Source: Marivita sp.
GTDB taxonomy: Bacteria > Pseudomonadota > Alphaproteobacteria > Rhodobacterales > Rhodobacteraceae
Assembly: GCF_020055675.1 (NCBI RefSeq)
Contig: NZ_JAIPUS010000021.1
Coordinates: 1 to 58,916 of the forward strand
DNA length: 58,916 bases
Reading direction: 5' to 3'
The translations under genes and the position numbers were made by a program. Each line of letters opens with the position of its first letter. Position 1 is the stretch's first letter. Of the stretch, positions 1-58,916 are shown one piece after another. Under the pieces are notes generated by a model. It made no database searches, was not told the DNA's origin, and was given only the letters and a program-made list of their open reading frames with translations.

Positions 1-506
1 CCCGAGGACAGCGCGCCCAGCACGAAATACTTGAGCCCCGCCTCGGTCGATTTCAGGCTGTCCCGCCGCAGCGACGCCACGACATAGAGCGCCAGGGATT
101 GCAGTTCGAGCCCCATATAAAGCGACATCAGATCGCCGGCGCTGACCATCATCATCATGCCGACAACGGCGAGCGCGATCAAAAGCGGGTATTCGAACCG
201 CAACAAGCCGCGCCGCGTCATGTAGGTTTCCGACATCAGCAAGACCGCCGCTGCAGACGCCAGGATCGCCACCTTGGCAAAGCGCGCGAACGCGTCATCG
301 ACAAACATGCCGTTGAACGCCACGTTGGTCCCCGCGCCGGTCAGCCCGATCCACAGCGCAAGGGCCAGGAACAGACCGCTTGTCAACCAGACCAGCAATG
401 ATGCGGCCCCGTCCTTGACGGTATAGACCGCGCCCATCAGGGCCGCCATGGCATAGAGCGCCAGAACGATCTCCGGCAGGATGATACCCAGATCAGCCGA
501 GAGCAT
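1..506 (-). CDS. nuoN: NADH-quinone oxidoreductase subunit N, C-terminus cut by window edge
   Basis: This is the last gene of the complex I operon and encodes an antiporter-like membrane subunit of the proton-pumping arm. Translation from the ATG at 506 begins [17 protein letters not shown] and runs about 168 codons to the window edge without a stop. Successive hydrophobic helices are visible, as is the segment [17 protein letters not shown], which holds the conserved glutamate of the antiporter-like subunits. The gene starts 12 bases after the nuoM stop, as expected for an operon. A full NuoN is about 480 residues, so roughly two thirds lies outside. The identity is secure; the intactness of the missing part cannot be judged. 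Confidence 0.93.
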
Positions 507-518
507 AGCCTCGCCCCC

Positions 519-2063
519 TTATTCGTTATGCGCGACCTGCGTGGCGAGATCCGCCTCCGCAAGCGCGACTTGATAATTGGACACAAGAGCCTCGACCGAC
601 GGTCCGATCGTGTCGAGGATCGGGGCCGGATACACGCCGAACAGGATCGTGGCCACCACCAGCGGTGCAAAGATCGCCCGCTCGCGGCCCGTCATGTCGG
701 TGATGGTCTTCAGGCTTTCCTTGATCAGGTCGCCCAGCACCACCCGGCGATACAGCCAGAGCGCATAGGCCGCAGACAGGATCACACCCGTCGTGGCGAC
801 CATGGCGACCCATGTGTTGACCTGGAAAACCCCAACCAGCGTCAGGAATTCCCCGATAAAGCCCGAGGTGCCGGGCAAGCCGACATTCGCCATGGTGAAC
901 AGCATGAAGATCAGCGCATAGGCCGGCATCCGGTTCACGAGGCCGCCATAGGCGTCGATCTCGCGCGTGTGCATCCGGTCGTAGATGACACCGACGCACA
1001 GGAACAGCGCCCCCGAGATGAAGCCATGACTGATCATCTGGAAGATCGCGCCGTCGATGCCCTGCTGGTTGGCGGCGAAAATCCCCATTGTCACGTAGCC
1101 CATATGCGCCACCGACGAATAGGCGATCAGCTTTTTCATGTCCTCCTGCACCAACGCAACAAGCGAGGTATAGACGATGGCGATGACGCTCATCCACAGG
1201 ATCAGCGGTGTCATCACATCCGCCCCCACCGGGAACATCGGCAGGCTGAACCGAAGGAACCCGTAGCCCCCCATCTTCAACAGGATGGCGGCCAGAACCA
1301 CCGATCCGGCGGTGGGCGCCTGGACGTGCGCGTCGGGCAGCCATGTATGCACCGGCCACATCGGCATTTTCACCGCGAAAGAGGCGAAAAAGGCGATGAA
1401 CATCAAGGTCTGCAAGCCGCCGACGATCTGCACCCCAAGTATGCTGAAGGTCTCGGATCCGAACTGGTGCAGCATCAACTGTTCGATATCCGTGGTGCCC
1501 GCCTCCGAGAACATGCCAACCATCGCGACCAGCATCAGCACCGATCCAAGAAAGGTATAGAGGAAGAACTTGAACGAGGCGTAAATGCGGTTCTTGCCGC
1601 CCCAGATGCCGATGATCAGGAACATCGGGATCAGCCCGGCTTCGAAGAACAGGTAGAACAGCACCAGGTCCAGCGCCATGAACACACCCAACATGAGTGT
1701 TTCCAGCAGCAGGAAGGCGATCATGTATTCCTTGACCCGCGTGTTCACGTCCCAGCTTGCCGCGATCACCAGCGGCATCATGAAGGTCGTGAGCATGACG
1801 AACAGCACCGATATGCCATCAACACCCATCTTGTATTGCAGACCCAGCAACCAGTCCGCCTGCTCGACCATCTGGAAGCCGGTGTTTTGTGGATCGAACT
1901 GGAACAGGACGAACAGCGAAATCAGGAAAGTTGCGCTGGTCGCGATCAGCGACAGCCACTTCGCGTTGCGGTTTGCCGCGGCATCGTCACCGCGCAGAAA
2001 AGCCATCAGGATCAGCGCCGCAAGCGCCGGCAGGAACGTCACAATGGAAAGAAGGTTGTCCAT
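519..2063 (-). CDS. nuoM: NADH-quinone oxidoreductase subunit M
   Basis: NuoM is one of three antiporter-like proton-translocating subunits in the complex I membrane arm. The 514-residue length matches the family. It shows about 14 hydrophobic segments, the helix-5 glutamate region [16 protein letters not shown], and the proton-antiporter signature [16 protein letters not shown] followed by a lysine-bearing helix ([11 protein letters not shown]). Its ATG overlaps the nuoL stop by one base (TGATG), so the two are probably translationally coupled. No frameshift or missing key residue is seen. Confidence 0.97.
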
Positions 2064-4135
2064 CAGTTTACCCCTCCGCTGAGCGTCATCCAGGTGATGA
2101 GGGCCGCAATGCCCACGACCATGAAAAAGGCATATGTGAAGATATACCCGGATTGCGCCCGCCCGGCGAGGCGCGTCAGCATCGGGATAAAGCCCATCGC
2201 GACCCCGTTGATCGATCCATCGATCACGTTGCCATCACCGCGCTTCCACAAGAGACGCCCGAGGCCGCGCGCCGGTTGCACGAAGATGAAGTTGTAGATC
2301 TCGTCGAAATACCACTTGTTCAGCAGGAATTCGTAAAGCGGACGCTGGCTTTCGGACAGCCGCTTGGGAAGGGATGGATCGCGGATATAGAACACCCACG
2401 CCGTGCCAAGGCCGATCAGCATTGCGATGAACGGGCTCAGCTTGACCCATGTCGGCACGTAATGCGCTTCGTGCAGGACCGTATTTTCCGGCGCGATATA
2501 GATCGCCGCCTCGCCCGGTGCGCTTTCCATGACGTAGTGGAGTTCCGACGCTTTCGGGCTGCGCTCGGCGACCTGTTCGACCAGCTCTGCCGTGGGCGCG
2601 CCATAGGCGCCGCCGAAGAAGCTCACGACCTCGTTCACTTTGCCGAAGAAACTCGAATACCAGATCGCACCGGCCAGGATCGACCCGACCGCCAGAACGC
2701 CCAGCGGGACCAGCATGATCGTCGGGGATTCATGGGCATGCTCATGGGTGTGCTTGTTGCCCCGCGGCTTGCCATAGAAGGTCAGGAACATCAGGCGCCA
2801 GGAATAGAAGCTGGTGAACAGCGCCGCGATGACCAGCATCCAGAAGGCATAGCCGCCGGCCGATCCGACATAGGCTGATTCGATCACCGCATCTTTCGAT
2901 GCGAACCCGGCAAAGCCGATCCATCCGGTCAGCGGGATACCGACCCCGGTGATGGCCAGCGTGCCGATCATCATCGCCCAGAAGGTATAGGGCACCTTCT
3001 TGCGCAAACCGCCATAGTTCCGCATGTCCTGCTCGTGATGCATCGCGTGGATCACCGATCCCGCGCCAAGAAACAGCATCGCCTTGAAAAAGGCGTGCGT
3101 GAACAGGTGGAACATCGCAACCGAATAGACACCAACCCCGGCAGCCACGAACATGTATCCAAGCTGCGACATGGTTGAATAGGCGATCACGCGCTTGATA
3201 TCGTTTTGCACCAGCCCGATGGTCGCCGCGACAAAGGCCGTGCTCGCCCCGAGAAAGGTGACAAACGCCATCGCCTCTGGGGCGAATTCCATGATCGGCG
3301 ACATCCGACAGATAAGGAACACACCCGCCGTCACCATCGTCGCCGCGTGGATCAGCGCCGACACGGGCGTCGGGCCTTCCATCGCGTCGGGCAGCCATGT
3401 GTGCAGGAAAAGCTGTGCCGATTTGCCCATCGCGCCGATAAACAGAAGGAAGGCGATCAGGTTGGCCGCGTTCCATTCGGTCCAGAGAAATGTCAGCTGG
3501 GTTTCCGCCAGCGTCGACGCCGCATTGAAAATATCTTCAAACCGGACGCTGTCCACCAGGAAGAACAGCGCGAATATCCCCAGCGCAAAGCCGAAATCGC
3601 CAACCCGGTTGACCACGAACGCCTTGATCGCGGCCGCATTGGCGCTCGGCTTGCGATAGTAGAACCCGATCAACAGGTAGGATGCCACCCCCACGCCCTC
3701 CCAGCCGAAGAACATCTGAACAAGGTTGTCCGATGTCACGAGCATCAGCATGGCGAAGGTGAAGAACGACAGATAGGCGAAGAACCGTGGGCGATAGACC
3801 TCGCCTTCGCGGAAATTCTCGTCATGCGCCATGTAGCCAAAGGAATAGAGGTGCACCAGCGCGGAGACGGTCGTCACAACGATCAGCATGATCGCGGTCA
3901 GCCGGTCCAGCCGGATCGCCCATTCGGTGCTCAGCGTGCCGGACTCGATCCAGCGCAGGATGTTGATGGTCTCGGTGACGCCGTCATGCGCCAGGAACAC
4001 GATCCACGAAAGCAGGCAGGCCAAGAACAACAGGCCGGTCGAGACCCATTGCGCCGCAGTCTCGCCGATGAACTTCCAACCGAAGCCGCAAATGAGCGAT
4101 CCGACCAACGGAGAAAACAGGATAAGCGTTTCCAT
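2063..4135 (-). CDS. nuoL: NADH-quinone oxidoreductase subunit L
   Basis: NuoL is the distal antiporter-like subunit, which carries the long lateral helix along the membrane arm. The 690-residue protein has the motifs [19 protein letters not shown] and [20 protein letters not shown] typical of NuoL, many membrane helices, and a C-terminal helical extension ending in a hydrophobic anchor. A histidine-rich loop (KHTHEHAHE) lies near residue 460. It begins 5 bases after nuoK and overlaps nuoM by one base. The length is slightly above average for bacteria but normal for alphaproteobacteria. Confidence 0.97.
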
Positions 4136-4140
4136 GATCG

Positions 4141-4446
4141 TCAGCCCTTCATCACGTTGACGTCTTCAACCGCGATGGAGCCACGGTTGCGGAAGAAACA
4201 GACGAGGATTGCCAGCCCGATGGCCGCTTCGGCCGCAGCGACCGTCAGCACGAACAGGGTGAACACCTGCCCCACAAGGTCGTTCAGGAAGCTCGAAAAC
4301 GCGACGAGGTTGATGTTCACCGCCAGAAGCATCAACTCGACGCTCATCAGCAGGATGATCACGTTCTTTCGGTTCAGAAACAGCCCGAAAATGCCCGTAA
4401 CGAACAGCACCGCTGCCACTGTCAGGTAATGCTCAAGTCCTATCAT
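4141..4446 (-). CDS. nuoK: NADH-quinone oxidoreductase subunit K
   Basis: NuoK is a small three-helix membrane subunit close to the quinone-coupling end of the pump. The 101-residue product begins [15 protein letters not shown] and contains the helix-2 glutamate motif [13 protein letters not shown], which is essential for proton transfer in the family. I chose the ATG at 4446; an in-frame GTG lies one codon upstream. The gene is followed 5 bases later by nuoL. A gap of about 129 bases with a perfect palindrome separates it from nuoJ, the longest break in the distal half of the operon. Confidence 0.96.
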
Positions 4447-4541
4447 CACGTCCCCCGGGGCCTTTTGCCCTCTGGTTCTTTACTTTGGTTAAGAAACGGT
4501 GAATCCGTCCTCGTAACCCTTTGAAGTCTCACGTCTCGCAC

Positions 4542-4563
4542 GGTGTCCCATGCATGGGACACC
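4542..4563. repeat. Perfect 22-bp palindrome between nuoJ and nuoK
   Basis: The two 11-base arms GGTGTCCCATG and CATGGGACACC are exact reverse complements with no spacer. The element sits in the only sizeable gap of the distal nuo operon, 12 bases downstream of the nuoJ stop. It could be a dyad-symmetric protein site, a recombination or deletion scar, or an RNA hairpin if it opens a loop. No U-tract follows on the nuo strand, so it is not a classic terminator. Confidence 0.8.
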
Positions 4564-4575
4564 TGTCTGGCACGG

Positions 4576-5178
4576 TCACAGCCCCTGCCCCGGCTTCACG
4601 TCTTTCAGTTCCATCGCCTTGGCCGGATCGCGATACATCTGCGCCAGCACGTTCTGCCGCTTCACGTCCGACCGGTGCCGCAATGTGAGCACGATCGCCC
4701 CGATCATCGCCACCAGCAGGATCAGGCCCGCAAGCTGGAACAGCAGGAAGTATTGATCATAAAGGATCAGCCCCAAGGCTTCGGTATTGTGCCGGTCCAC
4801 CGGCGCCACCTGCGCCCGCAGCCCTTCCGCGGCCGCGTTGGATTCCCACGCTCCAAAGGCAATCGCGAACTGCATCAGGATGATCACCCCGAACAACAGC
4901 GCCAGCGGCATGTAGCGCGCCATCTCCGCCTTGAGCTGCGAAAAGTCCACGTCGAGCATCATCACGACAAACAGGAACAGCACCGCCACCGCGCCGACAT
5001 AGACGATCACCAGAAGCATCGCGACGAATTCGGCCCCCAGAAGCACGAACAACCCTGCGGAAGACAGGAAAGCCAGGATGAGCCACAACACAGAATGCAC
5101 CGGGTTTCGGCTGATCACGGTGAACAACCCGCCCGCAATCGTGCTGATCGCAAAGAGATAGAAAGCAAAGACGCTCAT
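4576..5178 (-). CDS. nuoJ: NADH-quinone oxidoreductase subunit J
   Basis: NuoJ is a five-helix membrane subunit of complex I next to NuoK and NuoA. The 200-residue product begins [19 protein letters not shown] and contains the segment [20 protein letters not shown], which corresponds to the conserved helix with a pi-bulge. A polar stretch of about 35 residues precedes the last helix, and the C-terminus is hydrophilic. The start overlaps the stop of the upstream AhpD-like gene (ATGA), indicating coupled translation. Confidence 0.96.
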
Positions 5179-5585
5179 GTCTCGTCATCCTTTTTGTCAT
5201 CTTCCATCACCTCGCGCGCGAGCTCCATGGCGCGGGTCATGGCCGGAATACCCGCGAACATCGACATCTGGGCGATGGTCTCGGCAACCTCGTCCGACGT
5301 GGCCCCCGCCTCGATCGCGTGGCGCACCGTCAGGCGAAACTGCGTATCGGCCTGCGCACCCTGCATCGTCAGTCCTGCAATCGTCAGCAAAAGCCGCGTC
5401 TTGGCGTCCAGACCCTGCTTGCTCAGACCCTTGCCGAACCACATCTCCATGGTGTCTTTCGGCATGGTTGGCCACATCTTTTCGTATCCCTTGGGATCAA
5501 AAGACGACAGCGCCGGGTTGAAAGCCTTGGCCATCTCCTGCGCCTGCTCCATCATCAGCTCGAACGGCGACTTCGATGCGCTCAT
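5175..5585 (-). CDS. AhpD/carboxymuconolactone decarboxylase-like protein in the nuo operon
   Basis: The 136-residue product starts [14 protein letters not shown] and contains the helical segments [20 protein letters not shown] and [20 protein letters not shown], which resemble the carboxymuconolactone decarboxylase/AhpD fold. The CxxC pair of catalytic AhpD proteins is absent, so peroxidase-type chemistry is unlikely. An open frame extends upstream, but the ATG at 5585 is preceded by GAGGTG at good spacing and starts the family-like sequence. It lies between nuoI and nuoJ, overlapping nuoJ by four bases. Location suggests an assembly or accessory role for complex I, which is inference. Confidence 0.8.
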
Positions 5586-5634
5586 GACGCACCTCGCAGA
5601 TCCGGGACCGTGGGATATTCCGGGTGTGCAGACA

Positions 5635-6129
5635 TCATCGGTACGGCGCATCCAGTTCGAGGTTCTGGGCAATCTCGGCTTCCCAGCGGTCGCCATTGTC
5701 CAGCAGCTTCGCCTTGTCGTAGTACAGCTCTTCCCGCGTTTCCGTCGAAAATTCGAAGTTCGGCCCCTCTACGATCGCGTCCACCGGGCAGGCCTCCTCG
5801 CAGAAGCCACAATAGATGCATTTCGTCATGTCGATGTCATAGCGCGTCGTGCGGCGCGACCCGTCATCGCGGGGTTCAGCGTCGATGGTGATCGCCTGTG
5901 CCGGGCAGATCGCTTCACACAGCTTGCAGGCGATGCAACGTTCCTCGCCGTTGGGATAACGGCGCAGCGCGTGCTCACCCCGAAACCGGGGCGACAGGTA
6001 ACCCTTTTCATGCGGATAGTTCAGCGTCGCCTTCGGACCGAAGAAATACCGCAGGCCGAGCTTCATGCCCTGAAAGAAGTCTTGCAGCAGGAAATACTTC
6101 GCGGCGCGTCCGTAATCGATCTGCGTCAT
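5635..6129 (-). CDS. nuoI: NADH-quinone oxidoreductase subunit I (two 4Fe-4S clusters)
   Basis: NuoI carries clusters N6a and N6b and relays electrons towards N2 near the quinone site. The 164-residue product contains two ferredoxin motifs, [12 protein letters not shown] and [12 protein letters not shown], each followed by the usual proline, with the N-terminal amphipathic region [16 protein letters not shown] placed the start at 6129 ([13 protein letters not shown]), which matches alphaproteobacterial homologues in length; an open extension upstream to 6240 overlaps nuoH and is not needed. It follows nuoH by 11 bases. Confidence 0.97.
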
Positions 6130-6140
6130 GTCAGCTCTCC

Positions 6141-7169
6141 TTATACCCAGCGCGCGAATGCGCCCCAGAACCAGTCGAATTTCGCCGCGAAGGCCACGAA
6201 GACCACCCAGACCAGGCTGAACGGCAGGAACACTTTCCATCCCAGCCGCATCAGTTGGTCATAGCGGTAGCGCGGGGTGATCGCCTTGACCATCGCGAAG
6301 AGGAAAAAGAAGAACGCCATCTTGCCGACCATCCACAGCGCGCCATCCGGCAGGCCGGGGATCGGCGACAGCCAGCCGCCGAAGAACAGCAAAGACATCA
6401 GCGCGCACATCAGGAAGATCGCGATGTATTCGCCGGCCATGAACAGCAGGAACGGCGTCGAGGAGTATTCCACCTGGTAGCCCGCCACCAATTCGGACTC
6501 CGCTTCGGGAAGATCAAAGGGCGGACGGTTGGTTTCGGCCAATGCCGAGATGAAGAACAGGAAGACCATCGGGAAATGCGGCAGCCAGTACCAGTTGAAA
6601 AAGCCGAAAGCGCCATCCTGCGCGCGCACGATCTCGCCGAAATTCAACGATCCGGTGGAAATGATGATGCCGATGATGATCAGGCCCAGCGATACCTCGT
6701 AGGAAATCATCTGCGCCGCCGACCGCAAAGACCCGAGGAACGGGTATTTGGAGTTGGACGCCCATCCGCCCATGATCACACCGTACACCTCGAGCGAGGA
6801 AATCGCGAAGACGTAGAGGATGGCCACGTTGATGTCGGCCAGCACCCACGTGTCGTTGAACGGAATCACCGCCCAGAGCATCACCGCCAGCACGAAGGAC
6901 GACAGCGGCGCCAGCATGAAGACCGGCTTGTCGGCCCCGGCGGGCACGACGACCTCTTTCACGACGTATTTCAATGCATCCGCCACCGTTTGCAGCAGCC
7001 CGTAGGCGCCCACGACATTGGGTCCGCGCCGCATCTGGACGGCCGCCCAGATTTTCCGGTCGCCATAGACGAGGAACAAAAGGCTGACCATCACGAACCC
7101 CAGTACCGCAAGGCACTGTGCCACGATGATCACGCCGATCCCGGCAGTTGTCGTAAAGAAATCAGCCAT
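6141..7169 (-). CDS. nuoH: NADH-quinone oxidoreductase subunit H
   Basis: NuoH forms most of the quinone-binding chamber and links it to the membrane pumps. The 342-residue product has about eight membrane helices and the diagnostic loop [20 protein letters not shown] with conserved acidic residues, plus [16 protein letters not shown] near the N-terminus. The start at 7169 ([13 protein letters not shown]) is chosen over a longer open frame that runs back into the upstream lipoprotein gene. Intergenic distance on both sides is about 10 bases. Confidence 0.97.
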
Positions 7170-7176
7170 CACGTCC

Positions 7177-7578
7177 TCAAACCATCGGTATTCCGTTTTC
7201 AGCGCAAGAGGCGGACACGACTTCGGCGTCGATGGTCCGCACCCCGCGTGGCAGCGCCGGCGAGATGGTGTAAACCGCATCTCCTCGCCAGAGGCCAGCC
7301 TCTTCGTCAACTTTTGTGCGCAAATGACGCGCAAAACCATACCCGCGGATCAGCGCATATTGCGCTGCGGCACATTCGGCATAATCCTCGACGTCGGAGG
7401 CATCCCGCGCGCCGTACATGGCGACCTTGAACCGCACCAGACCGTCCTCCAGAAGCGCCGTGTCCACCCCTTCGTAGACCGGCTTGACCCGTCCCGCCTC
7501 GGGGTCCGCAGCGTCACATCCCGACAGACCGCCGACCATCGCCAAGGCGACCGGAGTTATGCCCGCGATGTGGCGCAT
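7177..7578 (-). CDS. Small lipoprotein encoded between nuoG and nuoH
   Basis: The 133-residue product starts [24 protein letters not shown], a type II signal peptide with lipobox LSGC. The mature part is soluble, with a central segment [20 protein letters not shown] and several cysteines. I do not recognise a family by name. It sits 5 bases after the nuoG stop and 7 bases before nuoH, so it is co-transcribed with complex I. The Rhodobacter capsulatus nuo operon is known to contain several unidentified reading frames between nuo genes, and this is probably of that kind. A periplasmic role in assembly is only inferred. Confidence 0.75.
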
Positions 7579-7583
7579 CCGGC

Positions 7584-9602
7584 TCACTCCGCGGCGATCT
7601 TCGTGTCCTTGCGGGATTTCACACCCGCCGACAGTTCGGCCATCAGCGTGCTCGCCCGCGCGATCGGGTTTGTCAGGTAGAAATCCTGCACCGCGTTGCG
7701 AAAATCCGCTTGCCCCAGCTTGCCCGCCGACTCGGCCTGCCATGCGTTCTCGGGCACCGTGTCGATCTTGGCCAGATGCGGCACATCTGCCACCAGTGCG
7801 CGACGCAGCTGCGCCAGGCTGTCAAAGGGCAGCGTTGCGCCCAGCTCGGCGGACAGAGCCCGCAGGATCGCCCAGTTTTCCTTGGCCTCGCCCGGGGCAA
7901 AGCCGGCACGCAACGCCAGTTGCGGGCGTCCTTCGGTGTTCACGAACAGGCCTTGTTCCTCAGTATAGGCGGCACCCGGCAGGATGATGTCGGCGCGATG
8001 CGCACCTCTGTCACCGTGACTGCCCTGGTAGATGACGAACGGGCCATCCGCGATGTCCACTTCATCCGCCCCAAGGTTGTAGATCACCTCGGCACCCTCG
8101 ATGGCAGCGTCAAGCCCGCCTTCCGTGGTGCACCCGGCATCCATCGCGCCGACGCGGCCCGCAGCCGTGTGCAGGACCAAAAGCTTGCCGCCGGATTTTT
8201 CGCAAATTGCCTGCACCTGCGCCAAGACGGCTGCGCCATCGGCTTCGCGCAGGGCGCCCTGACCCACGATCACGATGCTGGCCTTGTCTTGCAGATCGGA
8301 CATATCCAGATCCGCCATATGCTCAAGCGCCGCGCGCCCGGTGCCCATATGCTCATAGTTGTAGGTCAGGTCTGCAGCCTCTCCGACGACCGTGACATCC
8401 GCGCCCGCGGCCCAGGCCTTGCGAATACGCGCGTTCAAAACCGGCGCTTCATCGCGCGGGTTGGTGCCGATCAGCAGAATCTTGTCCGCCGTGTCGATCT
8501 CTTCAATCGTCGCCGTGCCGACATAGCCGGACCGGTTGCCTGCGGGCAGTTTGGCCCCGTCTGTGCGGCATTCGACATGACCGCCCTGGGCTTCGATCAG
8601 GTGCTTGAGGGCGTAACCCGCTTCGGTCGGCACGAGATCCCCGACCAGCCCGGCCAGTTTCCTGCCCTTCATCGCCTCGGCCGCCTTGGTCAGCGCCTCG
8701 GGCCATGTCGAGGGACGCAGCTTGCCGTTTTCACGCACGAAGGGTTTGTCGAGACGCTGACGGCGCAGACCGTCCCAGACGAAGCGCGTCTTGTCGGAAA
8801 TCCACTCCTCGTTCACGCCGTCATGGTTCCGCGGCAGGAACCGCATGACCTCGCGACCCTTGGTGTCGACCCGGATGTTGGAACAAAGCGCATCCATTAC
8901 GTCGATGGATTCGGTCTTGGTCAGCTCCCACGGGCGGGCTGTGAACGCATAGGGCTTCGACACCAGCGCGCCTACCGGGCAAAGATCGATGATGTTGCCC
9001 TGCAAGTTCGATTCGAGCGTTTCGCCAAGGTAGGACGTGATCTCTGCATCTTCTCCCCGGCCGGTCTGGCCCATCTGGCTGATGCCCGCGACCTCGGTGG
9101 TGAAGCGCACGCAGCGGGTGCAGGAAATGCAGCGCGTCATGTGGGTTTCAACCAATGGACCAAGGTCCAGATCCTCGACCGCGCGCTTTGGCTCGCGGAA
9201 GCGGCTGAAATCGACACCATAGGCCATCGCCTGGTCCTGAAGGTCGCATTCGCCGCCCTGATCGCAGATCGGGCAATCCAGCGGGTGGTTGATGAGCAGA
9301 AACTCCATCACCCCTTCACGCGCCTTCTTTACCATCGGGCTGTTGGTCTTGACGACAGGCGGCTCCCCGTCCTTGCCGGGACGCAAATCCTTGACCTGCA
9401 TCGCGCAGCTTGCCGCGGGCTTGGGCGGGCCGCCCACAACCTCGACAAGACACATCCGGCAATTGCCCGCGATGGACAGGCGTTCGTGATAGCAGAATCG
9501 CGGGATTTCGATTCCGGCCTGTTCACAGGCCTGGATCAGCGTCATCCCGCCTTCGACTTCAATCTCGTTCCCATCGATGATGATCTTGCGAAAGTCAGAC
9601 AT
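7584..9602 (-). CDS. nuoG: NADH-quinone oxidoreductase subunit G
   Basis: NuoG is the large iron-sulfur subunit of the peripheral arm. The 672-residue product has, in order, the 2Fe-2S motif with [15 protein letters not shown] (N1b), [19 protein letters not shown] (N5 region with a histidine ligand), and [10 protein letters not shown] (N4 region), then a molybdopterin-oxidoreductase-like domain without cofactor motifs. The extra N7 cluster motif seen in E. coli is not visible, as in mitochondrial-type enzymes. The ATG at 9602 is preferred over a TTG two codons upstream. The C-terminus ends in a charged tail ([10 protein letters not shown]). Confidence 0.96.
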
Positions 9603-9777
9603 GCCCAAGCTCTTTGTTCCCGTTTGGCTGGCGCAGTCGATGCCGTGGCAGAAAGGCTATCGGCTGACGTCGCTGGTGTTCTAACGTGACTTGAAAAGAT
9701 AGGCCATAGTTTGCGCAAAAAAGAAGGCGGGAAATATCGACGCGGACCCGGCAATCGACCCGGCACCAATGCGCCTT

Positions 9778-10173
9778 TTATCTCAACAAACGCCCGATTG
9801 CGGTCTCGGCCGCGATCTGTTCCCTGCCGAAGCGGCACAACCCGGGACGATCATCAAGCGTAACGCCCTGACTGGCCAGGTAGCGTTCCGCCTTGGCTTT
9901 CATACGTGCCTTTTCGTCTTTCGAGGTCACGTAGGTTTCCACTTCCTCGTCCGAATAGCCCCTTTCGCGCGCCATCGACTTGAGCGCGTTCAGCGCTGAA
10001 TAGGCCCGGATCAGGCGCGGATTGATATCTTCGCATGATTTGCGGATTGCATCGGCAATCGCCACCGTCATCACGCCATTGTCGATCTGTGCCACATCGC
10101 GCAATGGCGGCTTGGCCAAAGCCGCAGTGCCGGCCAGGACAGCCAGGCTCAGGAGGGGAACGAGGATACGCAT
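9778..10173 (-). CDS. DUF5333-like secreted protein in the nuo operon
   Basis: The product is 131 residues with an N-terminal signal peptide (MRILVPLLSLAVLAGTAALA, cleaved near AKPP). The mature region contains PPLRDVAQIDNGVMTVAIAD and repeated basic or acidic helices, ending AIGRLLR. This pattern fits a Rhodobacterales-restricted family I recall as DUF5333, found beside nuo genes. Its function is unknown. It lies between nuoG and a lipoprotein gene, with about 175 non-coding bases before nuoG. The start at 10173 is chosen because it begins the signal peptide; the upstream open extension has no signal features. Confidence 0.72.
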   Translation of the reverse strand: MRILVPLLSLAVLAGTAALAKPPLRDVAQIDNGVMTVAIADAIRKSCEDINPRLIRAYSALNALKSMARERGYSDEEVETYVTSKDEKARMKAKAERYLASQGVTLDDRPGLCRFGREQIAAETAIGRLLR

Positions 10174-10253
10174 CCGATAATCCAGAAATCTCTCATCACA
10201 GTGTGGGGGCCGCACGCGAGACCCTTCAAGGCGACAGCATGATTTGCCGCAGA

Positions 10254-10586
10254 TTACGGCTCAACACAGCGCCCCGTCAGAACAACGGCATTGTCGCGTA
10301 TCGTCAGTTCGCTGTCGTCGACATAAGGGCCGTTTTTCCAATCGACATCAGACGTGCCCAGATAGCCGATGCAATGTTGCACCGCCTGGAATTGCGCCGC
10401 CTGCCTTGAGCCTTCAAGGCTGACCGAGGCCGGACCTCCGGTCGCGACAAACGCGGCGCGATTTCCCCGTTCAGACTGCAAATCGCCGGTGAAGCGCGCG
10501 CCTTCAAAGGTGATCGTGTCGCGATCCGACGCTCCGCATCCCGCAAGAATCATCGATCCAAAGAGTGCTGCCCATGCTGCTTTCAT
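10254..10586 (-). CDS. Small lipoprotein downstream of nuoF
   Basis: The 110-residue product has a lipoprotein signal (MKAAWAALFGSMILAGCGAS, lipobox LAGC) and a short mature domain with two cysteines (HCIGYLG and GRCVEP) that could pair in the periplasm. I do not recognise a named family. It sits about 158 bases after nuoF and 80 bases before the DUF5333-like gene, all on the same strand. The gap to nuoF contains a 14-bp palindrome, so the distance may allow separate regulation. No enzymatic motif is seen. Confidence 0.7.
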   Translation of the reverse strand: MKAAWAALFGSMILAGCGASDRDTITFEGARFTGDLQSERGNRAAFVATGGPASVSLEGSRQAAQFQAVQHCIGYLGTSDVDWKNGPYVDDSELTIRDNAVVLTGRCVEP

Positions 10587-10744
10587 GGTGGTAACCTTTT
10601 CCAATCGTGTCGGCACCTTGCGCGCAGAGCGACCGGGCTTGCAAGCCCTTGGGGCCAGCATCGCGATCAAACCCGGCGCATCGCCTGTCGAAGACCCTTG
10701 ACCATCAATGTCCGAACTGCTGCGCCAACGGGCGTCGACGCGCC

Positions 10745-12043
10745 CTACTCCGCCGCCACGGCGCTTAGGCGACCCGCCCTCTGCATCTTGATCCGCTCCT
10801 CGATCTCGTCGCGGAAATTCTTGATCAGCCCCTGGATCGGCCAGGCCGCCGCATCGCCAAGCGCGCAGATCGTGTGGCCCTCGACCTGCTTGGTCACGTC
10901 GAACAGCATGTCGATCTCCTCGACCTCGGCCTCGCCGCGCACCAAACGGTCCATGACCCGCATCATCCAGCCGGTCCCTTCCCGGCAAGGGGTGCACTGG
11001 CCACAGCTTTCGTGCTTGTAGAACTTCGACAGCCGCCAGATCGCCTTGATGATGTCGGTATCCTTGTCCATCACGATCACCGCCGCCGTGCCAAGGCCCG
11101 ATCCAAGCTCGCCACGCAGGTAATCGAAATCCATGATGGCGTCTTTCATGTTTTCGCCGCGCACACAGGGAACCGACGAGCCGCCCGGGATCACCGCCTT
11201 GAGATTATCCCAACCGCCGCGAATGCCGCCGCAATGCGTCTCGATCAACTCTTCGAAACTGATCGACATGGCCTCTTCGACAACACAGGGATTGTTCACA
11301 TGGCCGGACACGGCAAAGAGCTTTGTCCCCGCGTTGTTCTGGCGACCGAACCCCGAGAACCATTCCGCCCCGCGGCGCAGGATCGTTGGCACCACGGCAA
11401 TGGATTCTACGTTGTTGACCGTGGTCGGGCAGCCATAAAGCCCCGCGCCCGCAGGGAATGGCGGCTTCATGCGCGGCATGCCCTTTTTGCCCTCAAGCGA
11501 TTCCAGAAGCGCGGTTTCCTCGCCGCAGATATAGGCGCCCGCGCCGTGGGTCAGGTAAAGATCGAAATCCCAGCCCGATCCGCTCGCGTTCTTGCCGATC
11601 AACCCGGCGTCATACGCCTCGTCGATGGCGGCTTGAAGCGCCTCTTTTTCACGGATGTATTCGCCCCGGATATAGATGTAGCAGGCGTGCGCCTGCATCG
11701 CGAAAGACGCGATCAGGCAGCCCTCGATCAGCGTGTGCGGATCATGCCGCATGATTTCCCGGTCCTTGCAGGTGCCCGGCTCGGATTCGTCGGCGTTCAC
11801 CACAAGATAGGCCGGACGCCCATCGCTTTCCTTGGGCATGAACGACCATTTCAACCCCGTGGGAAACCCTGCACCGCCGCGCCCGCGCAGACCGGATTGT
11901 TTCATCTCGTCGACAATCCAGTCGCGGCCCTTTTCAATGAGCTTGGCCGTGCCATCCCAATGGCCGCGCGCCTGTGCCCCTTTGAGGGTCCGGTCGTGCA
12001 TCCCGTAAATATTGGTAAAGATCCGGTCCTGATCGCTCAGCAT
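10745..12043 (-). CDS. nuoF: NADH-quinone oxidoreductase subunit F (NADH and FMN binding)
   Basis: NuoF accepts hydride from NADH onto FMN and passes electrons to cluster N3. The 432-residue product contains the nucleotide-binding loop [16 protein letters not shown], the FMN-site segment [16 protein letters not shown], and the 4Fe-4S ligands [13 protein letters not shown] with a distal cysteine in HTICALGDA. The start [14 protein letters not shown] matches alphaproteobacterial homologues. It begins 3 bases after the upstream 73-residue membrane protein gene. All expected residues are present. Confidence 0.97.
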
Positions 12044-12046
12044 TGC

Positions 12047-12268
12047 TCAATCCTTGTCATTCTGGCGGGCACGCCAGAGTTTGTATGTCATCCAAAGCCC
12101 TGCCCCGAACCCGGCCAGTGCAACCAGGTCAAATAGGGCGCGGGTGCGCTGGCTCCAGCCATATTGCGCCCCCAGGGCTGTCACCAGTATCCAGAAAAGC
12201 CCGATCCCGGCAATGAACAGCGCAACACGCTGGCCGGTCCGCGACTCCTCTGAACGCTGGCGTTTCAT
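12047..12268 (-). CDS. Two-helix membrane protein (DUF5337-like) upstream of nuoF
   Basis: The 73-residue product has a basic N-terminus (MKRQRSEESRTGQR), two hydrophobic segments (VALFIAGIGLFWILVTALG and LFDLVALAGFGAGLWMTY) and a polar C-terminus. Length and arrangement fit a small Rhodobacterales family I recall as DUF5337, usually placed between nuoE and nuoF. No catalytic motif is present. Its tight spacing with nuoF (3 bases) implies coupled expression, suggesting a supernumerary subunit or assembly factor of complex I, which is inferred from context only. Confidence 0.72.
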   Translation of the reverse strand: MKRQRSEESRTGQRVALFIAGIGLFWILVTALGAQYGWSQRTRALFDLVALAGFGAGLWMTYKLWRARQNDKD

Positions 12269-12285
12269 TCGATCCGGGCCCCGCG

Positions 12286-13170
12286 TCAGTACACGTCACC
12301 CTTGTCAACGCGCTTGGAAAACTCGGTATCCTCACCAGAGGCAAGGATCTTTGCTTGTTCCACCCAACCGTCGCGACTCACGCGGCCCTTGAACCCTTCG
12401 AGATTGGCATTCACCCATGCCACCTCGGCTTCGGTCCAATTGGCAATCTGGTCGAAGTGGAAAAAGCCCATTGAGTTCAAAAGCTTCTCAAGTTTCGGTC
12501 CGACACCTTTTATTTCCTTCAGGTTGTCCGGGCCACCTTCACGCGCCTCGGTCAAGGTCTCGGGTTTCGTCCCCTCGTTTTCCCCTTCGACCGTCCCGTC
12601 GCCATCGTAATCCTTGGCCGCGGGCTCCTTGGCTACGGGGGCTGATTTGTCCTCGGCGGCAGATGTCTCCGTCGAGCCAGCATCGCCTTCGTATTTCCAT
12701 TCGCCCTTCCGGGCTGCGAGTTCATCCTGACCTTCAAGCTTGGTCGTCGGCTTGACCTGCGATCCCGCTTCGGCATCCGTGGTGGCGTCGGCCGTGCGCA
12801 CATCGGGCTGCGCATCCGCAGCAGCCGGCGCGCTCGTGGCCGGGCTTTCAGGTGCGACCGCCGTGGACACAGGCGCAGCACTGGCAGCACTTTCAGCCGC
12901 CGGCGCGCTGCCCGTTGGCGCCGATGCAGATGTCTCCCGTGCACCGCTGCTATCGATGTTACCCGGCCCGCGCGGCGCAGGCAGATCGCGGCAGAACAGA
13001 TACCCGAACAGCAGACCCAGTACCGCGAGGGTCACGACCCCCATGAAAATGGCTCCGATCCAACCCCAGTCGCCGATGATCAGCAAAAGGACCGTGGCAA
13101 GCAACCCGATCCCTGCGGCCAAAGCCCATGACCCCAGCTGGCAACTCATGCCGGAATTCTGTTGTTGCAT
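12286..13170 (-). CDS. Membrane protein with NuoE-type C-terminal helix-hairpin-helix domain
   Basis: The 294-residue product has three parts. Residues 1 to about 65 contain two membrane segments (WALAAGIGLLATVLLLIIG and GAIFMGVVTLAVLGLLFGY). Residues 70 to 220 are a low-complexity linker rich in Ala, Pro, Ser, Thr and Glu. The last 75 residues form a helix-hairpin-helix-like domain with KGVGPKLEKLL and [19 protein letters not shown]. This last domain is nearly a copy of the NuoE C-terminus encoded 28 bases upstream. It may tether or organise the NADH module at the membrane; no function is established. Confidence 0.82.
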   Translation of the reverse strand: MQQQNSGMSCQLGSWALAAGIGLLATVLLLIIGDWGWIGAIFMGVVTLAVLGLLFGYLFCRDLPAPRGPGNIDSSGARETSASAPTGSAPAAESAASAAPVSTAVAPESPATSAPAAADAQPDVRTADATTDAEAGSQVKPTTKLEGQDELAARKGEWKYEGDAGSTETSAAEDKSAPVAKEPAAKDYDGDGTVEGENEGTKPETLTEAREGGPDNLKEIKGVGPKLEKLLNSMGFFHFDQIANWTEAEVAWVNANLEGFKGRVSRDGWVEQAKILASGEDTEFSKRVDKGDVY

Positions 13171-13198
13171 TTGTACTCTCCCTGTCCGTGTTCAGATA

Positions 13199-14452
13199 TT
13201 ACTCGTCGTAAACATCGCCCTTTTTGACACGTGCAGAAAACTCCGTCTCGCCGCCCGAGGCAAGGGTCTTGGCTTGTTGAACCCAATTATCCCGCGAAAC
13301 GCGGCCTTTGAACCCCTCAAGGTTCTGGTCGACCCAGGCGACTTCCTCGTCTGTCCAGCTTGCAATCTGGTCGAAATGATAAAAACCTAAGCGATTGCAC
13401 ATTTTTTCCAACTTCGGGCCAATCCCGCGGATCCGCTTCAGGTCATCGGCTTGTCCGTCGCGCGGCGCATCCAGTGTCGCAGGCCTGAGGCCGGGCGAGG
13501 CATGCGGGCCGGACCCGCCAGCCTTGGCAGGGTGCGCCTCGGCGCTGGCATCCGTGGGAGGTTTCGCCTTGGCCGCAACCTCCGGCGCTTCTCCGGGGGC
13601 TTCGGATGTCTTGTCGGACGCCTCCCCGACGTCGCGCGGCGCGGCGTCCTCCCCCTTGTCACGCCCACCTTGCGGACCGTCCGGCCCGGAAGGTGGCATC
13701 ATCGCGTCGGGTCCCGGCTTGGGCGGCGTGGCCGCATTCGCAGCTTTGCCCTGCCAGGGGGCGGTCAACGGAACTTCGGTCCCGTCGATCCGCTTGACCG
13801 TGTCCCCCAGCTCTTGCGCCAAATGCACCGACGCGTTGTGCGTGTACGTGCCGGTTTGATACGCCGTCAGACTGGTCAGGCCGGACTTCGGCTCGGACGC
13901 GAAGCGCCCCGTCTGCGGGCCGGGAACCGGCACATCGCCTGCCACGAGCGCATCGAGAATTTCCGACAGCCGCTCTGCGGTCAGATCCTCGTAATAATCC
14001 TTGCCGATCTGTGCCATCGGCGCATTGGCACACGCGCCCAGGCACTCGACCTCTTCCCAGCTCAGCTTGCCATCTTCGGACAGCGTATGCGGCTTGGGCG
14101 CGATCTTTTCGCGGCAGACCGATATAAGGTCCTCGGCGCCGCAGATCATGCAGGACGTCGTGCCACACACCTGGATATTGGCAACGCTACCAACGGGTTG
14201 CAGTTGAAACATGAAGTAGAAAGAGGCGACTTCCAAGGCCCGCATATAGGCCATGTCCAGCATGTCCGCGACCGTCTCGATTGCCGGACGGCTCAGCCAG
14301 CCTTCCTGTTCCTGTGCGCGCCACAAAATCGGAATGATCGCGCTGGCCTGACGGCCTTCGGGATACTTGGTGATCTGCGCTTCGGCCCAGGCCTGGTTGG
14401 CATCGGTAAAGGCGAAAGCCTCGGGCTGTTCGGAATGTAGGCGTCTTTGCAT
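13199..14452 (-). CDS. nuoE: NADH-quinone oxidoreductase subunit E with long C-terminal extension
   Basis: NuoE holds the 2Fe-2S cluster N1a in a thioredoxin-like fold. The product is 417 residues, about twice the usual NuoE. Residues 1 to about 180 are the canonical subunit with ligand pairs in [10 protein letters not shown] and [10 protein letters not shown] proline/alanine-rich linker follows, and the last 75 residues are a helix-hairpin-helix-like domain ([31 protein letters not shown]). The start at 14452 ([15 protein letters not shown]) is taken because the longer open frame upstream crosses a strong hairpin and lacks similarity. The extension matches the adjacent membrane protein. Confidence 0.94.
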
Positions 14453-14503
14453 ATCAAGTCCTATTGCGTCATCACACAGACAACGGGTATATCGGAATGG
14501 CAC

Positions 14504-14537
14504 CATCCGGACGCCCGCCCGCAGGCGCGTCCGGATG
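14504..14537. repeat. 11-bp inverted repeat hairpin upstream of nuoE
   Basis: Arms CATCCGGACGC (14504-14514) and GCGTCCGGATG (14527-14537) are perfectly complementary around a 12-base loop. The hairpin lies in the 177-base gap between the small lipoprotein gene and nuoE, inside the operon transcript. There is no U-run, so RNA processing, stabilisation of the downstream message or partial attenuation are more likely than full termination. Confidence 0.7.
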
Positions 14538-14629
14538 CACCGACGGCCACAGGCGTTGATCCCGCAGCCTATCCATCGAAAACAGTCGTGCAGCAACGGC
14601 CGGCGCGGCGGATATCACGTCACCCCGGA

Positions 14630-14917
14630 TCATGCCGCAGCACAGGCTCCTGTCGTCAAGCGGATCCCGCCATTCGACAAACGCACAGCCTCTTCGGCGT
14701 TCAGCTTGTATTGCGCGGTTTCAAGCACCTGCTGGCGCGTCAACCCGGTCTGAAGTTCAACGGGCAGGTAATCGCTCTCGCCCACCAAGTCACAGCCGAT
14801 CGACGCCACAGCCTCGTCGAACATGACCAGGTCTTCGGGCGTCACGCCCTCTGGCGGCAGTGCACAGGCGGCCAAAAGACCCGTGGCACCAAAGACCGAA
14901 AGTCCCCGGATCGTCAT
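14630..14917 (-). CDS. Small lipoprotein between nuoD and nuoE
   Basis: The 95-residue product begins [20 protein letters not shown], a lipoprotein signal with lipobox LAAC, followed by a compact domain with [18 protein letters not shown] and [18 protein letters not shown]. The two further cysteines in the mature part could form a disulphide. Its start overlaps the nuoD stop by four bases, so translation is coupled. The family is unknown to me beyond being one of the small extra reading frames common in Rhodobacterales nuo operons. Confidence 0.7.
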
Positions 14918-16146
14918 CGGTCAATTTCTCCGAACACGACATCCATCGTCCCGATGATCGCTGCCACATCGGCCAGCTGATGCCCGCTGGCCACGTGATC
15001 CATCGCCTGAAGGTGCAAGTATCCCGGCGCGCGCAGCTTGGCGCGGTAGGGTTTGTTGGTACCATCAGCCACGAGGTACACACCGAACTCGCCCTTCGGG
15101 GCCTCGACAGCGGCATAGACCTCGCCCTCGGGGACGTGGAACCCTTCGGTATAAAGTTTGAAATGATGGATCAATGCTTCCATCGACGTCTTCATCTCGG
15201 ACCGCTTCGGCGGCGTGACCTTGCCCCGGGACAAAACGTCCCCCTGCCCGTCCGGAGCGCGCAGCTTGTCGATCGCCTGCTGCATGATCTTCACGCTTTC
15301 GCGCATCTCGGCCATCCGCACGAGATACCGGTCAAAGCAGTCGCCGTTCTTGCCGACCGGAATCCTGAAATCGAACTCATCATAGCATTCGTAGGGCTGT
15401 GAGCGGCGCAAATCCCAAGCCAGGCCCGACCCGCGCACCATCACGCCGGAAAAGCCCCAGTCCTTGATTTCCTCTTCGCTCACGACGCCGATATCGGCGT
15501 TCCGTTGCTTGAAAATCCGGTTCTCCGTCAGCAACCCGTCGATATCGTCGAGCACCTTTGGGAAGGTCCCGCACCATTCCTCAATGTCGTTGATCAGGTC
15601 CGCCGACAGGTCCTGGTGCACACCTCCGGGCCGGAAATATGCCGCGTGCAACCGCGCGCCACAGGCCCGTTCGTAGAAAACCATCAGCTTTTCACGCTCT
15701 TCGAAACCCCAAAGCGGCGGGGTGAGCGCGCCCACATCCATTGCCTGGGTCGTCACGTTTAGCAGGTGCGACAGGATACGTCCGATCTCGGAGTAGAGCA
15801 CCCGGATCAGCGAAGCCCGACGCGGCACCTCGACGCCGGTCAGCCGTTCAATGGCCAGACACCAGGCATGTTCCTGGTTCATCGGTGCAACGTAATCCAG
15901 CCGGTCGAAATACGGCAGGTTCTGCAGGTAGGTCCGGCTTTCCATCAGCTTTTCGGTGCCACGATGCAGCAAGCCGATATGCGGATCGCAGCGCTCCACG
16001 ATCTCGCCATCCAGCTCGAGAACCAGGCGCAAAACGCCGTGCGCTGCCGGGTGTTGCGGACCGAAGTTGATATTGAAGTTGCGGATGCTCTGTTCGCCAG
16101 AGACCGCGTCGATGCTGCCATCGTCGAATTTGGACCCGTCCATCAT
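14914..16146 (-). CDS. nuoD: NADH-quinone oxidoreductase subunit D
   Basis: NuoD forms the quinone-binding pocket together with NuoB. The 410-residue product carries [10 protein letters not shown] and [10 protein letters not shown], the conserved quinone-site segments, and the family C-terminus DVVFGEIDR. The start at 16146 has two consecutive ATG codons; the first overlaps the stop of the preceding 57-residue gene by one base (TGATG). Its stop overlaps the following lipoprotein gene. All landmarks of an active subunit are present. Confidence 0.97.
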
Positions 16147-16318
16147 CAGCGTTTCTCCAATTCTTGCAGCTTCATCGCCATCACCCAGAGCAGAACCAGC
16201 GTCCCGACCGGGATCACCACGCCGAACGCCCAGTTCTTGTTAACCCCGAAATGGGGCAGGAGTTTCAACATCGGGACAAGCGTGGCGGCCGTGACGACCA
16301 GCCAGATGAAAAACCCCA

Positions 16319-16319
<1 letters not shown>
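16146..16319 (-). CDS. 57-residue membrane protein between nuoC and nuoD
   Basis: Reading the minus strand from the ATG at 16319 gives a 57-residue protein: one hydrophobic helix at the N-terminus ([20 protein letters not shown]), a short polar turn with NKNW, a second helix ([20 protein letters not shown]) and a charged end (QELEKR). Its start codon overlaps the nuoC stop by one base and its own stop overlaps the nuoD start by one base, both as TGATG, so it is locked into the operon by coupled translation. It is too short for common gene-calling cut-offs. A role as a supernumerary complex I subunit or assembly factor is inferred. Confidence 0.85.
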
Positions 16320-17912
<1,593 letters not shown>

Positions 17913-18289
17913 GACGAAGGCTCCTTATATGGTCACGCTGCATGGCGCGCCGTCAAGTGGCTAGGTTGACTTGAAAAGGGATGTACTCCCGACACCCGGC
18001 GGGGTCAACCGGGCTGCGCCTCTTGAAATCGCCGCAAAAAGCCATGCATTTCAGGCAAATGGCGTAAATTTTTCAGTAATTTCCGCCACATGCGGCAATC
18101 GGTCAGGCCTTTGGTGACGTGGCACGCCCGACATCACGAAATTCACGCAGCTGGCGGCTGCCCGACATGGGGCACCGAAGCCCCCATCTGCCACGGGGAT
18201 CGCGAAACACCGCCAGCGTGCTGCGGTCTTCCTTCTGGCCGACGCATCACGTCCGAATGGCGGCTGTGTCAAACCGCGCACCCCTGCCG
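17913..18289. other. 377-bp intergenic region upstream of nuoA
   Basis: No convincing gene is seen. The stretch near 18050-18085 is AT-richer than its surroundings (ATTTTTCAGTAATTT on the plus strand), and the candidate nuo promoter lies at 17980-18008. A minus-strand open frame crosses 18051-18289 but has no recognisable motifs, and its upstream part runs antisense-frame through the 4-TM gene. The region may hold the end of the decayed liu operon and the nuo regulatory sites. Confidence 0.6.
17980..18008 (-). promoter_or_regulatory. nuoAp: Candidate sigma-70-type promoter of the nuo operon
   Basis: On the minus strand, TTGACC (18003-18008) and TACATC (17980-17985) are separated by exactly 17 bases and lie about 70 bases upstream of nuoA. 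The match is reasonable for -35 and -10 boxes in alphaproteobacteria but has not been tested, and other promoters could exist in the same gap. Confidence 0.4.
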
Positions 18290-18661
18290 TCACGCGGTCA
18301 TCACCACCAAGGCCATCGCTGTCATGACCAGGGTCACCGGTGCCCAAACCGCGCGTTCCGGCCTGGAGGGCGTGAGCAAGTTCAAGACTGCGGTCATCGC
18401 CTGAACCACGAAGGCCAGCCACCCTGTCCAGACCGGCCACCCCAAACCGGGGAACCCCGCGGCCGAAAGGATCGCGAGGGCGTTGAACAGCACAACAGGG
18501 ACCGAGGTTGCCGCAACCAGTCGACCCGAGAGCGGCAAGGCACCCTCATGTTTGCCGCCCTGAGTATAGGCACCCAGCGGCGCGCCGGCGATCAAAGCAA
18601 CCTCGAAGAAGACGATGGCCAGGCAGGTCGATGCGTAAAGATGTGCAATCTGGACGATCAC
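18290..18661 (-). CDS. Four-helix membrane protein at the end of the decayed liu operon
   Basis: The 123-residue product has four hydrophobic segments: HLYASTCLAIVFFEVALIAG, LVAATSVPVVLFNALAILSA, WPVWTGWLAFVVQAMTAVL and VWAPVTLVMTAMALVVM. Charged residues occur only in loops. The start is a GTG at 18661 that overlaps the stop of the preceding chimeric relic (GTGA). The frame is intact and family-like, but I cannot name a family or function. It is the last gene of the unit before the nuo regulatory region. Confidence 0.65.
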   Translation of the reverse strand: MIVQIAHLYASTCLAIVFFEVALIAGAPLGAYTQGGKHEGALPLSGRLVAATSVPVVLFNALAILSAAGFPGLGWPVWTGWLAFVVQAMTAVLNLLTPSRPERAVWAPVTLVMTAMALVVMTA

Positions 18662-19203
18662 GGCCAGCTCGGGCTGCGCTTGTCGAAGAACGCCGCCACG
18701 CCTTCGCGGGCCTCCTCCGATGTCCAGCGCTGTGTCCGCGCGTCAATCGCATGGTCCACGTGGGCCCGCGTCACCCGGCCGGTCTGCCCCCGCACCGGCA
18801 AATCCGCCGCTTGGGCGGCCTCGGACACGGGTGCGAACCGCTCCAGCCTCTCCGCGATCGACGCATTTATATCGACGCGCGAAAACCCGTCGGACGCCGA
18901 CCCGAAAATTGCCACCCCGTCGGCCTTTGCAGCCATCGTCGCATCAAGCCCGCGCAGGTTCGGCGTCAAGGCGACACAGGACACGCCGGGCAGCCGTTTC
19001 GGCGAGACGAAACCCGCGCACTCGATTCGCCCAATGCCGGCTCCCGAGAGACAATCGACCAGGGCCACCTTCTCCGCCACCGGGATCAGCCGTGCCTCGG
19101 TCTGCAACCCGTCGCGCGGCCTTACCTCGAAACTCTCGACCCGATCCGGCACGCCGCGCTCTTGCGTCCCGGCTTTGAAAACATGCAAATCGCGTTCAGT
19201 CAT
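18658..19203 (-). pseudogene. Chimeric relic: HMG-CoA lyase fragment joined to enoyl-CoA hydratase tail
   Basis: The 181-codon open frame begins MTERD. Residues about 21-140 match HMG-CoA lyase: VESFEVRPRDGLQTEARLIP, VALVDCLSGAGIGRIECAGF, ALTPNLRGLDATMAAKADGV and FGSASDGFSRVDINASIAER. About 18 residues normally found between SPK and PGVS are missing in frame. After LPVRG the lyase stops, without the HxHDT and GCPYAPGA regions that carry catalytic His and Cys. The last 40 residues (ending EEAREGVAAFFDKRSPSWP) look like an enoyl-CoA hydratase C-terminus. Both activities must be lost. The start overlaps the GST stop by 8 bases. Family matches are from recall. Confidence 0.85.
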
Positions 19204-19870
19204 CGGTCTCCCACGCGGGGTAAAACTCCTGCGCATACAACCGCGCGCCTGCCGCATCGGGCAGGGATTTTCGGAACGCGTCTCGATCCGTGATCCGGTC
19301 GTACCAGTCGGACACCGCGGGATGATCGTCCAACGTCCTGAAATGCCGCGCCATGTACACCGCCTGCCCGACAGACACATCGGCGGCCGAAAAGCCGCTG
19401 GTCAAAAGATAGTCGCGGTTTTCCACCGGTGTCGACAGCCGCGCCTCCAGGGCGTCGTAACATTTGCCAAGACGCGCCGCCTCCAGCTTCATCACCACGG
19501 GGGATCGCATCGAATCCTCGTACAGCATGACATGCTGTTGCGTCAGCGCAGCGACATGCTGGCTGATGGTCTCGGCAAAATGCACCCAGACCAGCCACGC
19601 CATGCGGTCGGGATCCGACGGGCCGCGCCCCATGTTGGCCCCGGGAAACCGCTCGCACAGGTATTCGGTGATTGCTCCTGTCTCGAACATCCGCTCGCCG
19701 TCGATCTCGAGCGCGGGAACGCGCCCCGCCGGTGACAATGTCAGGTATTCAGAGGCGCGCAGGCTGCGATCGAAGGCGTGCAGGACCACCTCGAAGGTAA
19801 CCTCGAGCTCGTACAGCAACCACAGCGTCCGCATCGACCGGGTCTGCGGGCAATGATGCAAACGGATCAT
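19196..19870 (-). CDS. Glutathione S-transferase family protein, intact within the relic operon
   Basis: The 224-residue product has a thioredoxin-like N-terminal half (MIRLHHCPQTRSMRTLWLLY, then SPAGRVPALEIDGERMFETG with the cis-proline and the glutathione-binding ETGAI segment) and an all-helical C-terminal half with GFSAADVSVGQAVYMARHF. The length and all domain landmarks are normal, so it is probably functional, although its substrate is unknown. The ATG overlaps the stop of the mccA relic (ATGA), and its stop overlaps the HMG-CoA lyase relic. It is the largest intact gene in this operon. Confidence 0.88.
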   Translation of the reverse strand: MIRLHHCPQTRSMRTLWLLYELEVTFEVVLHAFDRSLRASEYLTLSPAGRVPALEIDGERMFETGAITEYLCERFPGANMGRGPSDPDRMAWLVWVHFAETISQHVAALTQQHVMLYEDSMRSPVVMKLEAARLGKCYDALEARLSTPVENRDYLLTSGFSAADVSVGQAVYMARHFRTLDDHPAVSDWYDRITDRDAFRKSLPDAAGARLYAQEFYPAWETDD

Positions 19871-20427
19871 GTCGCGGTCTCCTCTTCCAACCGGATCAGA
19901 ACGGCGCCGGCTTCGACCTGGGTGCCCGCCGCCGCCATGACCTTGGCAATCACCCCGTCACGCGCCGCAAGCGGGGAATGTTCCATCTTCATCGCGTCCA
20001 GCACCGCCAGCCTGTCCCCCTCGGACACCTTGTCTCCTGCAGCAACCTGCACCGACCGGGGCATGCCCGGCATCGGGGCCTCGTTCCGGTCGCTGGTCGC
20101 ACGGGCAAACGCGCCGCGCTCCAATGGATCGACACGACACAACCAGCACAGCGCTGGAGCGAACAGGGTCAGCGAAACGCCGTCCGACTGACACGCCCGT
20201 GCCGCTTGCCCCTCATAGCGCCAGCCACGTGCCCCGTGCCGCGCCTGCACAATATCGTCGCCGACGCTCAGATCAACCTCCCCCGGCGCGGTCACGGAGA
20301 GGCGCACAACATGTTCGGACGCATCAGAGCGCAGGCAGACCTGCTGTCCAACAGGGTGCCACAAGGCAAACCCGTCCAGCGTTCCGGGCGCACGGTCAAG
20401 CCCGCTCAGCACCATCGCCGCCTGCAC
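19867..20427 (-). pseudogene. Truncated methylcrotonyl-CoA carboxylase alpha subunit, biotin carrier end only
   Basis: Only the last 185 or so residues of a biotin-dependent carboxylase alpha subunit remain. The C-terminal 75 residues are a biotinyl domain with VLDAMKMEHSP, which includes the biotin-acceptor lysine, and the preceding part (GLDRAPGTLDGFALWHPVGQ) resembles the BT linker domain of methylcrotonyl-CoA carboxylase. The biotin carboxylase ATP-grasp domain, about 450 residues, is missing. The 5' end joins the first 45 or so codons of mccB in a different frame. A GTG at 20427 could start a short product that might still be biotinylated but cannot carboxylate. Confidence 0.87.
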
Positions 20428-20551
20428 GAGATCCGCCGCCCGCGATCGCCAGGTCGGCGGCGTCCTCGACCACGCGGAGCGCGTCCAGATGCGCGGCTCG
20501 GTCGGTCTTGAACGGCTCGGACGCCGTGACGACCTGTGACTCGAGTTTCAT
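20396..20551 (-). pseudogene. Truncated methylcrotonyl-CoA carboxylase beta subunit, N-terminus only
   Basis: From the ATG at 20551, preceded by GGAG, the frame reads MKLESQVVTASEPFKTDRAA and continues HLDALRVVEDAADLAIAGGG before losing similarity and stopping after 51 codons at 20396. This matches, from memory, the N-terminus of the carboxyltransferase (beta) subunit of methylcrotonyl-CoA carboxylase. The remaining 480 or so residues, including the acyl-CoA site, are absent. The reading frame then overlaps the mccA fragment out of frame, so one deletion removed most of both genes. Confidence 0.8.
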
Positions 20552-20552
20552 C

Positions 20553-21041
20553 TCATTCTCCGCGCATGTCGCGCAGAGAAATGGCGCGTTGGGCCGTCAT
20601 CGTCAGGTGGCAATTCGCGGCAACGATGGTGCGAATCGTGCCGTTCTGCCACATCGCGTAGCGCGCCCCGCAATCGGCATCGCGAAAGGCAATCCAGGCC
20701 CGTTGTGCATCACGCAAGGCATCCGACCTGTCCATCACCTGCGACAGCCCGTCTGTGTCAGCGGACTCGTTGACCTTCTGGGTCGCCTGGTATTCCTCGT
20801 TCAGGATGGTGTCCCATTCGGCGGTTTCGGCCGCTATGCACTCCGCGATCCCGATGGTCGTCGACCCGCCGGGCAGGTCCTGACACTGGCCCGAGGCTTG
20901 CCCAAGACAGGCGGGGAAAAAAGCGCCGGTCTCGGTGGTCGCGAAACAGTCCCGCACGATCTGCGGATCAATCGTCAAACCCTGCGCCTCACTGACCTGG
21001 GGTGCGCAGAGCATGGCGGCAATCATCAAAACCCGTTTCAC
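20553..21041 (-). CDS. LprI-like (DUF1311) secreted protein
   Basis: The 162-residue product starts at a GTG (21041) with AGGAGG seven bases upstream and has a signal peptide (MKRVLMIAAMLCAPQVSEAQ). The mature domain shows the DUF1311 pattern: CIAAETAEWDTILNEEYQAT, then LRDAQRAWIAFRDADCGARY and a last cysteine in VAANCHLTM. Relatives include the lysozyme-inhibitor-like LprI family of periplasmic proteins. The frame is intact and the cysteines are present. It sits between the acyl-CoA synthetase relic and the mccB relic with a four-base overlap upstream, so it belongs to the same operon. Confidence 0.85.
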   Translation of the reverse strand: MKRVLMIAAMLCAPQVSEAQGLTIDPQIVRDCFATTETGAFFPACLGQASGQCQDLPGGSTTIGIAECIAAETAEWDTILNEEYQATQKVNESADTDGLSQVMDRSDALRDAQRAWIAFRDADCGARYAMWQNGTIRTIVAANCHLTMTAQRAISLRDMRGE

Positions 21042-21442
21042 GCCTGTCCCTCCTGACACGCCCGACGCTTCAACTCCTTGCCGGCAACCATCATCGGCAG
21101 GGCTTCGAGAAACTTTATTTCACTTGTATAAGAATGACTTACAGGCCGATACTTCACCCATGCCTTAAGATTTATTACCGATGCGTCAACGCCCTGATCC
21201 AGCGCCACACAGGCCGGCACACTCTTGGTGCGCAGGGCATCGGGTTCGCCAACCACCCCGCAGGTCGCCACGCCGGGATGGGTCAGCAGGCACTCCTCGA
21301 TCAAGGCAAGCCGACCCCGATCCATCGCTGCCCCACCATCACAGATCTGATGCGCCGCGTTGAGCATTGCAGGCAGATCCCAGTCGCCCGCCTTGCAAAG
21401 CCTATCGCAGGGCGCGGGTGTGTACATCGGGTGCTGGATCAT
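21038..21442 (-). pseudogene. Acyl-CoA synthetase with its centre deleted
   Basis: The 134-codon frame joins two ends of an AMP-forming acyl-CoA synthetase. Residues 1-48 (PCDRLCKAGDWDLPAMLNAA, then DRGRLALI) match the N-terminus, and residues 50-130 match the C-terminal domain: ECLLTHPGVATCGVVGEPDA, LKAWVKYRPVSHSYTSEIKF and EALPMMVAGKELKRRA with the catalytic-loop lysine. About 400 residues that include the ATP/AMP-binding core motifs are missing. The join is in frame at ALIEECLL. The product cannot adenylate a substrate. The start overlaps the preceding 99-residue gene (ATGA). Confidence 0.85.
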
Positions 21443-21738
21443 ATGGACGGCTTCTCTGGTGGTGTGCCGGTCGACATCAGGCGGCCAAGGCGGTTCACGT
21501 GATACTGGATGTTTCCGCAACGCACGGTGATCCAAGCCCCCTCGATCTGCCCGGCCAGCCCGACGCAATCGCCAAGGCTGGCCTCCGGGCCGCCATCCTG
21601 CTGCACGTATCGTTGGGAAAACGCAGTGATCACGTCCGTCTCCGATATCGTCGCCGCGATCCAGCCGGTCCGGAACGCCAGCAAGGCCCCGACAAGCGTG
21701 GCAATGCCCAAGGGTACAAACCAGCCCCAGCGCGGCAT
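21439..21738 (-). CDS. Small membrane-anchored protein of unknown function
   Basis: The 99-residue product begins MPRWGWFVPLGIATLVGALL, an N-terminal membrane anchor, followed by a soluble domain (TGWIAATISETDVITAFSQR, then DCVGLAGQIEGAWITVRCGN) with two cysteines and a C-terminal proline-rich tail. It looks like a Rhodobacterales family seen near isovaleryl-CoA dehydrogenase genes, but I cannot name it. The frame is intact. Its start overlaps an upstream stop (TGATG) and its stop overlaps the acyl-CoA synthetase relic, so operon coupling is preserved. Confidence 0.68.
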   Translation of the reverse strand: MPRWGWFVPLGIATLVGALLAFRTGWIAATISETDVITAFSQRYVQQDGGPEASLGDCVGLAGQIEGAWITVRCGNIQYHVNRLGRLMSTGTPPEKPSI

Positions 21739-21943
21739 CAGGGGATCGTCTTTCCAAATGTCATCACGCCGATCTTCTTTGCATTTTTCACTCCGCGCAA
21801 CACATCCCGGAAAAGGCAGGACACCGGCGCGCCCGACAGGAACCCGGCCCCATCGCCTGTTCGCTGGCATCAAGACAACAGGCCGCCCGATCTTGCCGTG
21901 TCACGTCTTCCCCAGGATCGAACTGCAGGGTCGCGTTGAACAT
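21738..21943 (-). pseudogene. Isovaleryl-CoA dehydrogenase relic
   Basis: From the ATG at 21943 (GGGGAG upstream) the frame reads MFNATLQFDPGEDV, the start of isovaleryl-CoA dehydrogenase, then jumps to VTRQDRAACCLDASEQAM, a segment from near the C-terminus. It stops at 21788. In the neighbouring frame the sequence continues AGFLSGAPVSCLFRD, also from the C-terminal part, so a second deletion shifted the frame. About 350 residues are missing, including the FAD and substrate sites. The last bases encode VLRGVKNAKKIGVMTFGK, which I cannot place. The stop overlaps the next gene start as TGATG. Confidence 0.85.
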
Positions 21944-21966
21944 TCGCTGCTCCCCAAAGCGGGATT

Positions 21967-21984
21967 ATTGAACATACGTTCAAT
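21967..21984. promoter_or_regulatory. 18-bp palindromic operator candidate upstream of the ivd relic
   Basis: ATTGAAC and GTTCAAT form perfect 7-base arms around ATAC. The site lies 24 bases upstream of the isovaleryl-CoA dehydrogenase start, the normal place for a repressor site, and 98 bases upstream of the divergent PNPOx-like gene. The dyad is of the size bound by TetR-type regulators of acyl-CoA metabolism; the regulator is not in this window. Confidence 0.6.
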
Positions 21985-22082
21985 CCTGGAAGGTTTCCCC
22001 TCGACAGGTCAAGCGCAAGGAACGGACAGGCTCTGGCGGCGTTGAGGCCCGGAAAGCGAACAAAGTGGAAATGGAGACGACG

Positions 22083-22553
22083 ATGACAACGCCAATGGTC
22101 GAGAAATTCTGGGACAACATGATCAATATTCACGTGGTTCTGCTTGGGACGGAGGGGAACAAACCCGTGCCGATGGCACCCTTGGCCCGCAAGGAAGATA
22201 GCGCGATCTGGTTCATCACCGCAGCCGAGCACGACACGTTCCAGGCCGCGAAAAAGGGCAGGCTTGGCACGATCTATCTATGCGACCCGGCTGGCAAGAT
22301 GTACGGCACCGTTGATGGGGCGCTGTCCGCGTCCGGCGACAGCTCCAAACTGGATGAATTATGGACATCGACGGCGGCTGCATGGTTTGAACAGGGGCGC
22401 GAAGACCCTTCGGTGCGCCTGATGCGCTTCAAACCGACCGAGGCCGAGATCTGGACCACGGATGGCGCGGCCAAGTACCTGTTCGAAACGATCAAGGCAA
22501 ATATGACGGAAGACACGCCCGACACAGGTGAGTACGGCATCATCCGCTTTTGA
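22083..22553 (+). CDS. Pyridoxamine 5'-phosphate oxidase-like general stress protein
   Basis: The 156-residue product begins MTTPMVEKFWDNMINIHVVL and resembles the split-barrel FMN-binding general stress protein 26 group, with SAIWFITAAEHDTFQAAKKG, LDELWTSTAAAWFEQGREDP and a C-terminal segment with AEIWTTDGAAKYLF. Such proteins bind flavins or related cofactors; a specific reaction is unknown. The ATG at 22083 has GGAG six bases upstream; an in-frame ATG seven codons earlier is less well placed. It is divergent from the relic liu operon and shares its upstream palindrome region. Confidence 0.82.
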   Translation: MTTPMVEKFWDNMINIHVVLLGTEGNKPVPMAPLARKEDSAIWFITAAEHDTFQAAKKGRLGTIYLCDPAGKMYGTVDGALSASGDSSKLDELWTSTAAAWFEQGREDPSVRLMRFKPTEAEIWTTDGAAKYLFETIKANMTEDTPDTGEYGIIRF

Positions 22554-22584
22554 CGCCATGCTAGACTGCGTTGAATGCGTAGGA

Positions 22585-22613
22585 GGCCCGGCGGGGTTAT
22601 GGCGCCGGCCTTT
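22585..22613. terminator. Possible bidirectional terminator
   Basis: GGCCCGGCG (22585-22593) can pair with CGCCGGCC (22603-22610) with one bulged base, followed on the plus strand by TTTA. It lies between the convergent PNPOx-like gene and gph. The U-run is short, so strength is uncertain. Confidence 0.35.
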
Positions 22614-23313
22614 ACCGCCCGCCCATCGCGGAGCCGACAGGCCGTGTTCCTTCCCCCAACAACCGCGTGGCGACCGCTGGCAACTCGTTGTAATGATGGA
22701 TGATCGCGTCGGGGTCGAGCGCGGCCATATCGTCACCCGAGGGTCCGAAACCGACCAGCACACAGGCCACACCAGCCGCGCGGGCGGTGTCGCGGTCGGT
22801 CTGGGTATCGCCGATCAAGCAGCTTTGTGGCACGAGGCCCCCGGCCCGTTCCACGGCCGCGATGTAGGGGGCGGCATCCGGCTTGCGGGTCGGCAGGGTG
22901 TCAGCCCCGATCAACGATCCGAACGCGTCTCGCACACCAAGCCGCGTCATCAAGGTTTCGGCAAGCCCTTGCGGTTTGTTGGTGCACAGGCCGACCACCA
23001 TGCCGTTTGATTTCAGGACCTCGATCGCATCCATCACGCCGGGGTAAAGCACGGTATGCGTGTCCAGAGCCTCGCCATAGGCGCCCAGAAGCTCTGTATA
23101 CCATTGGTCTACGATGTCAGCGGAATACCGTCCACACCGTTCCAGCCCCAGGGTGAGCATCGCCCGTCCGCCGCGCAACGCGGTGCCGGCATCGGTCGCT
23201 CTGTCGAGCCGTGCCTCCACACCCATACGTTCAAAGCAGTGATTGGCCGCCGCGATGAGATCGCCGCTGGTGTCGGCCAAGGTGCCGTCAAGGTCGAATA
23301 TCACGGTCCGCAT
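22612..23313 (-). CDS. gph: Phosphoglycolate phosphatase (HAD family)
   Basis: The 233-residue product has HAD hydrolase motifs: DLDGTLADT with the nucleophilic aspartate, the motif 2 region GLCTNKPQG, the conserved lysine in RKPDAAPY, and GDTQTDRDTARAAG as motif 4. The helical cap (ANHCFERMGVEARLDRA region) matches phosphoglycolate phosphatases, which remove 2-phosphoglycolate formed from DNA repair or oxygenation. The start MRTVIFDLDGT at 23313 is canonical; the longer open frame runs antisense to glmU. It is divergent from glmU. Confidence 0.88.
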   Translation of the reverse strand: MRTVIFDLDGTLADTSGDLIAAANHCFERMGVEARLDRATDAGTALRGGRAMLTLGLERCGRYSADIVDQWYTELLGAYGEALDTHTVLYPGVMDAIEVLKSNGMVVGLCTNKPQGLAETLMTRLGVRDAFGSLIGADTLPTRKPDAAPYIAAVERAGGLVPQSCLIGDTQTDRDTARAAGVACVLVGFGPSGDDMAALDPDAIIHHYNELPAVATRLLGEGTRPVGSAMGGR

Positions 23314-23419
23314 GGCGCGTCTCCTTGTCACAACTCGCAATCTAGTGTGAAATCTGGTGCCTTGCGGCACTGCGCCAGACGGATAAAAGGGTGAAAGGCA
23401 AAACACAAAGAGAAACTGT

Positions 23420-24769
23420 ATGAGCATCGCCTTGGTGATCCTTGCGGCAGGCAAAGGCACCCGAATGGACTCGGACCTTCCAAAAGTCCTCCACAGCATC
23501 GGTGGCGCGCCGCTGCTGCACCACGCAATGCATTCGGCCGCGTCCCTGGAGCCGGACCGGACCGTCATTGTCACCGGCCACGAGGCAGCCCGGGTCGCGG
23601 CGGCTGCACAGGCGTTCGACGCGGACGCTGTGGCTGTCCGGCAAGACGAGCAGTTGGGCACCGGTCACGCCGTGGCGCAGGCACGCGATGCGTTGGAGGG
23701 GTTCGACGGGGACGTGGTTGTTCTTTACGGTGACACGCCCTTCATCACGCCCGAAACGCTCCGGGCCATGATCGCGGCGCGCGCCGCGCACGACGTTGTC
23801 GTTCTGGGGTTCGAGTCGGTTGACCCGGGTCGTTATGGCCGCCTGATCATGGAGGGCGCCGCGCTGTCCCGCATCGTCGAATTCAAGGATGCAACAGATG
23901 AAGATCGCGCGGCAACGCTTTGCAATTCAGGAGTGATCTGCGCCCGTGCAGACACGGTTTTCAGCCTTGTCGATGCGATCGGAAACGACAACGCGTCGGG
24001 CGAATATTACCTGACCGACATTGTCGGCATCGCCAATGCCCGCGGCCTGACCGCGAGCGTCGTCACCTGTGACGAGGCTGAAACGCTCGGCATCAATTCA
24101 CGCGTCGAACTTGCCAGGGCCGAGGCCGCGTTCCAGACCCGAAAGCGATTGGAACTGATGACGGACGGCGTGCAGATGCAGGCCCCCGACACGGTGTTCC
24201 TGTCCTTTGACACCACCATCGGTCGTGACGCTCAAATCGAACCGAACGTGGTCTTCGCCCCCGGCGTCACGGTCGAATCCGGCGCGCGGATCCGGGCATT
24301 CAGCCATCTTGAAGGGGCCCACGTCAGCCGCGGCGCGACAGTCGGGCCGTTTGCCCGCCTGCGCCCCGGCGCAGAGCTGGCCGAGGAGGTGCATGTCGGC
24401 AACTTCGTCGAGATCAAGAACGCCACGATTGACGAGGGTGCCAAGGTCAACCACCTGACATATGTCGGCGATGCCCAGATCGGTGCCCGCAGCAATATCG
24501 GCGCGGGAACGATCACCTGCAATTATGACGGCATGATGAAGCACCGAACGACGATCGGGCCGGACAGCTTTGTCGGATCGAACACGATGCTTGTCGCCCC
24601 TGTCACGGTCGGCGCCGAAGCAATGACCGCCACTGGCACGGTTGTCACCAAGGATGTGCCGGATGGCGCCATGGCAATCGGACGGGCGAAGCAAACCAAC
24701 AAGGACGGTTTTGCACGCAAGTTTTTTTCCATGCTGCGCGCCAGAAAAGATCAGAAATCAAAGGGATAA
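23420..24769 (+). CDS. glmU: Bifunctional UDP-GlcNAc pyrophosphorylase / GlcN-1-P acetyltransferase
   Basis: GlmU acetylates glucosamine-1-phosphate and then couples it to UTP, giving UDP-GlcNAc for peptidoglycan and lipid A. The 449-residue protein has the uridyltransferase motif LAAGKGTRMDSDLPKVLH, the segment YGDTPFITPE, and from about residue 250 a left-handed beta-helix with hexapeptide repeats, including NFVEIKNATI, the acetyltransferase segment NYDGMMKHRT and the final lysine-rich tail. It is four bases upstream of glmS, which makes its substrate precursor, so the two form a pathway operon. Confidence 0.97.
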   Translation: MSIALVILAAGKGTRMDSDLPKVLHSIGGAPLLHHAMHSAASLEPDRTVIVTGHEAARVAAAAQAFDADAVAVRQDEQLGTGHAVAQARDALEGFDGDVVVLYGDTPFITPETLRAMIAARAAHDVVVLGFESVDPGRYGRLIMEGAALSRIVEFKDATDEDRAATLCNSGVICARADTVFSLVDAIGNDNASGEYYLTDIVGIANARGLTASVVTCDEAETLGINSRVELARAEAAFQTRKRLELMTDGVQMQAPDTVFLSFDTTIGRDAQIEPNVVFAPGVTVESGARIRAFSHLEGAHVSRGATVGPFARLRPGAELAEEVHVGNFVEIKNATIDEGAKVNHLTYVGDAQIGARSNIGAGTITCNYDGMMKHRTTIGPDSFVGSNTMLVAPVTVGAEAMTATGTVVTKDVPDGAMAIGRAKQTNKDGFARKFFSMLRARKDQKSKG

Positions 24770-24773
24770 GGTC

Positions 24774-26591
24774 ATGTGCGGAATTGTCGGTGTCCTGGGT
24801 CAGCACGAAGCCGCCCCTTTCCTTGTCGACGCGCTGCGGCGGCTGGAATATCGCGGCTATGACAGCGCCGGTATCGCGACCGTCAATGACGGCAAGCTGG
24901 AGCGCCGCCGCGCGGTCGGCAAGCTGGTCAACCTGTCCGACCTGCTGGTGCACGATCCCCTCGCCGGCAAATCCGGCATCGGTCACACCCGCTGGGCCAC
25001 GCATGGCGCGCCCAACACAACCAACGCGCATCCGCATCGATCCGGCCCCGTCGCGGTCGTTCACAATGGAATAATCGAGAATTTCAAGGAATTGCGCGCG
25101 GAACTGGCCGAACACCAGATCGTGGCGCAGACCGACACGGACACCGAGACCATCGCGCTTCTGGCTCATCACTACTTGCAGCAGGACCTGTCGCATGTCG
25201 ACGCCGCCCGCGCCTGTCTGGCACGGCTGGAAGGCGCTTTCGCGCTGGCGTTCCTATTCGAAGGCCAGGACGATCTGATCGTCGCCGCCCGCAAAGGCAG
25301 CCCGCTGGCCATCGGTCATGGCGACGGCGAGATGTTTGTCGGTTCGGATGCGATCGCGCTGGCGCCGCTGACCGACACGATCACCTATCTCGAGGAAGGC
25401 GACTGCGCGATCATCACGCGCCGGACGTTCGAGATCCTTGACGAGACCGGACAGCGCGTCGCGCGCCAGAGCCGCAAGATCAACACCGCCGCCACGCGGG
25501 TCGACAAGGCCGGACACAAGCATTTCATGGCCAAGGAAATCGCCGAGCAGCCGACGGTTCTGGCCGACGCCCTGCGCGCCTATCTCGATGGCAACGGGAT
25601 CAATCTGCCCGACACGCTCCCCGATTTCACGCAGGTACAGCGCATGACCATGGTGGCCTGCGGCACAGCCTACTATGCCTGCCTGACCGCCAAATACTGG
25701 TTCGAACAGATTGCGCGATTGCCGGTGGAGGTCGATATCGCCTCGGAGTTCCGCTACCGGGAACCGCCCATTTCACCCGCGACCACCGCCCTGTTCGTCT
25801 CTCAATCGGGCGAAACAGCCGACACGCTCGCCGCGCTGCGCTATTGCAAAGGCAGGGCTGACAGCATCCTGTCCGTTATCAATGTCGGCGAAAGTTCGAT
25901 TGCGCGGGAAAGCGATGTTGCGCTGCCGATCCATGCCGGGATCGAAATCGGCGTTGCCTCGACCAAGGCGTTCACGTGCCAGTTGAACACCTTGCTCCTG
26001 CTGGCCCTGCACGCGGCGTCGCAGCGTGGACTGCTGAGCGCTGACGTCCTCGCCGAGAAGCTGACGCAGCTGCGCGCGTTGCCCGGTCTCTTCAACATCA
26101 CCCTGGATCGCGACCCGGCCATCGCAGACGCCGCCCGCCAGATCGCCGAGGCGCGAGACGTGCTCTTCCTGGGCCGAGGCATGATGTACCCCCTCGCGCT
26201 TGAAGGCGCACTGAAACTGAAAGAAATTAGCTATATACACGCCGAAGGTTACGCGTCGGGCGAACTCAAGCACGGCCCCATCGCCCTGATCGACAAAGCC
26301 GTGCCGGTCATCGTTTTGGCCCCGCGCGATGCGCTGTTCGAAAAGACGGTGTCGAACATGCAAGAGGTCATGGCGCGCGGCGGGAAGGTCTGCCTCGTGA
26401 CCGATTCCGCCGGGGCCGAAGCCGCCGGATCGGATGTCTGGCGCACGATCGTTCTACCCCAGGTCCCTGCCACGCTGGCGCCCCTGCTCTACGCGCTGCC
26501 GGCACAGCTTTTGGCCTATCACGCGGCGGTGGCCAAGGGGACGGACGTCGACCAGCCCCGCAACCTCGCCAAATCCGTCACGGTGGAATGA
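24774..26591 (+). CDS. glmS: Glutamine--fructose-6-phosphate aminotransferase
   Basis: GlmS makes glucosamine-6-phosphate from fructose-6-phosphate and glutamine. The 605-residue product starts MCGIVGVLG, with Cys2 as the N-terminal nucleophile, so the ATG at 24774 is certain. The glutaminase domain shows GHTRWATHG; two SIS sugar-isomerase domains show CGTAYYA, SQSGETADT and ELKHGPIALI; the C-terminus is LAKSVTVE as in the family. It follows glmU by four bases. No riboswitch or ribozyme is seen upstream. Confidence 0.97.
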   Translation: MCGIVGVLGQHEAAPFLVDALRRLEYRGYDSAGIATVNDGKLERRRAVGKLVNLSDLLVHDPLAGKSGIGHTRWATHGAPNTTNAHPHRSGPVAVVHNGIIENFKELRAELAEHQIVAQTDTDTETIALLAHHYLQQDLSHVDAARACLARLEGAFALAFLFEGQDDLIVAARKGSPLAIGHGDGEMFVGSDAIALAPLTDTITYLEEGDCAIITRRTFEILDETGQRVARQSRKINTAATRVDKAGHKHFMAKEIAEQPTVLADALRAYLDGNGINLPDTLPDFTQVQRMTMVACGTAYYACLTAKYWFEQIARLPVEVDIASEFRYREPPISPATTALFVSQSGETADTLAALRYCKGRADSILSVINVGESSIARESDVALPIHAGIEIGVASTKAFTCQLNTLLLLALHAASQRGLLSADVLAEKLTQLRALPGLFNITLDRDPAIADAARQIAEARDVLFLGRGMMYPLALEGALKLKEISYIHAEGYASGELKHGPIALIDKAVPVIVLAPRDALFEKTVSNMQEVMARGGKVCLVTDSAGAEAAGSDVWRTIVLPQVPATLAPLLYALPAQLLAYHAAVAKGTDVDQPRNLAKSVTVE

Positions 26592-26601
26592 CAGCCCGGA
26601 G

Positions 26602-27090
26602 TCACCCTTCGACAAACACCTGAACCTCGGTCAACCCGGTCAGGGGCAAACCCAGCAATCGCATCGCCGCCAGTGACAATCGGCTGCCCGACCGATCTAC
26701 CGGAAGCAGCTCGACCTGGGCCGACCTGCCGGTGTCCGGAAAAACAACCCGGCCCGGTCCCGCCGTGGACACCTGGGGTGTTTCGATCCAGAAGCCCGGC
26801 CGCGCCGGATCCCCCAGTGACACGATTGTCGTCCCAAGCGCGCGTGCGGCAGCGGCCTCGTCACCGCCGGCGGCCGCGGCCTCTTTCTCGGCGGCCGTGC
26901 TGGTGTCGAACGCTTCAGCCGTGCGCGCGGTGGCCGGCGGTCGGCGGTCGCTGGTCGTCAAGGCCGCGGGCCGCGATTGCGGACGCGTCGTCCCTTCGCT
27001 GCCGGCCGGCGCCGATTGCGGCGATGCAATCATGTCACCACAGCCGGACAGCGCCACGCAGGCCCCCAGGATTGCCAATCTTTTTAACAT
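26602..27090 (-). CDS. Conserved lipoprotein of unknown function
   Basis: The 162-residue product has a lipoprotein signal (MLKRLAILGACVALSGCGD, lipobox LSGC), a disordered alanine/threonine-rich region to about residue 80, and a C-terminal domain with TIVSLGDPARPGFWIETPQV, GPGRVVFPDTGRSAQVELLP and LSLAAMRLLGLPLTGLTEVQ. The C-terminal motif is common in Rhodobacterales proteins that are sometimes labelled D-galactarate dehydratase; nothing here supports that enzyme. Function unknown. It is convergent with glmS and divergent from moaA. Confidence 0.72.
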   Translation of the reverse strand: MLKRLAILGACVALSGCGDMIASPQSAPAGSEGTTRPQSRPAALTTSDRRPPATARTAEAFDTSTAAEKEAAAAGGDEAAAARALGTTIVSLGDPARPGFWIETPQVSTAGPGRVVFPDTGRSAQVELLPVDRSGSRLSLAAMRLLGLPLTGLTEVQVFVEG

Positions 27091-27170
27091 GACGACCTCC
27101 GACGTTTGTCCAGCACCGCACCACGGACCTATACTTGCTCAACCCGAGGCAAAAGACTAGGTTCACTGGT

Positions 27171-28175
27171 ATGAAACCGCTTATTGACCCGTTCGCCCGC
27201 GCGATCACCTATCTGCGCGTCTCCGTAACCGACCGTTGCGATTTTCGCTGCGTGTATTGCATGTCGGAAAACATGACATTCCTGCCCAAGAAAGAGCTCC
27301 TGACCTTGGAAGAGCTCGACCGCATGTGCTCCACTTTCGTGGAAATGGGTGTCGAAAAGCTGCGCATCACCGGTGGCGAGCCCCTGGTGCGCCGGGACAT
27401 CATGACGTTCTTTCGGTCGATGACACGGCACCTCGACAGCGGCGCTCTCAACGAGCTGACACTCACCACCAACGGATCGCAACTCGAACGCTTTGCAGAT
27501 GATCTTCATGCAGCAGGTGTTCGCCGGGTGAACGTCTCTCTCGACACGCTGGACGAGAAAAAATTCGCCGACATCACGCGCTGGGGCCGCCTCCCACAGG
27601 TCATCCGGGGAATTGACGCGGCACAAAAAGCCGGTCTGCGGGTCAAGATCAACGCGGTTGCGCTCAAGGGCTTCAACGAGGATGAGCTGTTCACGCTGAC
27701 CGAATGGTGCAGCGACCGCGACATGGACCTCACCTTCATCGAGGTGATGCCGATGGGCGATATCGGCAACGAGGACCGCCTGGGCCAATACTGGAAATTG
27801 AGCGAGCTGCGCGACGAATTGCGCAAGGCATACACCCTGACCGACCTGCCGGACCGCACCGGTGGCCCCGCCCGCTATGTGCGGATCGAGGAAACCGGCC
27901 AGAAGATCGGATTCATCACGCCGCTCACCCATAATTTCTGCGAAAGCTGCAACCGGGTTCGCCTGACCTGCACCGGGGAGCTGTTCATGTGCCTGGGCCA
28001 GGAGGACAACGCCGACCTGCGATCGGCGCTGCGCAATCACCCGAACGACAACGCCGCCCTGCAGGCGGCGATCCGGGATGCGATCACGCGCAAACCCAAA
28101 GGGCATGATTTTGACTATTCGCGCCAAACAGTGGATGGCCGCGTCTCGCGCCACATGAGCCATACAGGCGGCTGA
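27171..28175 (+). CDS. moaA: GTP 3',8-cyclase (molybdenum cofactor biosynthesis protein A)
   Basis: MoaA is a radical-SAM enzyme that rearranges GTP in the first step of molybdopterin synthesis. The 334-residue product has the N-terminal 4Fe-4S motif CDFRCVYC, the SAM-binding TGGEPL, a C-terminal cluster motif [14 protein letters not shown] with a further cysteine in FMCLG, and the terminal double glycine (SHTGG) needed for activity. The ATG at 27171 ([10 protein letters not shown]) is taken; a longer frame extends upstream without similarity. It is followed by the first copy of the repeated 3' element and a strong terminator. Confidence 0.96.
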
Positions 28176-28186
28176 CCCTTTCGCAA

Positions 28187-28234
28187 GCGAGGGGCCAGCC
28201 CCTCGCGCTCCCCGGGATATTTGGAAAACAAAGA
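28187..28234 (+). repeat. 3' element copy A: hairpin plus CCCGGGATATTT box, after moaA
   Basis: A 9-bp hairpin (GCGAGGGGC / GCCCCTCGC, 28187-28206) is followed by CCCGGGATATTT, GGAAAA and CAAAGA. The same order (gene stop, GC-rich hairpin, CCCGGGATATTT box, CAAAGA-like end) appears after anmK and cysE. It begins 11 bases after the moaA stop. Confidence 0.7.
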
Positions 28235-28247
28235 CCGCGTCAGGTAA

Positions 28248-28269
28248 CCCCCTGCGATATCGCAGGGGG
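28248..28269 (+). terminator. Strong palindromic terminator downstream of moaA
   Basis: CCCCCTGC and GCAGGGGG form an 8-bp stem around GATATC, and the full 22 bases are a perfect palindrome. A pyrimidine-rich CTTCTTCGTTT follows on the plus strand, as expected for rho-independent termination. Confidence 0.75.
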
Positions 28270-28348
28270 CTTCTTCGTTTACGGCCATCGGCGTCCCCGC
28301 CTGTACCGCGTCGTGACACTAACGACGACGGGTTAACAAAACCCTGCT

Positions 28349-28393
28349 TCTTTGTTTCAAAAATATCCCGGGGCTTGGGGCAGAGCCCCAAGC
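28349..28393 (-). repeat. 3' element copy B, after anmK
   Basis: Read on the minus strand after the anmK stop: hairpin GCTTGGGGC/GCCCCAAGC (loop TCT, 28373-28393), then CCCCGGGATATTTTTGAAA and CAAAGA. It faces copy A across the 277-base gap between convergent moaA and anmK. Confidence 0.7.
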
Positions 28394-28452
28394 GGCTTGC
28401 GGGGTCGAAGACCAAGCAAGCTCACCCGGCGCGCCGCAGGCGCTCCTCTGGG

Positions 28453-29547
28453 TCACACCCGCGATATCCGCCCACCGCCGACAGACGCCCGCACGCCCGT
28501 GGTCCCCGGAGCTGAAGTCGGCAAACCGCGCATCACCCGTACTGCGAGATAGGCAAAGGCCTGCGCCTCCAGCATATCACCGTCCAGCCCGACGGCCTCC
28601 ACAGGGTCAACCGGGCACTCGAGCGCACTGTCGAGCATCGCCATCAGAACCGGATTGCGCCGCCCGCCGCCGGTCACCAGAAGACGATTCGGCGGCGCGG
28701 GGCAATGCTCCATTCCCTGCATCACGGCCGCCGCTGCCATCGCGGTCATCGTCGCGGCTGCATCGGCGTCTTCCAGTTCACGCACAAGATCGAGCATGAG
28801 GGAGAAATCATTGCGGTCCAATGACTTTGGCGGCATCTTGCGGAAATAGCGGTCTTCCAGGAAAAGCTCCAGCGCACCGTCAACCACCTGCCCGCGCGCC
28901 GCCAGCGTGCCATCCTTGTCGAACGGCATCCCACGACGCGCCTTCACGAGATCGTTGATCGGCGCGTTTGCGGGTCCGGTATCGAACGCAAGCAAGGCGC
29001 CCGGTGTCTCCGGCGCCCGGGTCGACGGGTCGACCCAGGTAAGATTGCCCACGCCGCCAAGATTCAGAAAGGCCACCGGGGCCTCGACCCCGATCCACTT
29101 GGCACAGGCCCAGTGAAAGAAGGGCGCCAGCGGCGCTCCTTCGCCGCCCATATCCACATCCGTCGATCGGAAATCCCAGACAATCGTGCGGCCCAATGCC
29201 CTGGCCAGCACGTCTCCGTCTCCGAGTTGATGCGTGCCACGCCCCTTTGGCTCATGGGCAAGCGTTTGCCCGTGGAAACCGACCACGTCACAGTCGAATG
29301 CGCCCAGGGCGTCTGCATGCGCCGCGTGCACAATCTGCCTTGCCGCCGCAAGGTCATCGCCCGGCCATTTGCCCAACGCCGCATGCAGCACTGCCTGCTC
29401 TTCCTGCGAAAAGCCACGATACCCGGACGCGCCGAATTCGAAAATCGCAACGCCATCGGTGAGCAGAGACGCCGCATCGACCCCATCCAAAGACGTGCCC
29501 GACATCGCACCCAAGGCCCATATCGGATCTGCCAACTTGCCCTTCAC
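28453..29547 (-). CDS. anmK: Anhydro-N-acetylmuramic acid kinase
   Basis: AnmK phosphorylates and opens 1,6-anhydro-MurNAc during cell-wall recycling. The 364-residue product begins with the signature region [16 protein letters not shown], then [35 protein letters not shown] with the catalytic aspartate, and [13 protein letters not shown] near the C-terminus. These are the phosphate, sugar and adenosine motifs of the family. It is divergent from tyrS with only 54 bases between the starts. Confidence 0.95.
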
Positions 29548-29601
29548 CTTTTTCCCCGCTCTGCGTATAGCTGCCCCACCAATCTATAACGAGGCAACCC
29601 C

Positions 29602-30855
29602 ATGACCTACCATCCCAAATCGGACTTCATGCGCGTCATGATGGAGCGTGGCTTTCTGGCCGATTGCACCGATTACCAGGGCCTTGACGCGGCGCTGATG
29701 AACGGGGTGGTTCCGGGCTATATCGGTTTTGACGCCACGGCAAAATCGCTGCACGTGGGCAGCCTGATCCAGATCATGATGCTGCGCTGGCTGCAAAAGA
29801 CCGGGCACAGGCCGATCACCCTGATGGGCGGCGGCACCACCAAGGTGGGCGATCCCAGCTTTCGCGCGGAAGAACGCCCGCTACTGACGCCGGGAAAGAT
29901 CGACGACAATATCGATGGCATCAGGCAGGTCTTCGCCAAGTACATCGCTTACGATGATAGCCCGACAGGCGCGCTGATGCTGAACAACGCCGAATGGCTG
30001 GACGGGTTGAATTACCTCGACTTCCTGCGCGACATCGGGCGACATTTCAGCGTCAACCGCATGCTGTCTTTTGAATCGGTGAGGTCCAGGCTCGACCGTG
30101 AACAATCGCTGTCCTTCCTCGAATTCAACTACATGATTCTCCAGGCCTACGACTTCCTCGAACTGAACCGGCGCTACGGCTGCCTGGTGCAATTCGGCGG
30201 TTCGGACCAATGGGGCAATATCGTCAATGGCATCGACCTGACCCGCCGCGTGCTGGATCACGAGATTTACGGCCTGACTTCGCCGCTGCTCACCACCAGC
30301 GATGGCGGCAAGATGGGCAAATCCGCCAGCGGCGCGATTTGGCTCAATTCGGATATGCTCAGCCCCTACGAATTCTGGCAGTTCTGGCGCAACACCACGG
30401 ACGCCGATGTCGGCCGGTTCCTCAAACTTTATACCGAATTGCCGGTCGAGGACTGCGACCGCCTTGGCGCGCTGGCCGGATCCGAGATCAACGAGGCAAA
30501 GATCGTGCTGGCCAATGAGGTCACGGCCCTGTGCCATGGCGCAGACGCGGCGGCAGCGGCAGAGGCCACGGCCCGCGAAGTCTTCGAAAAGGGCGGCGTC
30601 GGCGACGACCTTCCCACCGTGGCCTTGACGAGGGATGAGATCGGCAATGGCATTTCTATCGTGCAACTGATCGTCAAGGCGGGGCTGGCAAAGTCCGGCA
30701 AAGAGGCCAAGCGCCTGATCGCCGAAAGCGGTGCAAGGATCGACGACGCGCCGCTGACCGATCCCGGAATGACGATTGATGCCTCCGCCCTGTCCAGCCC
30801 GATCAAGCTCAGCGCCGGGAAAAAGCGTCACGCGCTCGTGAAATTGGACTTGTAG
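29602..30855 (+). CDS. tyrS: Tyrosine--tRNA ligase
   Basis: TyrRS charges tRNA-Tyr. The 417-residue product has the class I HIGH-type motif HVGSLIQI after GFDATAKSL, tyrosine-pocket residues in YMILQAYDF, and the KMSKS-type loop KMGKSASG near residue 235. The C-terminal 60 residues are an S4 RNA-binding domain ([20 protein letters not shown]). The ATG at 29602 starts [10 protein letters not shown]. The length is typical of the bacterial enzyme, and no regulatory T-box is visible in the 54-base upstream gap. Confidence 0.96.
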
Positions 30856-30862
30856 GAAACGA

Positions 30863-30895
30863 CAGGCCCCGCCCCGGGCCTGCGCAGCGGCTGCG
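30863..30895 (+). terminator. Tandem hairpins after tyrS
   Basis: CAGGCCC (30863-30869) pairs with GGGCCTG (30876-30882), directly followed by CGCAG/CTGCG (30883-30895). Only a weak U-content follows (GGTCTGATTG). They begin 7 bases after the tyrS stop, so termination or transcript-end protection is likely. Confidence 0.5.
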
Positions 30896-31107
30896 GGTCT
30901 GATTGCCAGTAAAATCACCCGACCCATGACCCGGCTGGCGCATGGTCCGAACAGGCTGTCCAATCCGCTGCCGCAATGCAAAGCGTCTGCGGTCGCTGGC
31001 TGCTGACGGGGCCGGACAGCCAGGAGCGATATGAACCGCGCACAGGGAACGCTCCTCCGTCACGGTCCGGGCGGCACATGGATCCGAACCCTGCACGGCC
31101 TGCCGCG

Positions 31108-32076
31108 TCAGTTGCCCAACATCCAGGTCCCGTCCGGCCAGAACGCGTGATAGGCAAAAGCAAACATCAGGTCATGCGGCAGATCCCGCCCGCGCCCGTC
31201 GCGCACCCGGATGGACCCGATATCGCGGCCCTCGCCGATCTTGGCCGTATCGAGGGCCGATGCCTGCCCGGCCGTCCAGGTAATGACCACGCCGGCCTCC
31301 CGCAGTTCACCCGCCTTGCGCAACCGCTCCATCGGCCAGGCGCGCTCTCCAACGCGGATCACCCGCGCAAGCGCATCCACCCCATGCGGCGGCATCTCTC
31401 CGGAATAGAGGAACGGCGTGGTCGAACTGTCATACCCGCGATAGGGATTGCGGCCGTAATCGCGGGCATACCCCGGCTCCGCCATCACCAACCCGTCGGG
31501 ATGACGCGTTTTGAACTCCGACCAGCTTTCCATCCAACTCGGCAGCAACGGTAACTCGGTCCCGTTCAGATCGCCGACGATCGCCTCGCCGATCGCCTGT
31601 TGCCACCAGCTCTCCGTCTCGTGATCATACATGATCATGTCCGAATGGCGCAGCTTGCCCGAGACGCCAAAGGTCAATGTCCGTCCCGCCGCTCGCCGAT
31701 CGAAGGTCAGCGCAGAATTGCACAGCGGGCAGAAGGTCACCGCAACCGGCACACCGTCAATGGTGTCATTCACGATCTCATGCCATGTCAGGTACCGGAT
31801 CGGATAGGCCCGCGCCGTCGCGCCGCCCATCTCCAGCGTGATCACCGGTTCCGACGCCGCGATTCCGGTCTTGCCCGAGGCGCGCACGAAATCCGGATCA
31901 CTCAGGGCCGGGATGCCATCCTTGGGTGGCCCGCCCGACCGGATCTCGGACCAGTTTTGCACACTCGAGTCCCGGAAATTCGTGTCCGGCCATTCATTGC
32001 GCCAGAGCTCCGGATTGGCCAGCGCGGCGGAGGCGAAAAGCATGTAGAATAGGATCGGCAATGAGTACAGGCGCAT
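31108..32076 (-). CDS. DUF3179 domain-containing exported protein
   Basis: The 322-residue product has a signal peptide (MRLYSLPILFYMLFASAALA) and a domain with TFCPLCNSALTFDRRAAG, SGKLRHSDMIMYDHETESWW and YGRNPYRGYDSS, all typical of DUF3179. The CPLC and nearby acidic residues suggest metal binding, but the function of the family is unknown. The gene is single, on the minus strand. A cluster of TTGCAAA boxes lies about 100 bases upstream of its start, so it may be regulated together with short-chain acyl-CoA metabolism. Confidence 0.88.
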   Translation of the reverse strand: MRLYSLPILFYMLFASAALANPELWRNEWPDTNFRDSSVQNWSEIRSGGPPKDGIPALSDPDFVRASGKTGIAASEPVITLEMGGATARAYPIRYLTWHEIVNDTIDGVPVAVTFCPLCNSALTFDRRAAGRTLTFGVSGKLRHSDMIMYDHETESWWQQAIGEAIVGDLNGTELPLLPSWMESWSEFKTRHPDGLVMAEPGYARDYGRNPYRGYDSSTTPFLYSGEMPPHGVDALARVIRVGERAWPMERLRKAGELREAGVVITWTAGQASALDTAKIGEGRDIGSIRVRDGRGRDLPHDLMFAFAYHAFWPDGTWMLGN

Positions 32077-32170
32077 CGGAAACCTCCATGGTTGGTTTCA
32101 GCCTGCACCACCCCTGGCCACCTGCACAGCCCCCATACGCGATTGTGAGCCGCCATATCCGCTTCTTCTC

Positions 32171-32200
32171 TTTGCAAATATGCAAATTCAACGTTGCAAA
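32171..32200. promoter_or_regulatory. Clustered TTGCAAA half-sites
   Basis: TTTGCAAATATGCAAA (32171-32186) contains inverted TTTGCA/TGCAAA arms, and a further TTGCAAA lies at 32194-32200 followed by GATGCGAAA. Half-sites of this type are known for the PccR/ScfR group of short-chain acyl-CoA regulators in Rhodobacter and for RamB. The cluster is about 95-125 bases upstream of the DUF3179 gene. Confidence 0.5.
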
Positions 32201-32283
32201 GATGCGAAACGCCAACTCCAAGGCAGAGGATCGTGATCCGCGCCAATCGCTGATGCCGCCCGATGGCGGCGGCAGCTTGACCA

Positions 32284-32309
32284 GTGCGCGGCCCGCAAGG
32301 GCCGCGCAC
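32284..32309 (-). terminator. Hairpin downstream of the periplasmic cyclophilin gene
   Basis: GTGCGCGGCCC (32284-32294) and GGGCCGCGCAC (32299-32309) form a perfect 11-bp stem closed by a GCAA tetraloop on the plus strand. It starts 7 bases past the stop of the minus-strand cyclophilin gene. There is no U-tract, so it may act as an RNA-stabilising end or a weak terminator. Confidence 0.5.
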
Positions 32310-32316
32310 ATTCGGA

Positions 32317-32865
32317 TCACTCCGTGACCGTTACCTCGGTCATGACATCGGGTTGCCCGACCACGGCGCCGCTGCGGCCCTCGCCGCGCTTGATCGCATC
32401 CACCACGTCCATGCCCTCGGTGACGGCACCGACAACCGTGTATTCGCCGTTCAGGAAATACCCCTCCTGGAACATGATGAAGAACTGCGAATTCGCCGAA
32501 TCGGGATTCTGCGATCGTGCCATTCCGACGATCCCGCGATCGAACGGCCTGTCCGAGAATTCGGCCGGCAGGTCCGGGCGGTCAGAGCCGCCACGTCCAG
32601 CCATGCTCATGTCGCCGCCGTCGATCTTGCCGAACTCGACATCGCCGGTCTGCGCCATGAAACCGTTGATCACCCGGTGAAAGACGACACCGTCATAGGC
32701 ACCTTCGTCGGCCAGCGTGGTGATCCGCTCGACATGTTGGGGGGCCACATCTTCGAACAGGTCGATGGTCACGGTGCCATTGGCGTCGCCGGCCACCTCG
32801 ATTTGCAAGCCGGTGGCCAGCGCCGGGGACGCGCAGAGCGTCAGGAGACATGCAAATTTACGCAT
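32317..32865 (-). CDS. Periplasmic peptidyl-prolyl cis-trans isomerase (cyclophilin)
   Basis: The 182-residue product has a signal peptide ([20 protein letters not shown]) and a cyclophilin domain with [20 protein letters not shown], the active-site arginine in FHRV, the loop [17 protein letters not shown], and [20 protein letters not shown]. It should catalyse proline isomerisation in the periplasm. The start overlaps the stop of the next cyclophilin gene by 8 bases; the two form a two-gene unit with the cytoplasmic copy first. Confidence 0.93.
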
Positions 32866-33364
32866 CAGCCGCCACCTTGACCGAGATCATTCGGTCCGGG
32901 GTCGCCGGCGGCTCGCCGCGGGTGATCGCGTCCACATGCTCCATCCCGTCAATCACACGTCCATAGACCGTGTATTGCCCGTTCAGGAAATGGTTGTCCT
33001 TGAAGCTGATGAAAAATTGCGAATTTGCCGAGTTCGGATTCTGCGACCGGGCCGCGCCGAGCGTGCCGCGATCATGCGGCAGCTTGGAAAACTCGGCAGG
33101 CAGGTCCGGCAGATCCGACCCGCCGGTTCCGGCGCGGCGGATGTTGAAGCCGTCTTCCATGTCGCCATGCTCGACATCGCCGGTCTGCGCCATGAAGCCG
33201 TCGATCACGCGGTGGAAACAGACATTGTCGTACTGGCCCGAGCGCGCCAGCTCCTTCATCCGCTCAGCGTGTTTCGGGGCCACGTCGGGCAACAATTCGA
33301 TGGTCACGGTGCCATCCTTGAGTTCCATCAGGATGGTGTTTTCCGGGTCTTTGATCTCGGCCAT
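32858..33364 (-). CDS. Cytoplasmic peptidyl-prolyl cis-trans isomerase (cyclophilin)
   Basis: The 168-residue product has no signal peptide and starts [20 protein letters not shown]. The cyclophilin motifs [37 protein letters not shown] and [20 protein letters not shown] are complete. It is closely related to the downstream periplasmic copy, so the pair looks like a duplication followed by a split in location. The divergent gene is pgk, with a 126-base gap between the starts. Confidence 0.93.
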
Positions 33365-33490
33365 GCCGCGCTCCTTCGCTATTCGATCTTGTCACCGGAC
33401 TTAAAGCGCCTCCCGTCGAATGCCAAGGACCGCATTGACCTTGACAGGCTGCGGCGCCATCAGGGAGCAGCATCTGAACAGGAGGGGCAA

Positions 33491-34669
33491 ATGGCCTGGA
33501 AAACGCTCGACGATCTGGATCTTGCTGGCAAACGCGTGCTGACGCGGGTGGATATCAATGTACCCGTCGAAAATGGCGTGGTCACCGATGCGACCCGGAT
33601 CACCCGTATCGTTCCCACGATCACGGATATCCTGGACAAGGGCGGCACCCCGATCCTGCTGGCGCATTTCGGGCGGCCCAAGGGCAAACCGGACCCTGAC
33701 CTGAGCTTGAAACACGTTCAGCCCGCGTTGGAAGAGGCGCTTGGCCGGGATGTGATCTTTATCGAGACACCGTCGCGCGACCAGATCGACAGCCTGCCCG
33801 CCAATTCGGTGGTGCTGTTGGAAAACACCCGTTTCTCCGAAATGGAGGAGGCGAATGATCCGCGGATGGCGCAGTCGCTTGCGTCGCTGGGGGATGTGTT
33901 TTGCAACGATGCCTTCTCGGCCGCGCACCGCGCGCATGCGTCGACGACCGGTGTCGCGCATCTGCTCCCGTCTTGCGCCGGACGTCTGATGGAAGCCGAA
34001 CTGCGCGCGCTGGAGGCGGCCCTGGGCGATCCCGACCGGCCCGTGGTGGCCGTTGTTGGCGGCGCGAAAGTGTCGACCAAGCTGGATTTGCTGTCCAACC
34101 TGATCGAAAAGGTCGATGTGCTGGTGATCGGCGGCGGCATGGCGAACACCTTTCTGGCCGCGCAGGGCATCGATGTTGGCAAATCGCTGTGTGAGCATGA
34201 TCTGGCCGATACCGCGCGCGAGATCGCCGACAAGGCGGCACGGACCGGCTGCGAGCTGCTGCTGCCGCGCGACGTGGTCGTGGCACGTGACTTCAAGGAA
34301 GGCGCCGAGTCCGAGATCGTGAAAACCGAGGACTGTCCCGCCGATGCGATGATTCTCGATGCCGGGCCGGACAGCGTGGCGCATATCTGCCAGACCTTCG
34401 ACCGGGCCCGGACGCTGATCTGGAACGGCCCGCTGGGCGCGTTTGAAATCAGCCCGTTCGACGCCGCGACCAATGCGGCGGCCGCCTATGCCGCCGAATT
34501 GAGCCGGTCGGGCAAGCTGGTCTCTGTCGCCGGTGGTGGCGACACGGTGTCTGCGCTGAACAAGGCGGGGGCGTCCGACAGCTTTACCTATATTTCCACA
34601 GCCGGCGGCGCCTTCCTTGAATGGATGGAGGGCAAGACCTTGCCCGGCGTTGCGGCGTTGCGGCCTTGA
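33491..34669 (+). CDS. pgk: Phosphoglycerate kinase
   Basis: PGK makes ATP from 1,3-bisphosphoglycerate in glycolysis and runs in reverse for gluconeogenesis. The 392-residue product has [52 protein letters not shown] and the C-terminal [15 protein letters not shown]. The ATG at 33491 is preceded by GGAGGGG at normal spacing; the long open frame upstream is the antisense of the cyclophilin genes. A hairpin lies 13 bases after the stop. Confidence 0.96.
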
Positions 34670-34682
34670 GCTGATCAAACAT

Positions 34683-34722
34683 GGAGAGAGTCCTGAAAGA
34701 CACAATTTTCAGGCATCTCTCC
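34683..34722 (+). terminator. Interrupted hairpin downstream of pgk
   Basis: GGAGAGA (34683-34689) pairs with TCTCTCC (34716-34722), and inside it CCTGAAA (34692-34698) pairs with TTTCAGG (34707-34713), with a 2-base internal loop. It begins 13 bases after the pgk stop. No clear U-run follows; transcription stop or 3'-end stabilisation are possible. Confidence 0.5.
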
Positions 34723-34823
34723 GCAATCGATGCGGAATAGCTGTCAAGGGATTTTCATATGGCAAATCCATGTGCCATTCTCGCACCACGCATCCGCGCA
34801 AGAGGTGCGGTTCGAGGCATGAG

Positions 34824-35126
34824 ATGACACAGAACTTTTCAAGACCGGCCCTTGGGGGGCTCGTGTTTTTCGCGGGCGCTATCTGTGTCGGGGCGTATTT
34901 CATCTTTGCCGCCGTTCAAGGTGACTATGGCGTTTTCCGGCGGGCGGAAATCATGGTGGAAACCCGCGAGCTCGAAACCGAGCTGCGGGCGCTGGAAATC
35001 GAGGTCTCGCGGATGGAAAACCTGACGCGCCGGTTGTCGGACAATTACCTGGACCTTGATCTTCTGGACGAGCGATCGCGCGATATGCTGGGTGTGATCC
35101 GCACGGATGAAATCGTGGTGCGGTAA
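34824..35126 (+). CDS. FtsB/DivIC-type septum formation protein
   Basis: The 100-residue product has a short cytoplasmic end, one membrane segment (LGGLVFFAGAICVGAYFIFA), and a coiled coil (RELETELRALEIEVSRMENL) followed by the conserved RRLSDNYLDLDLLDERSRDM and a short tail. This is the architecture of FtsB, which joins FtsL and FtsQ in the divisome. In alphaproteobacteria it commonly precedes the pyruvate dehydrogenase genes, as here, although an unrelated gene intervenes on the opposite strand. Confidence 0.9.
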   Translation: MTQNFSRPALGGLVFFAGAICVGAYFIFAAVQGDYGVFRRAEIMVETRELETELRALEIEVSRMENLTRRLSDNYLDLDLLDERSRDMLGVIRTDEIVVR

Positions 35127-35139
35127 GGCATTATCGACC

Positions 35140-36900
35140 TTACATGAACATCGCCATGAGCCCGAGAATGGGAATCACGGCCAATAATTCGACCAGGCCG
35201 CCCATATCGTTGTCGTCGCTTGTATCCTCAGCCGCCTCTGTCGTCGCATCCTCGGCGTCCACCGCGTCCGCGTCCGATGCTCTGGCGGCAACGGTGGGAA
35301 AGTCCAGGACATTGTCCCCCTCCGTATCCGCCGCTGCGTCGCCTGGTGCGGCTTCAATCAAGGGGTCGGGCAGTGTTTCCGGGGCCTGCTCGGATATGAC
35401 ATCCTGAAAATCCTGCGACGGGGTAAAGCCGAACATGCGCACCTGCATGATCTCGCCCTGGCCAAGCTGCACCGAAACGGCCGTGCCATCCATTACCTCC
35501 TCCGGATCGAGGTCTGTCACCCGCGAGGCCGATGCGCTCGATCCCGAATCCTCACCCTCCGCGACACCCAGCACCGAGATTTCCACACGGCCTGGATCCG
35601 ACACCATGTCCGACAGATCGACACCGGTGTCGGCCCCGTCCTCGCCTGTGGCGGCCATGTAGAACAAAAGCTCGTCCGGTTCCCAAAAGCCGTGCACGGA
35701 CAGGTCGTCTTCCTCGACCTCGGTATCCGCGCCGTTTTCGGGTGTCAGGTCGATCACCCGTTTACCGGGCAATGTATCCTGCATCATGTTGAACATGGCC
35801 CCGGCCGGCGACAGATCGGCCTGCCCGTCATCCACGCTCAGCGTGTTTGGCGTATTCTGGATCAACGGCCAGACATGGGCTTGCTCGACGTCATAGCGCA
35901 GGAACTCTTCCATGACGTTGAGCATTTCATGCGACTGGAAGAGCCCGTAATCGGTCCCCCGGTCGAGCGCACCGGTATTGCCCGCCGTGTTCCATTCGGT
36001 CACCGCGATCTGCGCATCGGGGATTTGTTCGCCCCATGTCTCGTCCGTGTCGTTGAGCAAGAAACTGCGCTGGCTTTCGTTGACCTGGCCTCGGGAATAG
36101 ACATGCACCGCCACCTGATCGACGGAATGTTGCTCATCCGCCGTATCGAACTCGGACAGGATCATTTCGTTCGCCACATTGGTCCAGCTGACCTGACCGG
36201 AGCTGAAAACGCTGCTTTCATCCAGCGCCAGGCCATAGGTCTCGTTCAGGTCGGCGAGGATGTCGGCACTGCTCATGTCCTCGGGGTAGTCGTCGGACAT
36301 CCGTGCAAAATTGAAATTGGTGCCAGACTGCACGATGATCTCGGCATCGGAGCCCGCAAGGTCGAGTTCGTCATTGACGATCAAGGCCATCTCGCTGGCG
36401 AGGCGGCCATATTCGATCGACGACATCTGGCCCGCGCCCCAATATTCATTGCCCAGTTCGAAGCCGTCAATCCGGGCATCGCCATGAACACCGGACAACA
36501 CGTCGCGCACAAAATCGCGCAACACGGGTTCGTCGATTGCGCTGAACCTGTCGCCATTGGCGTCCGTGTCCTCCGACAGCAGATTGCGGGTCGGGATCAC
36601 GACCGTCACGCCCAAATCTTCTTGCCCGGCATAAGACAGCGCTTCGTTCATCGGGATGAAATCCCGCAGCTCGCCCGTGTCGCGATCCGCCACGACAGAC
36701 GCGTTGGGGTTGGCAATGTCGAAATACCGTTCCGTCAGCGAGCCCCCCGGATAGCGGAAAGACCCGACGCCCAGTTCCTCGATCAGGCGATCATAATCGC
36801 CGCCCTGTTCCAGCGTCGATCGCGTGGCCAGGACATTGGCACCGAACAAGCCTTGCGAGGCTTGCGGTCCCATGAATCCAAATGCGGCGATTTCTGGCAT
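35140..36900 (-). CDS. Glycoside-hydrolase-like protein with acidic tail and C-terminal hydrophobic anchor
   Basis: The 586-residue product begins MPEIAAFGFMGPQASQGLFG without a signal peptide. Residues about 20-420 look like a TIM-barrel hydrolase: SFRYPGGSLTERYFDIAN, GFELGNEYWGAGQMSSIEYG with an Asn-Glu pair placed like the acid/base of clan A hydrolases, and AVTEWNTAGNTGALDRG with a candidate nucleophile. After a beta-rich region comes an acidic linker and, at the extreme C-terminus, a hydrophobic segment (LVELLAVIPILGLMAMFM). Relatives I recall carry RTX repeats for type I secretion; none are present here. Substrate unknown. Confidence 0.75.
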   Translation of the reverse strand: MPEIAAFGFMGPQASQGLFGANVLATRSTLEQGGDYDRLIEELGVGSFRYPGGSLTERYFDIANPNASVVADRDTGELRDFIPMNEALSYAGQEDLGVTVVIPTRNLLSEDTDANGDRFSAIDEPVLRDFVRDVLSGVHGDARIDGFELGNEYWGAGQMSSIEYGRLASEMALIVNDELDLAGSDAEIIVQSGTNFNFARMSDDYPEDMSSADILADLNETYGLALDESSVFSSGQVSWTNVANEMILSEFDTADEQHSVDQVAVHVYSRGQVNESQRSFLLNDTDETWGEQIPDAQIAVTEWNTAGNTGALDRGTDYGLFQSHEMLNVMEEFLRYDVEQAHVWPLIQNTPNTLSVDDGQADLSPAGAMFNMMQDTLPGKRVIDLTPENGADTEVEEDDLSVHGFWEPDELLFYMAATGEDGADTGVDLSDMVSDPGRVEISVLGVAEGEDSGSSASASRVTDLDPEEVMDGTAVSVQLGQGEIMQVRMFGFTPSQDFQDVISEQAPETLPDPLIEAAPGDAAADTEGDNVLDFPTVAARASDADAVDAEDATTEAAEDTSDDNDMGGLVELLAVIPILGLMAMFM

Positions 36901-37216
36901 GACTGTGGTCCTTGCTCGGCAGCGGCCTCAATTTCTCCACATTTCAACCATGATGTCTGTAATTTCGATTAAATCTGCCCGATTTCGGCCATGATTGTCG
37001 TGGCCACAGGTATAAAACGCAGGGGGCCGCACCATTGTTTCGCCTTGCTTGCCACAATGGGGCTCACGCCCTGCCACGGGCCCGCCGCGCGCAGCTTGGC
37101 TTTGATTCGGGACTTGACCGGGCGTTTCCAGCACCTGAGCTCTTGCCATTTGCGAAGCGAAGGTCATACGCTCTGGCAAACCGTTGAATGCTGAACATTT
37201 CTGCACGGAGGCACCG
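36901..37216. other. 316-bp divergent regulatory region between the hydrolase-like gene and pdhA
   Basis: No gene is seen. It should contain promoters for both the minus-strand hydrolase-like gene and plus-strand pdhABC. The first 100 bases are AT-richer (ATGATGTCTGTAATTTCGATTAAATC area). The pdhA ribosome site is ACGGAGG eight bases or so before the ATG. No convincing -35/-10 pair was identified. Confidence 0.6.
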
Positions 37217-38233
37217 ATGGCGGCACGGAAACCACCAACCAAGACAGCCAGCGGTGTCAACGCCTCGGCCGAAGACCTGACGGCCCATTATCGCAACATG
37301 CTCTTGATCCGCCGGTTCGAGGAAAAGGCCGGCCAGCTTTACGGCATGGGCCTTATCGGCGGTTTTTGTCACCTTTATATCGGCCAGGAAGCGGTAGTCA
37401 CCGGGCTGGAAGCCGCCGCCGAGGACGGCGACAAGCGGATCACCACCTACCGCGATCACGGTCACATGCTGGCCTGCGGGATGGACCCGAAAGGTGTCAT
37501 GGCCGAACTCACCGGCCGGATCGATGGCTATTCCAAGGGCAAGGGCGGATCGATGCACATGTTCTCCGAGGAAAAGGACTTTTATGGCGGTCACGGCATC
37601 GTCGGCGCCAATGTGCCTTTGGGCGCGGGTCTTGCCTTTTCCGACAAATACAGGGGCAACGACCGCGTGACCTTTACCTATTTCGGCGATGGCGCGGCAA
37701 ACCAGGGCCAGGTCTACGAGACATTCAACATGGCCGCGCTCTGGGCCCTGCCGGTGATTTTCGTCATCGAGAACAATCAATACGCCATGGGAACGGCGAT
37801 GCAGCGCTCCACCTCGACGCCCGATTTGCACACACGCGGCGCGGCGTTCAATATCCCCGGTGAAGCGGTCGATGGCATGGACGTTCTCGCCGTGAAGGCG
37901 GCGGGCGACAAGGCGGTCAAACACTGCCGCTCGGGTAAGGGACCCTATATCCTCGAGGTCAAGACCTACCGCTATCGCGGCCATTCCATGTCCGACCCGG
38001 CCAAGTACCGCACCCGCGAAGAGGTCCAGAAGATGCGCGAGGAACGCGACTGCATCGATCATGTGCGCGAGCTGCTGTTGGAGGGCAAACACGCCACCGA
38101 AGATGATCTCAAGGCGATCGACAAGGAGATCAAGGGCATTGTCAACGCCAGCGCAGAGTTCGCCAAGCAAAGCCCCGAACCGGCGCTGGACGAATTGTGG
38201 ACCGATATCCTTGCCGAAGAAGAGGCCGTGTGA
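37217..38233 (+). CDS. pdhA: Pyruvate dehydrogenase E1 component subunit alpha
   Basis: E1-alpha binds thiamine diphosphate and decarboxylates pyruvate together with E1-beta. The 338-residue product has the TPP motif [20 protein letters not shown], the substrate segment [20 protein letters not shown], and the phosphorylation-loop-like [20 protein letters not shown]. The start at 37217 follows ACGGAGG. Its stop overlaps the pdhB start as TGATG, so the two subunits are made in step. The protein is of the alpha2-beta2 type, as in mitochondria and other alphaproteobacteria. Confidence 0.97.
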
Positions 38234-39615
38234 TGGCGACAGAAGTTCTCATGCCGGCCCTGTCGCCCACGATGGAAGAAGGCACCCTGGCCAAGTGGCT
38301 GGTCAAGGAAGGCGATACCGTCTCCTCGGGAGATATCATGGCCGAAATCGAAACCGACAAGGCAACGATGGAATTCGAAGCAGTCGATGAAGGCATCGTC
38401 GGCAAGATCCTCGTCCCCGAAGGCACCGAAGCGGTGCGTGTGAACACACCGATCGCCCTGCTGGTCGAGGATGGCGAACGTGTCGCCGAGGCGGACCGAA
38501 CCGCGCCACCGCAGCAATTGGTGGCCAGGGACAAGGCGCAAAGCTCCGAGGACCAACCTGCCTCCGGAATGGACCATCCCGATCCCGCGCATGTCATCTC
38601 CAAAGCCGAGCCGCCCTGGCCAGACGGGACCAAGACACGCCAGATGACCGTGCGCGAAGCCCTGCGCGACGCAATGGCCGAGGAAATGCGCCGCGATGCC
38701 GACGTGTTCCTGATGGGAGAAGAGGTCGGCGAATACCAGGGCGCCTACAAGATCAGCCAGGGATTGCTCGATGAATTCGGCGCGCGGCGGGTGATGGACA
38801 CGCCGATCACCGAACACGGTTTCACCGGCATCGCGGTCGGCGCGGCCTTCGGCGGATTGCGGCCCATCGTGGAATTCATGACTTTCAACTTTGCCATGCA
38901 GGCCATTGATCAGATTATCAATTCTGCAGCAAAGACGCTCTACATGTCGGGTGGCCAGATGGGTGCGGCAATGGTGTTTCGCGGCCCCAACGGCGCCGCC
39001 GCCCGGGTTGCAGCGCAGCATTCGCAAGACTACGCCGCGTGGTACAGCCACATCCCCGGTCTCAAGGTGGCGATGCCCTATTCCGCCTCGGACGCCAAGG
39101 GCCTGCTCAAGACCGCGATCCGCGATCCCAACCCGGTTATCTTTCTCGAGAACGAAATTCTTTATGGCAAGTCTTTCGAGGTGCCGGAGACCGAGGATTA
39201 CACCGTGCCCTTCGGCCGCGCCCGTATCTGGCGCGAAGGGTCGGACGTCACCATCGTCAGTTTCGGCATCGGCATGACCTACGCGATGGACGCGGCCGGG
39301 AAATTGGCGGACGAGGGGATCGAGGCCGAGGTGATCGACCTGCGCACGCTGCGCCCCATCGACTACGACACCGTGCTCGGCTCGGTTCGGAAAACCAATC
39401 GCTGCATCACGGTCGAAGAAGGTTGGCCCGTCGGTGCCATCGGCAACCACCTGTCCGCCGTCATCATGGAACGTGCTTTCGATTGGCTGGATGCGCCGGT
39501 TCTCAATCTCACCGGCAAGGACGTGCCGATGCCCTACGCGGCCAATCTCGAAAAACACGCATTGGTGACCACCGCCGAAGTGGTCGCCGCCGCACAGAAG
39601 GTCTGCTACGTATGA
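38233..39615 (+). CDS. pdhB: Pyruvate dehydrogenase E1 component subunit beta with N-terminal lipoyl domain
   Basis: The 460-residue product fuses a lipoyl domain (residues 1-80, [20 protein letters not shown] and [15 protein letters not shown] with the lipoylated lysine) to an E1-beta catalytic domain ([40 protein letters not shown], then [20 protein letters not shown]). This fusion is typical of alphaproteobacteria. The lipoyl part is nearly identical in sequence to that of pdhC just downstream. A 42-codon remnant frame begins at the stop codon. Confidence 0.97.
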
Positions 39616-39730
39616 CCAGTGATCTCGCCATCCGCACCCGCGATGTCGTGCGCGCCGCGTCGGATCGCCAAGACGGGCGCGACGCCGAAAGCCCCCGACG
39701 ACCTCATCGCCCTGATCGAGGAGAGCTGAC
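39612..39730 (+). pseudogene. Relic of a small gene between pdhB and pdhC
   Basis: An ATG at 39612 overlaps the pdhB stop (ATGA) and opens [19 protein letters not shown], a plausible protein start. That frame then degenerates, reads through the pdhC start and ends at a TAG. In the other frame the last 22 codons read IAKTGATPKAPDDLIALIEE and end at a TGA one base before the pdhC ATG. A beginning and an end in different frames, each placed as for coupled genes, suggest one small gene with an out-of-frame internal deletion. The original family is not recognised; chance cannot be excluded. Confidence 0.45.
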
Positions 39731-41041
39731 ATGCCCATAGAGATCCTCATGCCCGCCCTGTCGCCCACGATGGAAGAGGGCACGCTGGCGAAATGGATGG
39801 TCAAGGAGGGCGAAACGGTGTCATCAGGCGATATCATCGCCGAGATCGAGACCGACAAGGCGACGATGGAATTCGAAGCCGTGGATGACGGCGTGATTGG
39901 CAAGCTGCTGGTCACCGAAGGCACGACTGCTGTGAAGGTGAACACACCCATCGCCATGCTGCTTGAAGACGGTGAAAGCGCCGATGACCTGGATGCGCCC
40001 GCCACCCCGAAAGAGGACCCGGCCTCGAGCCATGTCGCCCCGGCCGAGCCGTCCGCGTCCACCGCCCCGTCACAAGGCTACGGGCGCGGCGACGCGCCCG
40101 AACCTCAGTCTGGGGGCGCATCCGGTGACCGCATCTTCGCCTCCCCCCTCGCCCGCCGGATCGCCGCCGACATGGGCCTGGACCTCGGCAAGATCAAAGG
40201 TTCCGGCCCGCGCGGACGCATCGTCAAAGCAGACCTTGAAAACACTCCGGCACAAGCCAGCGCTTCAGACCGCGCACCGGCTGCCGCGGGTGCGACAGCC
40301 GCGCCAAAGCCGGTCGATGCCAGCGCCGTGGCCAAGATGTACGAAGGCCGCAGCTATACCGAAGTGCCGCTCGATGGCATGCGCAAGACCGTCGCCGCGC
40401 GCCTGACCGAAGCCAAGCAGACAATCCCGCATTTCTACCTGCGCCGGTCCGTCATGCTCGACCCGCTTGTGACCTTCCGATCGCAGCTGAACGCGCGGCT
40501 CGAAAAGCGCGACATCAAACTCAGCATCAATGATTTCATCATCAAGGCCTGTGCCCTGGCCCTGCAAGAGGTGCCTGCCGCCAACGCCGTCTGGGCCGGC
40601 GACCGCATCCTGCAACTCCAGCCTTCCGACGTGGCCGTTGCCGTCGCCATCGAAGGTGGGCTCTTCACGCCGGTGCTGAAAGACGCGCACCAGAAATCCT
40701 TGTCTGCCCTCTCCTCCGAGATGAAAGACCTCGCCGCCCGCGCCCGCGCCCGCAAGCTTGCACCCCATGACTATCAGGGCGGCAGCTTTGCCATCTCCAA
40801 TCTCGGCATGTTCGGGATCGAAAATTTCGACGCGGTGATCAACCCGCCGCATGGCGCAATCCTTGCGGTGGGAGCGGGGATCAAGAAACCGGTGGTCGCC
40901 AGCGATGGCACACTCACCGTGGCGACGATGATGTCGATGACGCTCTCGGTGGATCACCGTGTGATCGATGGCGCCCTGGGTGCACAGCTCTTCCAAGCCA
41001 TCGTCGACAACCTCGAAAACCCGATGGCAATGCTCGCCTGA
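39731..41041 (+). CDS. pdhC: Pyruvate dehydrogenase E2, dihydrolipoamide acetyltransferase
   Basis: E2 transfers the acetyl group from lipoate to CoA and forms the core of the complex. The 436-residue product has an N-terminal lipoyl domain ([15 protein letters not shown]), an Ala/Pro-rich linker, a peripheral-subunit-binding domain (FASPLARRIAADMGLDLGKI, GSGPRGRIVKADLE), and the acyltransferase domain with SINDFIIKACALALQEVPAA and the active-site HRVIDGALGAQLF. It completes the PDH operon; the E3 gene (lpd) is not within the window immediately downstream. Confidence 0.97.
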   Translation: MPIEILMPALSPTMEEGTLAKWMVKEGETVSSGDIIAEIETDKATMEFEAVDDGVIGKLLVTEGTTAVKVNTPIAMLLEDGESADDLDAPATPKEDPASSHVAPAEPSASTAPSQGYGRGDAPEPQSGGASGDRIFASPLARRIAADMGLDLGKIKGSGPRGRIVKADLENTPAQASASDRAPAAAGATAAPKPVDASAVAKMYEGRSYTEVPLDGMRKTVAARLTEAKQTIPHFYLRRSVMLDPLVTFRSQLNARLEKRDIKLSINDFIIKACALALQEVPAANAVWAGDRILQLQPSDVAVAVAIEGGLFTPVLKDAHQKSLSALSSEMKDLAARARARKLAPHDYQGGSFAISNLGMFGIENFDAVINPPHGAILAVGAGIKKPVVASDGTLTVATMMSMTLSVDHRVIDGALGAQLFQAIVDNLENPMAMLA

Positions 41042-41049
41042 CCCAGTCT

Positions 41050-41109
41050 TCTCTGGTTCAAAAATATCCCGGGGGAGTCGCCCTTTGGGCGACGGGGGCA
41101 GAGCCCCCG
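41050..41109 (-). repeat. 3' element copy C, after cysE
   Basis: On the minus strand after cysE: hairpin CGGGGGC/GCCCCCG with loop TCT (41093-41109), a second hairpin GTCGCCC/GGGCGAC (41077-41093), then CCCCCGGGATATTTTTGAA and CCAGAGA. Loop and box match copies A and B. It lies in the 120-base gap between convergent pdhC and cysE. Confidence 0.7.
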
Positions 41110-41161
41110 CTGTTTCCGCCAACCGAAACCGGCGCTGCGTCGACGCAGCGCCTAACTTACC

Positions 41162-41971
41162 TCAGGCGCCAGACCGCAAAATCTGGTCCATGCTGATCGA
41201 CGGCTGCGGACAGCCCGCCTCGCCCACGATCCGCGCGGGCACGCCGGCCACGGTCTTGCAGGGCGGCACCTCTTCCAGAACCACGGACCCCGCCGCGATC
41301 CGCGAGCAATTGCCAATTCGGATATTGCCCAGCACCTTGGCCCCGGCGCCGATCAAGACACCGTCTCCGATCTTCGGATGCCGGTCTTCCTCCTCTTTGC
41401 CGGTTCCGCCCAGCGTCACCGAGTGCAACATCGACACGTTGTCCCCGACCACCGCGGTTTCGCCGATCACGATGGAATGGGCGTGGTCGATCATGATCCC
41501 CTGCCCGATCTTTGCCGCCGGGTGAATGTCCACACCCAGCGCCTCCGAGCAGCGCATCTGCACGAAGTAAGCCAAATCCATACGTCCCTGTCGCCAGAGC
41601 CAATTCGCAAGGCGATAGCACTGCACCGCTTGGAACCCCTTGAAGAACAACAACGGCTGCAAAAACCGATGGCACGCCGGATCCCGCTCATAAATCGCAA
41701 CGATGTCGGCGCGCGCCGCTATCGCCAGCTCCGGATCGGACGAAAACGCCTCGTCGCAAATTTCGCGCAAGATTTGTTCCGTCATCTCGCCATTCGCCAG
41801 CTTGAGCGAAATACGATAACTTATCGCCCGTTCAAGGCTCGGGTGGTGCAGCACCGAATAATGGACCATCCCGCCCAAGAGTGGCTCATGTGCCACGGCG
41901 TCATCCGCCTCCTTGACGATGCGGGCCCAGACAGGGTCGACCGATGCGAGTTTCGCGCGTGTTTCCGCCAT
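41162..41971 (-). CDS. cysE: Serine O-acetyltransferase
   Basis: CysE makes O-acetylserine, the cysteine precursor. The 269-residue product has the N-terminal helical domain (VWARIVKEADDAVAHEPLLG) and a left-handed beta-helix with the catalytic histidine region IDHAHSIVIGETAVVGDN and SVTLGGTGKEEEDRHPKIG. The C-terminal tail ends SISMDQILRSGA; in other CysE proteins the terminal Ile binds the cysteine synthase partner, but here the end differs. The start at 41971 (MAETRAKLASVDP) is chosen over an upstream extension. Confidence 0.95.
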   Translation of the reverse strand: MAETRAKLASVDPVWARIVKEADDAVAHEPLLGGMVHYSVLHHPSLERAISYRISLKLANGEMTEQILREICDEAFSSDPELAIAARADIVAIYERDPACHRFLQPLLFFKGFQAVQCYRLANWLWRQGRMDLAYFVQMRCSEALGVDIHPAAKIGQGIMIDHAHSIVIGETAVVGDNVSMLHSVTLGGTGKEEEDRHPKIGDGVLIGAGAKVLGNIRIGNCSRIAAGSVVLEEVPPCKTVAGVPARIVGEAGCPQPSISMDQILRSGA

Positions 41972-42036
41972 GCCATCTCTCCTTTGACATCTGAACAATA
42001 GCAGATAGGCTCACATGTCGAAAACGCAAAGCTGTG

Positions 42037-42393
42037 ATGACAGGAATCAGGAAATTGAATGAAGCCACGACCCACCGGTTTCGCGAAGTGATCCTTTCAC
42101 GTCTTGAAGAATTGGAGGCCGAAGATTCGCTCGGTCGCGACGGGCAATCTGTCGTGTCACTCGACCAGCAAGCGGTTGGCCGCCTGTCCCGGCAAGATGC
42201 GTTGCTCAGCCAATCCATGGCCAAGGCCACACAAGCAAGACGCGATGCGAAGCGTCGTGGATTGCGCGCCGCGATAGCGCGTCTGGAAGAGGGTGAATTC
42301 GGCTATTGCGAAGACTGCGGCGAGGATATTTCCCCAAAGCGTTTGGAACTCGATCCTACTGTCACCCGGTGCATCAGCTGCGCCTCGGGGTGA
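42037..42393 (+). CDS. TraR/DksA-family zinc-finger protein
   Basis: The 118-residue product has an N-terminal coiled-coil region (HRFREVILSRLEELEAED, then ARRDAKRRGLRAAIARLEEG) and a C-terminal C4 zinc finger with CEDCGEDISPKRLELDP and CISC. It is shorter than E. coli DksA and belongs with the short DksA-like proteins that bind RNA polymerase. The acidic coiled-coil tip of DksA is not obvious. The ATG at 42037 has a weak ribosome site; a GTG one codon upstream is possible. Its 3' end overlaps the opposite-strand gene by 91 bases. Confidence 0.88.
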   Translation: MTGIRKLNEATTHRFREVILSRLEELEAEDSLGRDGQSVVSLDQQAVGRLSRQDALLSQSMAKATQARRDAKRRGLRAAIARLEEGEFGYCEDCGEDISPKRLELDPTVTRCISCASG

Positions 42394-42671
42394 TCCAGCC
42401 GCTCCAGCAAAGCCGCTAGCACAGTGATCCAGACCCGAAGCCCGGCCCCTGTCTGGAACGACGCTTCGGCACGGCGCGAATATCGCAGTGACGCCGCCAG
42501 AAGGCTTCCATCGCCATAAACCGGGTGTCCGTGCCCCCGGCTCTTTCGATGCCGCTCGGCAAGATCGGCTTCTGCCAGAAGCCGTGCAGCCAACTGTCCT
42601 TGCTCCTCAATCGGCGATCCAGACACCGCGGACACCGCCGCCAAAACGTCGTTGTAAATCACCGGCGTCAT
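42303..42671 (-). CDS. Small conserved protein downstream of GTA g15 (DUF7742-like)
   Basis: The 122-residue product starts MTPVIYNDVLAAVSAVSGSP with ATGA overlap to g15. The core segment ARLLAEADLAERHRKSRGHG followed by HPVYGDGSLLAASLRY resembles a small family I recall directly after g15 in Rhodobacterales GTA clusters. The family normally ends about where ALLERLDH occurs; here the frame continues about 30 codons into the antisense of the dksA-like zinc-finger region before a stop. The extra tail is probably not functional. No role in GTA production is established. Confidence 0.7.
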   Translation of the reverse strand: MTPVIYNDVLAAVSAVSGSPIEEQGQLAARLLAEADLAERHRKSRGHGHPVYGDGSLLAASLRYSRRAEASFQTGAGLRVWITVLAALLERLDHPEAQLMHRVTVGSSSKRFGEISSPQSSQ

Positions 42672-45600
42672 GCCGTCACCGCCACTTGGGCCCAAGCGCC
42701 CGGGCCAAAGCGATCCGACACTTGCGCAACCTCGAAGACACCGTCTCCGGCAAAGCCGTCTTCGGCCTGCATGGCCGGCGTGTAAATCCACTCAGGCTCC
42801 GATATCTCGACTTGCCGGCGCAGCGAACCGTCAACCCTCACGCGCAGGTAATACGCCTCGCGCGCTTCACCCAGCGGGATATCGGGCAAGCCCCAGCCGT
42901 CGCCTTCGATTCGGGCACGCCTGATCCACGATAGCCGGATATCACTCCCCTCGGTTCGCGCCTTCAGATGCACCGGGCGATAGGGCCGCAATCCATTGCC
43001 CGCAAAAACATGCAATTGTTGCCTGTAGGCGGCATGATCATATGGCTTGTCTGCCGGTCCGATCCGGTAGGACCGGGCCTGCCCGCGCAGGGCCAAAGGC
43101 AGCTCGATCTGTCCCGGCGTGCCATCGAGCAACACGAAATAAGCACCCGCCGCCAAAACCGTCGGCGTCATCGCATCCGTACCCGCCTGTCCGCGCAAAA
43201 GATGACTGAGCCGCCATTGCCCGCGTCCGATCAGCTCCGCAGTCTTGAACTGGATCACTTCCCAATCGCCGGGCGCTCCGGTCCCGAGAGCCGCGAGATT
43301 GGCGCCGCTCAGGATACCCCTGTCCGAGACCGAGGACAGCGTCCCTGTTGTCAACGCAACATCGATCTGCGTCCCGAGATCCACCAATCCCGATGGTGCC
43401 ACAGACACCTCGTTTAGCGTCACTCCCACCGTCGAGGCCGACCGAACCACTTTGTTCAGGCGATATCCAGCATCCTCTGCCGCATCATAAAGCGCCACAT
43501 CGCCTGGCCACGGATCGGATGTGACGGCCAGATGCGGCGCATAGGGGACCTCGTCTCCCCGGATCAACGGCAGATCAAGAAAGAGCGGCAGCACCGGCCC
43601 GCTGGCCTGGAACCTCTGCGCGGAGGTTGGATCATCCGGAAAATCGGCCGGGTGATAAACCTCCGGCTCAATCCGGACCGCGTCAATCAATTGATGTGTC
43701 GTTTGCTCTACCCGGTCGATGCGCACGGTCATGTCGCCCGCCCCCCCGGGCAGCCGGATCACATCACCCGCGCCCAGCGCCTGCTGCGACAGCGGCAGGG
43801 CAAATCGCACCGTGTCACGCGACACGCGCGCCTCGCTCAGCCAGCGTTCCACCGCCTGTCGCCCTTCGGGCCGCGTCAGAAGGATCGGGACTTCGCTTTC
43901 GGCAACCGCATGTGTCTCTTCGTCCGGCAAGACCGATTCTTCGGCGATGTTCCGATAGTCGCCATCGGCCTGCACAAAGTTGAGCCGCACGCGGCCCGAC
44001 ATTTCGGCGTCCGAACTGCGAGACTGTACGACATCTGCACCCAAGTCGTCGTGCCGGGCAAATTGCGCCATGTTCAGATTTGCCGGACGCGCGCCATCCC
44101 GGTTCCGGAACACGAGAACGCCATCCCGCTCGATCGCGTCAAATCCGTAGGCGATCATCAAGGGCTGCAATGCGCGCCGCGCCTCCGCAACGTCAGGTGC
44201 CAGATAGCCGCGCACAAAGCCGTGCAAGGCGCTCACGTCATGATCGTGCAGCCCCGATCTTTCACAGATCTCGGCCACCACCGACGCCAATGTGCGCCCT
44301 GACACGCGCCCATTGATCCAATGCCCGCGCCGGTAATTCGGTCCGTCCGACCACATCTCCTCCACATTGGGAAACCACGGATAGGGCCGTGCATCCCAGG
44401 CCCAGACGAACACACGACCCATGTCGATCATGGGATCACCGTAGACAGTGGACACAGGGTTGTGCGCTGGATCGCCCCAGTAGCTTAGCATCGCGCGCAG
44501 ATACTGATGCTGGATCAATTCATCCCGCAATCCGTTGGAATACATCGGCAACGTGCTTTCAGAACTTTTGGGGTCCAGGAACTTGTTTGGCTCGTTGGTG
44601 GCCTTGTCGACGGCCGCACAACCGATCTCTGTGAACCAGATCGGTTTCGATTCCGGGACCCACTCTGTCGCGGCGGTCTGCCGAACACCGCCGATCCGAT
44701 CATGATGCGGCTGGGACCACCAGTTGCGGATATCCTTGTAGCGGTAAACCCACGGCTCTCCATGCGCGCCATCTGTGATCGCCTCGCGCTGCTGCAGATC
44801 GCGCGCCTCGGGTGACGGGTAGTACCAATCGTACCCCTCTCCTCCGGCGATGTTCTGGCGCAGATAATCGAGGTCATAAATCGACCCCCACTCTGCATCG
44901 GCATGATCTTCTCCATCCCGCCAATCGGACAGGCGCATGTAATTGTCGATCCCGATGAAATCGATATTCGGATCAGCCCAGAGCGGATCAAGATGAAAAT
45001 ACACGTCACCACGTCCATCCTGCGGGTGATAACCGAAATACTCCGACCAATCGGCGGCATATCCGATCTTGACGTCCGGCCCCAGAATTTCCCTGCAATC
45101 CGCAGCCAAAACCCGCAGAGCCTCAACCGCCGGAAACCCCAACGCGCCGCGCAACTGCGTAAGGCTGCGCATCTCGGACCCGATGCAGAACGCAGTCACA
45201 TCGCCAGCCAGCGCGCAAAGATGGGCCTGGTGCAGGATGAACCGTCGATAGCCCCAGTCCTGCGGCACCTCCGGTTCCCCGGTGTCTCCGTTGTCCTGCA
45301 CACCGGGATCAAGGGTGTCCGGCACGTATCGGACAACACCGTCCTCGATGGTGAAATCGTCCACCTGCGCGGCGCCAAAGAACGCCGCCACTTCGGCGTC
45401 GATCGCACTGGTGCCTGTCAGATCGCCCGCTTGTCCCGGCGCCACGCTTGCCGTGATCCGCCCACGCCATGGCAGCTTGGGTTGTTCGCCCTCACCGGTC
45501 CAAGGGTTCGGCAGATCATTCCCCGGCATCTGCTCCATCAGGATAAACGGATAATAAAGCACATCCAGACCCTTGGAGGTCATATCCCGGATCGCCTGCA

Positions 45601-46618
45601 CGACCGACGCGTCACAGGGCGTTCCTCCGTAGACGGGCCGGCCGTTTTCGACCGGCACGGTCCCGGCGTCCTCGCGGTCCAAGCCACTCACCCGCCATGG
45701 CATCCCCGTGCTGTCGGTCTCGGTCTGTTCGACCTTCGGCTCGATCACGCAGGAGCCGCAGCGCAGGTCGCTCCCGAACCAGCTCACGACCAATGACGCC
45801 GCTCCGCAATCCGGCACTTCGTCTTGCAGGTGTCGCAATGACGTGACGAAATCCGGCCTGTCGGAGGGGCTGTTGACATTCACGACCTGTGACTTGCCCG
45901 CGCCACTATCCAGAGACACTGCTTCCGTCGCCAGCGAATATTCCCCGGTGCCGGGGATCATCGCCACCGCGCGAAGGTTGAACGGCACATCTTCCGGATT
46001 GTCCTGCACAGGCCGTGTCACCTCGAAGCTGAACTGCGGCACCCGATTGCCGAAGCGCTCCAGATCCAGGTCCTCGAAAACGACATAGGCGGTCCCGCGA
46101 TAGGCAGGCACCGCGCCAACGCCTTCGACCGCTTCCATCTTTGAATCCGGCAATTGATCCCCGGAGCCGGAATACACGCGCATGTTCAAATCAAAAACAG
46201 ACACTTCCGCACCATCCGCCCACACGCGGTTCACGCTGGTGATATCGCCCTCGCACAGGGCAACCGCAAGACTGACCGAGTAGGAATATTCCCGGATCTT
46301 GGGCTGACCGCCCTTGCCACCTCCCGATGTCGACGTCTTTTCGGTGAATTGAGTCGCCCAGATGATATGCCCACCAACCCGCATGCGGCCATAAATCTGC
46401 GGGATCGGTTGCCCTTCTCCCGCCGTGCTCAGCCGCAAGCGGTCAAGCCGCCCGGTCTCGATGGTCTGCCCTCCGGCCCCGAGGATACGCTGGTCGATGG
46501 CACGGCCCAGCGTCGCCCCCGCAAACCGTCCCACCGCTGTCATGGACAAGCCAAGAACCGAGCCGCCCAAGCTGCTGCCCAGCGCTGCCCCCGCTGCTGA
46601 AAGAACCAGTGTCGCCAT
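42668..46618 (-). CDS. GTA g15: host-specificity / baseplate megatron protein
   Basis: The 1316-residue product matches the large tail-tip protein of Rhodobacter-type GTAs. It begins MATLVLSAAGAALGSSLGGS, a glycine-rich region, then a domain with QPIPQIYGRMRVGGHIIWAT. A central TIM-barrel-like domain holds HQAHLCALAGDVTAFCIGSE, DVYFHLDPLWADPNIDFIGI and PIWFTEIGCAAVDKATNEPN. The C-terminal third is beta-rich and should face the receptor. The length is close to the 1300 residues known for the family. It follows g14 by 5 bases. The start at 46618 is chosen; an upstream extension has no similarity. Confidence 0.95.
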   Translation of the reverse strand: MATLVLSAAGAALGSSLGGSVLGLSMTAVGRFAGATLGRAIDQRILGAGGQTIETGRLDRLRLSTAGEGQPIPQIYGRMRVGGHIIWATQFTEKTSTSGGGKGGQPKIREYSYSVSLAVALCEGDITSVNRVWADGAEVSVFDLNMRVYSGSGDQLPDSKMEAVEGVGAVPAYRGTAYVVFEDLDLERFGNRVPQFSFEVTRPVQDNPEDVPFNLRAVAMIPGTGEYSLATEAVSLDSGAGKSQVVNVNSPSDRPDFVTSLRHLQDEVPDCGAASLVVSWFGSDLRCGSCVIEPKVEQTETDSTGMPWRVSGLDREDAGTVPVENGRPVYGGTPCDASVVQAIRDMTSKGLDVLYYPFILMEQMPGNDLPNPWTGEGEQPKLPWRGRITASVAPGQAGDLTGTSAIDAEVAAFFGAAQVDDFTIEDGVVRYVPDTLDPGVQDNGDTGEPEVPQDWGYRRFILHQAHLCALAGDVTAFCIGSEMRSLTQLRGALGFPAVEALRVLAADCREILGPDVKIGYAADWSEYFGYHPQDGRGDVYFHLDPLWADPNIDFIGIDNYMRLSDWRDGEDHADAEWGSIYDLDYLRQNIAGGEGYDWYYPSPEARDLQQREAITDGAHGEPWVYRYKDIRNWWSQPHHDRIGGVRQTAATEWVPESKPIWFTEIGCAAVDKATNEPNKFLDPKSSESTLPMYSNGLRDELIQHQYLRAMLSYWGDPAHNPVSTVYGDPMIDMGRVFVWAWDARPYPWFPNVEEMWSDGPNYRRGHWINGRVSGRTLASVVAEICERSGLHDHDVSALHGFVRGYLAPDVAEARRALQPLMIAYGFDAIERDGVLVFRNRDGARPANLNMAQFARHDDLGADVVQSRSSDAEMSGRVRLNFVQADGDYRNIAEESVLPDEETHAVAESEVPILLTRPEGRQAVERWLSEARVSRDTVRFALPLSQQALGAGDVIRLPGGAGDMTVRIDRVEQTTHQLIDAVRIEPEVYHPADFPDDPTSAQRFQASGPVLPLFLDLPLIRGDEVPYAPHLAVTSDPWPGDVALYDAAEDAGYRLNKVVRSASTVGVTLNEVSVAPSGLVDLGTQIDVALTTGTLSSVSDRGILSGANLAALGTGAPGDWEVIQFKTAELIGRGQWRLSHLLRGQAGTDAMTPTVLAAGAYFVLLDGTPGQIELPLALRGQARSYRIGPADKPYDHAAYRQQLHVFAGNGLRPYRPVHLKARTEGSDIRLSWIRRARIEGDGWGLPDIPLGEAREAYYLRVRVDGSLRRQVEISEPEWIYTPAMQAEDGFAGDGVFEVAQVSDRFGPGAWAQVAVTA

Positions 46619-46623
46619 CAGTT

Positions 46624-47067
46624 TTATCCCTTGTGTTTTTCCGGGAATGCGAAACGCGCCACGATGCGCCGCTGCCATGGCGCGCTCAACGCTGTCTCGA
46701 TAACCCCGTGTCCGGAATACGCATGCACGAAGCTGCCCCGCGCCCCAATGCGCGCCTGAAGCCCAAGATGTTTGGCAACGCCACGGTCTCGCATGCGCAG
46801 CAGGATCACATCCCCGGGCGCTTCATCGTCTATCCCCTTGGCCCGCATCCGGTCGGCAAGCGCACGCAAGAGCGGCTCGTCACGCCGCGCCTCGGCCCAG
46901 TCCGGCGAATAGGGCGGCACAACAGCCGGCTCGCCACCCAGCACGTCGCGCCACACGCCCCGCAAAAGGCCAAGGCAATCTGCACCCGCGCCGCACAGGC
47001 TTGCCTGATGCACGTAAGGTGTGCCGATCCAACGCCGGGCGGCAGCAACCACATCAGTCTCGGTCAT
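46624..47067 (-). CDS. GTA g14: NlpC/P60-type cell-wall peptidase
   Basis: The 147-residue product starts MTETDVVAAARRWIGTPYVH and has the NlpC/P60 catalytic cysteine in GADCLGLLRGVW, the histidine in KHLGLQA, and a following polar residue. In RcGTA this protein cleaves peptidoglycan during DNA entry and is part of the tail tip. The start overlaps g13 (ATGA). Length and residues are normal, so it should be active. Confidence 0.94.
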   Translation of the reverse strand: MTETDVVAAARRWIGTPYVHQASLCGAGADCLGLLRGVWRDVLGGEPAVVPPYSPDWAEARRDEPLLRALADRMRAKGIDDEAPGDVILLRMRDRGVAKHLGLQARIGARGSFVHAYSGHGVIETALSAPWQRRIVARFAFPEKHKG

Positions 47068-47951
47068 CTCAGGCTCCCACCACTGCGCGATTGCGCCATG
47101 GTTGGATGGATCATGATCCATTCTTCCTGCGGAATATCCGGAAAACCCTGAAAGTTTATGAGGTTATTGAACTTGCTCCGGCAGGTTTCAAATCTCTTGT
47201 CGCATCCCGCGATCAGCTTCACGCGGTCGCCGGCATCCAACCGCGCCCGCAACGGTTCCCAAAGGTCGATCTCGCGCGTGCCGTCATCGAACAGCACATC
47301 GCGCTTGATCGTGGCCCAAAGCCCGTCGGCCTGCCCGTCCAGAACAGTCAACCGGCCGCGTTCGAACCATTCCACGGCGAATCCAGATGCCCCAGCCAAG
47401 GTCAACCGTCCCTTGTCACTGACACCAGTGACGGTCGCCTCGGTCCACATGCCATCGCCGCTGATATCGACGCCGCAGGCATTGTCCCCCAGAACTGCCG
47501 AACACGGTGCCTGAAACACGCGCCCCACGGGGCGATTCAACCACTCGGTCAACCCACGCAGCTCGGCTGAAAACGCACCACCGCTGCGCGTGATTTCGCC
47601 CAGGCTGCCGCGAAACAGAACCTTGCGCGCCGAAAGATCCGACCAGTTGACCAGCCAAGCCGTCACCTCTGCGCCATCAAAGCGCCCCGCTGCGATATCC
47701 GCTTCGGTCACGCTGTCGTCGCTCAGCGCGCCAACAGCCTCGGAATTGTCCACCGCCAGCCCGGTGCCTTGCTGCACCGCGGCGGCGCTCAGCCCGGTAT
47801 CGGCCCTGAACAGAACTCCGCCGAAGTCCAGGTCGCGGTCATGGTCGGTAAAACCGAACCGCCGCCCGTCCTTGCGCTTGACTTCCCAGGCACGTGCCAC
47901 GGTTGTCACACTCTCGGCCAGATGCGCGGCCAGCGCCTCTGCCCCGGCCAT
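47064..47951 (-). CDS. GTA g13: tail hub protein (DUF2163)
   Basis: The 295-residue product matches the GTA hub protein, with DUF2163 N-terminal and phage BR0599-type C-terminal domains. Four cysteines occur in PCSAVLGDNACG and GCDKRFETC; in RcGTA the equivalent hub protein was reported to carry an iron-sulfur cluster with such cysteines. Other landmarks are FGFTDHDRDLDFGGVLFRAD and FNNLINFQGFPDIPQEEWIM. It overlaps g12 by one base and g14 by four. Confidence 0.94.
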   Translation of the reverse strand: MAGAEALAAHLAESVTTVARAWEVKRKDGRRFGFTDHDRDLDFGGVLFRADTGLSAAAVQQGTGLAVDNSEAVGALSDDSVTEADIAAGRFDGAEVTAWLVNWSDLSARKVLFRGSLGEITRSGGAFSAELRGLTEWLNRPVGRVFQAPCSAVLGDNACGVDISGDGMWTEATVTGVSDKGRLTLAGASGFAVEWFERGRLTVLDGQADGLWATIKRDVLFDDGTREIDLWEPLRARLDAGDRVKLIAGCDKRFETCRSKFNNLINFQGFPDIPQEEWIMIHPTMAQSRSGGSLR

Positions 47952-48583
47952 CAGACCCGCAGCTCCACGACCGGCACATCCGGCACCTCACCGGCCTGAA
48001 ACGTCGCCGCACTGGTGTGAATACGGTCCGTGTCGAAGCGCACGGGCACGTCATACTCGAACCCAGCCGCCACCAACGCACCGGCAGGTGGAGCGGTCAC
48101 GAATGTCACCGCACCTGTAGCAGTATCGACGCTGAAATCCGGGCCCTCGGCCTGCTCCGCGCCATCCAGCGCAACCCGCAGGCTGCCGGCAACCGGCTTT
48201 GCGATGGGACGAACATAGCTGGCATCACCCGAGGCATACGCCTTGCTCAGCGGGAAAATGCGCGCAGCCCCATCCCCCGTTCCAATCTGCTGGTCGGTCG
48301 CGGAAACCTGCGCCGACGGGATACAGGATTTGAAATCCGACCAGTCCTTCCAACGAAAACCGAACATCTGCCCGCGCCGCGCCTCGAAAAAGGCGATCAG
48401 CGTGTCGATATCATCCATCGATCGCAACCCGATCCCGGCGTCATATCGCCTGCGCGAATGCGCCCAGGGCGTGTTGCGCTCCTCGAACCCGCTGGCCAGC
48501 GCGACCACATCCGTCCTTCGCTCCGGCCCCCCGATAGAGCCAAAGCTCAAGGCAGTCGGAAACCTCACCTCGTGAAACTGCAT
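47951..48583 (-). CDS. GTA g12: distal tail protein (DUF2460)
   Basis: The 210-residue product shows DUF2460 features: MQFHEVRFPTALSFGSIGGP, RRRYDAGIGLRSMDDIDTLI, FFEARRGQMFGFRWKDWSDF and RFDTDRIHTSAATFQAGEVP. In RcGTA this is the distal tail (Dit) protein between tube and hub. The gene starts 12 bases after g11 and overlaps g13 by one base. All parts are open and of normal length. Confidence 0.94.
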   Translation of the reverse strand: MQFHEVRFPTALSFGSIGGPERRTDVVALASGFEERNTPWAHSRRRYDAGIGLRSMDDIDTLIAFFEARRGQMFGFRWKDWSDFKSCIPSAQVSATDQQIGTGDGAARIFPLSKAYASGDASYVRPIAKPVAGSLRVALDGAEQAEGPDFSVDTATGAVTFVTAPPAGALVAAGFEYDVPVRFDTDRIHTSAATFQAGEVPDVPVVELRV

Positions 48584-48595
48584 GGCTCTCCCTCC

Positions 48596-49246
48596 TCAAA
48601 GATTGCGTTGACCGGCACCCAAAACCCGGCCCATCCGTGCCGCGATCTGGCTTTGCGACCGCCGGAACCCCTGCACATCCGGGGTGGAGATATTCATGAC
48701 CACGGTGACAGACCGGCCGCCACCGCCTGAACGGACACCAAGCTTGCCATCAGCCCCGCGCGCCAGCGGCATGATCGCTTCGGGGCCCGCCTCGCCCATC
48801 AATCCGACACCGCCGCGCATCGGGAATGTTGTCGGCCCACTGATCACGCCACCATCCGCAAAGGGCATCACGCGTCCCTGCGCAAAGCTCGCACCATCGG
48901 CAAAGGGCAGCAGACGGGTCATCCCCTGCATGACCATCCCGCTCAAATGGTCCTTCACCGGGTTTGCCGCCGCGCGGTAACTCGCTCCGATCATGGATTG
49001 CGCGATTCCGCCCAACGCGTCCGACAGTGACTTCCCGTCCAGGACAACTGCATCAATCGCCCGGCTCAATCCTCGGGTCAGCGCACCTTCCAGTTTCGAC
49101 GCGCCTTTGCCGGTCTCCGACAAGGAGTCCCGAACCTTGGCCATCTCGGCCTGGAACCCGCCCGCTATGGTCGTTGCACCCGCAAGCACCTCTTCCAGGG
49201 CACTGACCTGCGCCTCGAAACCGTCGATCCCGTCCAACTCAATCAT
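48596..49246 (-). CDS. GTA g11: short tail tape-measure protein
   Basis: The 216-residue product has a helical N-terminal half (DGFEAQVSALEEVLAGATTI, then ALTRGLSRAIDAVVLDGKSL) and a glycine-rich tail with FADGGVISGPTTFPMRGGVG and MGEAGPEAIMPLARGADG, the typical end of tape-measure proteins. GTA tails are short, so the small size is expected. The start overlaps g10.1 by 8 bases. Confidence 0.93.
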   Translation of the reverse strand: MIELDGIDGFEAQVSALEEVLAGATTIAGGFQAEMAKVRDSLSETGKGASKLEGALTRGLSRAIDAVVLDGKSLSDALGGIAQSMIGASYRAAANPVKDHLSGMVMQGMTRLLPFADGASFAQGRVMPFADGGVISGPTTFPMRGGVGLMGEAGPEAIMPLARGADGKLGVRSGGGGRSVTVVMNISTPDVQGFRRSQSQIAARMGRVLGAGQRNL

Positions 49247-49448
49247 TCACATCCTCCCGGTCCTCAGACCGCTTGTCCGGATACGCCGCCATCAGCGCAT
49301 CCAACCCATTCCGCCCAAGTGCCCCGGGACCGCTGCCGCCCAAAAGGAGGTGCAGTTCAGCCGGGGTCAGTTCCCAGAACTCCGTCGGTCGCAAACCCAA
49401 GCCACGCAGTCCCGCGCGCATCAGCCCCGGCCAGTCGAACCGGCTCAC
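49239..49448 (-). CDS. GTA g10.1: tail assembly chaperone
   Basis: The 69-residue product reads MSRFDWPGLMRAGLRGLGLR and LTPAELHLLLGGSGPGALGR, the pattern of the small phage tail assembly chaperone (rcc01693-like). The first codons overlap g10 and the end overlaps g11. It acts with g10 in tape-measure and tail-tube assembly. The motif PTEFWELTPAEL is well kept. Confidence 0.9.
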   Translation of the reverse strand: MSRFDWPGLMRAGLRGLGLRPTEFWELTPAELHLLLGGSGPGALGRNGLDALMAAYPDKRSEDREDVND

Positions 49449-49765
49449 GCCTCACCCACCGGCGTAAACGCGCGCGCCAGCAAGTCCGCAGCCACCCGCG
49501 CTGCCGCCAGGGGTCCACCTTCGATCTCGGCTGCCATCAAATCCGCAGCCGTGCCGCGCCAGCCGCCGCCACGCAATCCGGCGACAATCAGGGCCAGCAC
49601 ATCCCGGCTCGAACAGCCACCGCTTTCGAACCGCGCCACAAGATCGACCAACGTGTCTTCGCCCAATTCAGCCTCAAGCTCCGCCAAGGCACCAAGGGTC
49701 AACCGCAATACATAGGGCTCCCCATCGATCACCAGCGTCACCTCTCCACGCCACGGGTTCGCCAT
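49445..49765 (-). CDS. GTA g10: gene transfer agent family protein (tail chaperone)
   Basis: The 106-residue product contains MANPWRGEVTLVIDGEPYVL, LTLGALAELEAELGEDTLVD and VLALIVAGLRGGGW, characteristic of the GTA-gp10 family. It begins 2 bases after g9. The protein is thought to be a tail assembly chaperone paired with g10.1, analogous to G/GT in lambda; no frameshift site was looked for beyond the four-base overlap. Confidence 0.92.
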   Translation of the reverse strand: MANPWRGEVTLVIDGEPYVLRLTLGALAELEAELGEDTLVDLVARFESGGCSSRDVLALIVAGLRGGGWRGTAADLMAAEIEGGPLAAARVAADLLARAFTPVGEA

Positions 49766-49767
49766 GG

Positions 49768-50184
49768 TCAGACCGCCGCCGTAAAGGCCGCGGAACCGGC
49801 CGAGGCGAGCGACACCTCATAGGTCGCCTCGCCGTTATGCGACCCGGCATATTCCAAGCCGGTCACCTGGAATGGCGCCTGCACCACCCCGAAATCGGGG
49901 ATAATCACCTGAAATTCGGGCGTCTGGCTGTCGAAAAAGATCTGCCGCGCCCGTTCATCCGTACTGGCATCCTTGAACACGCCCGCCCCCGAGATCGCGA
50001 CGCTGCGCACACCGGCACCTGCCAGCAATTCGCGCCAGCCACCTTCGCTCTCGAGCGAGGTCACATCCACCGTCTCGGCGTTGAAACTGACCCGCGTGGC
50101 GCGCAGCCCCGCCAATGTCTCGAAAGTGCCGTTGCCATCCACATCGACCTTGATCAAAAGGTCTTTCCCGTTCTGAGCACCCAT
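49768..50184 (-). CDS. GTA g9: major tail tube protein
   Basis: The 138-residue product begins MGAQNGKDLLIKVDVDGNGT and shows ETLAGLRATRVSFNAETVDV, ELLAGAGVRSVAISGAGVFK and a C-terminal EATYEVSLASAGS segment, all typical of the GTA and siphophage major tail protein. It forms the hexameric rings of the tail tube. A gap of 46 bases separates it from g8. The start at 50184 is used; an upstream open frame has no similarity. Confidence 0.94.
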   Translation of the reverse strand: MGAQNGKDLLIKVDVDGNGTFETLAGLRATRVSFNAETVDVTSLESEGGWRELLAGAGVRSVAISGAGVFKDASTDERARQIFFDSQTPEFQVIIPDFGVVQAPFQVTGLEYAGSHNGEATYEVSLASAGSAAFTAAV

Positions 50185-50230
50185 TGTCCACACTCCCTGT
50201 CTGGAATTTGTTTGGAAATACGCAACGCCC

Positions 50231-50641
50231 TCAGGCGTCATCCTCGACCCGCGCGCGAAAGATCAGGTCGATCCGCCGTCGCCCCGCCTTTTCCCTCCGC
50301 GCCACCGCGCGTTTGAAGGTCAGCGCCACCAACCGCCCACGATCCAATGCCAAATCCGCGTCGATCAGAGCGTCGCAGACCGCAGCCGACACCTCTTTGG
50401 CCGTCTGGAAGCCCGCATCGTCCGAGACCACGGAAACCGCGAATTCGTGCCACGCCCCATGCCCCGTCTTGTCGCTGGCATCCTTCGCCTGTTCCGGCCC
50501 CAGCGCGACATAAAGATCTGGTAACCTCCCCTTCGGCACCGCGTCATAGACCCGATCTCCGACCAGGACGGACAGCCCCGCATCGCTCTGTAATTGCTGG
50601 TACACAGCCCCTTGCAACGCCGCCGCCACCGCATAGCTCAT
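50231..50641 (-). CDS. GTA g8: tail terminator (DUF3168)
   Basis: The 136-residue product starts MSYAVAAALQGAVYQQLQSD and contains VGDRVYDAVPKGRLPDLYVA and VCDALIDADLALDRGRLVAL, matching DUF3168 proteins, which cap the tail tube next to the head. Its start overlaps g7 (ATGA). It is of normal length and open throughout. Confidence 0.93.
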   Translation of the reverse strand: MSYAVAAALQGAVYQQLQSDAGLSVLVGDRVYDAVPKGRLPDLYVALGPEQAKDASDKTGHGAWHEFAVSVVSDDAGFQTAKEVSAAVCDALIDADLALDRGRLVALTFKRAVARREKAGRRRIDLIFRARVEDDA

Positions 50642-50976
50642 GTCGCCACCTCTTCGTCGCAAATGCAGATCAGGAACCGCGCAGCGGGATCGGCCTCCGT
50701 TACCGAATTGATCCGGAACACCCGTGCGCCATCACGAAACCGCTGCTCTGGCAAAGGCCGCGCGGAATGGCCCTGTGGGGCTGCCCGCACGGTGATCCGA
50801 AACCCGGTCACAGAAACTTGCCCGGTCTCGCCCCTGGTCTCGCGCCCCGTGCGTGGCTTCACCTCGCCCCAGAGCACGCCCAGCGTCGCCCAGCTTTCGT
50901 GCATGCCGCCCGCGCCATCTGGAACGGCCTCCAGCCGCTCCAGAACCAGCCTTGATGTCACCCGCGGCCCGCTCAT
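50638..50976 (-). CDS. GTA g7: head-tail stopper protein
   Basis: The 112-residue product reads MSGPRVTSRLVLERLEAVPD, WATLGVLWGEVKPRTGRETR and VFRINSVTEADPAARFLICI, resembling phage head-tail joining proteins of the stopper type. In RcGTA this position is the stopper between the portal adaptor and tail. It overlaps g6 and g8 by four bases at each end. Confidence 0.92.
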   Translation of the reverse strand: MSGPRVTSRLVLERLEAVPDGAGGMHESWATLGVLWGEVKPRTGRETRGETGQVSVTGFRITVRAAPQGHSARPLPEQRFRDGARVFRINSVTEADPAARFLICICDEEVAT

Positions 50977-51566
50977 GTGCCGAACCCCAGCCGCACCGGG
51001 CGATAGCGCGCGATCAGGCTGGTCACACCGAACGGCATGCACCCCTGGCCCAGCGCCGTCTCGTCCCGGTATTCGTAATAATGTGCCGCCAGCAGCATCA
51101 CCGCCTGCGCCAGATCGGCCGGCAGATCGCCGAACACGTTCGCCATCCCGGCCTGGAACCGCAGCTCGGCGCTCCCGTGCTCGGGGATCAACGGAAGACA
51201 CGCACCGGAAGGCGCCAGCCTCGGGACCTCCCCATCCTGCACCAGCACATAGCGATCCGGCGTCACCACCGTGCCTGCGCCCAACGCATCGACCAGCGTG
51301 ATCTGCGTGACCACCTGCACGGGCGCAATCGGCAACACCTGTCCCATCACATTGCGCCAGCGATGCAGGCTGCACAGGAAATCCCGCACCAAAAGCGCCT
51401 TGCCGGTCCGCGCTTCCACCGCTGCAATCGCCGCGCGCAGAAATCCGCCCAGCAACCCGTCCTGAAGCCCATCCTCGGCAAAACCGCTGCCCAGCCGAAG
51501 ATGGTCTCGCAGCCGCGCCACCGGCAAAGCCGCGTCAGGTATCTGGCTCTCTTCAATCAAATACAT
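50973..51566 (-). CDS. GTA g6: head-tail connector (adaptor) protein
   Basis: The 197-residue product starts MYLIEESQIPDAALPVARLR and shows GLQDGLLGGFLRAAIAAVEA, RTGKALLVRDFLCSLHRW and a C-terminal LLAAHYYEYRDETA segment, which is the gp6-like connector pattern. The ATG at 51566 has GGAG eight bases upstream; 168 non-coding bases separate it from g5. It binds the portal and prepares tail joining. Confidence 0.92.
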   Translation of the reverse strand: MYLIEESQIPDAALPVARLRDHLRLGSGFAEDGLQDGLLGGFLRAAIAAVEARTGKALLVRDFLCSLHRWRNVMGQVLPIAPVQVVTQITLVDALGAGTVVTPDRYVLVQDGEVPRLAPSGACLPLIPEHGSAELRFQAGMANVFGDLPADLAQAVMLLAAHYYEYRDETALGQGCMPFGVTSLIARYRPVRLGFGT

Positions 51567-51734
51567 CTCGTGTTCTCCGCAAACCTGTCCCTTGATCGGG
51601 GGCCGGGGTGTTGTCGGACGCGCGCCGCCGTCGTTGCTCGGACGGAGGGGAGCGGCTAGACAACGCCGGCACTCCGGCGCGCGCCCCATGAGGAAGACGG
51701 CCCGCACCGCCTTCCCCATGCCCGCCATCACCAC

Positions 51735-52916
51735 TCAGGCAGTGGCAACGCGCAGCAGCTTGATCGCGGCGAAATCGCTTACGTCACCGCCCACACGCTT
51801 GGTCGCGTAGAACAGGACGTGCGGCTTGGCGCTGAACGGATCGCGCAGCACGCGCAGGTCGGGACGTTCCGCGATGGTGTACCCGGCGCGGAAATCACCA
51901 AAGGCAATCGCATCGGCCCCCGTCGCGATGTCCGGCATGTCCTCGGCGATCAGCACCGGATAGCCCAGCAGACGCGCCGGCTCAGCACTGGCGAACCCGT
52001 CGGACCAAAGATGACGCCCATCCGCGTCCTTTAGTTTCCGCAAGGTGCCGGCCGTTTTGGAGTTCAGAACGAAAACAGCGTTCGCCCGGTATTCCGCGCC
52101 CAACGCGTAGACCAGCTCGATCAATGCGTCGCCAGTGCCGATATCGCCGTCCAGGCCGGTCGGGACATAGCCAAGGTTGCTCCAGGTCCAGACGTCGTTG
52201 TCGATTGTCGGATGGGTCAGAAAGCCCCGCGGCTTGTCATTGCCATCACCGGCGACAAACGACCCCGCCTCGGCGCGCGAAAACGTGTCGGCAATCTTGC
52301 CCGCCAGCCAGGTTTCGATATCAAAGGCCGTGTCATCCAGCAGACGCTGGCTGGCTTTTGGCATCGCGCTCAGCTCGTGCAGCTTGATCGAAATGCGGTC
52401 TATGGTCGGCGATCCGGTCTCGGAGCGCGCGCTGACCTCATCTGCCCAGCCAGCCCCGGCATCGCCCTGGTCGATCAGCACGTCATAGCTCGACGCCTCG
52501 ACATTGACGACCGACGCCACAGCCCGCAAGGATGCGCTGCTCGACAGCACGCCCTGGATGGTCTCGGACGTCACCGGATCAATCAGGAAGCCGCCGTCGC
52601 CGTTCACGACCGTGGACATGGATTTCACATCCAGCTCCAGCCCGCGCAGCGCATCGTCATCCCCGGTGCGCAGATAGGCATCAAAGGCCCGGTAGTGCAC
52701 GTCTTCGGTCTTCACACCTCCTGCCAACGCTGGGCGGCCCTTAAAGGCGGTTTTCTGGTCGAAGTTGGTCATTCGCTTTTCCTGTTCCTGTAGCTTTGTG
52801 TCGAAGTCGTCTCGCTGGCGGCGCAGATCGTCCACCAGCCCCGCCAAGGCGGCCCCCACCTGGGCGAACGGAGACACATCTTCCCCGCTCCGCGACGTTG
52901 TCCCGGTCTCACTCAT
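51735..52916 (-). CDS. GTA g5: HK97-fold major capsid protein
   Basis: The 393-residue product has an N-terminal coiled coil (AALAGLVDDLRRQRDDFDTK), normally removed by the g4 protease, and an HK97-type core: GDGGFLIDPVTSETIQGVLS, ISIKLHELSAMPKASQRLLD, and AIAFGDFRAGYTIAERPDLR near the end. The start MSETGTTSRSGEDV at 52916 lies 30 bases after g4. It builds the small T=3-like GTA head that packages about 4 kb of host DNA in Rhodobacter. Confidence 0.95.
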   Translation of the reverse strand: MSETGTTSRSGEDVSPFAQVGAALAGLVDDLRRQRDDFDTKLQEQEKRMTNFDQKTAFKGRPALAGGVKTEDVHYRAFDAYLRTGDDDALRGLELDVKSMSTVVNGDGGFLIDPVTSETIQGVLSSSASLRAVASVVNVEASSYDVLIDQGDAGAGWADEVSARSETGSPTIDRISIKLHELSAMPKASQRLLDDTAFDIETWLAGKIADTFSRAEAGSFVAGDGNDKPRGFLTHPTIDNDVWTWSNLGYVPTGLDGDIGTGDALIELVYALGAEYRANAVFVLNSKTAGTLRKLKDADGRHLWSDGFASAEPARLLGYPVLIAEDMPDIATGADAIAFGDFRAGYTIAERPDLRVLRDPFSAKPHVLFYATKRVGGDVSDFAAIKLLRVATA

Positions 52917-52946
52917 CCCGATTTTCCCGTTGTCAAAAGGCGGCTC

Positions 52947-53489
52947 TCAGCCGTCCACCAATGTCTGGCGTGCCTCGTCGATCAGACGCGCCATCTCCCG
53001 CAGATCCGCCAGTTCGGGGGCTTCCCCCTTGGCCGCAACCCGCGCACTGGGCAGCATCGGGAAGGTCACGAGCGACACCTCCCACAGCTCCAGTTCCGTC
53101 AGAACCCTGCGGCCCTGCCTGTCCTTCGTCGCAGCCTTCGTGCGATAACCGATCGACAGCCCGTCGATCACGCCCGCCGCCACCAGCGCGGCCGCCTCGC
53201 GCCCCCGCGCGATGCTGTCCAGCAGACGGCCTTTCACATAAAGCCCCGTTGCGTCCTCGCGCACCTCGTCCCAGATGCCGATGGGCTGCGCCGGATCATG
53301 CTGCCACAGCATCTTCACCGCGCCTCCACTCGTCATCAACCGGTCAAGCGACGCCGCATAGGCGCCCGAGGCCACCACGTCATTGCCCTGATCGCACTGC
53401 CCGAAGCGTGATGCATAGCCTTCGATCATGCAGCCATCCGTCATCGTCACGGCTGCATCGAACCGGCAAAATTTCCGTTCCAGTTCCAT
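52947..53489 (-). CDS. GTA g4: prohead protease
   Basis: The 180-residue product is an HK97-type maturation protease: MELERKFCRFDAAVTMTDGC, EGYASRFGQCDQGNDVVASG, MLWQHDPAQPIGIWDEVRED with the active-site histidine, and GLSIGYRTKAATKDRQGRRV with the serine. The ATG at 53489 has AAGGGG seven bases upstream. An alternative ATG at 53516 overlaps the g3.5 stop (ATGA) and would add 9 residues. Confidence 0.93.
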   Translation of the reverse strand: MELERKFCRFDAAVTMTDGCMIEGYASRFGQCDQGNDVVASGAYAASLDRLMTSGGAVKMLWQHDPAQPIGIWDEVREDATGLYVKGRLLDSIARGREAAALVAAGVIDGLSIGYRTKAATKDRQGRRVLTELELWEVSLVTFPMLPSARVAAKGEAPELADLREMARLIDEARQTLVDG

Positions 53490-53512
53490 AACCTTACCCC
53501 TTTTTCCGACGC

Positions 53513-53740
53513 TCATGGCGCGGCCTGCAAAACCCCGATGAAAACATCCGCAGCCACCGCCGCCGCGACGCCATAGACCGCCAGCCAGACCCGCCGTTCC
53601 AGCCGCTCGAGCGATCCTTCGATCCGGTCCAGCCGGTCTGAAATGCCCTCGAACCGCACCAGCGTCAGCCGCTCATGCGCCTCCAAGCGCAGCGCCGGTG
53701 CACAGTCGAACGGCTCGTACCCTGGACGCGCTTCAGCCAT
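53513..53740 (-). CDS. GTA g3.5: small membrane protein
   Basis: The 75-residue product has a polar N-terminal half (MAEARPGYEPFDCAPALRLE), a short coiled coil (ISDRLDRIEGSLERLERR) and one membrane segment (VWLAVYGVAAAVAADVFIGV). It corresponds to the small g3.5 gene always found between portal and protease in Rhodobacter-type GTAs; its role is not known. It overlaps g3 by eight bases. Confidence 0.88.
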   Translation of the reverse strand: MAEARPGYEPFDCAPALRLEAHERLTLVRFEGISDRLDRIEGSLERLERRVWLAVYGVAAAVAADVFIGVLQAAP

Positions 53741-54914
53741 TGGCCGTCTCCTCGGACAGAACCGGCAGGCCCAACAGGCTCCGCTTCTCCGCCGCAGTCA
53801 GGAACTCCGCCCGCGCCACCCGCGCCCATTGCGCATCGCGCTCCGCTGCCAGTGCAGGGACCTGGTCGAGATCGGGCTTCAGCACCACGTCCTGCCCGAT
53901 ATGCTGCGACAGCCAGACCGACACGGCGGCTGAGACACGGGCCACAAGCGGCAAGACCGTCAGGCGGTAGAAGGCCCGATGCGCTTCGGCGTAATTGGCG
54001 AATGTCGCCTCTCCAGGAATCCCCAGCAGCATCGGCGGCACGCCAAAGGCCACCGCGATCTCGCGCGCCGCCGCTTCCTTGGTCTTCTGGAATTCCATGT
54101 CCAAGGGCGAAAACCCCATCGGTTTCCAGTCCAGCCCCCCTTCCAGCAGCATCGGCCGCCCCGCATTGCGCGCGCCCATGTGGTGGCTCTCGATCTCCTC
54201 GACCAGCCGGTCGTACTGCTCGGTCCCCATGCCCGACACACCATCCGTACCGTGGTACACAATCGCCCCCGAAGGCCGCGCCGCATTGTCCAGCAACCCC
54301 TTCGACCAGCGCGACGCGGCATTGTGCACGTCCAGCGCCTGAGCCGCCGCCACCATCGGACTCAGCCCGTAATGGTCATCCTGCGGATGAAACGCCTTCA
54401 CATGGCAGACAGGCCGCGCGCCCTCGCCCATCTCGAACCGGTGCGCCTTGCCACCGACCCCGTACTCATAGGCCACCGGCCATCCATCCGGCCCCGGCAC
54501 CAGCTTCATTCGGTCGGACCGCAACACGTGCAGCTCTCCCGGCACACTACCGGCGCCCACTGCCTCGAAATACCCGTCGCCGGACAAAAGCAATTGTCCG
54601 TAGAACGCCTCGAACAATTCCGCCTGACCCTGCGCCGGATTCGGGCGGCGCAGCAGGTCCAGCACCGGATGCACCTCGTAGCGCTGTCGCGCATCCTGCA
54701 AGACCAAAGGCACGGCTGCACCCGCCTCAGCGATCAGCTTGACCGCCCGGAACCCCACCGGGTTCCCGGTAAAGCCCGTCCGCGTCAGCGACGCGGTATC
54801 GCGCGCCGACCATGCGACGCGGCCCATGTTCTGCCAGGCCACGACCGGACCGGTCGCGCTGGCCTTGGCCTCGACCTCATCCTTGCGCCCTCGCCGAAAG
54901 ACATCCCAAACCAT
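53733..54914 (-). CDS. GTA g3: portal protein
   Basis: The 393-residue product resembles HK97-type portals: MVWDVFRRGRKDEVEAKASA, PVVAWQNMGRVAWSARDTAS, HPVLDLLRRPNPAQGQAELF and EIAVAFGVPPMLLGIPGEAT. Portals form the ring through which DNA enters the head. The start at 54914 is preceded by GGAG. A 236-base gap precedes it; the same frame stays open upstream to 55091 but without recognisable similarity. Confidence 0.94.
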   Translation of the reverse strand: MVWDVFRRGRKDEVEAKASATGPVVAWQNMGRVAWSARDTASLTRTGFTGNPVGFRAVKLIAEAGAAVPLVLQDARQRYEVHPVLDLLRRPNPAQGQAELFEAFYGQLLLSGDGYFEAVGAGSVPGELHVLRSDRMKLVPGPDGWPVAYEYGVGGKAHRFEMGEGARPVCHVKAFHPQDDHYGLSPMVAAAQALDVHNAASRWSKGLLDNAARPSGAIVYHGTDGVSGMGTEQYDRLVEEIESHHMGARNAGRPMLLEGGLDWKPMGFSPLDMEFQKTKEAAAREIAVAFGVPPMLLGIPGEATFANYAEAHRAFYRLTVLPLVARVSAAVSVWLSQHIGQDVVLKPDLDQVPALAAERDAQWARVARAEFLTAAEKRSLLGLPVLSEETANG

Positions 54915-55150
54915 GCTGCTCCGTTCCTCGCGATTCCATTTCGTTTCAGATGTGGCCGGGATGCGCGTTCGACGCGTCCCGACCACCGATTTGCCAAAGT
55001 CCCCAAAGGCCTCCGGCAGGCCCGGCAATGGCGCTTTCCTCCGCAGACCGCCGCATCGCGGGGCCCCGCTCCCAATCCACCGGTCCGTCAAATTCCATGC
55101 CGCGGTCCGATCTCCGCGTCCTCGATGAAACCCAATCTAAGGTTCAAAGG

Positions 55151-56602
55151 TTAATGGCTGGAAACCATACCGTTCGCTCCGCGCACCAAGGTGCGCACGC
55201 GCGGCACGCGCCATTCCGCCGCCCGCGAAATCACCAGGTCGGTCAGCGCCCAGACCAGCGCATCAAGCCTGTCCGGGCTGCCCGCCCCGGAATAGCCCGC
55301 CCGCGTCATCCGACACATCTCGTCCTCCAGCACGTCGAACACGCCATGATGGGTCACGCGCCCCTGCTCATACAGCGCCGCCACCGGCTCGGCCCGCGCC
55401 GCCTTGGACCGCGACGCATGGACCCGCAGGACCGGCACCAGTGGATCGACCTGCCGCAACACGGCCTCGACCATGTCGCCGCCCTGGTTGACCTCGGCCA
55501 CCAGCGCGTTGGCGCCCCAGCGCTCCATCGCCGTGATCGCGCGTCGCGCCCAGACCAGCGGCGACACGCCTTGCACCGTGGCATCCTCGAGCACGACCGC
55601 CCGCCAATCCTGCGGCGGTCCATCGGTCACCACCCCGGCAACGATGATCCCACAGGCGTCCGAACCGTCGTGACTGCTCGCGGCCGGGTCCACGGCAACG
55701 ACGATCCGGTCGAAGTCCGGCAAAGCGTCGCAGCGCACAGCCTCCAGTGTCTCCAAGGTCCACAACGCCCCCTCGACCTGGTCCAGCAGCTCCCCATCCA
55801 GCTCCTGCCGCCCCAACCGCGTCCCGGCATAGCGCTCGCGCACCTCGTCCAGGAATGATGACGCCAGATAGGCCCGGTTCGCCTCGGTCGGCGCCCGCGT
55901 CACCACCGTGGACGGCGCGGACAGCAACTCCTTCAATACCCCCACGTTCCGCGGCGTTGTCGTCACGCAAACACGCGGATGGGACCCCAGCCGCAGCGTG
56001 AACTGCAACATGTCCCACGCCTCCTGCGCGCGCTTCCACTTGGCCAATTCATCCACCCAGGCCGCATCGAACTGCGGCCCTCGCAAACTCTCCGGGTCGT
56101 GCGCCGAACAGGCCACCGCCTCGGCCCCGTTGGGCCAGCGCAGCATCCGCCGCGTTGCCAGCCATTCGGGTCTGCGGTCCGGCGGTGAACAGGCCATGAT
56201 GCCACTATCGCCGAAAATCATCACCTCCCGCACCTGGTCGAGGGTCTCGCCCACCAGGGCCACGCGCCGGGCCTGCCCCTTGTCCAAGGGTCGTGCGCCT
56301 TCCACCATGCATCTCACCCATTCGGCGCCGGCGCGGGATTTCCCCGCGCCGCGCCCACCAAGGATCACCCAACTTCGCCAGTCCCCCTCCGGGGGCAACT
56401 GGTGCGGATGGGCCCAGAACTCGAACAGGTACGGCAACGCCATGAGCGCCCCCGGCACCTCCTCAAGACTGGTCAGGAACCCGTGCCTCTCGGCAACAGC
56501 TGCGGAGGCGATCAAGTCGGCACCCGACCGCGTCCCGCGCCGCATCAAGATCGAGCCCGTAGCTCCCCCGGATACCGGCGTGTTCTCGTCGATGTCTTTC
56601 AA
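55151..56602 (-). CDS. GTA g2: terminase large subunit
   Basis: The 483-residue product has Walker A LGGRGAGKSRAGAEW, a Walker B-like region DAAWVDELAKWK, the coupling TTTPRN, and a nuclease domain with VAVDPAASSHDGSDACG and SPDRLDALVWALTDL. It packages host DNA into GTA heads. The chosen start is a TTG at 56602 with GGAGG six bases upstream, which makes it overlap g1 by 140 bases; an ATG at 56545 is the alternative and still overlaps. All catalytic regions are intact. Confidence 0.94.
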   Translation of the reverse strand: MKDIDENTPVSGGATGSILMRRGTRSGADLIASAAVAERHGFLTSLEEVPGALMALPYLFEFWAHPHQLPPEGDWRSWVILGGRGAGKSRAGAEWVRCMVEGARPLDKGQARRVALVGETLDQVREVMIFGDSGIMACSPPDRRPEWLATRRMLRWPNGAEAVACSAHDPESLRGPQFDAAWVDELAKWKRAQEAWDMLQFTLRLGSHPRVCVTTTPRNVGVLKELLSAPSTVVTRAPTEANRAYLASSFLDEVRERYAGTRLGRQELDGELLDQVEGALWTLETLEAVRCDALPDFDRIVVAVDPAASSHDGSDACGIIVAGVVTDGPPQDWRAVVLEDATVQGVSPLVWARRAITAMERWGANALVAEVNQGGDMVEAVLRQVDPLVPVLRVHASRSKAARAEPVAALYEQGRVTHHGVFDVLEDEMCRMTRAGYSGAGSPDRLDALVWALTDLVISRAAEWRVPRVRTLVRGANGMVSSH

Positions 56603-56810
56603 TCTGAACCTCCGTTTCCTTGGCGTGTTTCAGCCAGACGCGCAGATCGGCCAGCGCTTTTGCCGCCTCTCCGCCCGTGCCTGTCTCACCGGCCTCAACC
56701 TTGTCCCGCAGGACCGCGACCATCTCTCGGATGGTTCGCAATTCCCGCGCAATGGCAGCGCGCTCCTGCTCGAGCGCGCTGCCGTCTTCATCCGCAGTGA
56801 TCAAAACCAT
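56463..56810 (-). CDS. GTA g1: small terminase-like protein
   Basis: The 115-residue product begins MVLITADEDGSALEQERAAI and is largely helical (ARELRTIREMVAVLRDKVEA, then KALADLRVWLKHAKETEVQI), with a less conserved C-terminal 40 residues that overlap g2. Rhodobacter g1 was identified as a small terminase subunit. It is the first gene of the GTA cluster. The ATG at 56810 follows a GAGGAGG-rich stretch at suitable spacing. Confidence 0.85.
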   Translation of the reverse strand: MVLITADEDGSALEQERAAIARELRTIREMVAVLRDKVEAGETGTGGEAAKALADLRVWLKHAKETEVQIERHRREHAGIRGSYGLDLDAARDAVGCRLDRLRSCCREARVPDQS

Positions 56811-57045
56811 GCGATCGCTGCCTCCTCGTGCTGAATGGATCTCCGTCCATCGATGCATCGACAGGAATGTGCCCCCCCGATGCCTAGCAGGCACGGGGTG
56901 TTAAACAGCACAGGGCAGAACAACACTCTAACGCGCAGATCGCCGGAGCAAGGATCTGGAAAGATTCGCAGCGGACAGGCCCAAAATCCATGGGCGCCAC
57001 ACAAATTGAAGTGATTCAGTTTTGCTTAAACACAAGCCAAAAAGC
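56811..57045. promoter_or_regulatory. Region upstream of the GTA cluster, likely promoter
   Basis: No gene is seen in these 235 bases. Transcription of g1-g15 should start here on the minus strand. A 12-bp palindrome TCGATGCATCGA lies at 56850-56861, and a stretch around 57010-57035 is AT-rich. In Rhodobacter, GTA transcription needs the activator GafA; its site was not recognised here. Confidence 0.45.
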
Positions 57046-57789
57046 TCAGAACAAACCCCGCCGCAAAAGGTTCAGCCCCAAAAGCAGGAACACGTAAAGC
57101 AGCACCTTGCGGAATTTCTCGTTCGACAACCGGCGGCGCAATCGCGCTCCCAGGCCAAACCCGATCAGCGTTGGGATCACCAACGCAAGCGAGATACCGG
57201 CAATCTCGGACGTGACGAACCCCTGCTGCACATAGGCGGTCACAAACGGGATGCCGCCAAAGAACAACAAAAGTCCCGTGGCACGAACGAACTCGTCCTT
57301 CTCCACGCGCCGCGCGCTCAGATACATGATGACGGGCGCCACCCAGACGCCCGACAGGCCGCCAAGGATACCCGCTGCGGTTCCGAACCCGAGCTGGGCT
57401 GCAAAATCGTACCGATCCGGGATCACCGGCATGACAAAACGCAGGTTCAACACCGCGAACGCGACGATTGAGATCCCCAGTGCCAGAAAAATCACCTGAT
57501 CCGAAACATCAGCTGACAAAGTAACGGTCACGAAAACGCTCAATCCGATCACAAGCGCGAACGGCCAATAGCGACGGAACGACCCTCGAATATCGCCCAT
57601 CGTCCACATCTGCCACGCATTCGCGACGATGATCGGCACGAGCCCCATCGCAATCGCCGTGCGCGGGTCGATCACGATGGTCAAAAGGCTGATCGCAGCG
57701 GTGGGCAAACCGATCCCCACCAGCCCCTTGACCGATCCCGCGATCAGGAAAACAACAGCGCCCAAAAGCAAAAGCGTGACATCGCTCAT
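57046..57789 (-). CDS. TSUP-family permease (sulfite exporter TauE/SafE type)
   Basis: The 247-residue product has about eight membrane segments. The first has LLLGAVVFLIAGSVKGLVGI and the second repeat has FGTAAGILGGLSGVWVAPVI, the two inverted TSUP repeats with the glycine-rich motif. Family members move sulfite, sulfoacetate or related anions; the substrate here is unknown. It is separated from g1 by the GTA promoter region and precedes mltG by about 31 bases in the opposite sense of gene order (mltG is upstream on this strand). Confidence 0.88.
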   Translation of the reverse strand: MSDVTLLLLGAVVFLIAGSVKGLVGIGLPTAAISLLTIVIDPRTAIAMGLVPIIVANAWQMWTMGDIRGSFRRYWPFALVIGLSVFVTVTLSADVSDQVIFLALGISIVAFAVLNLRFVMPVIPDRYDFAAQLGFGTAAGILGGLSGVWVAPVIMYLSARRVEKDEFVRATGLLLFFGGIPFVTAYVQQGFVTSEIAGISLALVIPTLIGFGLGARLRRRLSNEKFRKVLLYVFLLLGLNLLRRGLF

Positions 57790-57820
57790 GCGGGCAATCC
57801 GCGTTCAGGATCCGACAGTG

Positions 57821-58916
57821 TCAATTGTCCCGCTGCGCTTCCAGCGCCCGATAGGCCGCGACATTCCCGTTATGCTCGGCCAGTGTTTCCGCGAAATTAT
57901 GCCCGTCCGACGGATCAAGCGTCTTGGCCACGAAGAAGATATATCCCGTCTCGTCCGGGTTCAGCGCCGCCTCGATACTCGCGCGCCCCGGATTGGCGAT
58001 CGGCGTCGGCGGCAGCCCATCGATGACATAGGTGTTCCAAGGCGTCTCGCGGCGCAATTCGCTTTGCCGCAACCCCCGCCCCAGCACACCTTCGCCCCGG
58101 GTGATACCATAGATCACCGTCGGGTCGGTCTGGAGCCGCATTCCCTGTTCCAGACGATTGTTGAACACGCTCGACACGAGGAACCGTTCGTCCGGCGTGC
58201 CGGTCTCCTTCTCGATGATCGACGCAAGTATGAGCGCCTCTTCCAGGCTCTGCAGCGGCACGCCATCCTGCCGGTTCGCCCAGGCTTCTGCCAGGATTTG
58301 ATCTTGCCGTGACCTCATCCGCGCGACCAGGTCGGCGCGTGTGTCGCCGGGCGCGATCTCGTAGCTGTCGGGAGCCAGCGTGCCTTCGGCCGGGATGTCC
58401 TCGACCTCCCCTTCGAGCACGTCGATCTGGTCCAACTCCTGCACGATTTGCCAGCTGGTGACCCCTTCTGCCAGCGCCACGCGGTACCGTGTCTCCGCCT
58501 CGCCCTTTACCTCTGCATAGGCCTCGGGCACCGCATCCTCTTCGGGATTGAACTGCGCGATCTCCTCGAACCGTCCCGTCGCGGGGTCAAGTTCGCGCAC
58601 CTGTACCGACGCGCGGGTGATCCCGACACGATAGACCACTTCGGTGCCACAGGTGCTCGCCCCGCCGCGTGTGACGATATCGACGATCTCCTGCATCGAC
58701 GCCCCCTCGGGCACAAGGAACGACCCCGCCTTAAGCTGGCTCGTCTTGCCGGCATAATCCGCCCCGACCCGGAACAGCATCGGGCTCGACACCGCGCCAT
58801 CCTCGGCCAGCGCCTGGGACACCCGCCGGAAATTCGACCCGCGATCCACCTGCACGCAGATCGCCTGCTCCAACGGCCCTTCCGAGACATAGGTGTTCTG
58901 CGCCCAGATCAGGGCG
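57821..58916 (-). CDS. mltG: Endolytic murein transglycosylase MltG, N-terminus cut by window edge
   Basis: The frame runs to the window edge, and its first visible residues, ALIWAQNTYVSEGPLEQAIC, correspond to the region just after the membrane anchor. The YceG/MltG domain shows VDRGSNFRRVSQALAEDGAV, LILASIIEKETG with the catalytic glutamate, FNNRLEQGMRLQTDPTVIYG and TPWNTYVIDGLPPTPIANPG. MltG cuts new glycan strands and sets their length. Perhaps 20-30 N-terminal residues are outside. The C-terminus is normal. Confidence 0.94.
   Translation of the reverse strand, partial: ALIWAQNTYVSEGPLEQAICVQVDRGSNFRRVSQALAEDGAVSSPMLFRVGADYAGKTSQLKAGSFLVPEGASMQEIVDIVTRGGASTCGTEVVYRVGITRASVQVRELDPATGRFEEIAQFNPEEDAVPEAYAEVKGEAETRYRVALAEGVTSWQIVQELDQIDVLEGEVEDIPAEGTLAPDSYEIAPGDTRADLVARMRSRQDQILAEAWANRQDGVPLQSLEEALILASIIEKETGTPDERFLVSSVFNNRLEQGMRLQTDPTVIYGITRGEGVLGRGLRQSELRRETPWNTYVIDGLPPTPIANPGRASIEAALNPDETGYIFFVAKTLDPSDGHNFAETLAEHNGNVAAYRALEAQRDN

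Follow-up and report, generated by a model that had tools for sequence, protein, structure and literature searches.

Remnants of a decayed leucine/isovalerate operon surround four intact small genes in a Marivita genome

Remains of a liu operon beside nuoA

The window analysed here is a stretch of 58,916 nt from Marivita sp. (GCF_020055675.1, contig NZ_JAIPUS010000021.1, positions 1-58,916, forward strand), part of a draft assembly of 82 contigs (genome G000). A sequence-only reading of this DNA had described a decayed leucine/isovalerate catabolic (liu) operon. We searched the window by tblastn with Marivita lacus proteins, except for tm4, for which the window's own sequence served as query. 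Pieces of all the named genes were recovered in the order and on the strand claimed, interspersed with four small genes referred to as passengers in the rest of the text:

21968..21983, strand not applicable: putative operator ahead of the ivd start, a perfect TTGAAC-N4-GTTCAA palindrome (pattern search)
21742..21943, minus strand: ivd remnant, start and 13 codons fused in frame to a C-terminal piece
21439..21738, minus strand: p101, complete, with a 99-aa product matching M. lacus p101 at 70% over residues 1-100
21038..21442, minus strand: acs remnant, 134-codon ORF with an in-frame 1146-bp deletion and a 12-bp deletion
20553..21041, minus strand: lprI-like gene, full length, PF07007 E 6e-22; its GTG start and the acs-remnant stop overlap in GTGA
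20396..20551, minus strand: mccB remnant, 51-codon ORF with homology in the first ~40 codons
19867..20427, minus strand: mccA C-terminal remnant, 186-codon ORF, biotinyl domain with MKMEH, PF00364 E 2e-13
19196..19870, minus strand: gst, glutathione S-transferase-like, full length, PF02798 E 3e-13
18658..19203, minus strand: HmgL-LiuC remnant, an ORF fused in frame and shown here from the ATG overlapping the gst stop
18290..18661, minus strand: tm4, 123-aa hydrophobic protein; its GTG start and the stop of the fusion overlap in GTGA

The decayed operon is real, and ivd, mccB, mccA, hmgL and liuC are present in the window as fragments only, none at full length. The tblastn matches cover residues 315-333 and 345-360 of Ivd (its first 13 codons being visible in the alignment), 1-49 and 428-519 of Acs, 1-35 of MccB, 459-647 of MccA, 2-151 of HmgL, broken by a 48-bp deletion at 18990, and 214-257 of LiuC. 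The acs remnant matches PF13193 (AMP-binding_C). Past the C-terminal piece of ivd, the alignment revealed a 34-bp frameshifting deletion and then a scrambled tail. The frame of the HmgL-LiuC fusion stays open further, to 19380, with HmgL homology from about 19146 and the LiuC portion from about 18795. Searches of the rest of G000 turned up no complete Ivd, MccB or MccA, and G000 is the sole one of 17 Marivita genomes without full-length MccB and Ivd. Its best MccA matches elsewhere are biotin carboxylases (53-56% over the N-terminal part), and an HMGL-like paralogue of 41% identity is present. PF00676, tried as a check for the branched-chain keto acid dehydrogenase, was uninformative (three hits in G000, two to five in five congeners).

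All four passengers are intact as judged by tblastn and congener comparison, in agreement with the earlier description. The LprI-like product belongs to the LprI family (PF07007, 78.5 bits for a cut-off of 22) and aligned over LprI residues 1-161. The gst product contains both the N- and C-terminal GST domains (PF02798 and PF13410 above cut-off), aligned over residues 1-222 and reached no equivalog cut-off in NCBIfam; comparison with the congeners shows tm4 to be complete. The stop-start overlaps within the unit were found as described, including that of the mccA-remnant stop with the gst start (ATGA). The p101 products of congeners G004, G009 and G011 share no more than 39-40% identity with their M. 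lacus counterpart.

In 16 of 16 Marivita congeners, the six liu enzyme genes lie beside nuoA at the same locus and are full length, the single gap being hmgL in one genome, as expected if the window carries a pseudogenised copy of this operon. The sequence-only reading had named short ORFs conserved as independent genes in relatives as an observation that would refute it; this holds for the four passengers, but not for the enzyme fragments, whose counterparts there are full-length genes. Locus, gene order, operator-like palindrome and the embedded p101, lprI, gst and tm4 are common to the window and the intact operon of the congeners, whereas all six enzyme genes are wrecked in the window genome. 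TTGAAC-N4-GTTCAA is exact in the window genome and just upstream of ivd in G010, G012 and G008, all three others searched, and the reversed control pattern gave no match in any of these four genomes. An apparent split of mccA in G009 was rejected, the gap being a run of N. In a FastTree phylogeny of 18 genomes, including two outgroups and leaving out G013, G000 branches outside every congener in the tree except G008 (support 1.0). G008, the congener devoid of hmgL, has full-length copies of mccA and liuC.

Large deletions and constraint on what they left

Four large deletions have left ~3.3 of 9.9 kb at the locus, with junctions as follows:

21904..21905: ivd, 906 bp missing relative to each of six aligned relatives
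21298..21299: acs, 1146 bp removed in frame
20431..20432: mccB/mccA, 2.9-3.1 kb removed, frame not kept
18785..18815: hmgL/liuC, 1082 bp removed, leaving an in-frame fusion

The earlier statement that each enzyme lacks its interior applies to ivd and acs only, as the deletions running from mccB into mccA and from hmgL into liuC cross gene borders. In three of six relatives, GACGT (5 bp) flanks the ivd junction on both sides, and ATCGAGG (7 bp) does so for the acs junction, also in three of six; direct repeats searched within the window accounted for no junction. Random placement of four deletions of 905, 1140, 2950 and 1090 bp spared a 60-bp promoter and all four small genes, a set defined only after the pattern was known, in 172 of 199,978 trials. 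Because so few placements spare this set, gene length alone accounts poorly for the sparing of the small genes.

Among congener-invariant columns with at least 10 congeners, 56 of 278 are altered in the enzyme remnants (acs, mccB, mccA, hmgL and liuC pooled) compared to 5 of 311 across p101, lprI, gst and tm4 (Fisher P = 1e-14). The ivd piece was left out of this pool (4 of 26 changed on its own), G006 was dropped from the gst count, and the divergent p101 of G004, G009 and G011 were retained. Changed columns numbered 22 of 79 in the acs remnant, 0 of 156 in gst, 1 of 74 in lprI, 1 of 28 in p101 and 3 of 53 in tm4. Branch omega of G000 was 0.42 for acs, 0.49 for mccA, 0.57 for liuC, 0.28 for mccB, 0.24 for hmgL and 0.13 for ivd (30 codons), versus 0.07 for gst, 0.22 for lprI, 0.23 for p101 and 0.13 for tm4, with some noise in the gst value because one of the eight reference congeners, G006, has a gst of just 39% identity. 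Both measures indicate relaxed selection on the remnants, as in a pseudogenised operon. The counter-evidence is that omega is also high on the G008 branch for full-length mccA (0.47) and liuC (0.46), that the mccB value is near one control (G010, 0.26), and that p101 lies slightly over its five controls (0.14-0.20).

The sequence-only reading had taken the loss for a recent one. With 20% of otherwise invariant columns altered in the remnants, the enzyme loss appears, at the protein level, not to be recent. Its suggestion that selection kept the small neighbours fared better, as the excess of changed columns in the remnants over the passengers argues that the four passengers stayed under selection after the death of the pathway.

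Loss of the pathway by ordinary deletions, with the passengers and promoter kept by selection, is very probably what shaped the locus. A Marivita lineage would have lost leucine/isovalerate catabolism, and ordinary deletions would have taken some 6 kb from enzyme genes that were no longer required. Those hitting the promoter or p101, lprI, gst or tm4 would have been purged by selection because these four genes presumably do work independent of leucine breakdown. The remainder would be a short operon, probably still transcribed, in which the original promoter/operator region and four genes under constraint persist together with stubs evolving almost freely, the open ones perhaps helping ribosomes to reach lprI, gst and tm4 via stop-start coupling.

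Open frames in the stubs

The stubs of acs, mccA and hmgL-liuC, whose stops overlap a passenger start, have open frames, and the only internal frameshift among the stubs is that of ivd. The earlier remark that internal stops are few holds, as there are none in 517 stub codons; as a sign of recency it does not, because high GC explains it, with ~1.6 stops expected at matching divergence in a neutral simulation (P(0) about 0.2). The absence of stops was rejected as evidence of selection on the same ground.

The chances are about even that the stubs are plain neutral debris lying between selected genes, their frames open by chance in GC-rich DNA. The simulation, run at 20% residue change, is compatible with this, as are the out-of-frame junction among the four large ones, the ivd frameshift and the lack of the mccA-gst overlap in 3 of 16 congeners. 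On the other hand, the four clear length changes in acs and hmgL-liuC all preserve the frame (P = 0.012), a modest bias in a tally that takes no account of changes in spacers, of the 15- and 24-bp changes in the ambiguous tail of ivd, or of isolated terminal ones (6 bp in p101, and 3 bp each close to the end of mccA and the start of hmgL). Furthermore, the open stubs are the ones overlapping passenger starts, and the 4-nt overlaps are kept in congeners (acs-lprI 16/16, mccA-gst 13/16, liuC-tm4 15/16). Another in-frame join lies upstream of gst in G204, in which mccB is joined to the mccA tail and the ATGA overlap with gst is retained.

A tentative reading, which we consider less likely than not, is that the non-functional stubs act as 'translational leaders', with codons free to change and frames selected to stay open, delivering ribosomes to lprI, gst and tm4 through the conserved 4-nt overlaps. 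Such coupling may be unnecessary, because lprI and gst are preceded by Shine-Dalgarno-like sequences of their own (identified by eye) and three congeners do without the mccA-gst overlap; the mccB-mccA junction, being out of frame, also speaks against it. If leaders they are, the locus would be a natural experiment in which coupling rather than protein function preserves the frames of dead genes, and in any case it lends itself well to asking if such frames are constrained by translational coupling. Judged by titles and abstract openings, the literature searched contained no report of this Marivita locus or of stubs retained as leaders.

That some stubs became new small functional proteins, such as a free biotinyl domain, is unlikely: the mccA stub does retain this domain with MKMEH and only 5 of 41 invariant columns changed, but the 16 congeners change 0-3 of 41-44 there, the acs and hmgL-liuC stubs are more altered, and the same stretches sit in full-length genes in congeners. 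Assembly collapse or a very recent loss is highly improbable despite the draft state of the assembly, as either predicts normal constraint on the stubs instead of the changes observed, and as full-length Ivd, MccB and MccA were not found in the rest of the genome. Equally improbable is the dedicated mechanism, also raised earlier, that would remove long genes and spare their ends: it fits the six of six enzymes hit and four of four small genes spared, but two of the deletions extend over a gene border, the junctions in ivd and acs fall within short stretches shared by both sides, synteny with three congeners revealed no comparable decay at 22,000-58,916 or about 4,500-18,000 of the window, and ordinary deletions filtered by selection on the passengers would suffice.

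Passenger genes and pathway loss elsewhere

Pathway loss with selective retention of the passengers, the reading we prefer, means that the passengers are separable from the pathway; four genes of a leucine operon apparently serve some other need, gst especially, which occupies the same position in genomes without liu enzymes. Full MccB (E 1e-180) is absent from 5 of 55 family genomes carrying this gst. Three of these five, as well as Salibaculum halophilum L093, have gst positioned between gph and nuoA, and no liu enzyme was detected in its vicinity; the fifth of the five is G204. Among seven genomes examined in which mccB lies apart from gst, six have gst 0.2-1.3 kb from nuoA, and four of those six show no liu enzyme between gph and nuoA.

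The ilv region of stink-bug symbionts is reported to undergo progressive operon decay during genome reduction (PMC8032781); there, as at the window locus, pathway genes were lost step by step while the order of genes was otherwise retained. Unlike the symbionts described there, the window organism is not host-restricted as far as is known, and its locus keeps non-pathway passengers and stubs that stay open. The gph-gst-nuoA arrangement of other Rhodobacteraceae likewise keeps gst, with no liu enzyme detected between gph and nuoA; the liu operon of those genomes is absent or elsewhere, whereas in the window genome the liu stubs are still in place.

Large deletions in the liu operon

In 16 congeneric Marivita genomes, apart from the exceptions given below, the interval between gph/glmU and nuoA contains ivd, p101, acs, lprI, mccB, mccA, gst, hmgL, liuC and tm4. 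The genome carrying the window (G000; 3.60 Mb in 82 contigs, 99.9% complete) also belongs to Marivita, and the window retains this order, as the sequence-only reading noted for the enzyme fragments, with four large gaps. Measured against six aligned relatives, ivd has lost 906 bp and acs 1146 bp, each figure being identical for all six relatives and a multiple of three. A third deletion (2.9-3.1 kb in the six relatives) runs from mccB into mccA and leaves an out-of-frame junction. The fourth removes 1082 bp from hmgL into liuC, relative to the five of six relatives with hmgL; these genes normally lie in different frames, and the loss fuses them in frame, in agreement with the open ORF. GACGT flanks both sides of the ivd junction in three of six relatives, and ATCGAGG both sides of the acs junction, also in three of six. 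Smaller deletions comprise 34 frameshifting bp in ivd, located between GGCGATGG repeats in relatives, 12 bp in acs and 48 bp in hmgL; the alignment of the ivd tail is ambiguous in G000, and the tally leaves out a few events that fall in spacers or close to the ends of genes.

The congeners vary as well. In Marivita sp. GX14005 (G008), hmgL is the sole gene gone from an otherwise complete operon (L057, 10666-10761), liuC directly following gst, while the tm4 frame of M. lacus (G010) is split by a frameshift (L047, 12345-12712) and mccA of G009 is broken by a run of N. The operon slot of G006 (L031, 5182-5847) may hold a non-orthologous replacement, its GST sharing only 39% identity with the M. 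lacus protein. p101 of G004, G009 and G011 (L029, L034, L036) is only 39-40% identical to M. lacus p101 and overlaps acs by 16 nt versus 4; another small gene may occupy the slot in these genomes.

A search of the rest of G000 covered MccB, Ivd, MccA and HmgL. Among the matches listed, MccB and Ivd are full length in 16 of the 17 genus genomes, G000 being the exception: its best match to full-length MccB is a 36% carboxyltransferase, and the best acyl-CoA dehydrogenase match listed for full-length Ivd also reaches 36%. The MccA matches outside the window were biotin carboxylases (at most 56% over the N-terminal part); no full-length MccB, MccA or, among the matches listed, Ivd was found elsewhere in G000. 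A 41% HMGL-like protein is present, with comparable proteins in G008, G012 and G014.

Divergence of remnants and embedded genes

To measure constraint, we counted columns that are invariant among congeners and altered in G000, keeping ivd out of the enzyme pool.

Invariant columns altered in G000
acs remnant: 22/79
hmgL remnant: 16/82
mccA remnant: 9/70
liuC remnant: 7/27
mccB remnant: 2/20
ivd remnant (outside pool): 4/26
gst: 0/156
lprI: 1/74
p101: 1/28
tm4: 3/53

The pooled remnants have 56 of 278 columns altered, compared to 0-2.5% for each congener in turn, G008 apart (8%, 17/212; P = 0.0002 against G000, Fisher's test). The four small genes have 5 of 311 altered, inside their control range of 0.3-5.5% (remnants versus small genes, P = 1e-14, Fisher's test). 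Branch omega agrees in the main, with 0.42 for acs, 0.49 for mccA, 0.57 for liuC, 0.28 for mccB and 0.24 for hmgL against 0.07-0.23 for the small genes, although G008 is also high (mccA 0.47, liuC 0.46) and p101 in G000 lies a little above its controls.

The remnants are not fresh: their divergence argues against both an assembly collapse and the recent loss initially proposed. Since a neutral process needs ~0.1 substitutions per site for 20% residue change and the synonymous branch of the G000 lineage is roughly 0.4-0.8, the enzymes were perhaps unconstrained for a fifth of that branch.

Retention of the small genes and of gst

When four deletions of approximately the observed sizes were placed at random without overlap, the four small genes and a 60-bp promoter stretch all stayed intact in 172 of 199,978 trials. 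Together with the 5/311 altered columns, this bears out the proposal that selection kept the small neighbors. The loss of the catabolic operon is real and fairly old, and the embedded genes are selectively retained; the locus shows ordinary reductive evolution in a neat variant that includes a single novel, testable element.

Across 199 genomes of the family, MccB (E 1e-180) was matched in 163 and gst (E 1e-65) in 55. Five of these 55 lack MccB at that threshold (G000, G153, G177, G203 and G204; lists compared by eye, counting genomes and not independent losses). G153, G177 and G203 carry gst in the gph-nuoA interval, where other genes may intervene, and no liu enzyme was matched within the 19.9 kb analyzed for each; G177 retains an lprI relative (39%). 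Salibaculum halophilum (L093) has gst likewise placed, possibly with intervening genes and with no liu enzyme matched, and a search of its genome found no full-length MccA. In at least nine surveyed genomes mccB is on another contig or farther from gst. Seven were analyzed, and in six gst lies 0.2-1.3 kb from nuoA; in four of these six (G144, G191, G216 and G234) the gph-nuoA interval is free of liu enzymes. In the seventh, G017, gst is elsewhere. mccA adjoins gst in G085, as do acs and p101 in G183. Therefore, gst is anchored to the locus and not to leucine catabolism.

G204 retains hmgL and liuC, and mccB to about residue 249 is fused in frame with approximately the last 33 mccA codons (L151, 8649-9491), in an ORF ending in an ATGA overlap with gst. 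G204 belongs to another genus, and this deletion is of the same style as in G000.

Open frames and surroundings

The ORF chain of G000 reads p101-ATGA-acs stub-GTGA-lprI-1 nt-mccB stub, which overlaps the mccA stub, followed by ATGA-gst-ATGACTGA-HmgL/LiuC stub-GTGA-tm4. Among the 16 congeners, 4-nt overlaps join acs to lprI in all, mccA to gst in 13 (gaps of 192-616 nt in G002, G009 and G015) and liuC to tm4 in 15, the exception being M. lacus with its split tm4. Other borders are mostly spaced: ivd-p101 by -1 to 432 nt, mccB-mccA by 12-247 nt and gst-hmgL by about 50 nt (2 in G006). The stubs open in G000 are those at overlapping borders; the frameshifted one is ivd, whose border is spaced. 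All of the length changes tallied for acs and hmgL-liuC, two of them large and two small but clear, keep frame (4/4, P = 0.012, set picked post hoc), as do 5 of 7 after adding ivd and the mccB-mccA junction (P = 0.045, also post hoc). The dead genes might be held open as translational leaders, a tentative and somewhat doubtful reading because both sets were picked post hoc and the absence of stop codons from the stubs is not significant.

Synteny with G010, G011 and G012 is unbroken over window positions 22,000-58,916 and about 4,500-18,000, and no other decay of this type was found there against these three congeners. At 26592-26615, next to glmS, a gene of ~660-680 bp present in all three is cleanly absent; by eye, its product resembles a protein of the DNA alkylation repair type. 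The operator-like palindrome TTGAAC-N4-GTTCAA is retained upstream of ivd in G000, which has a second exact copy at C72:104509-104524; three congeners have one site each.
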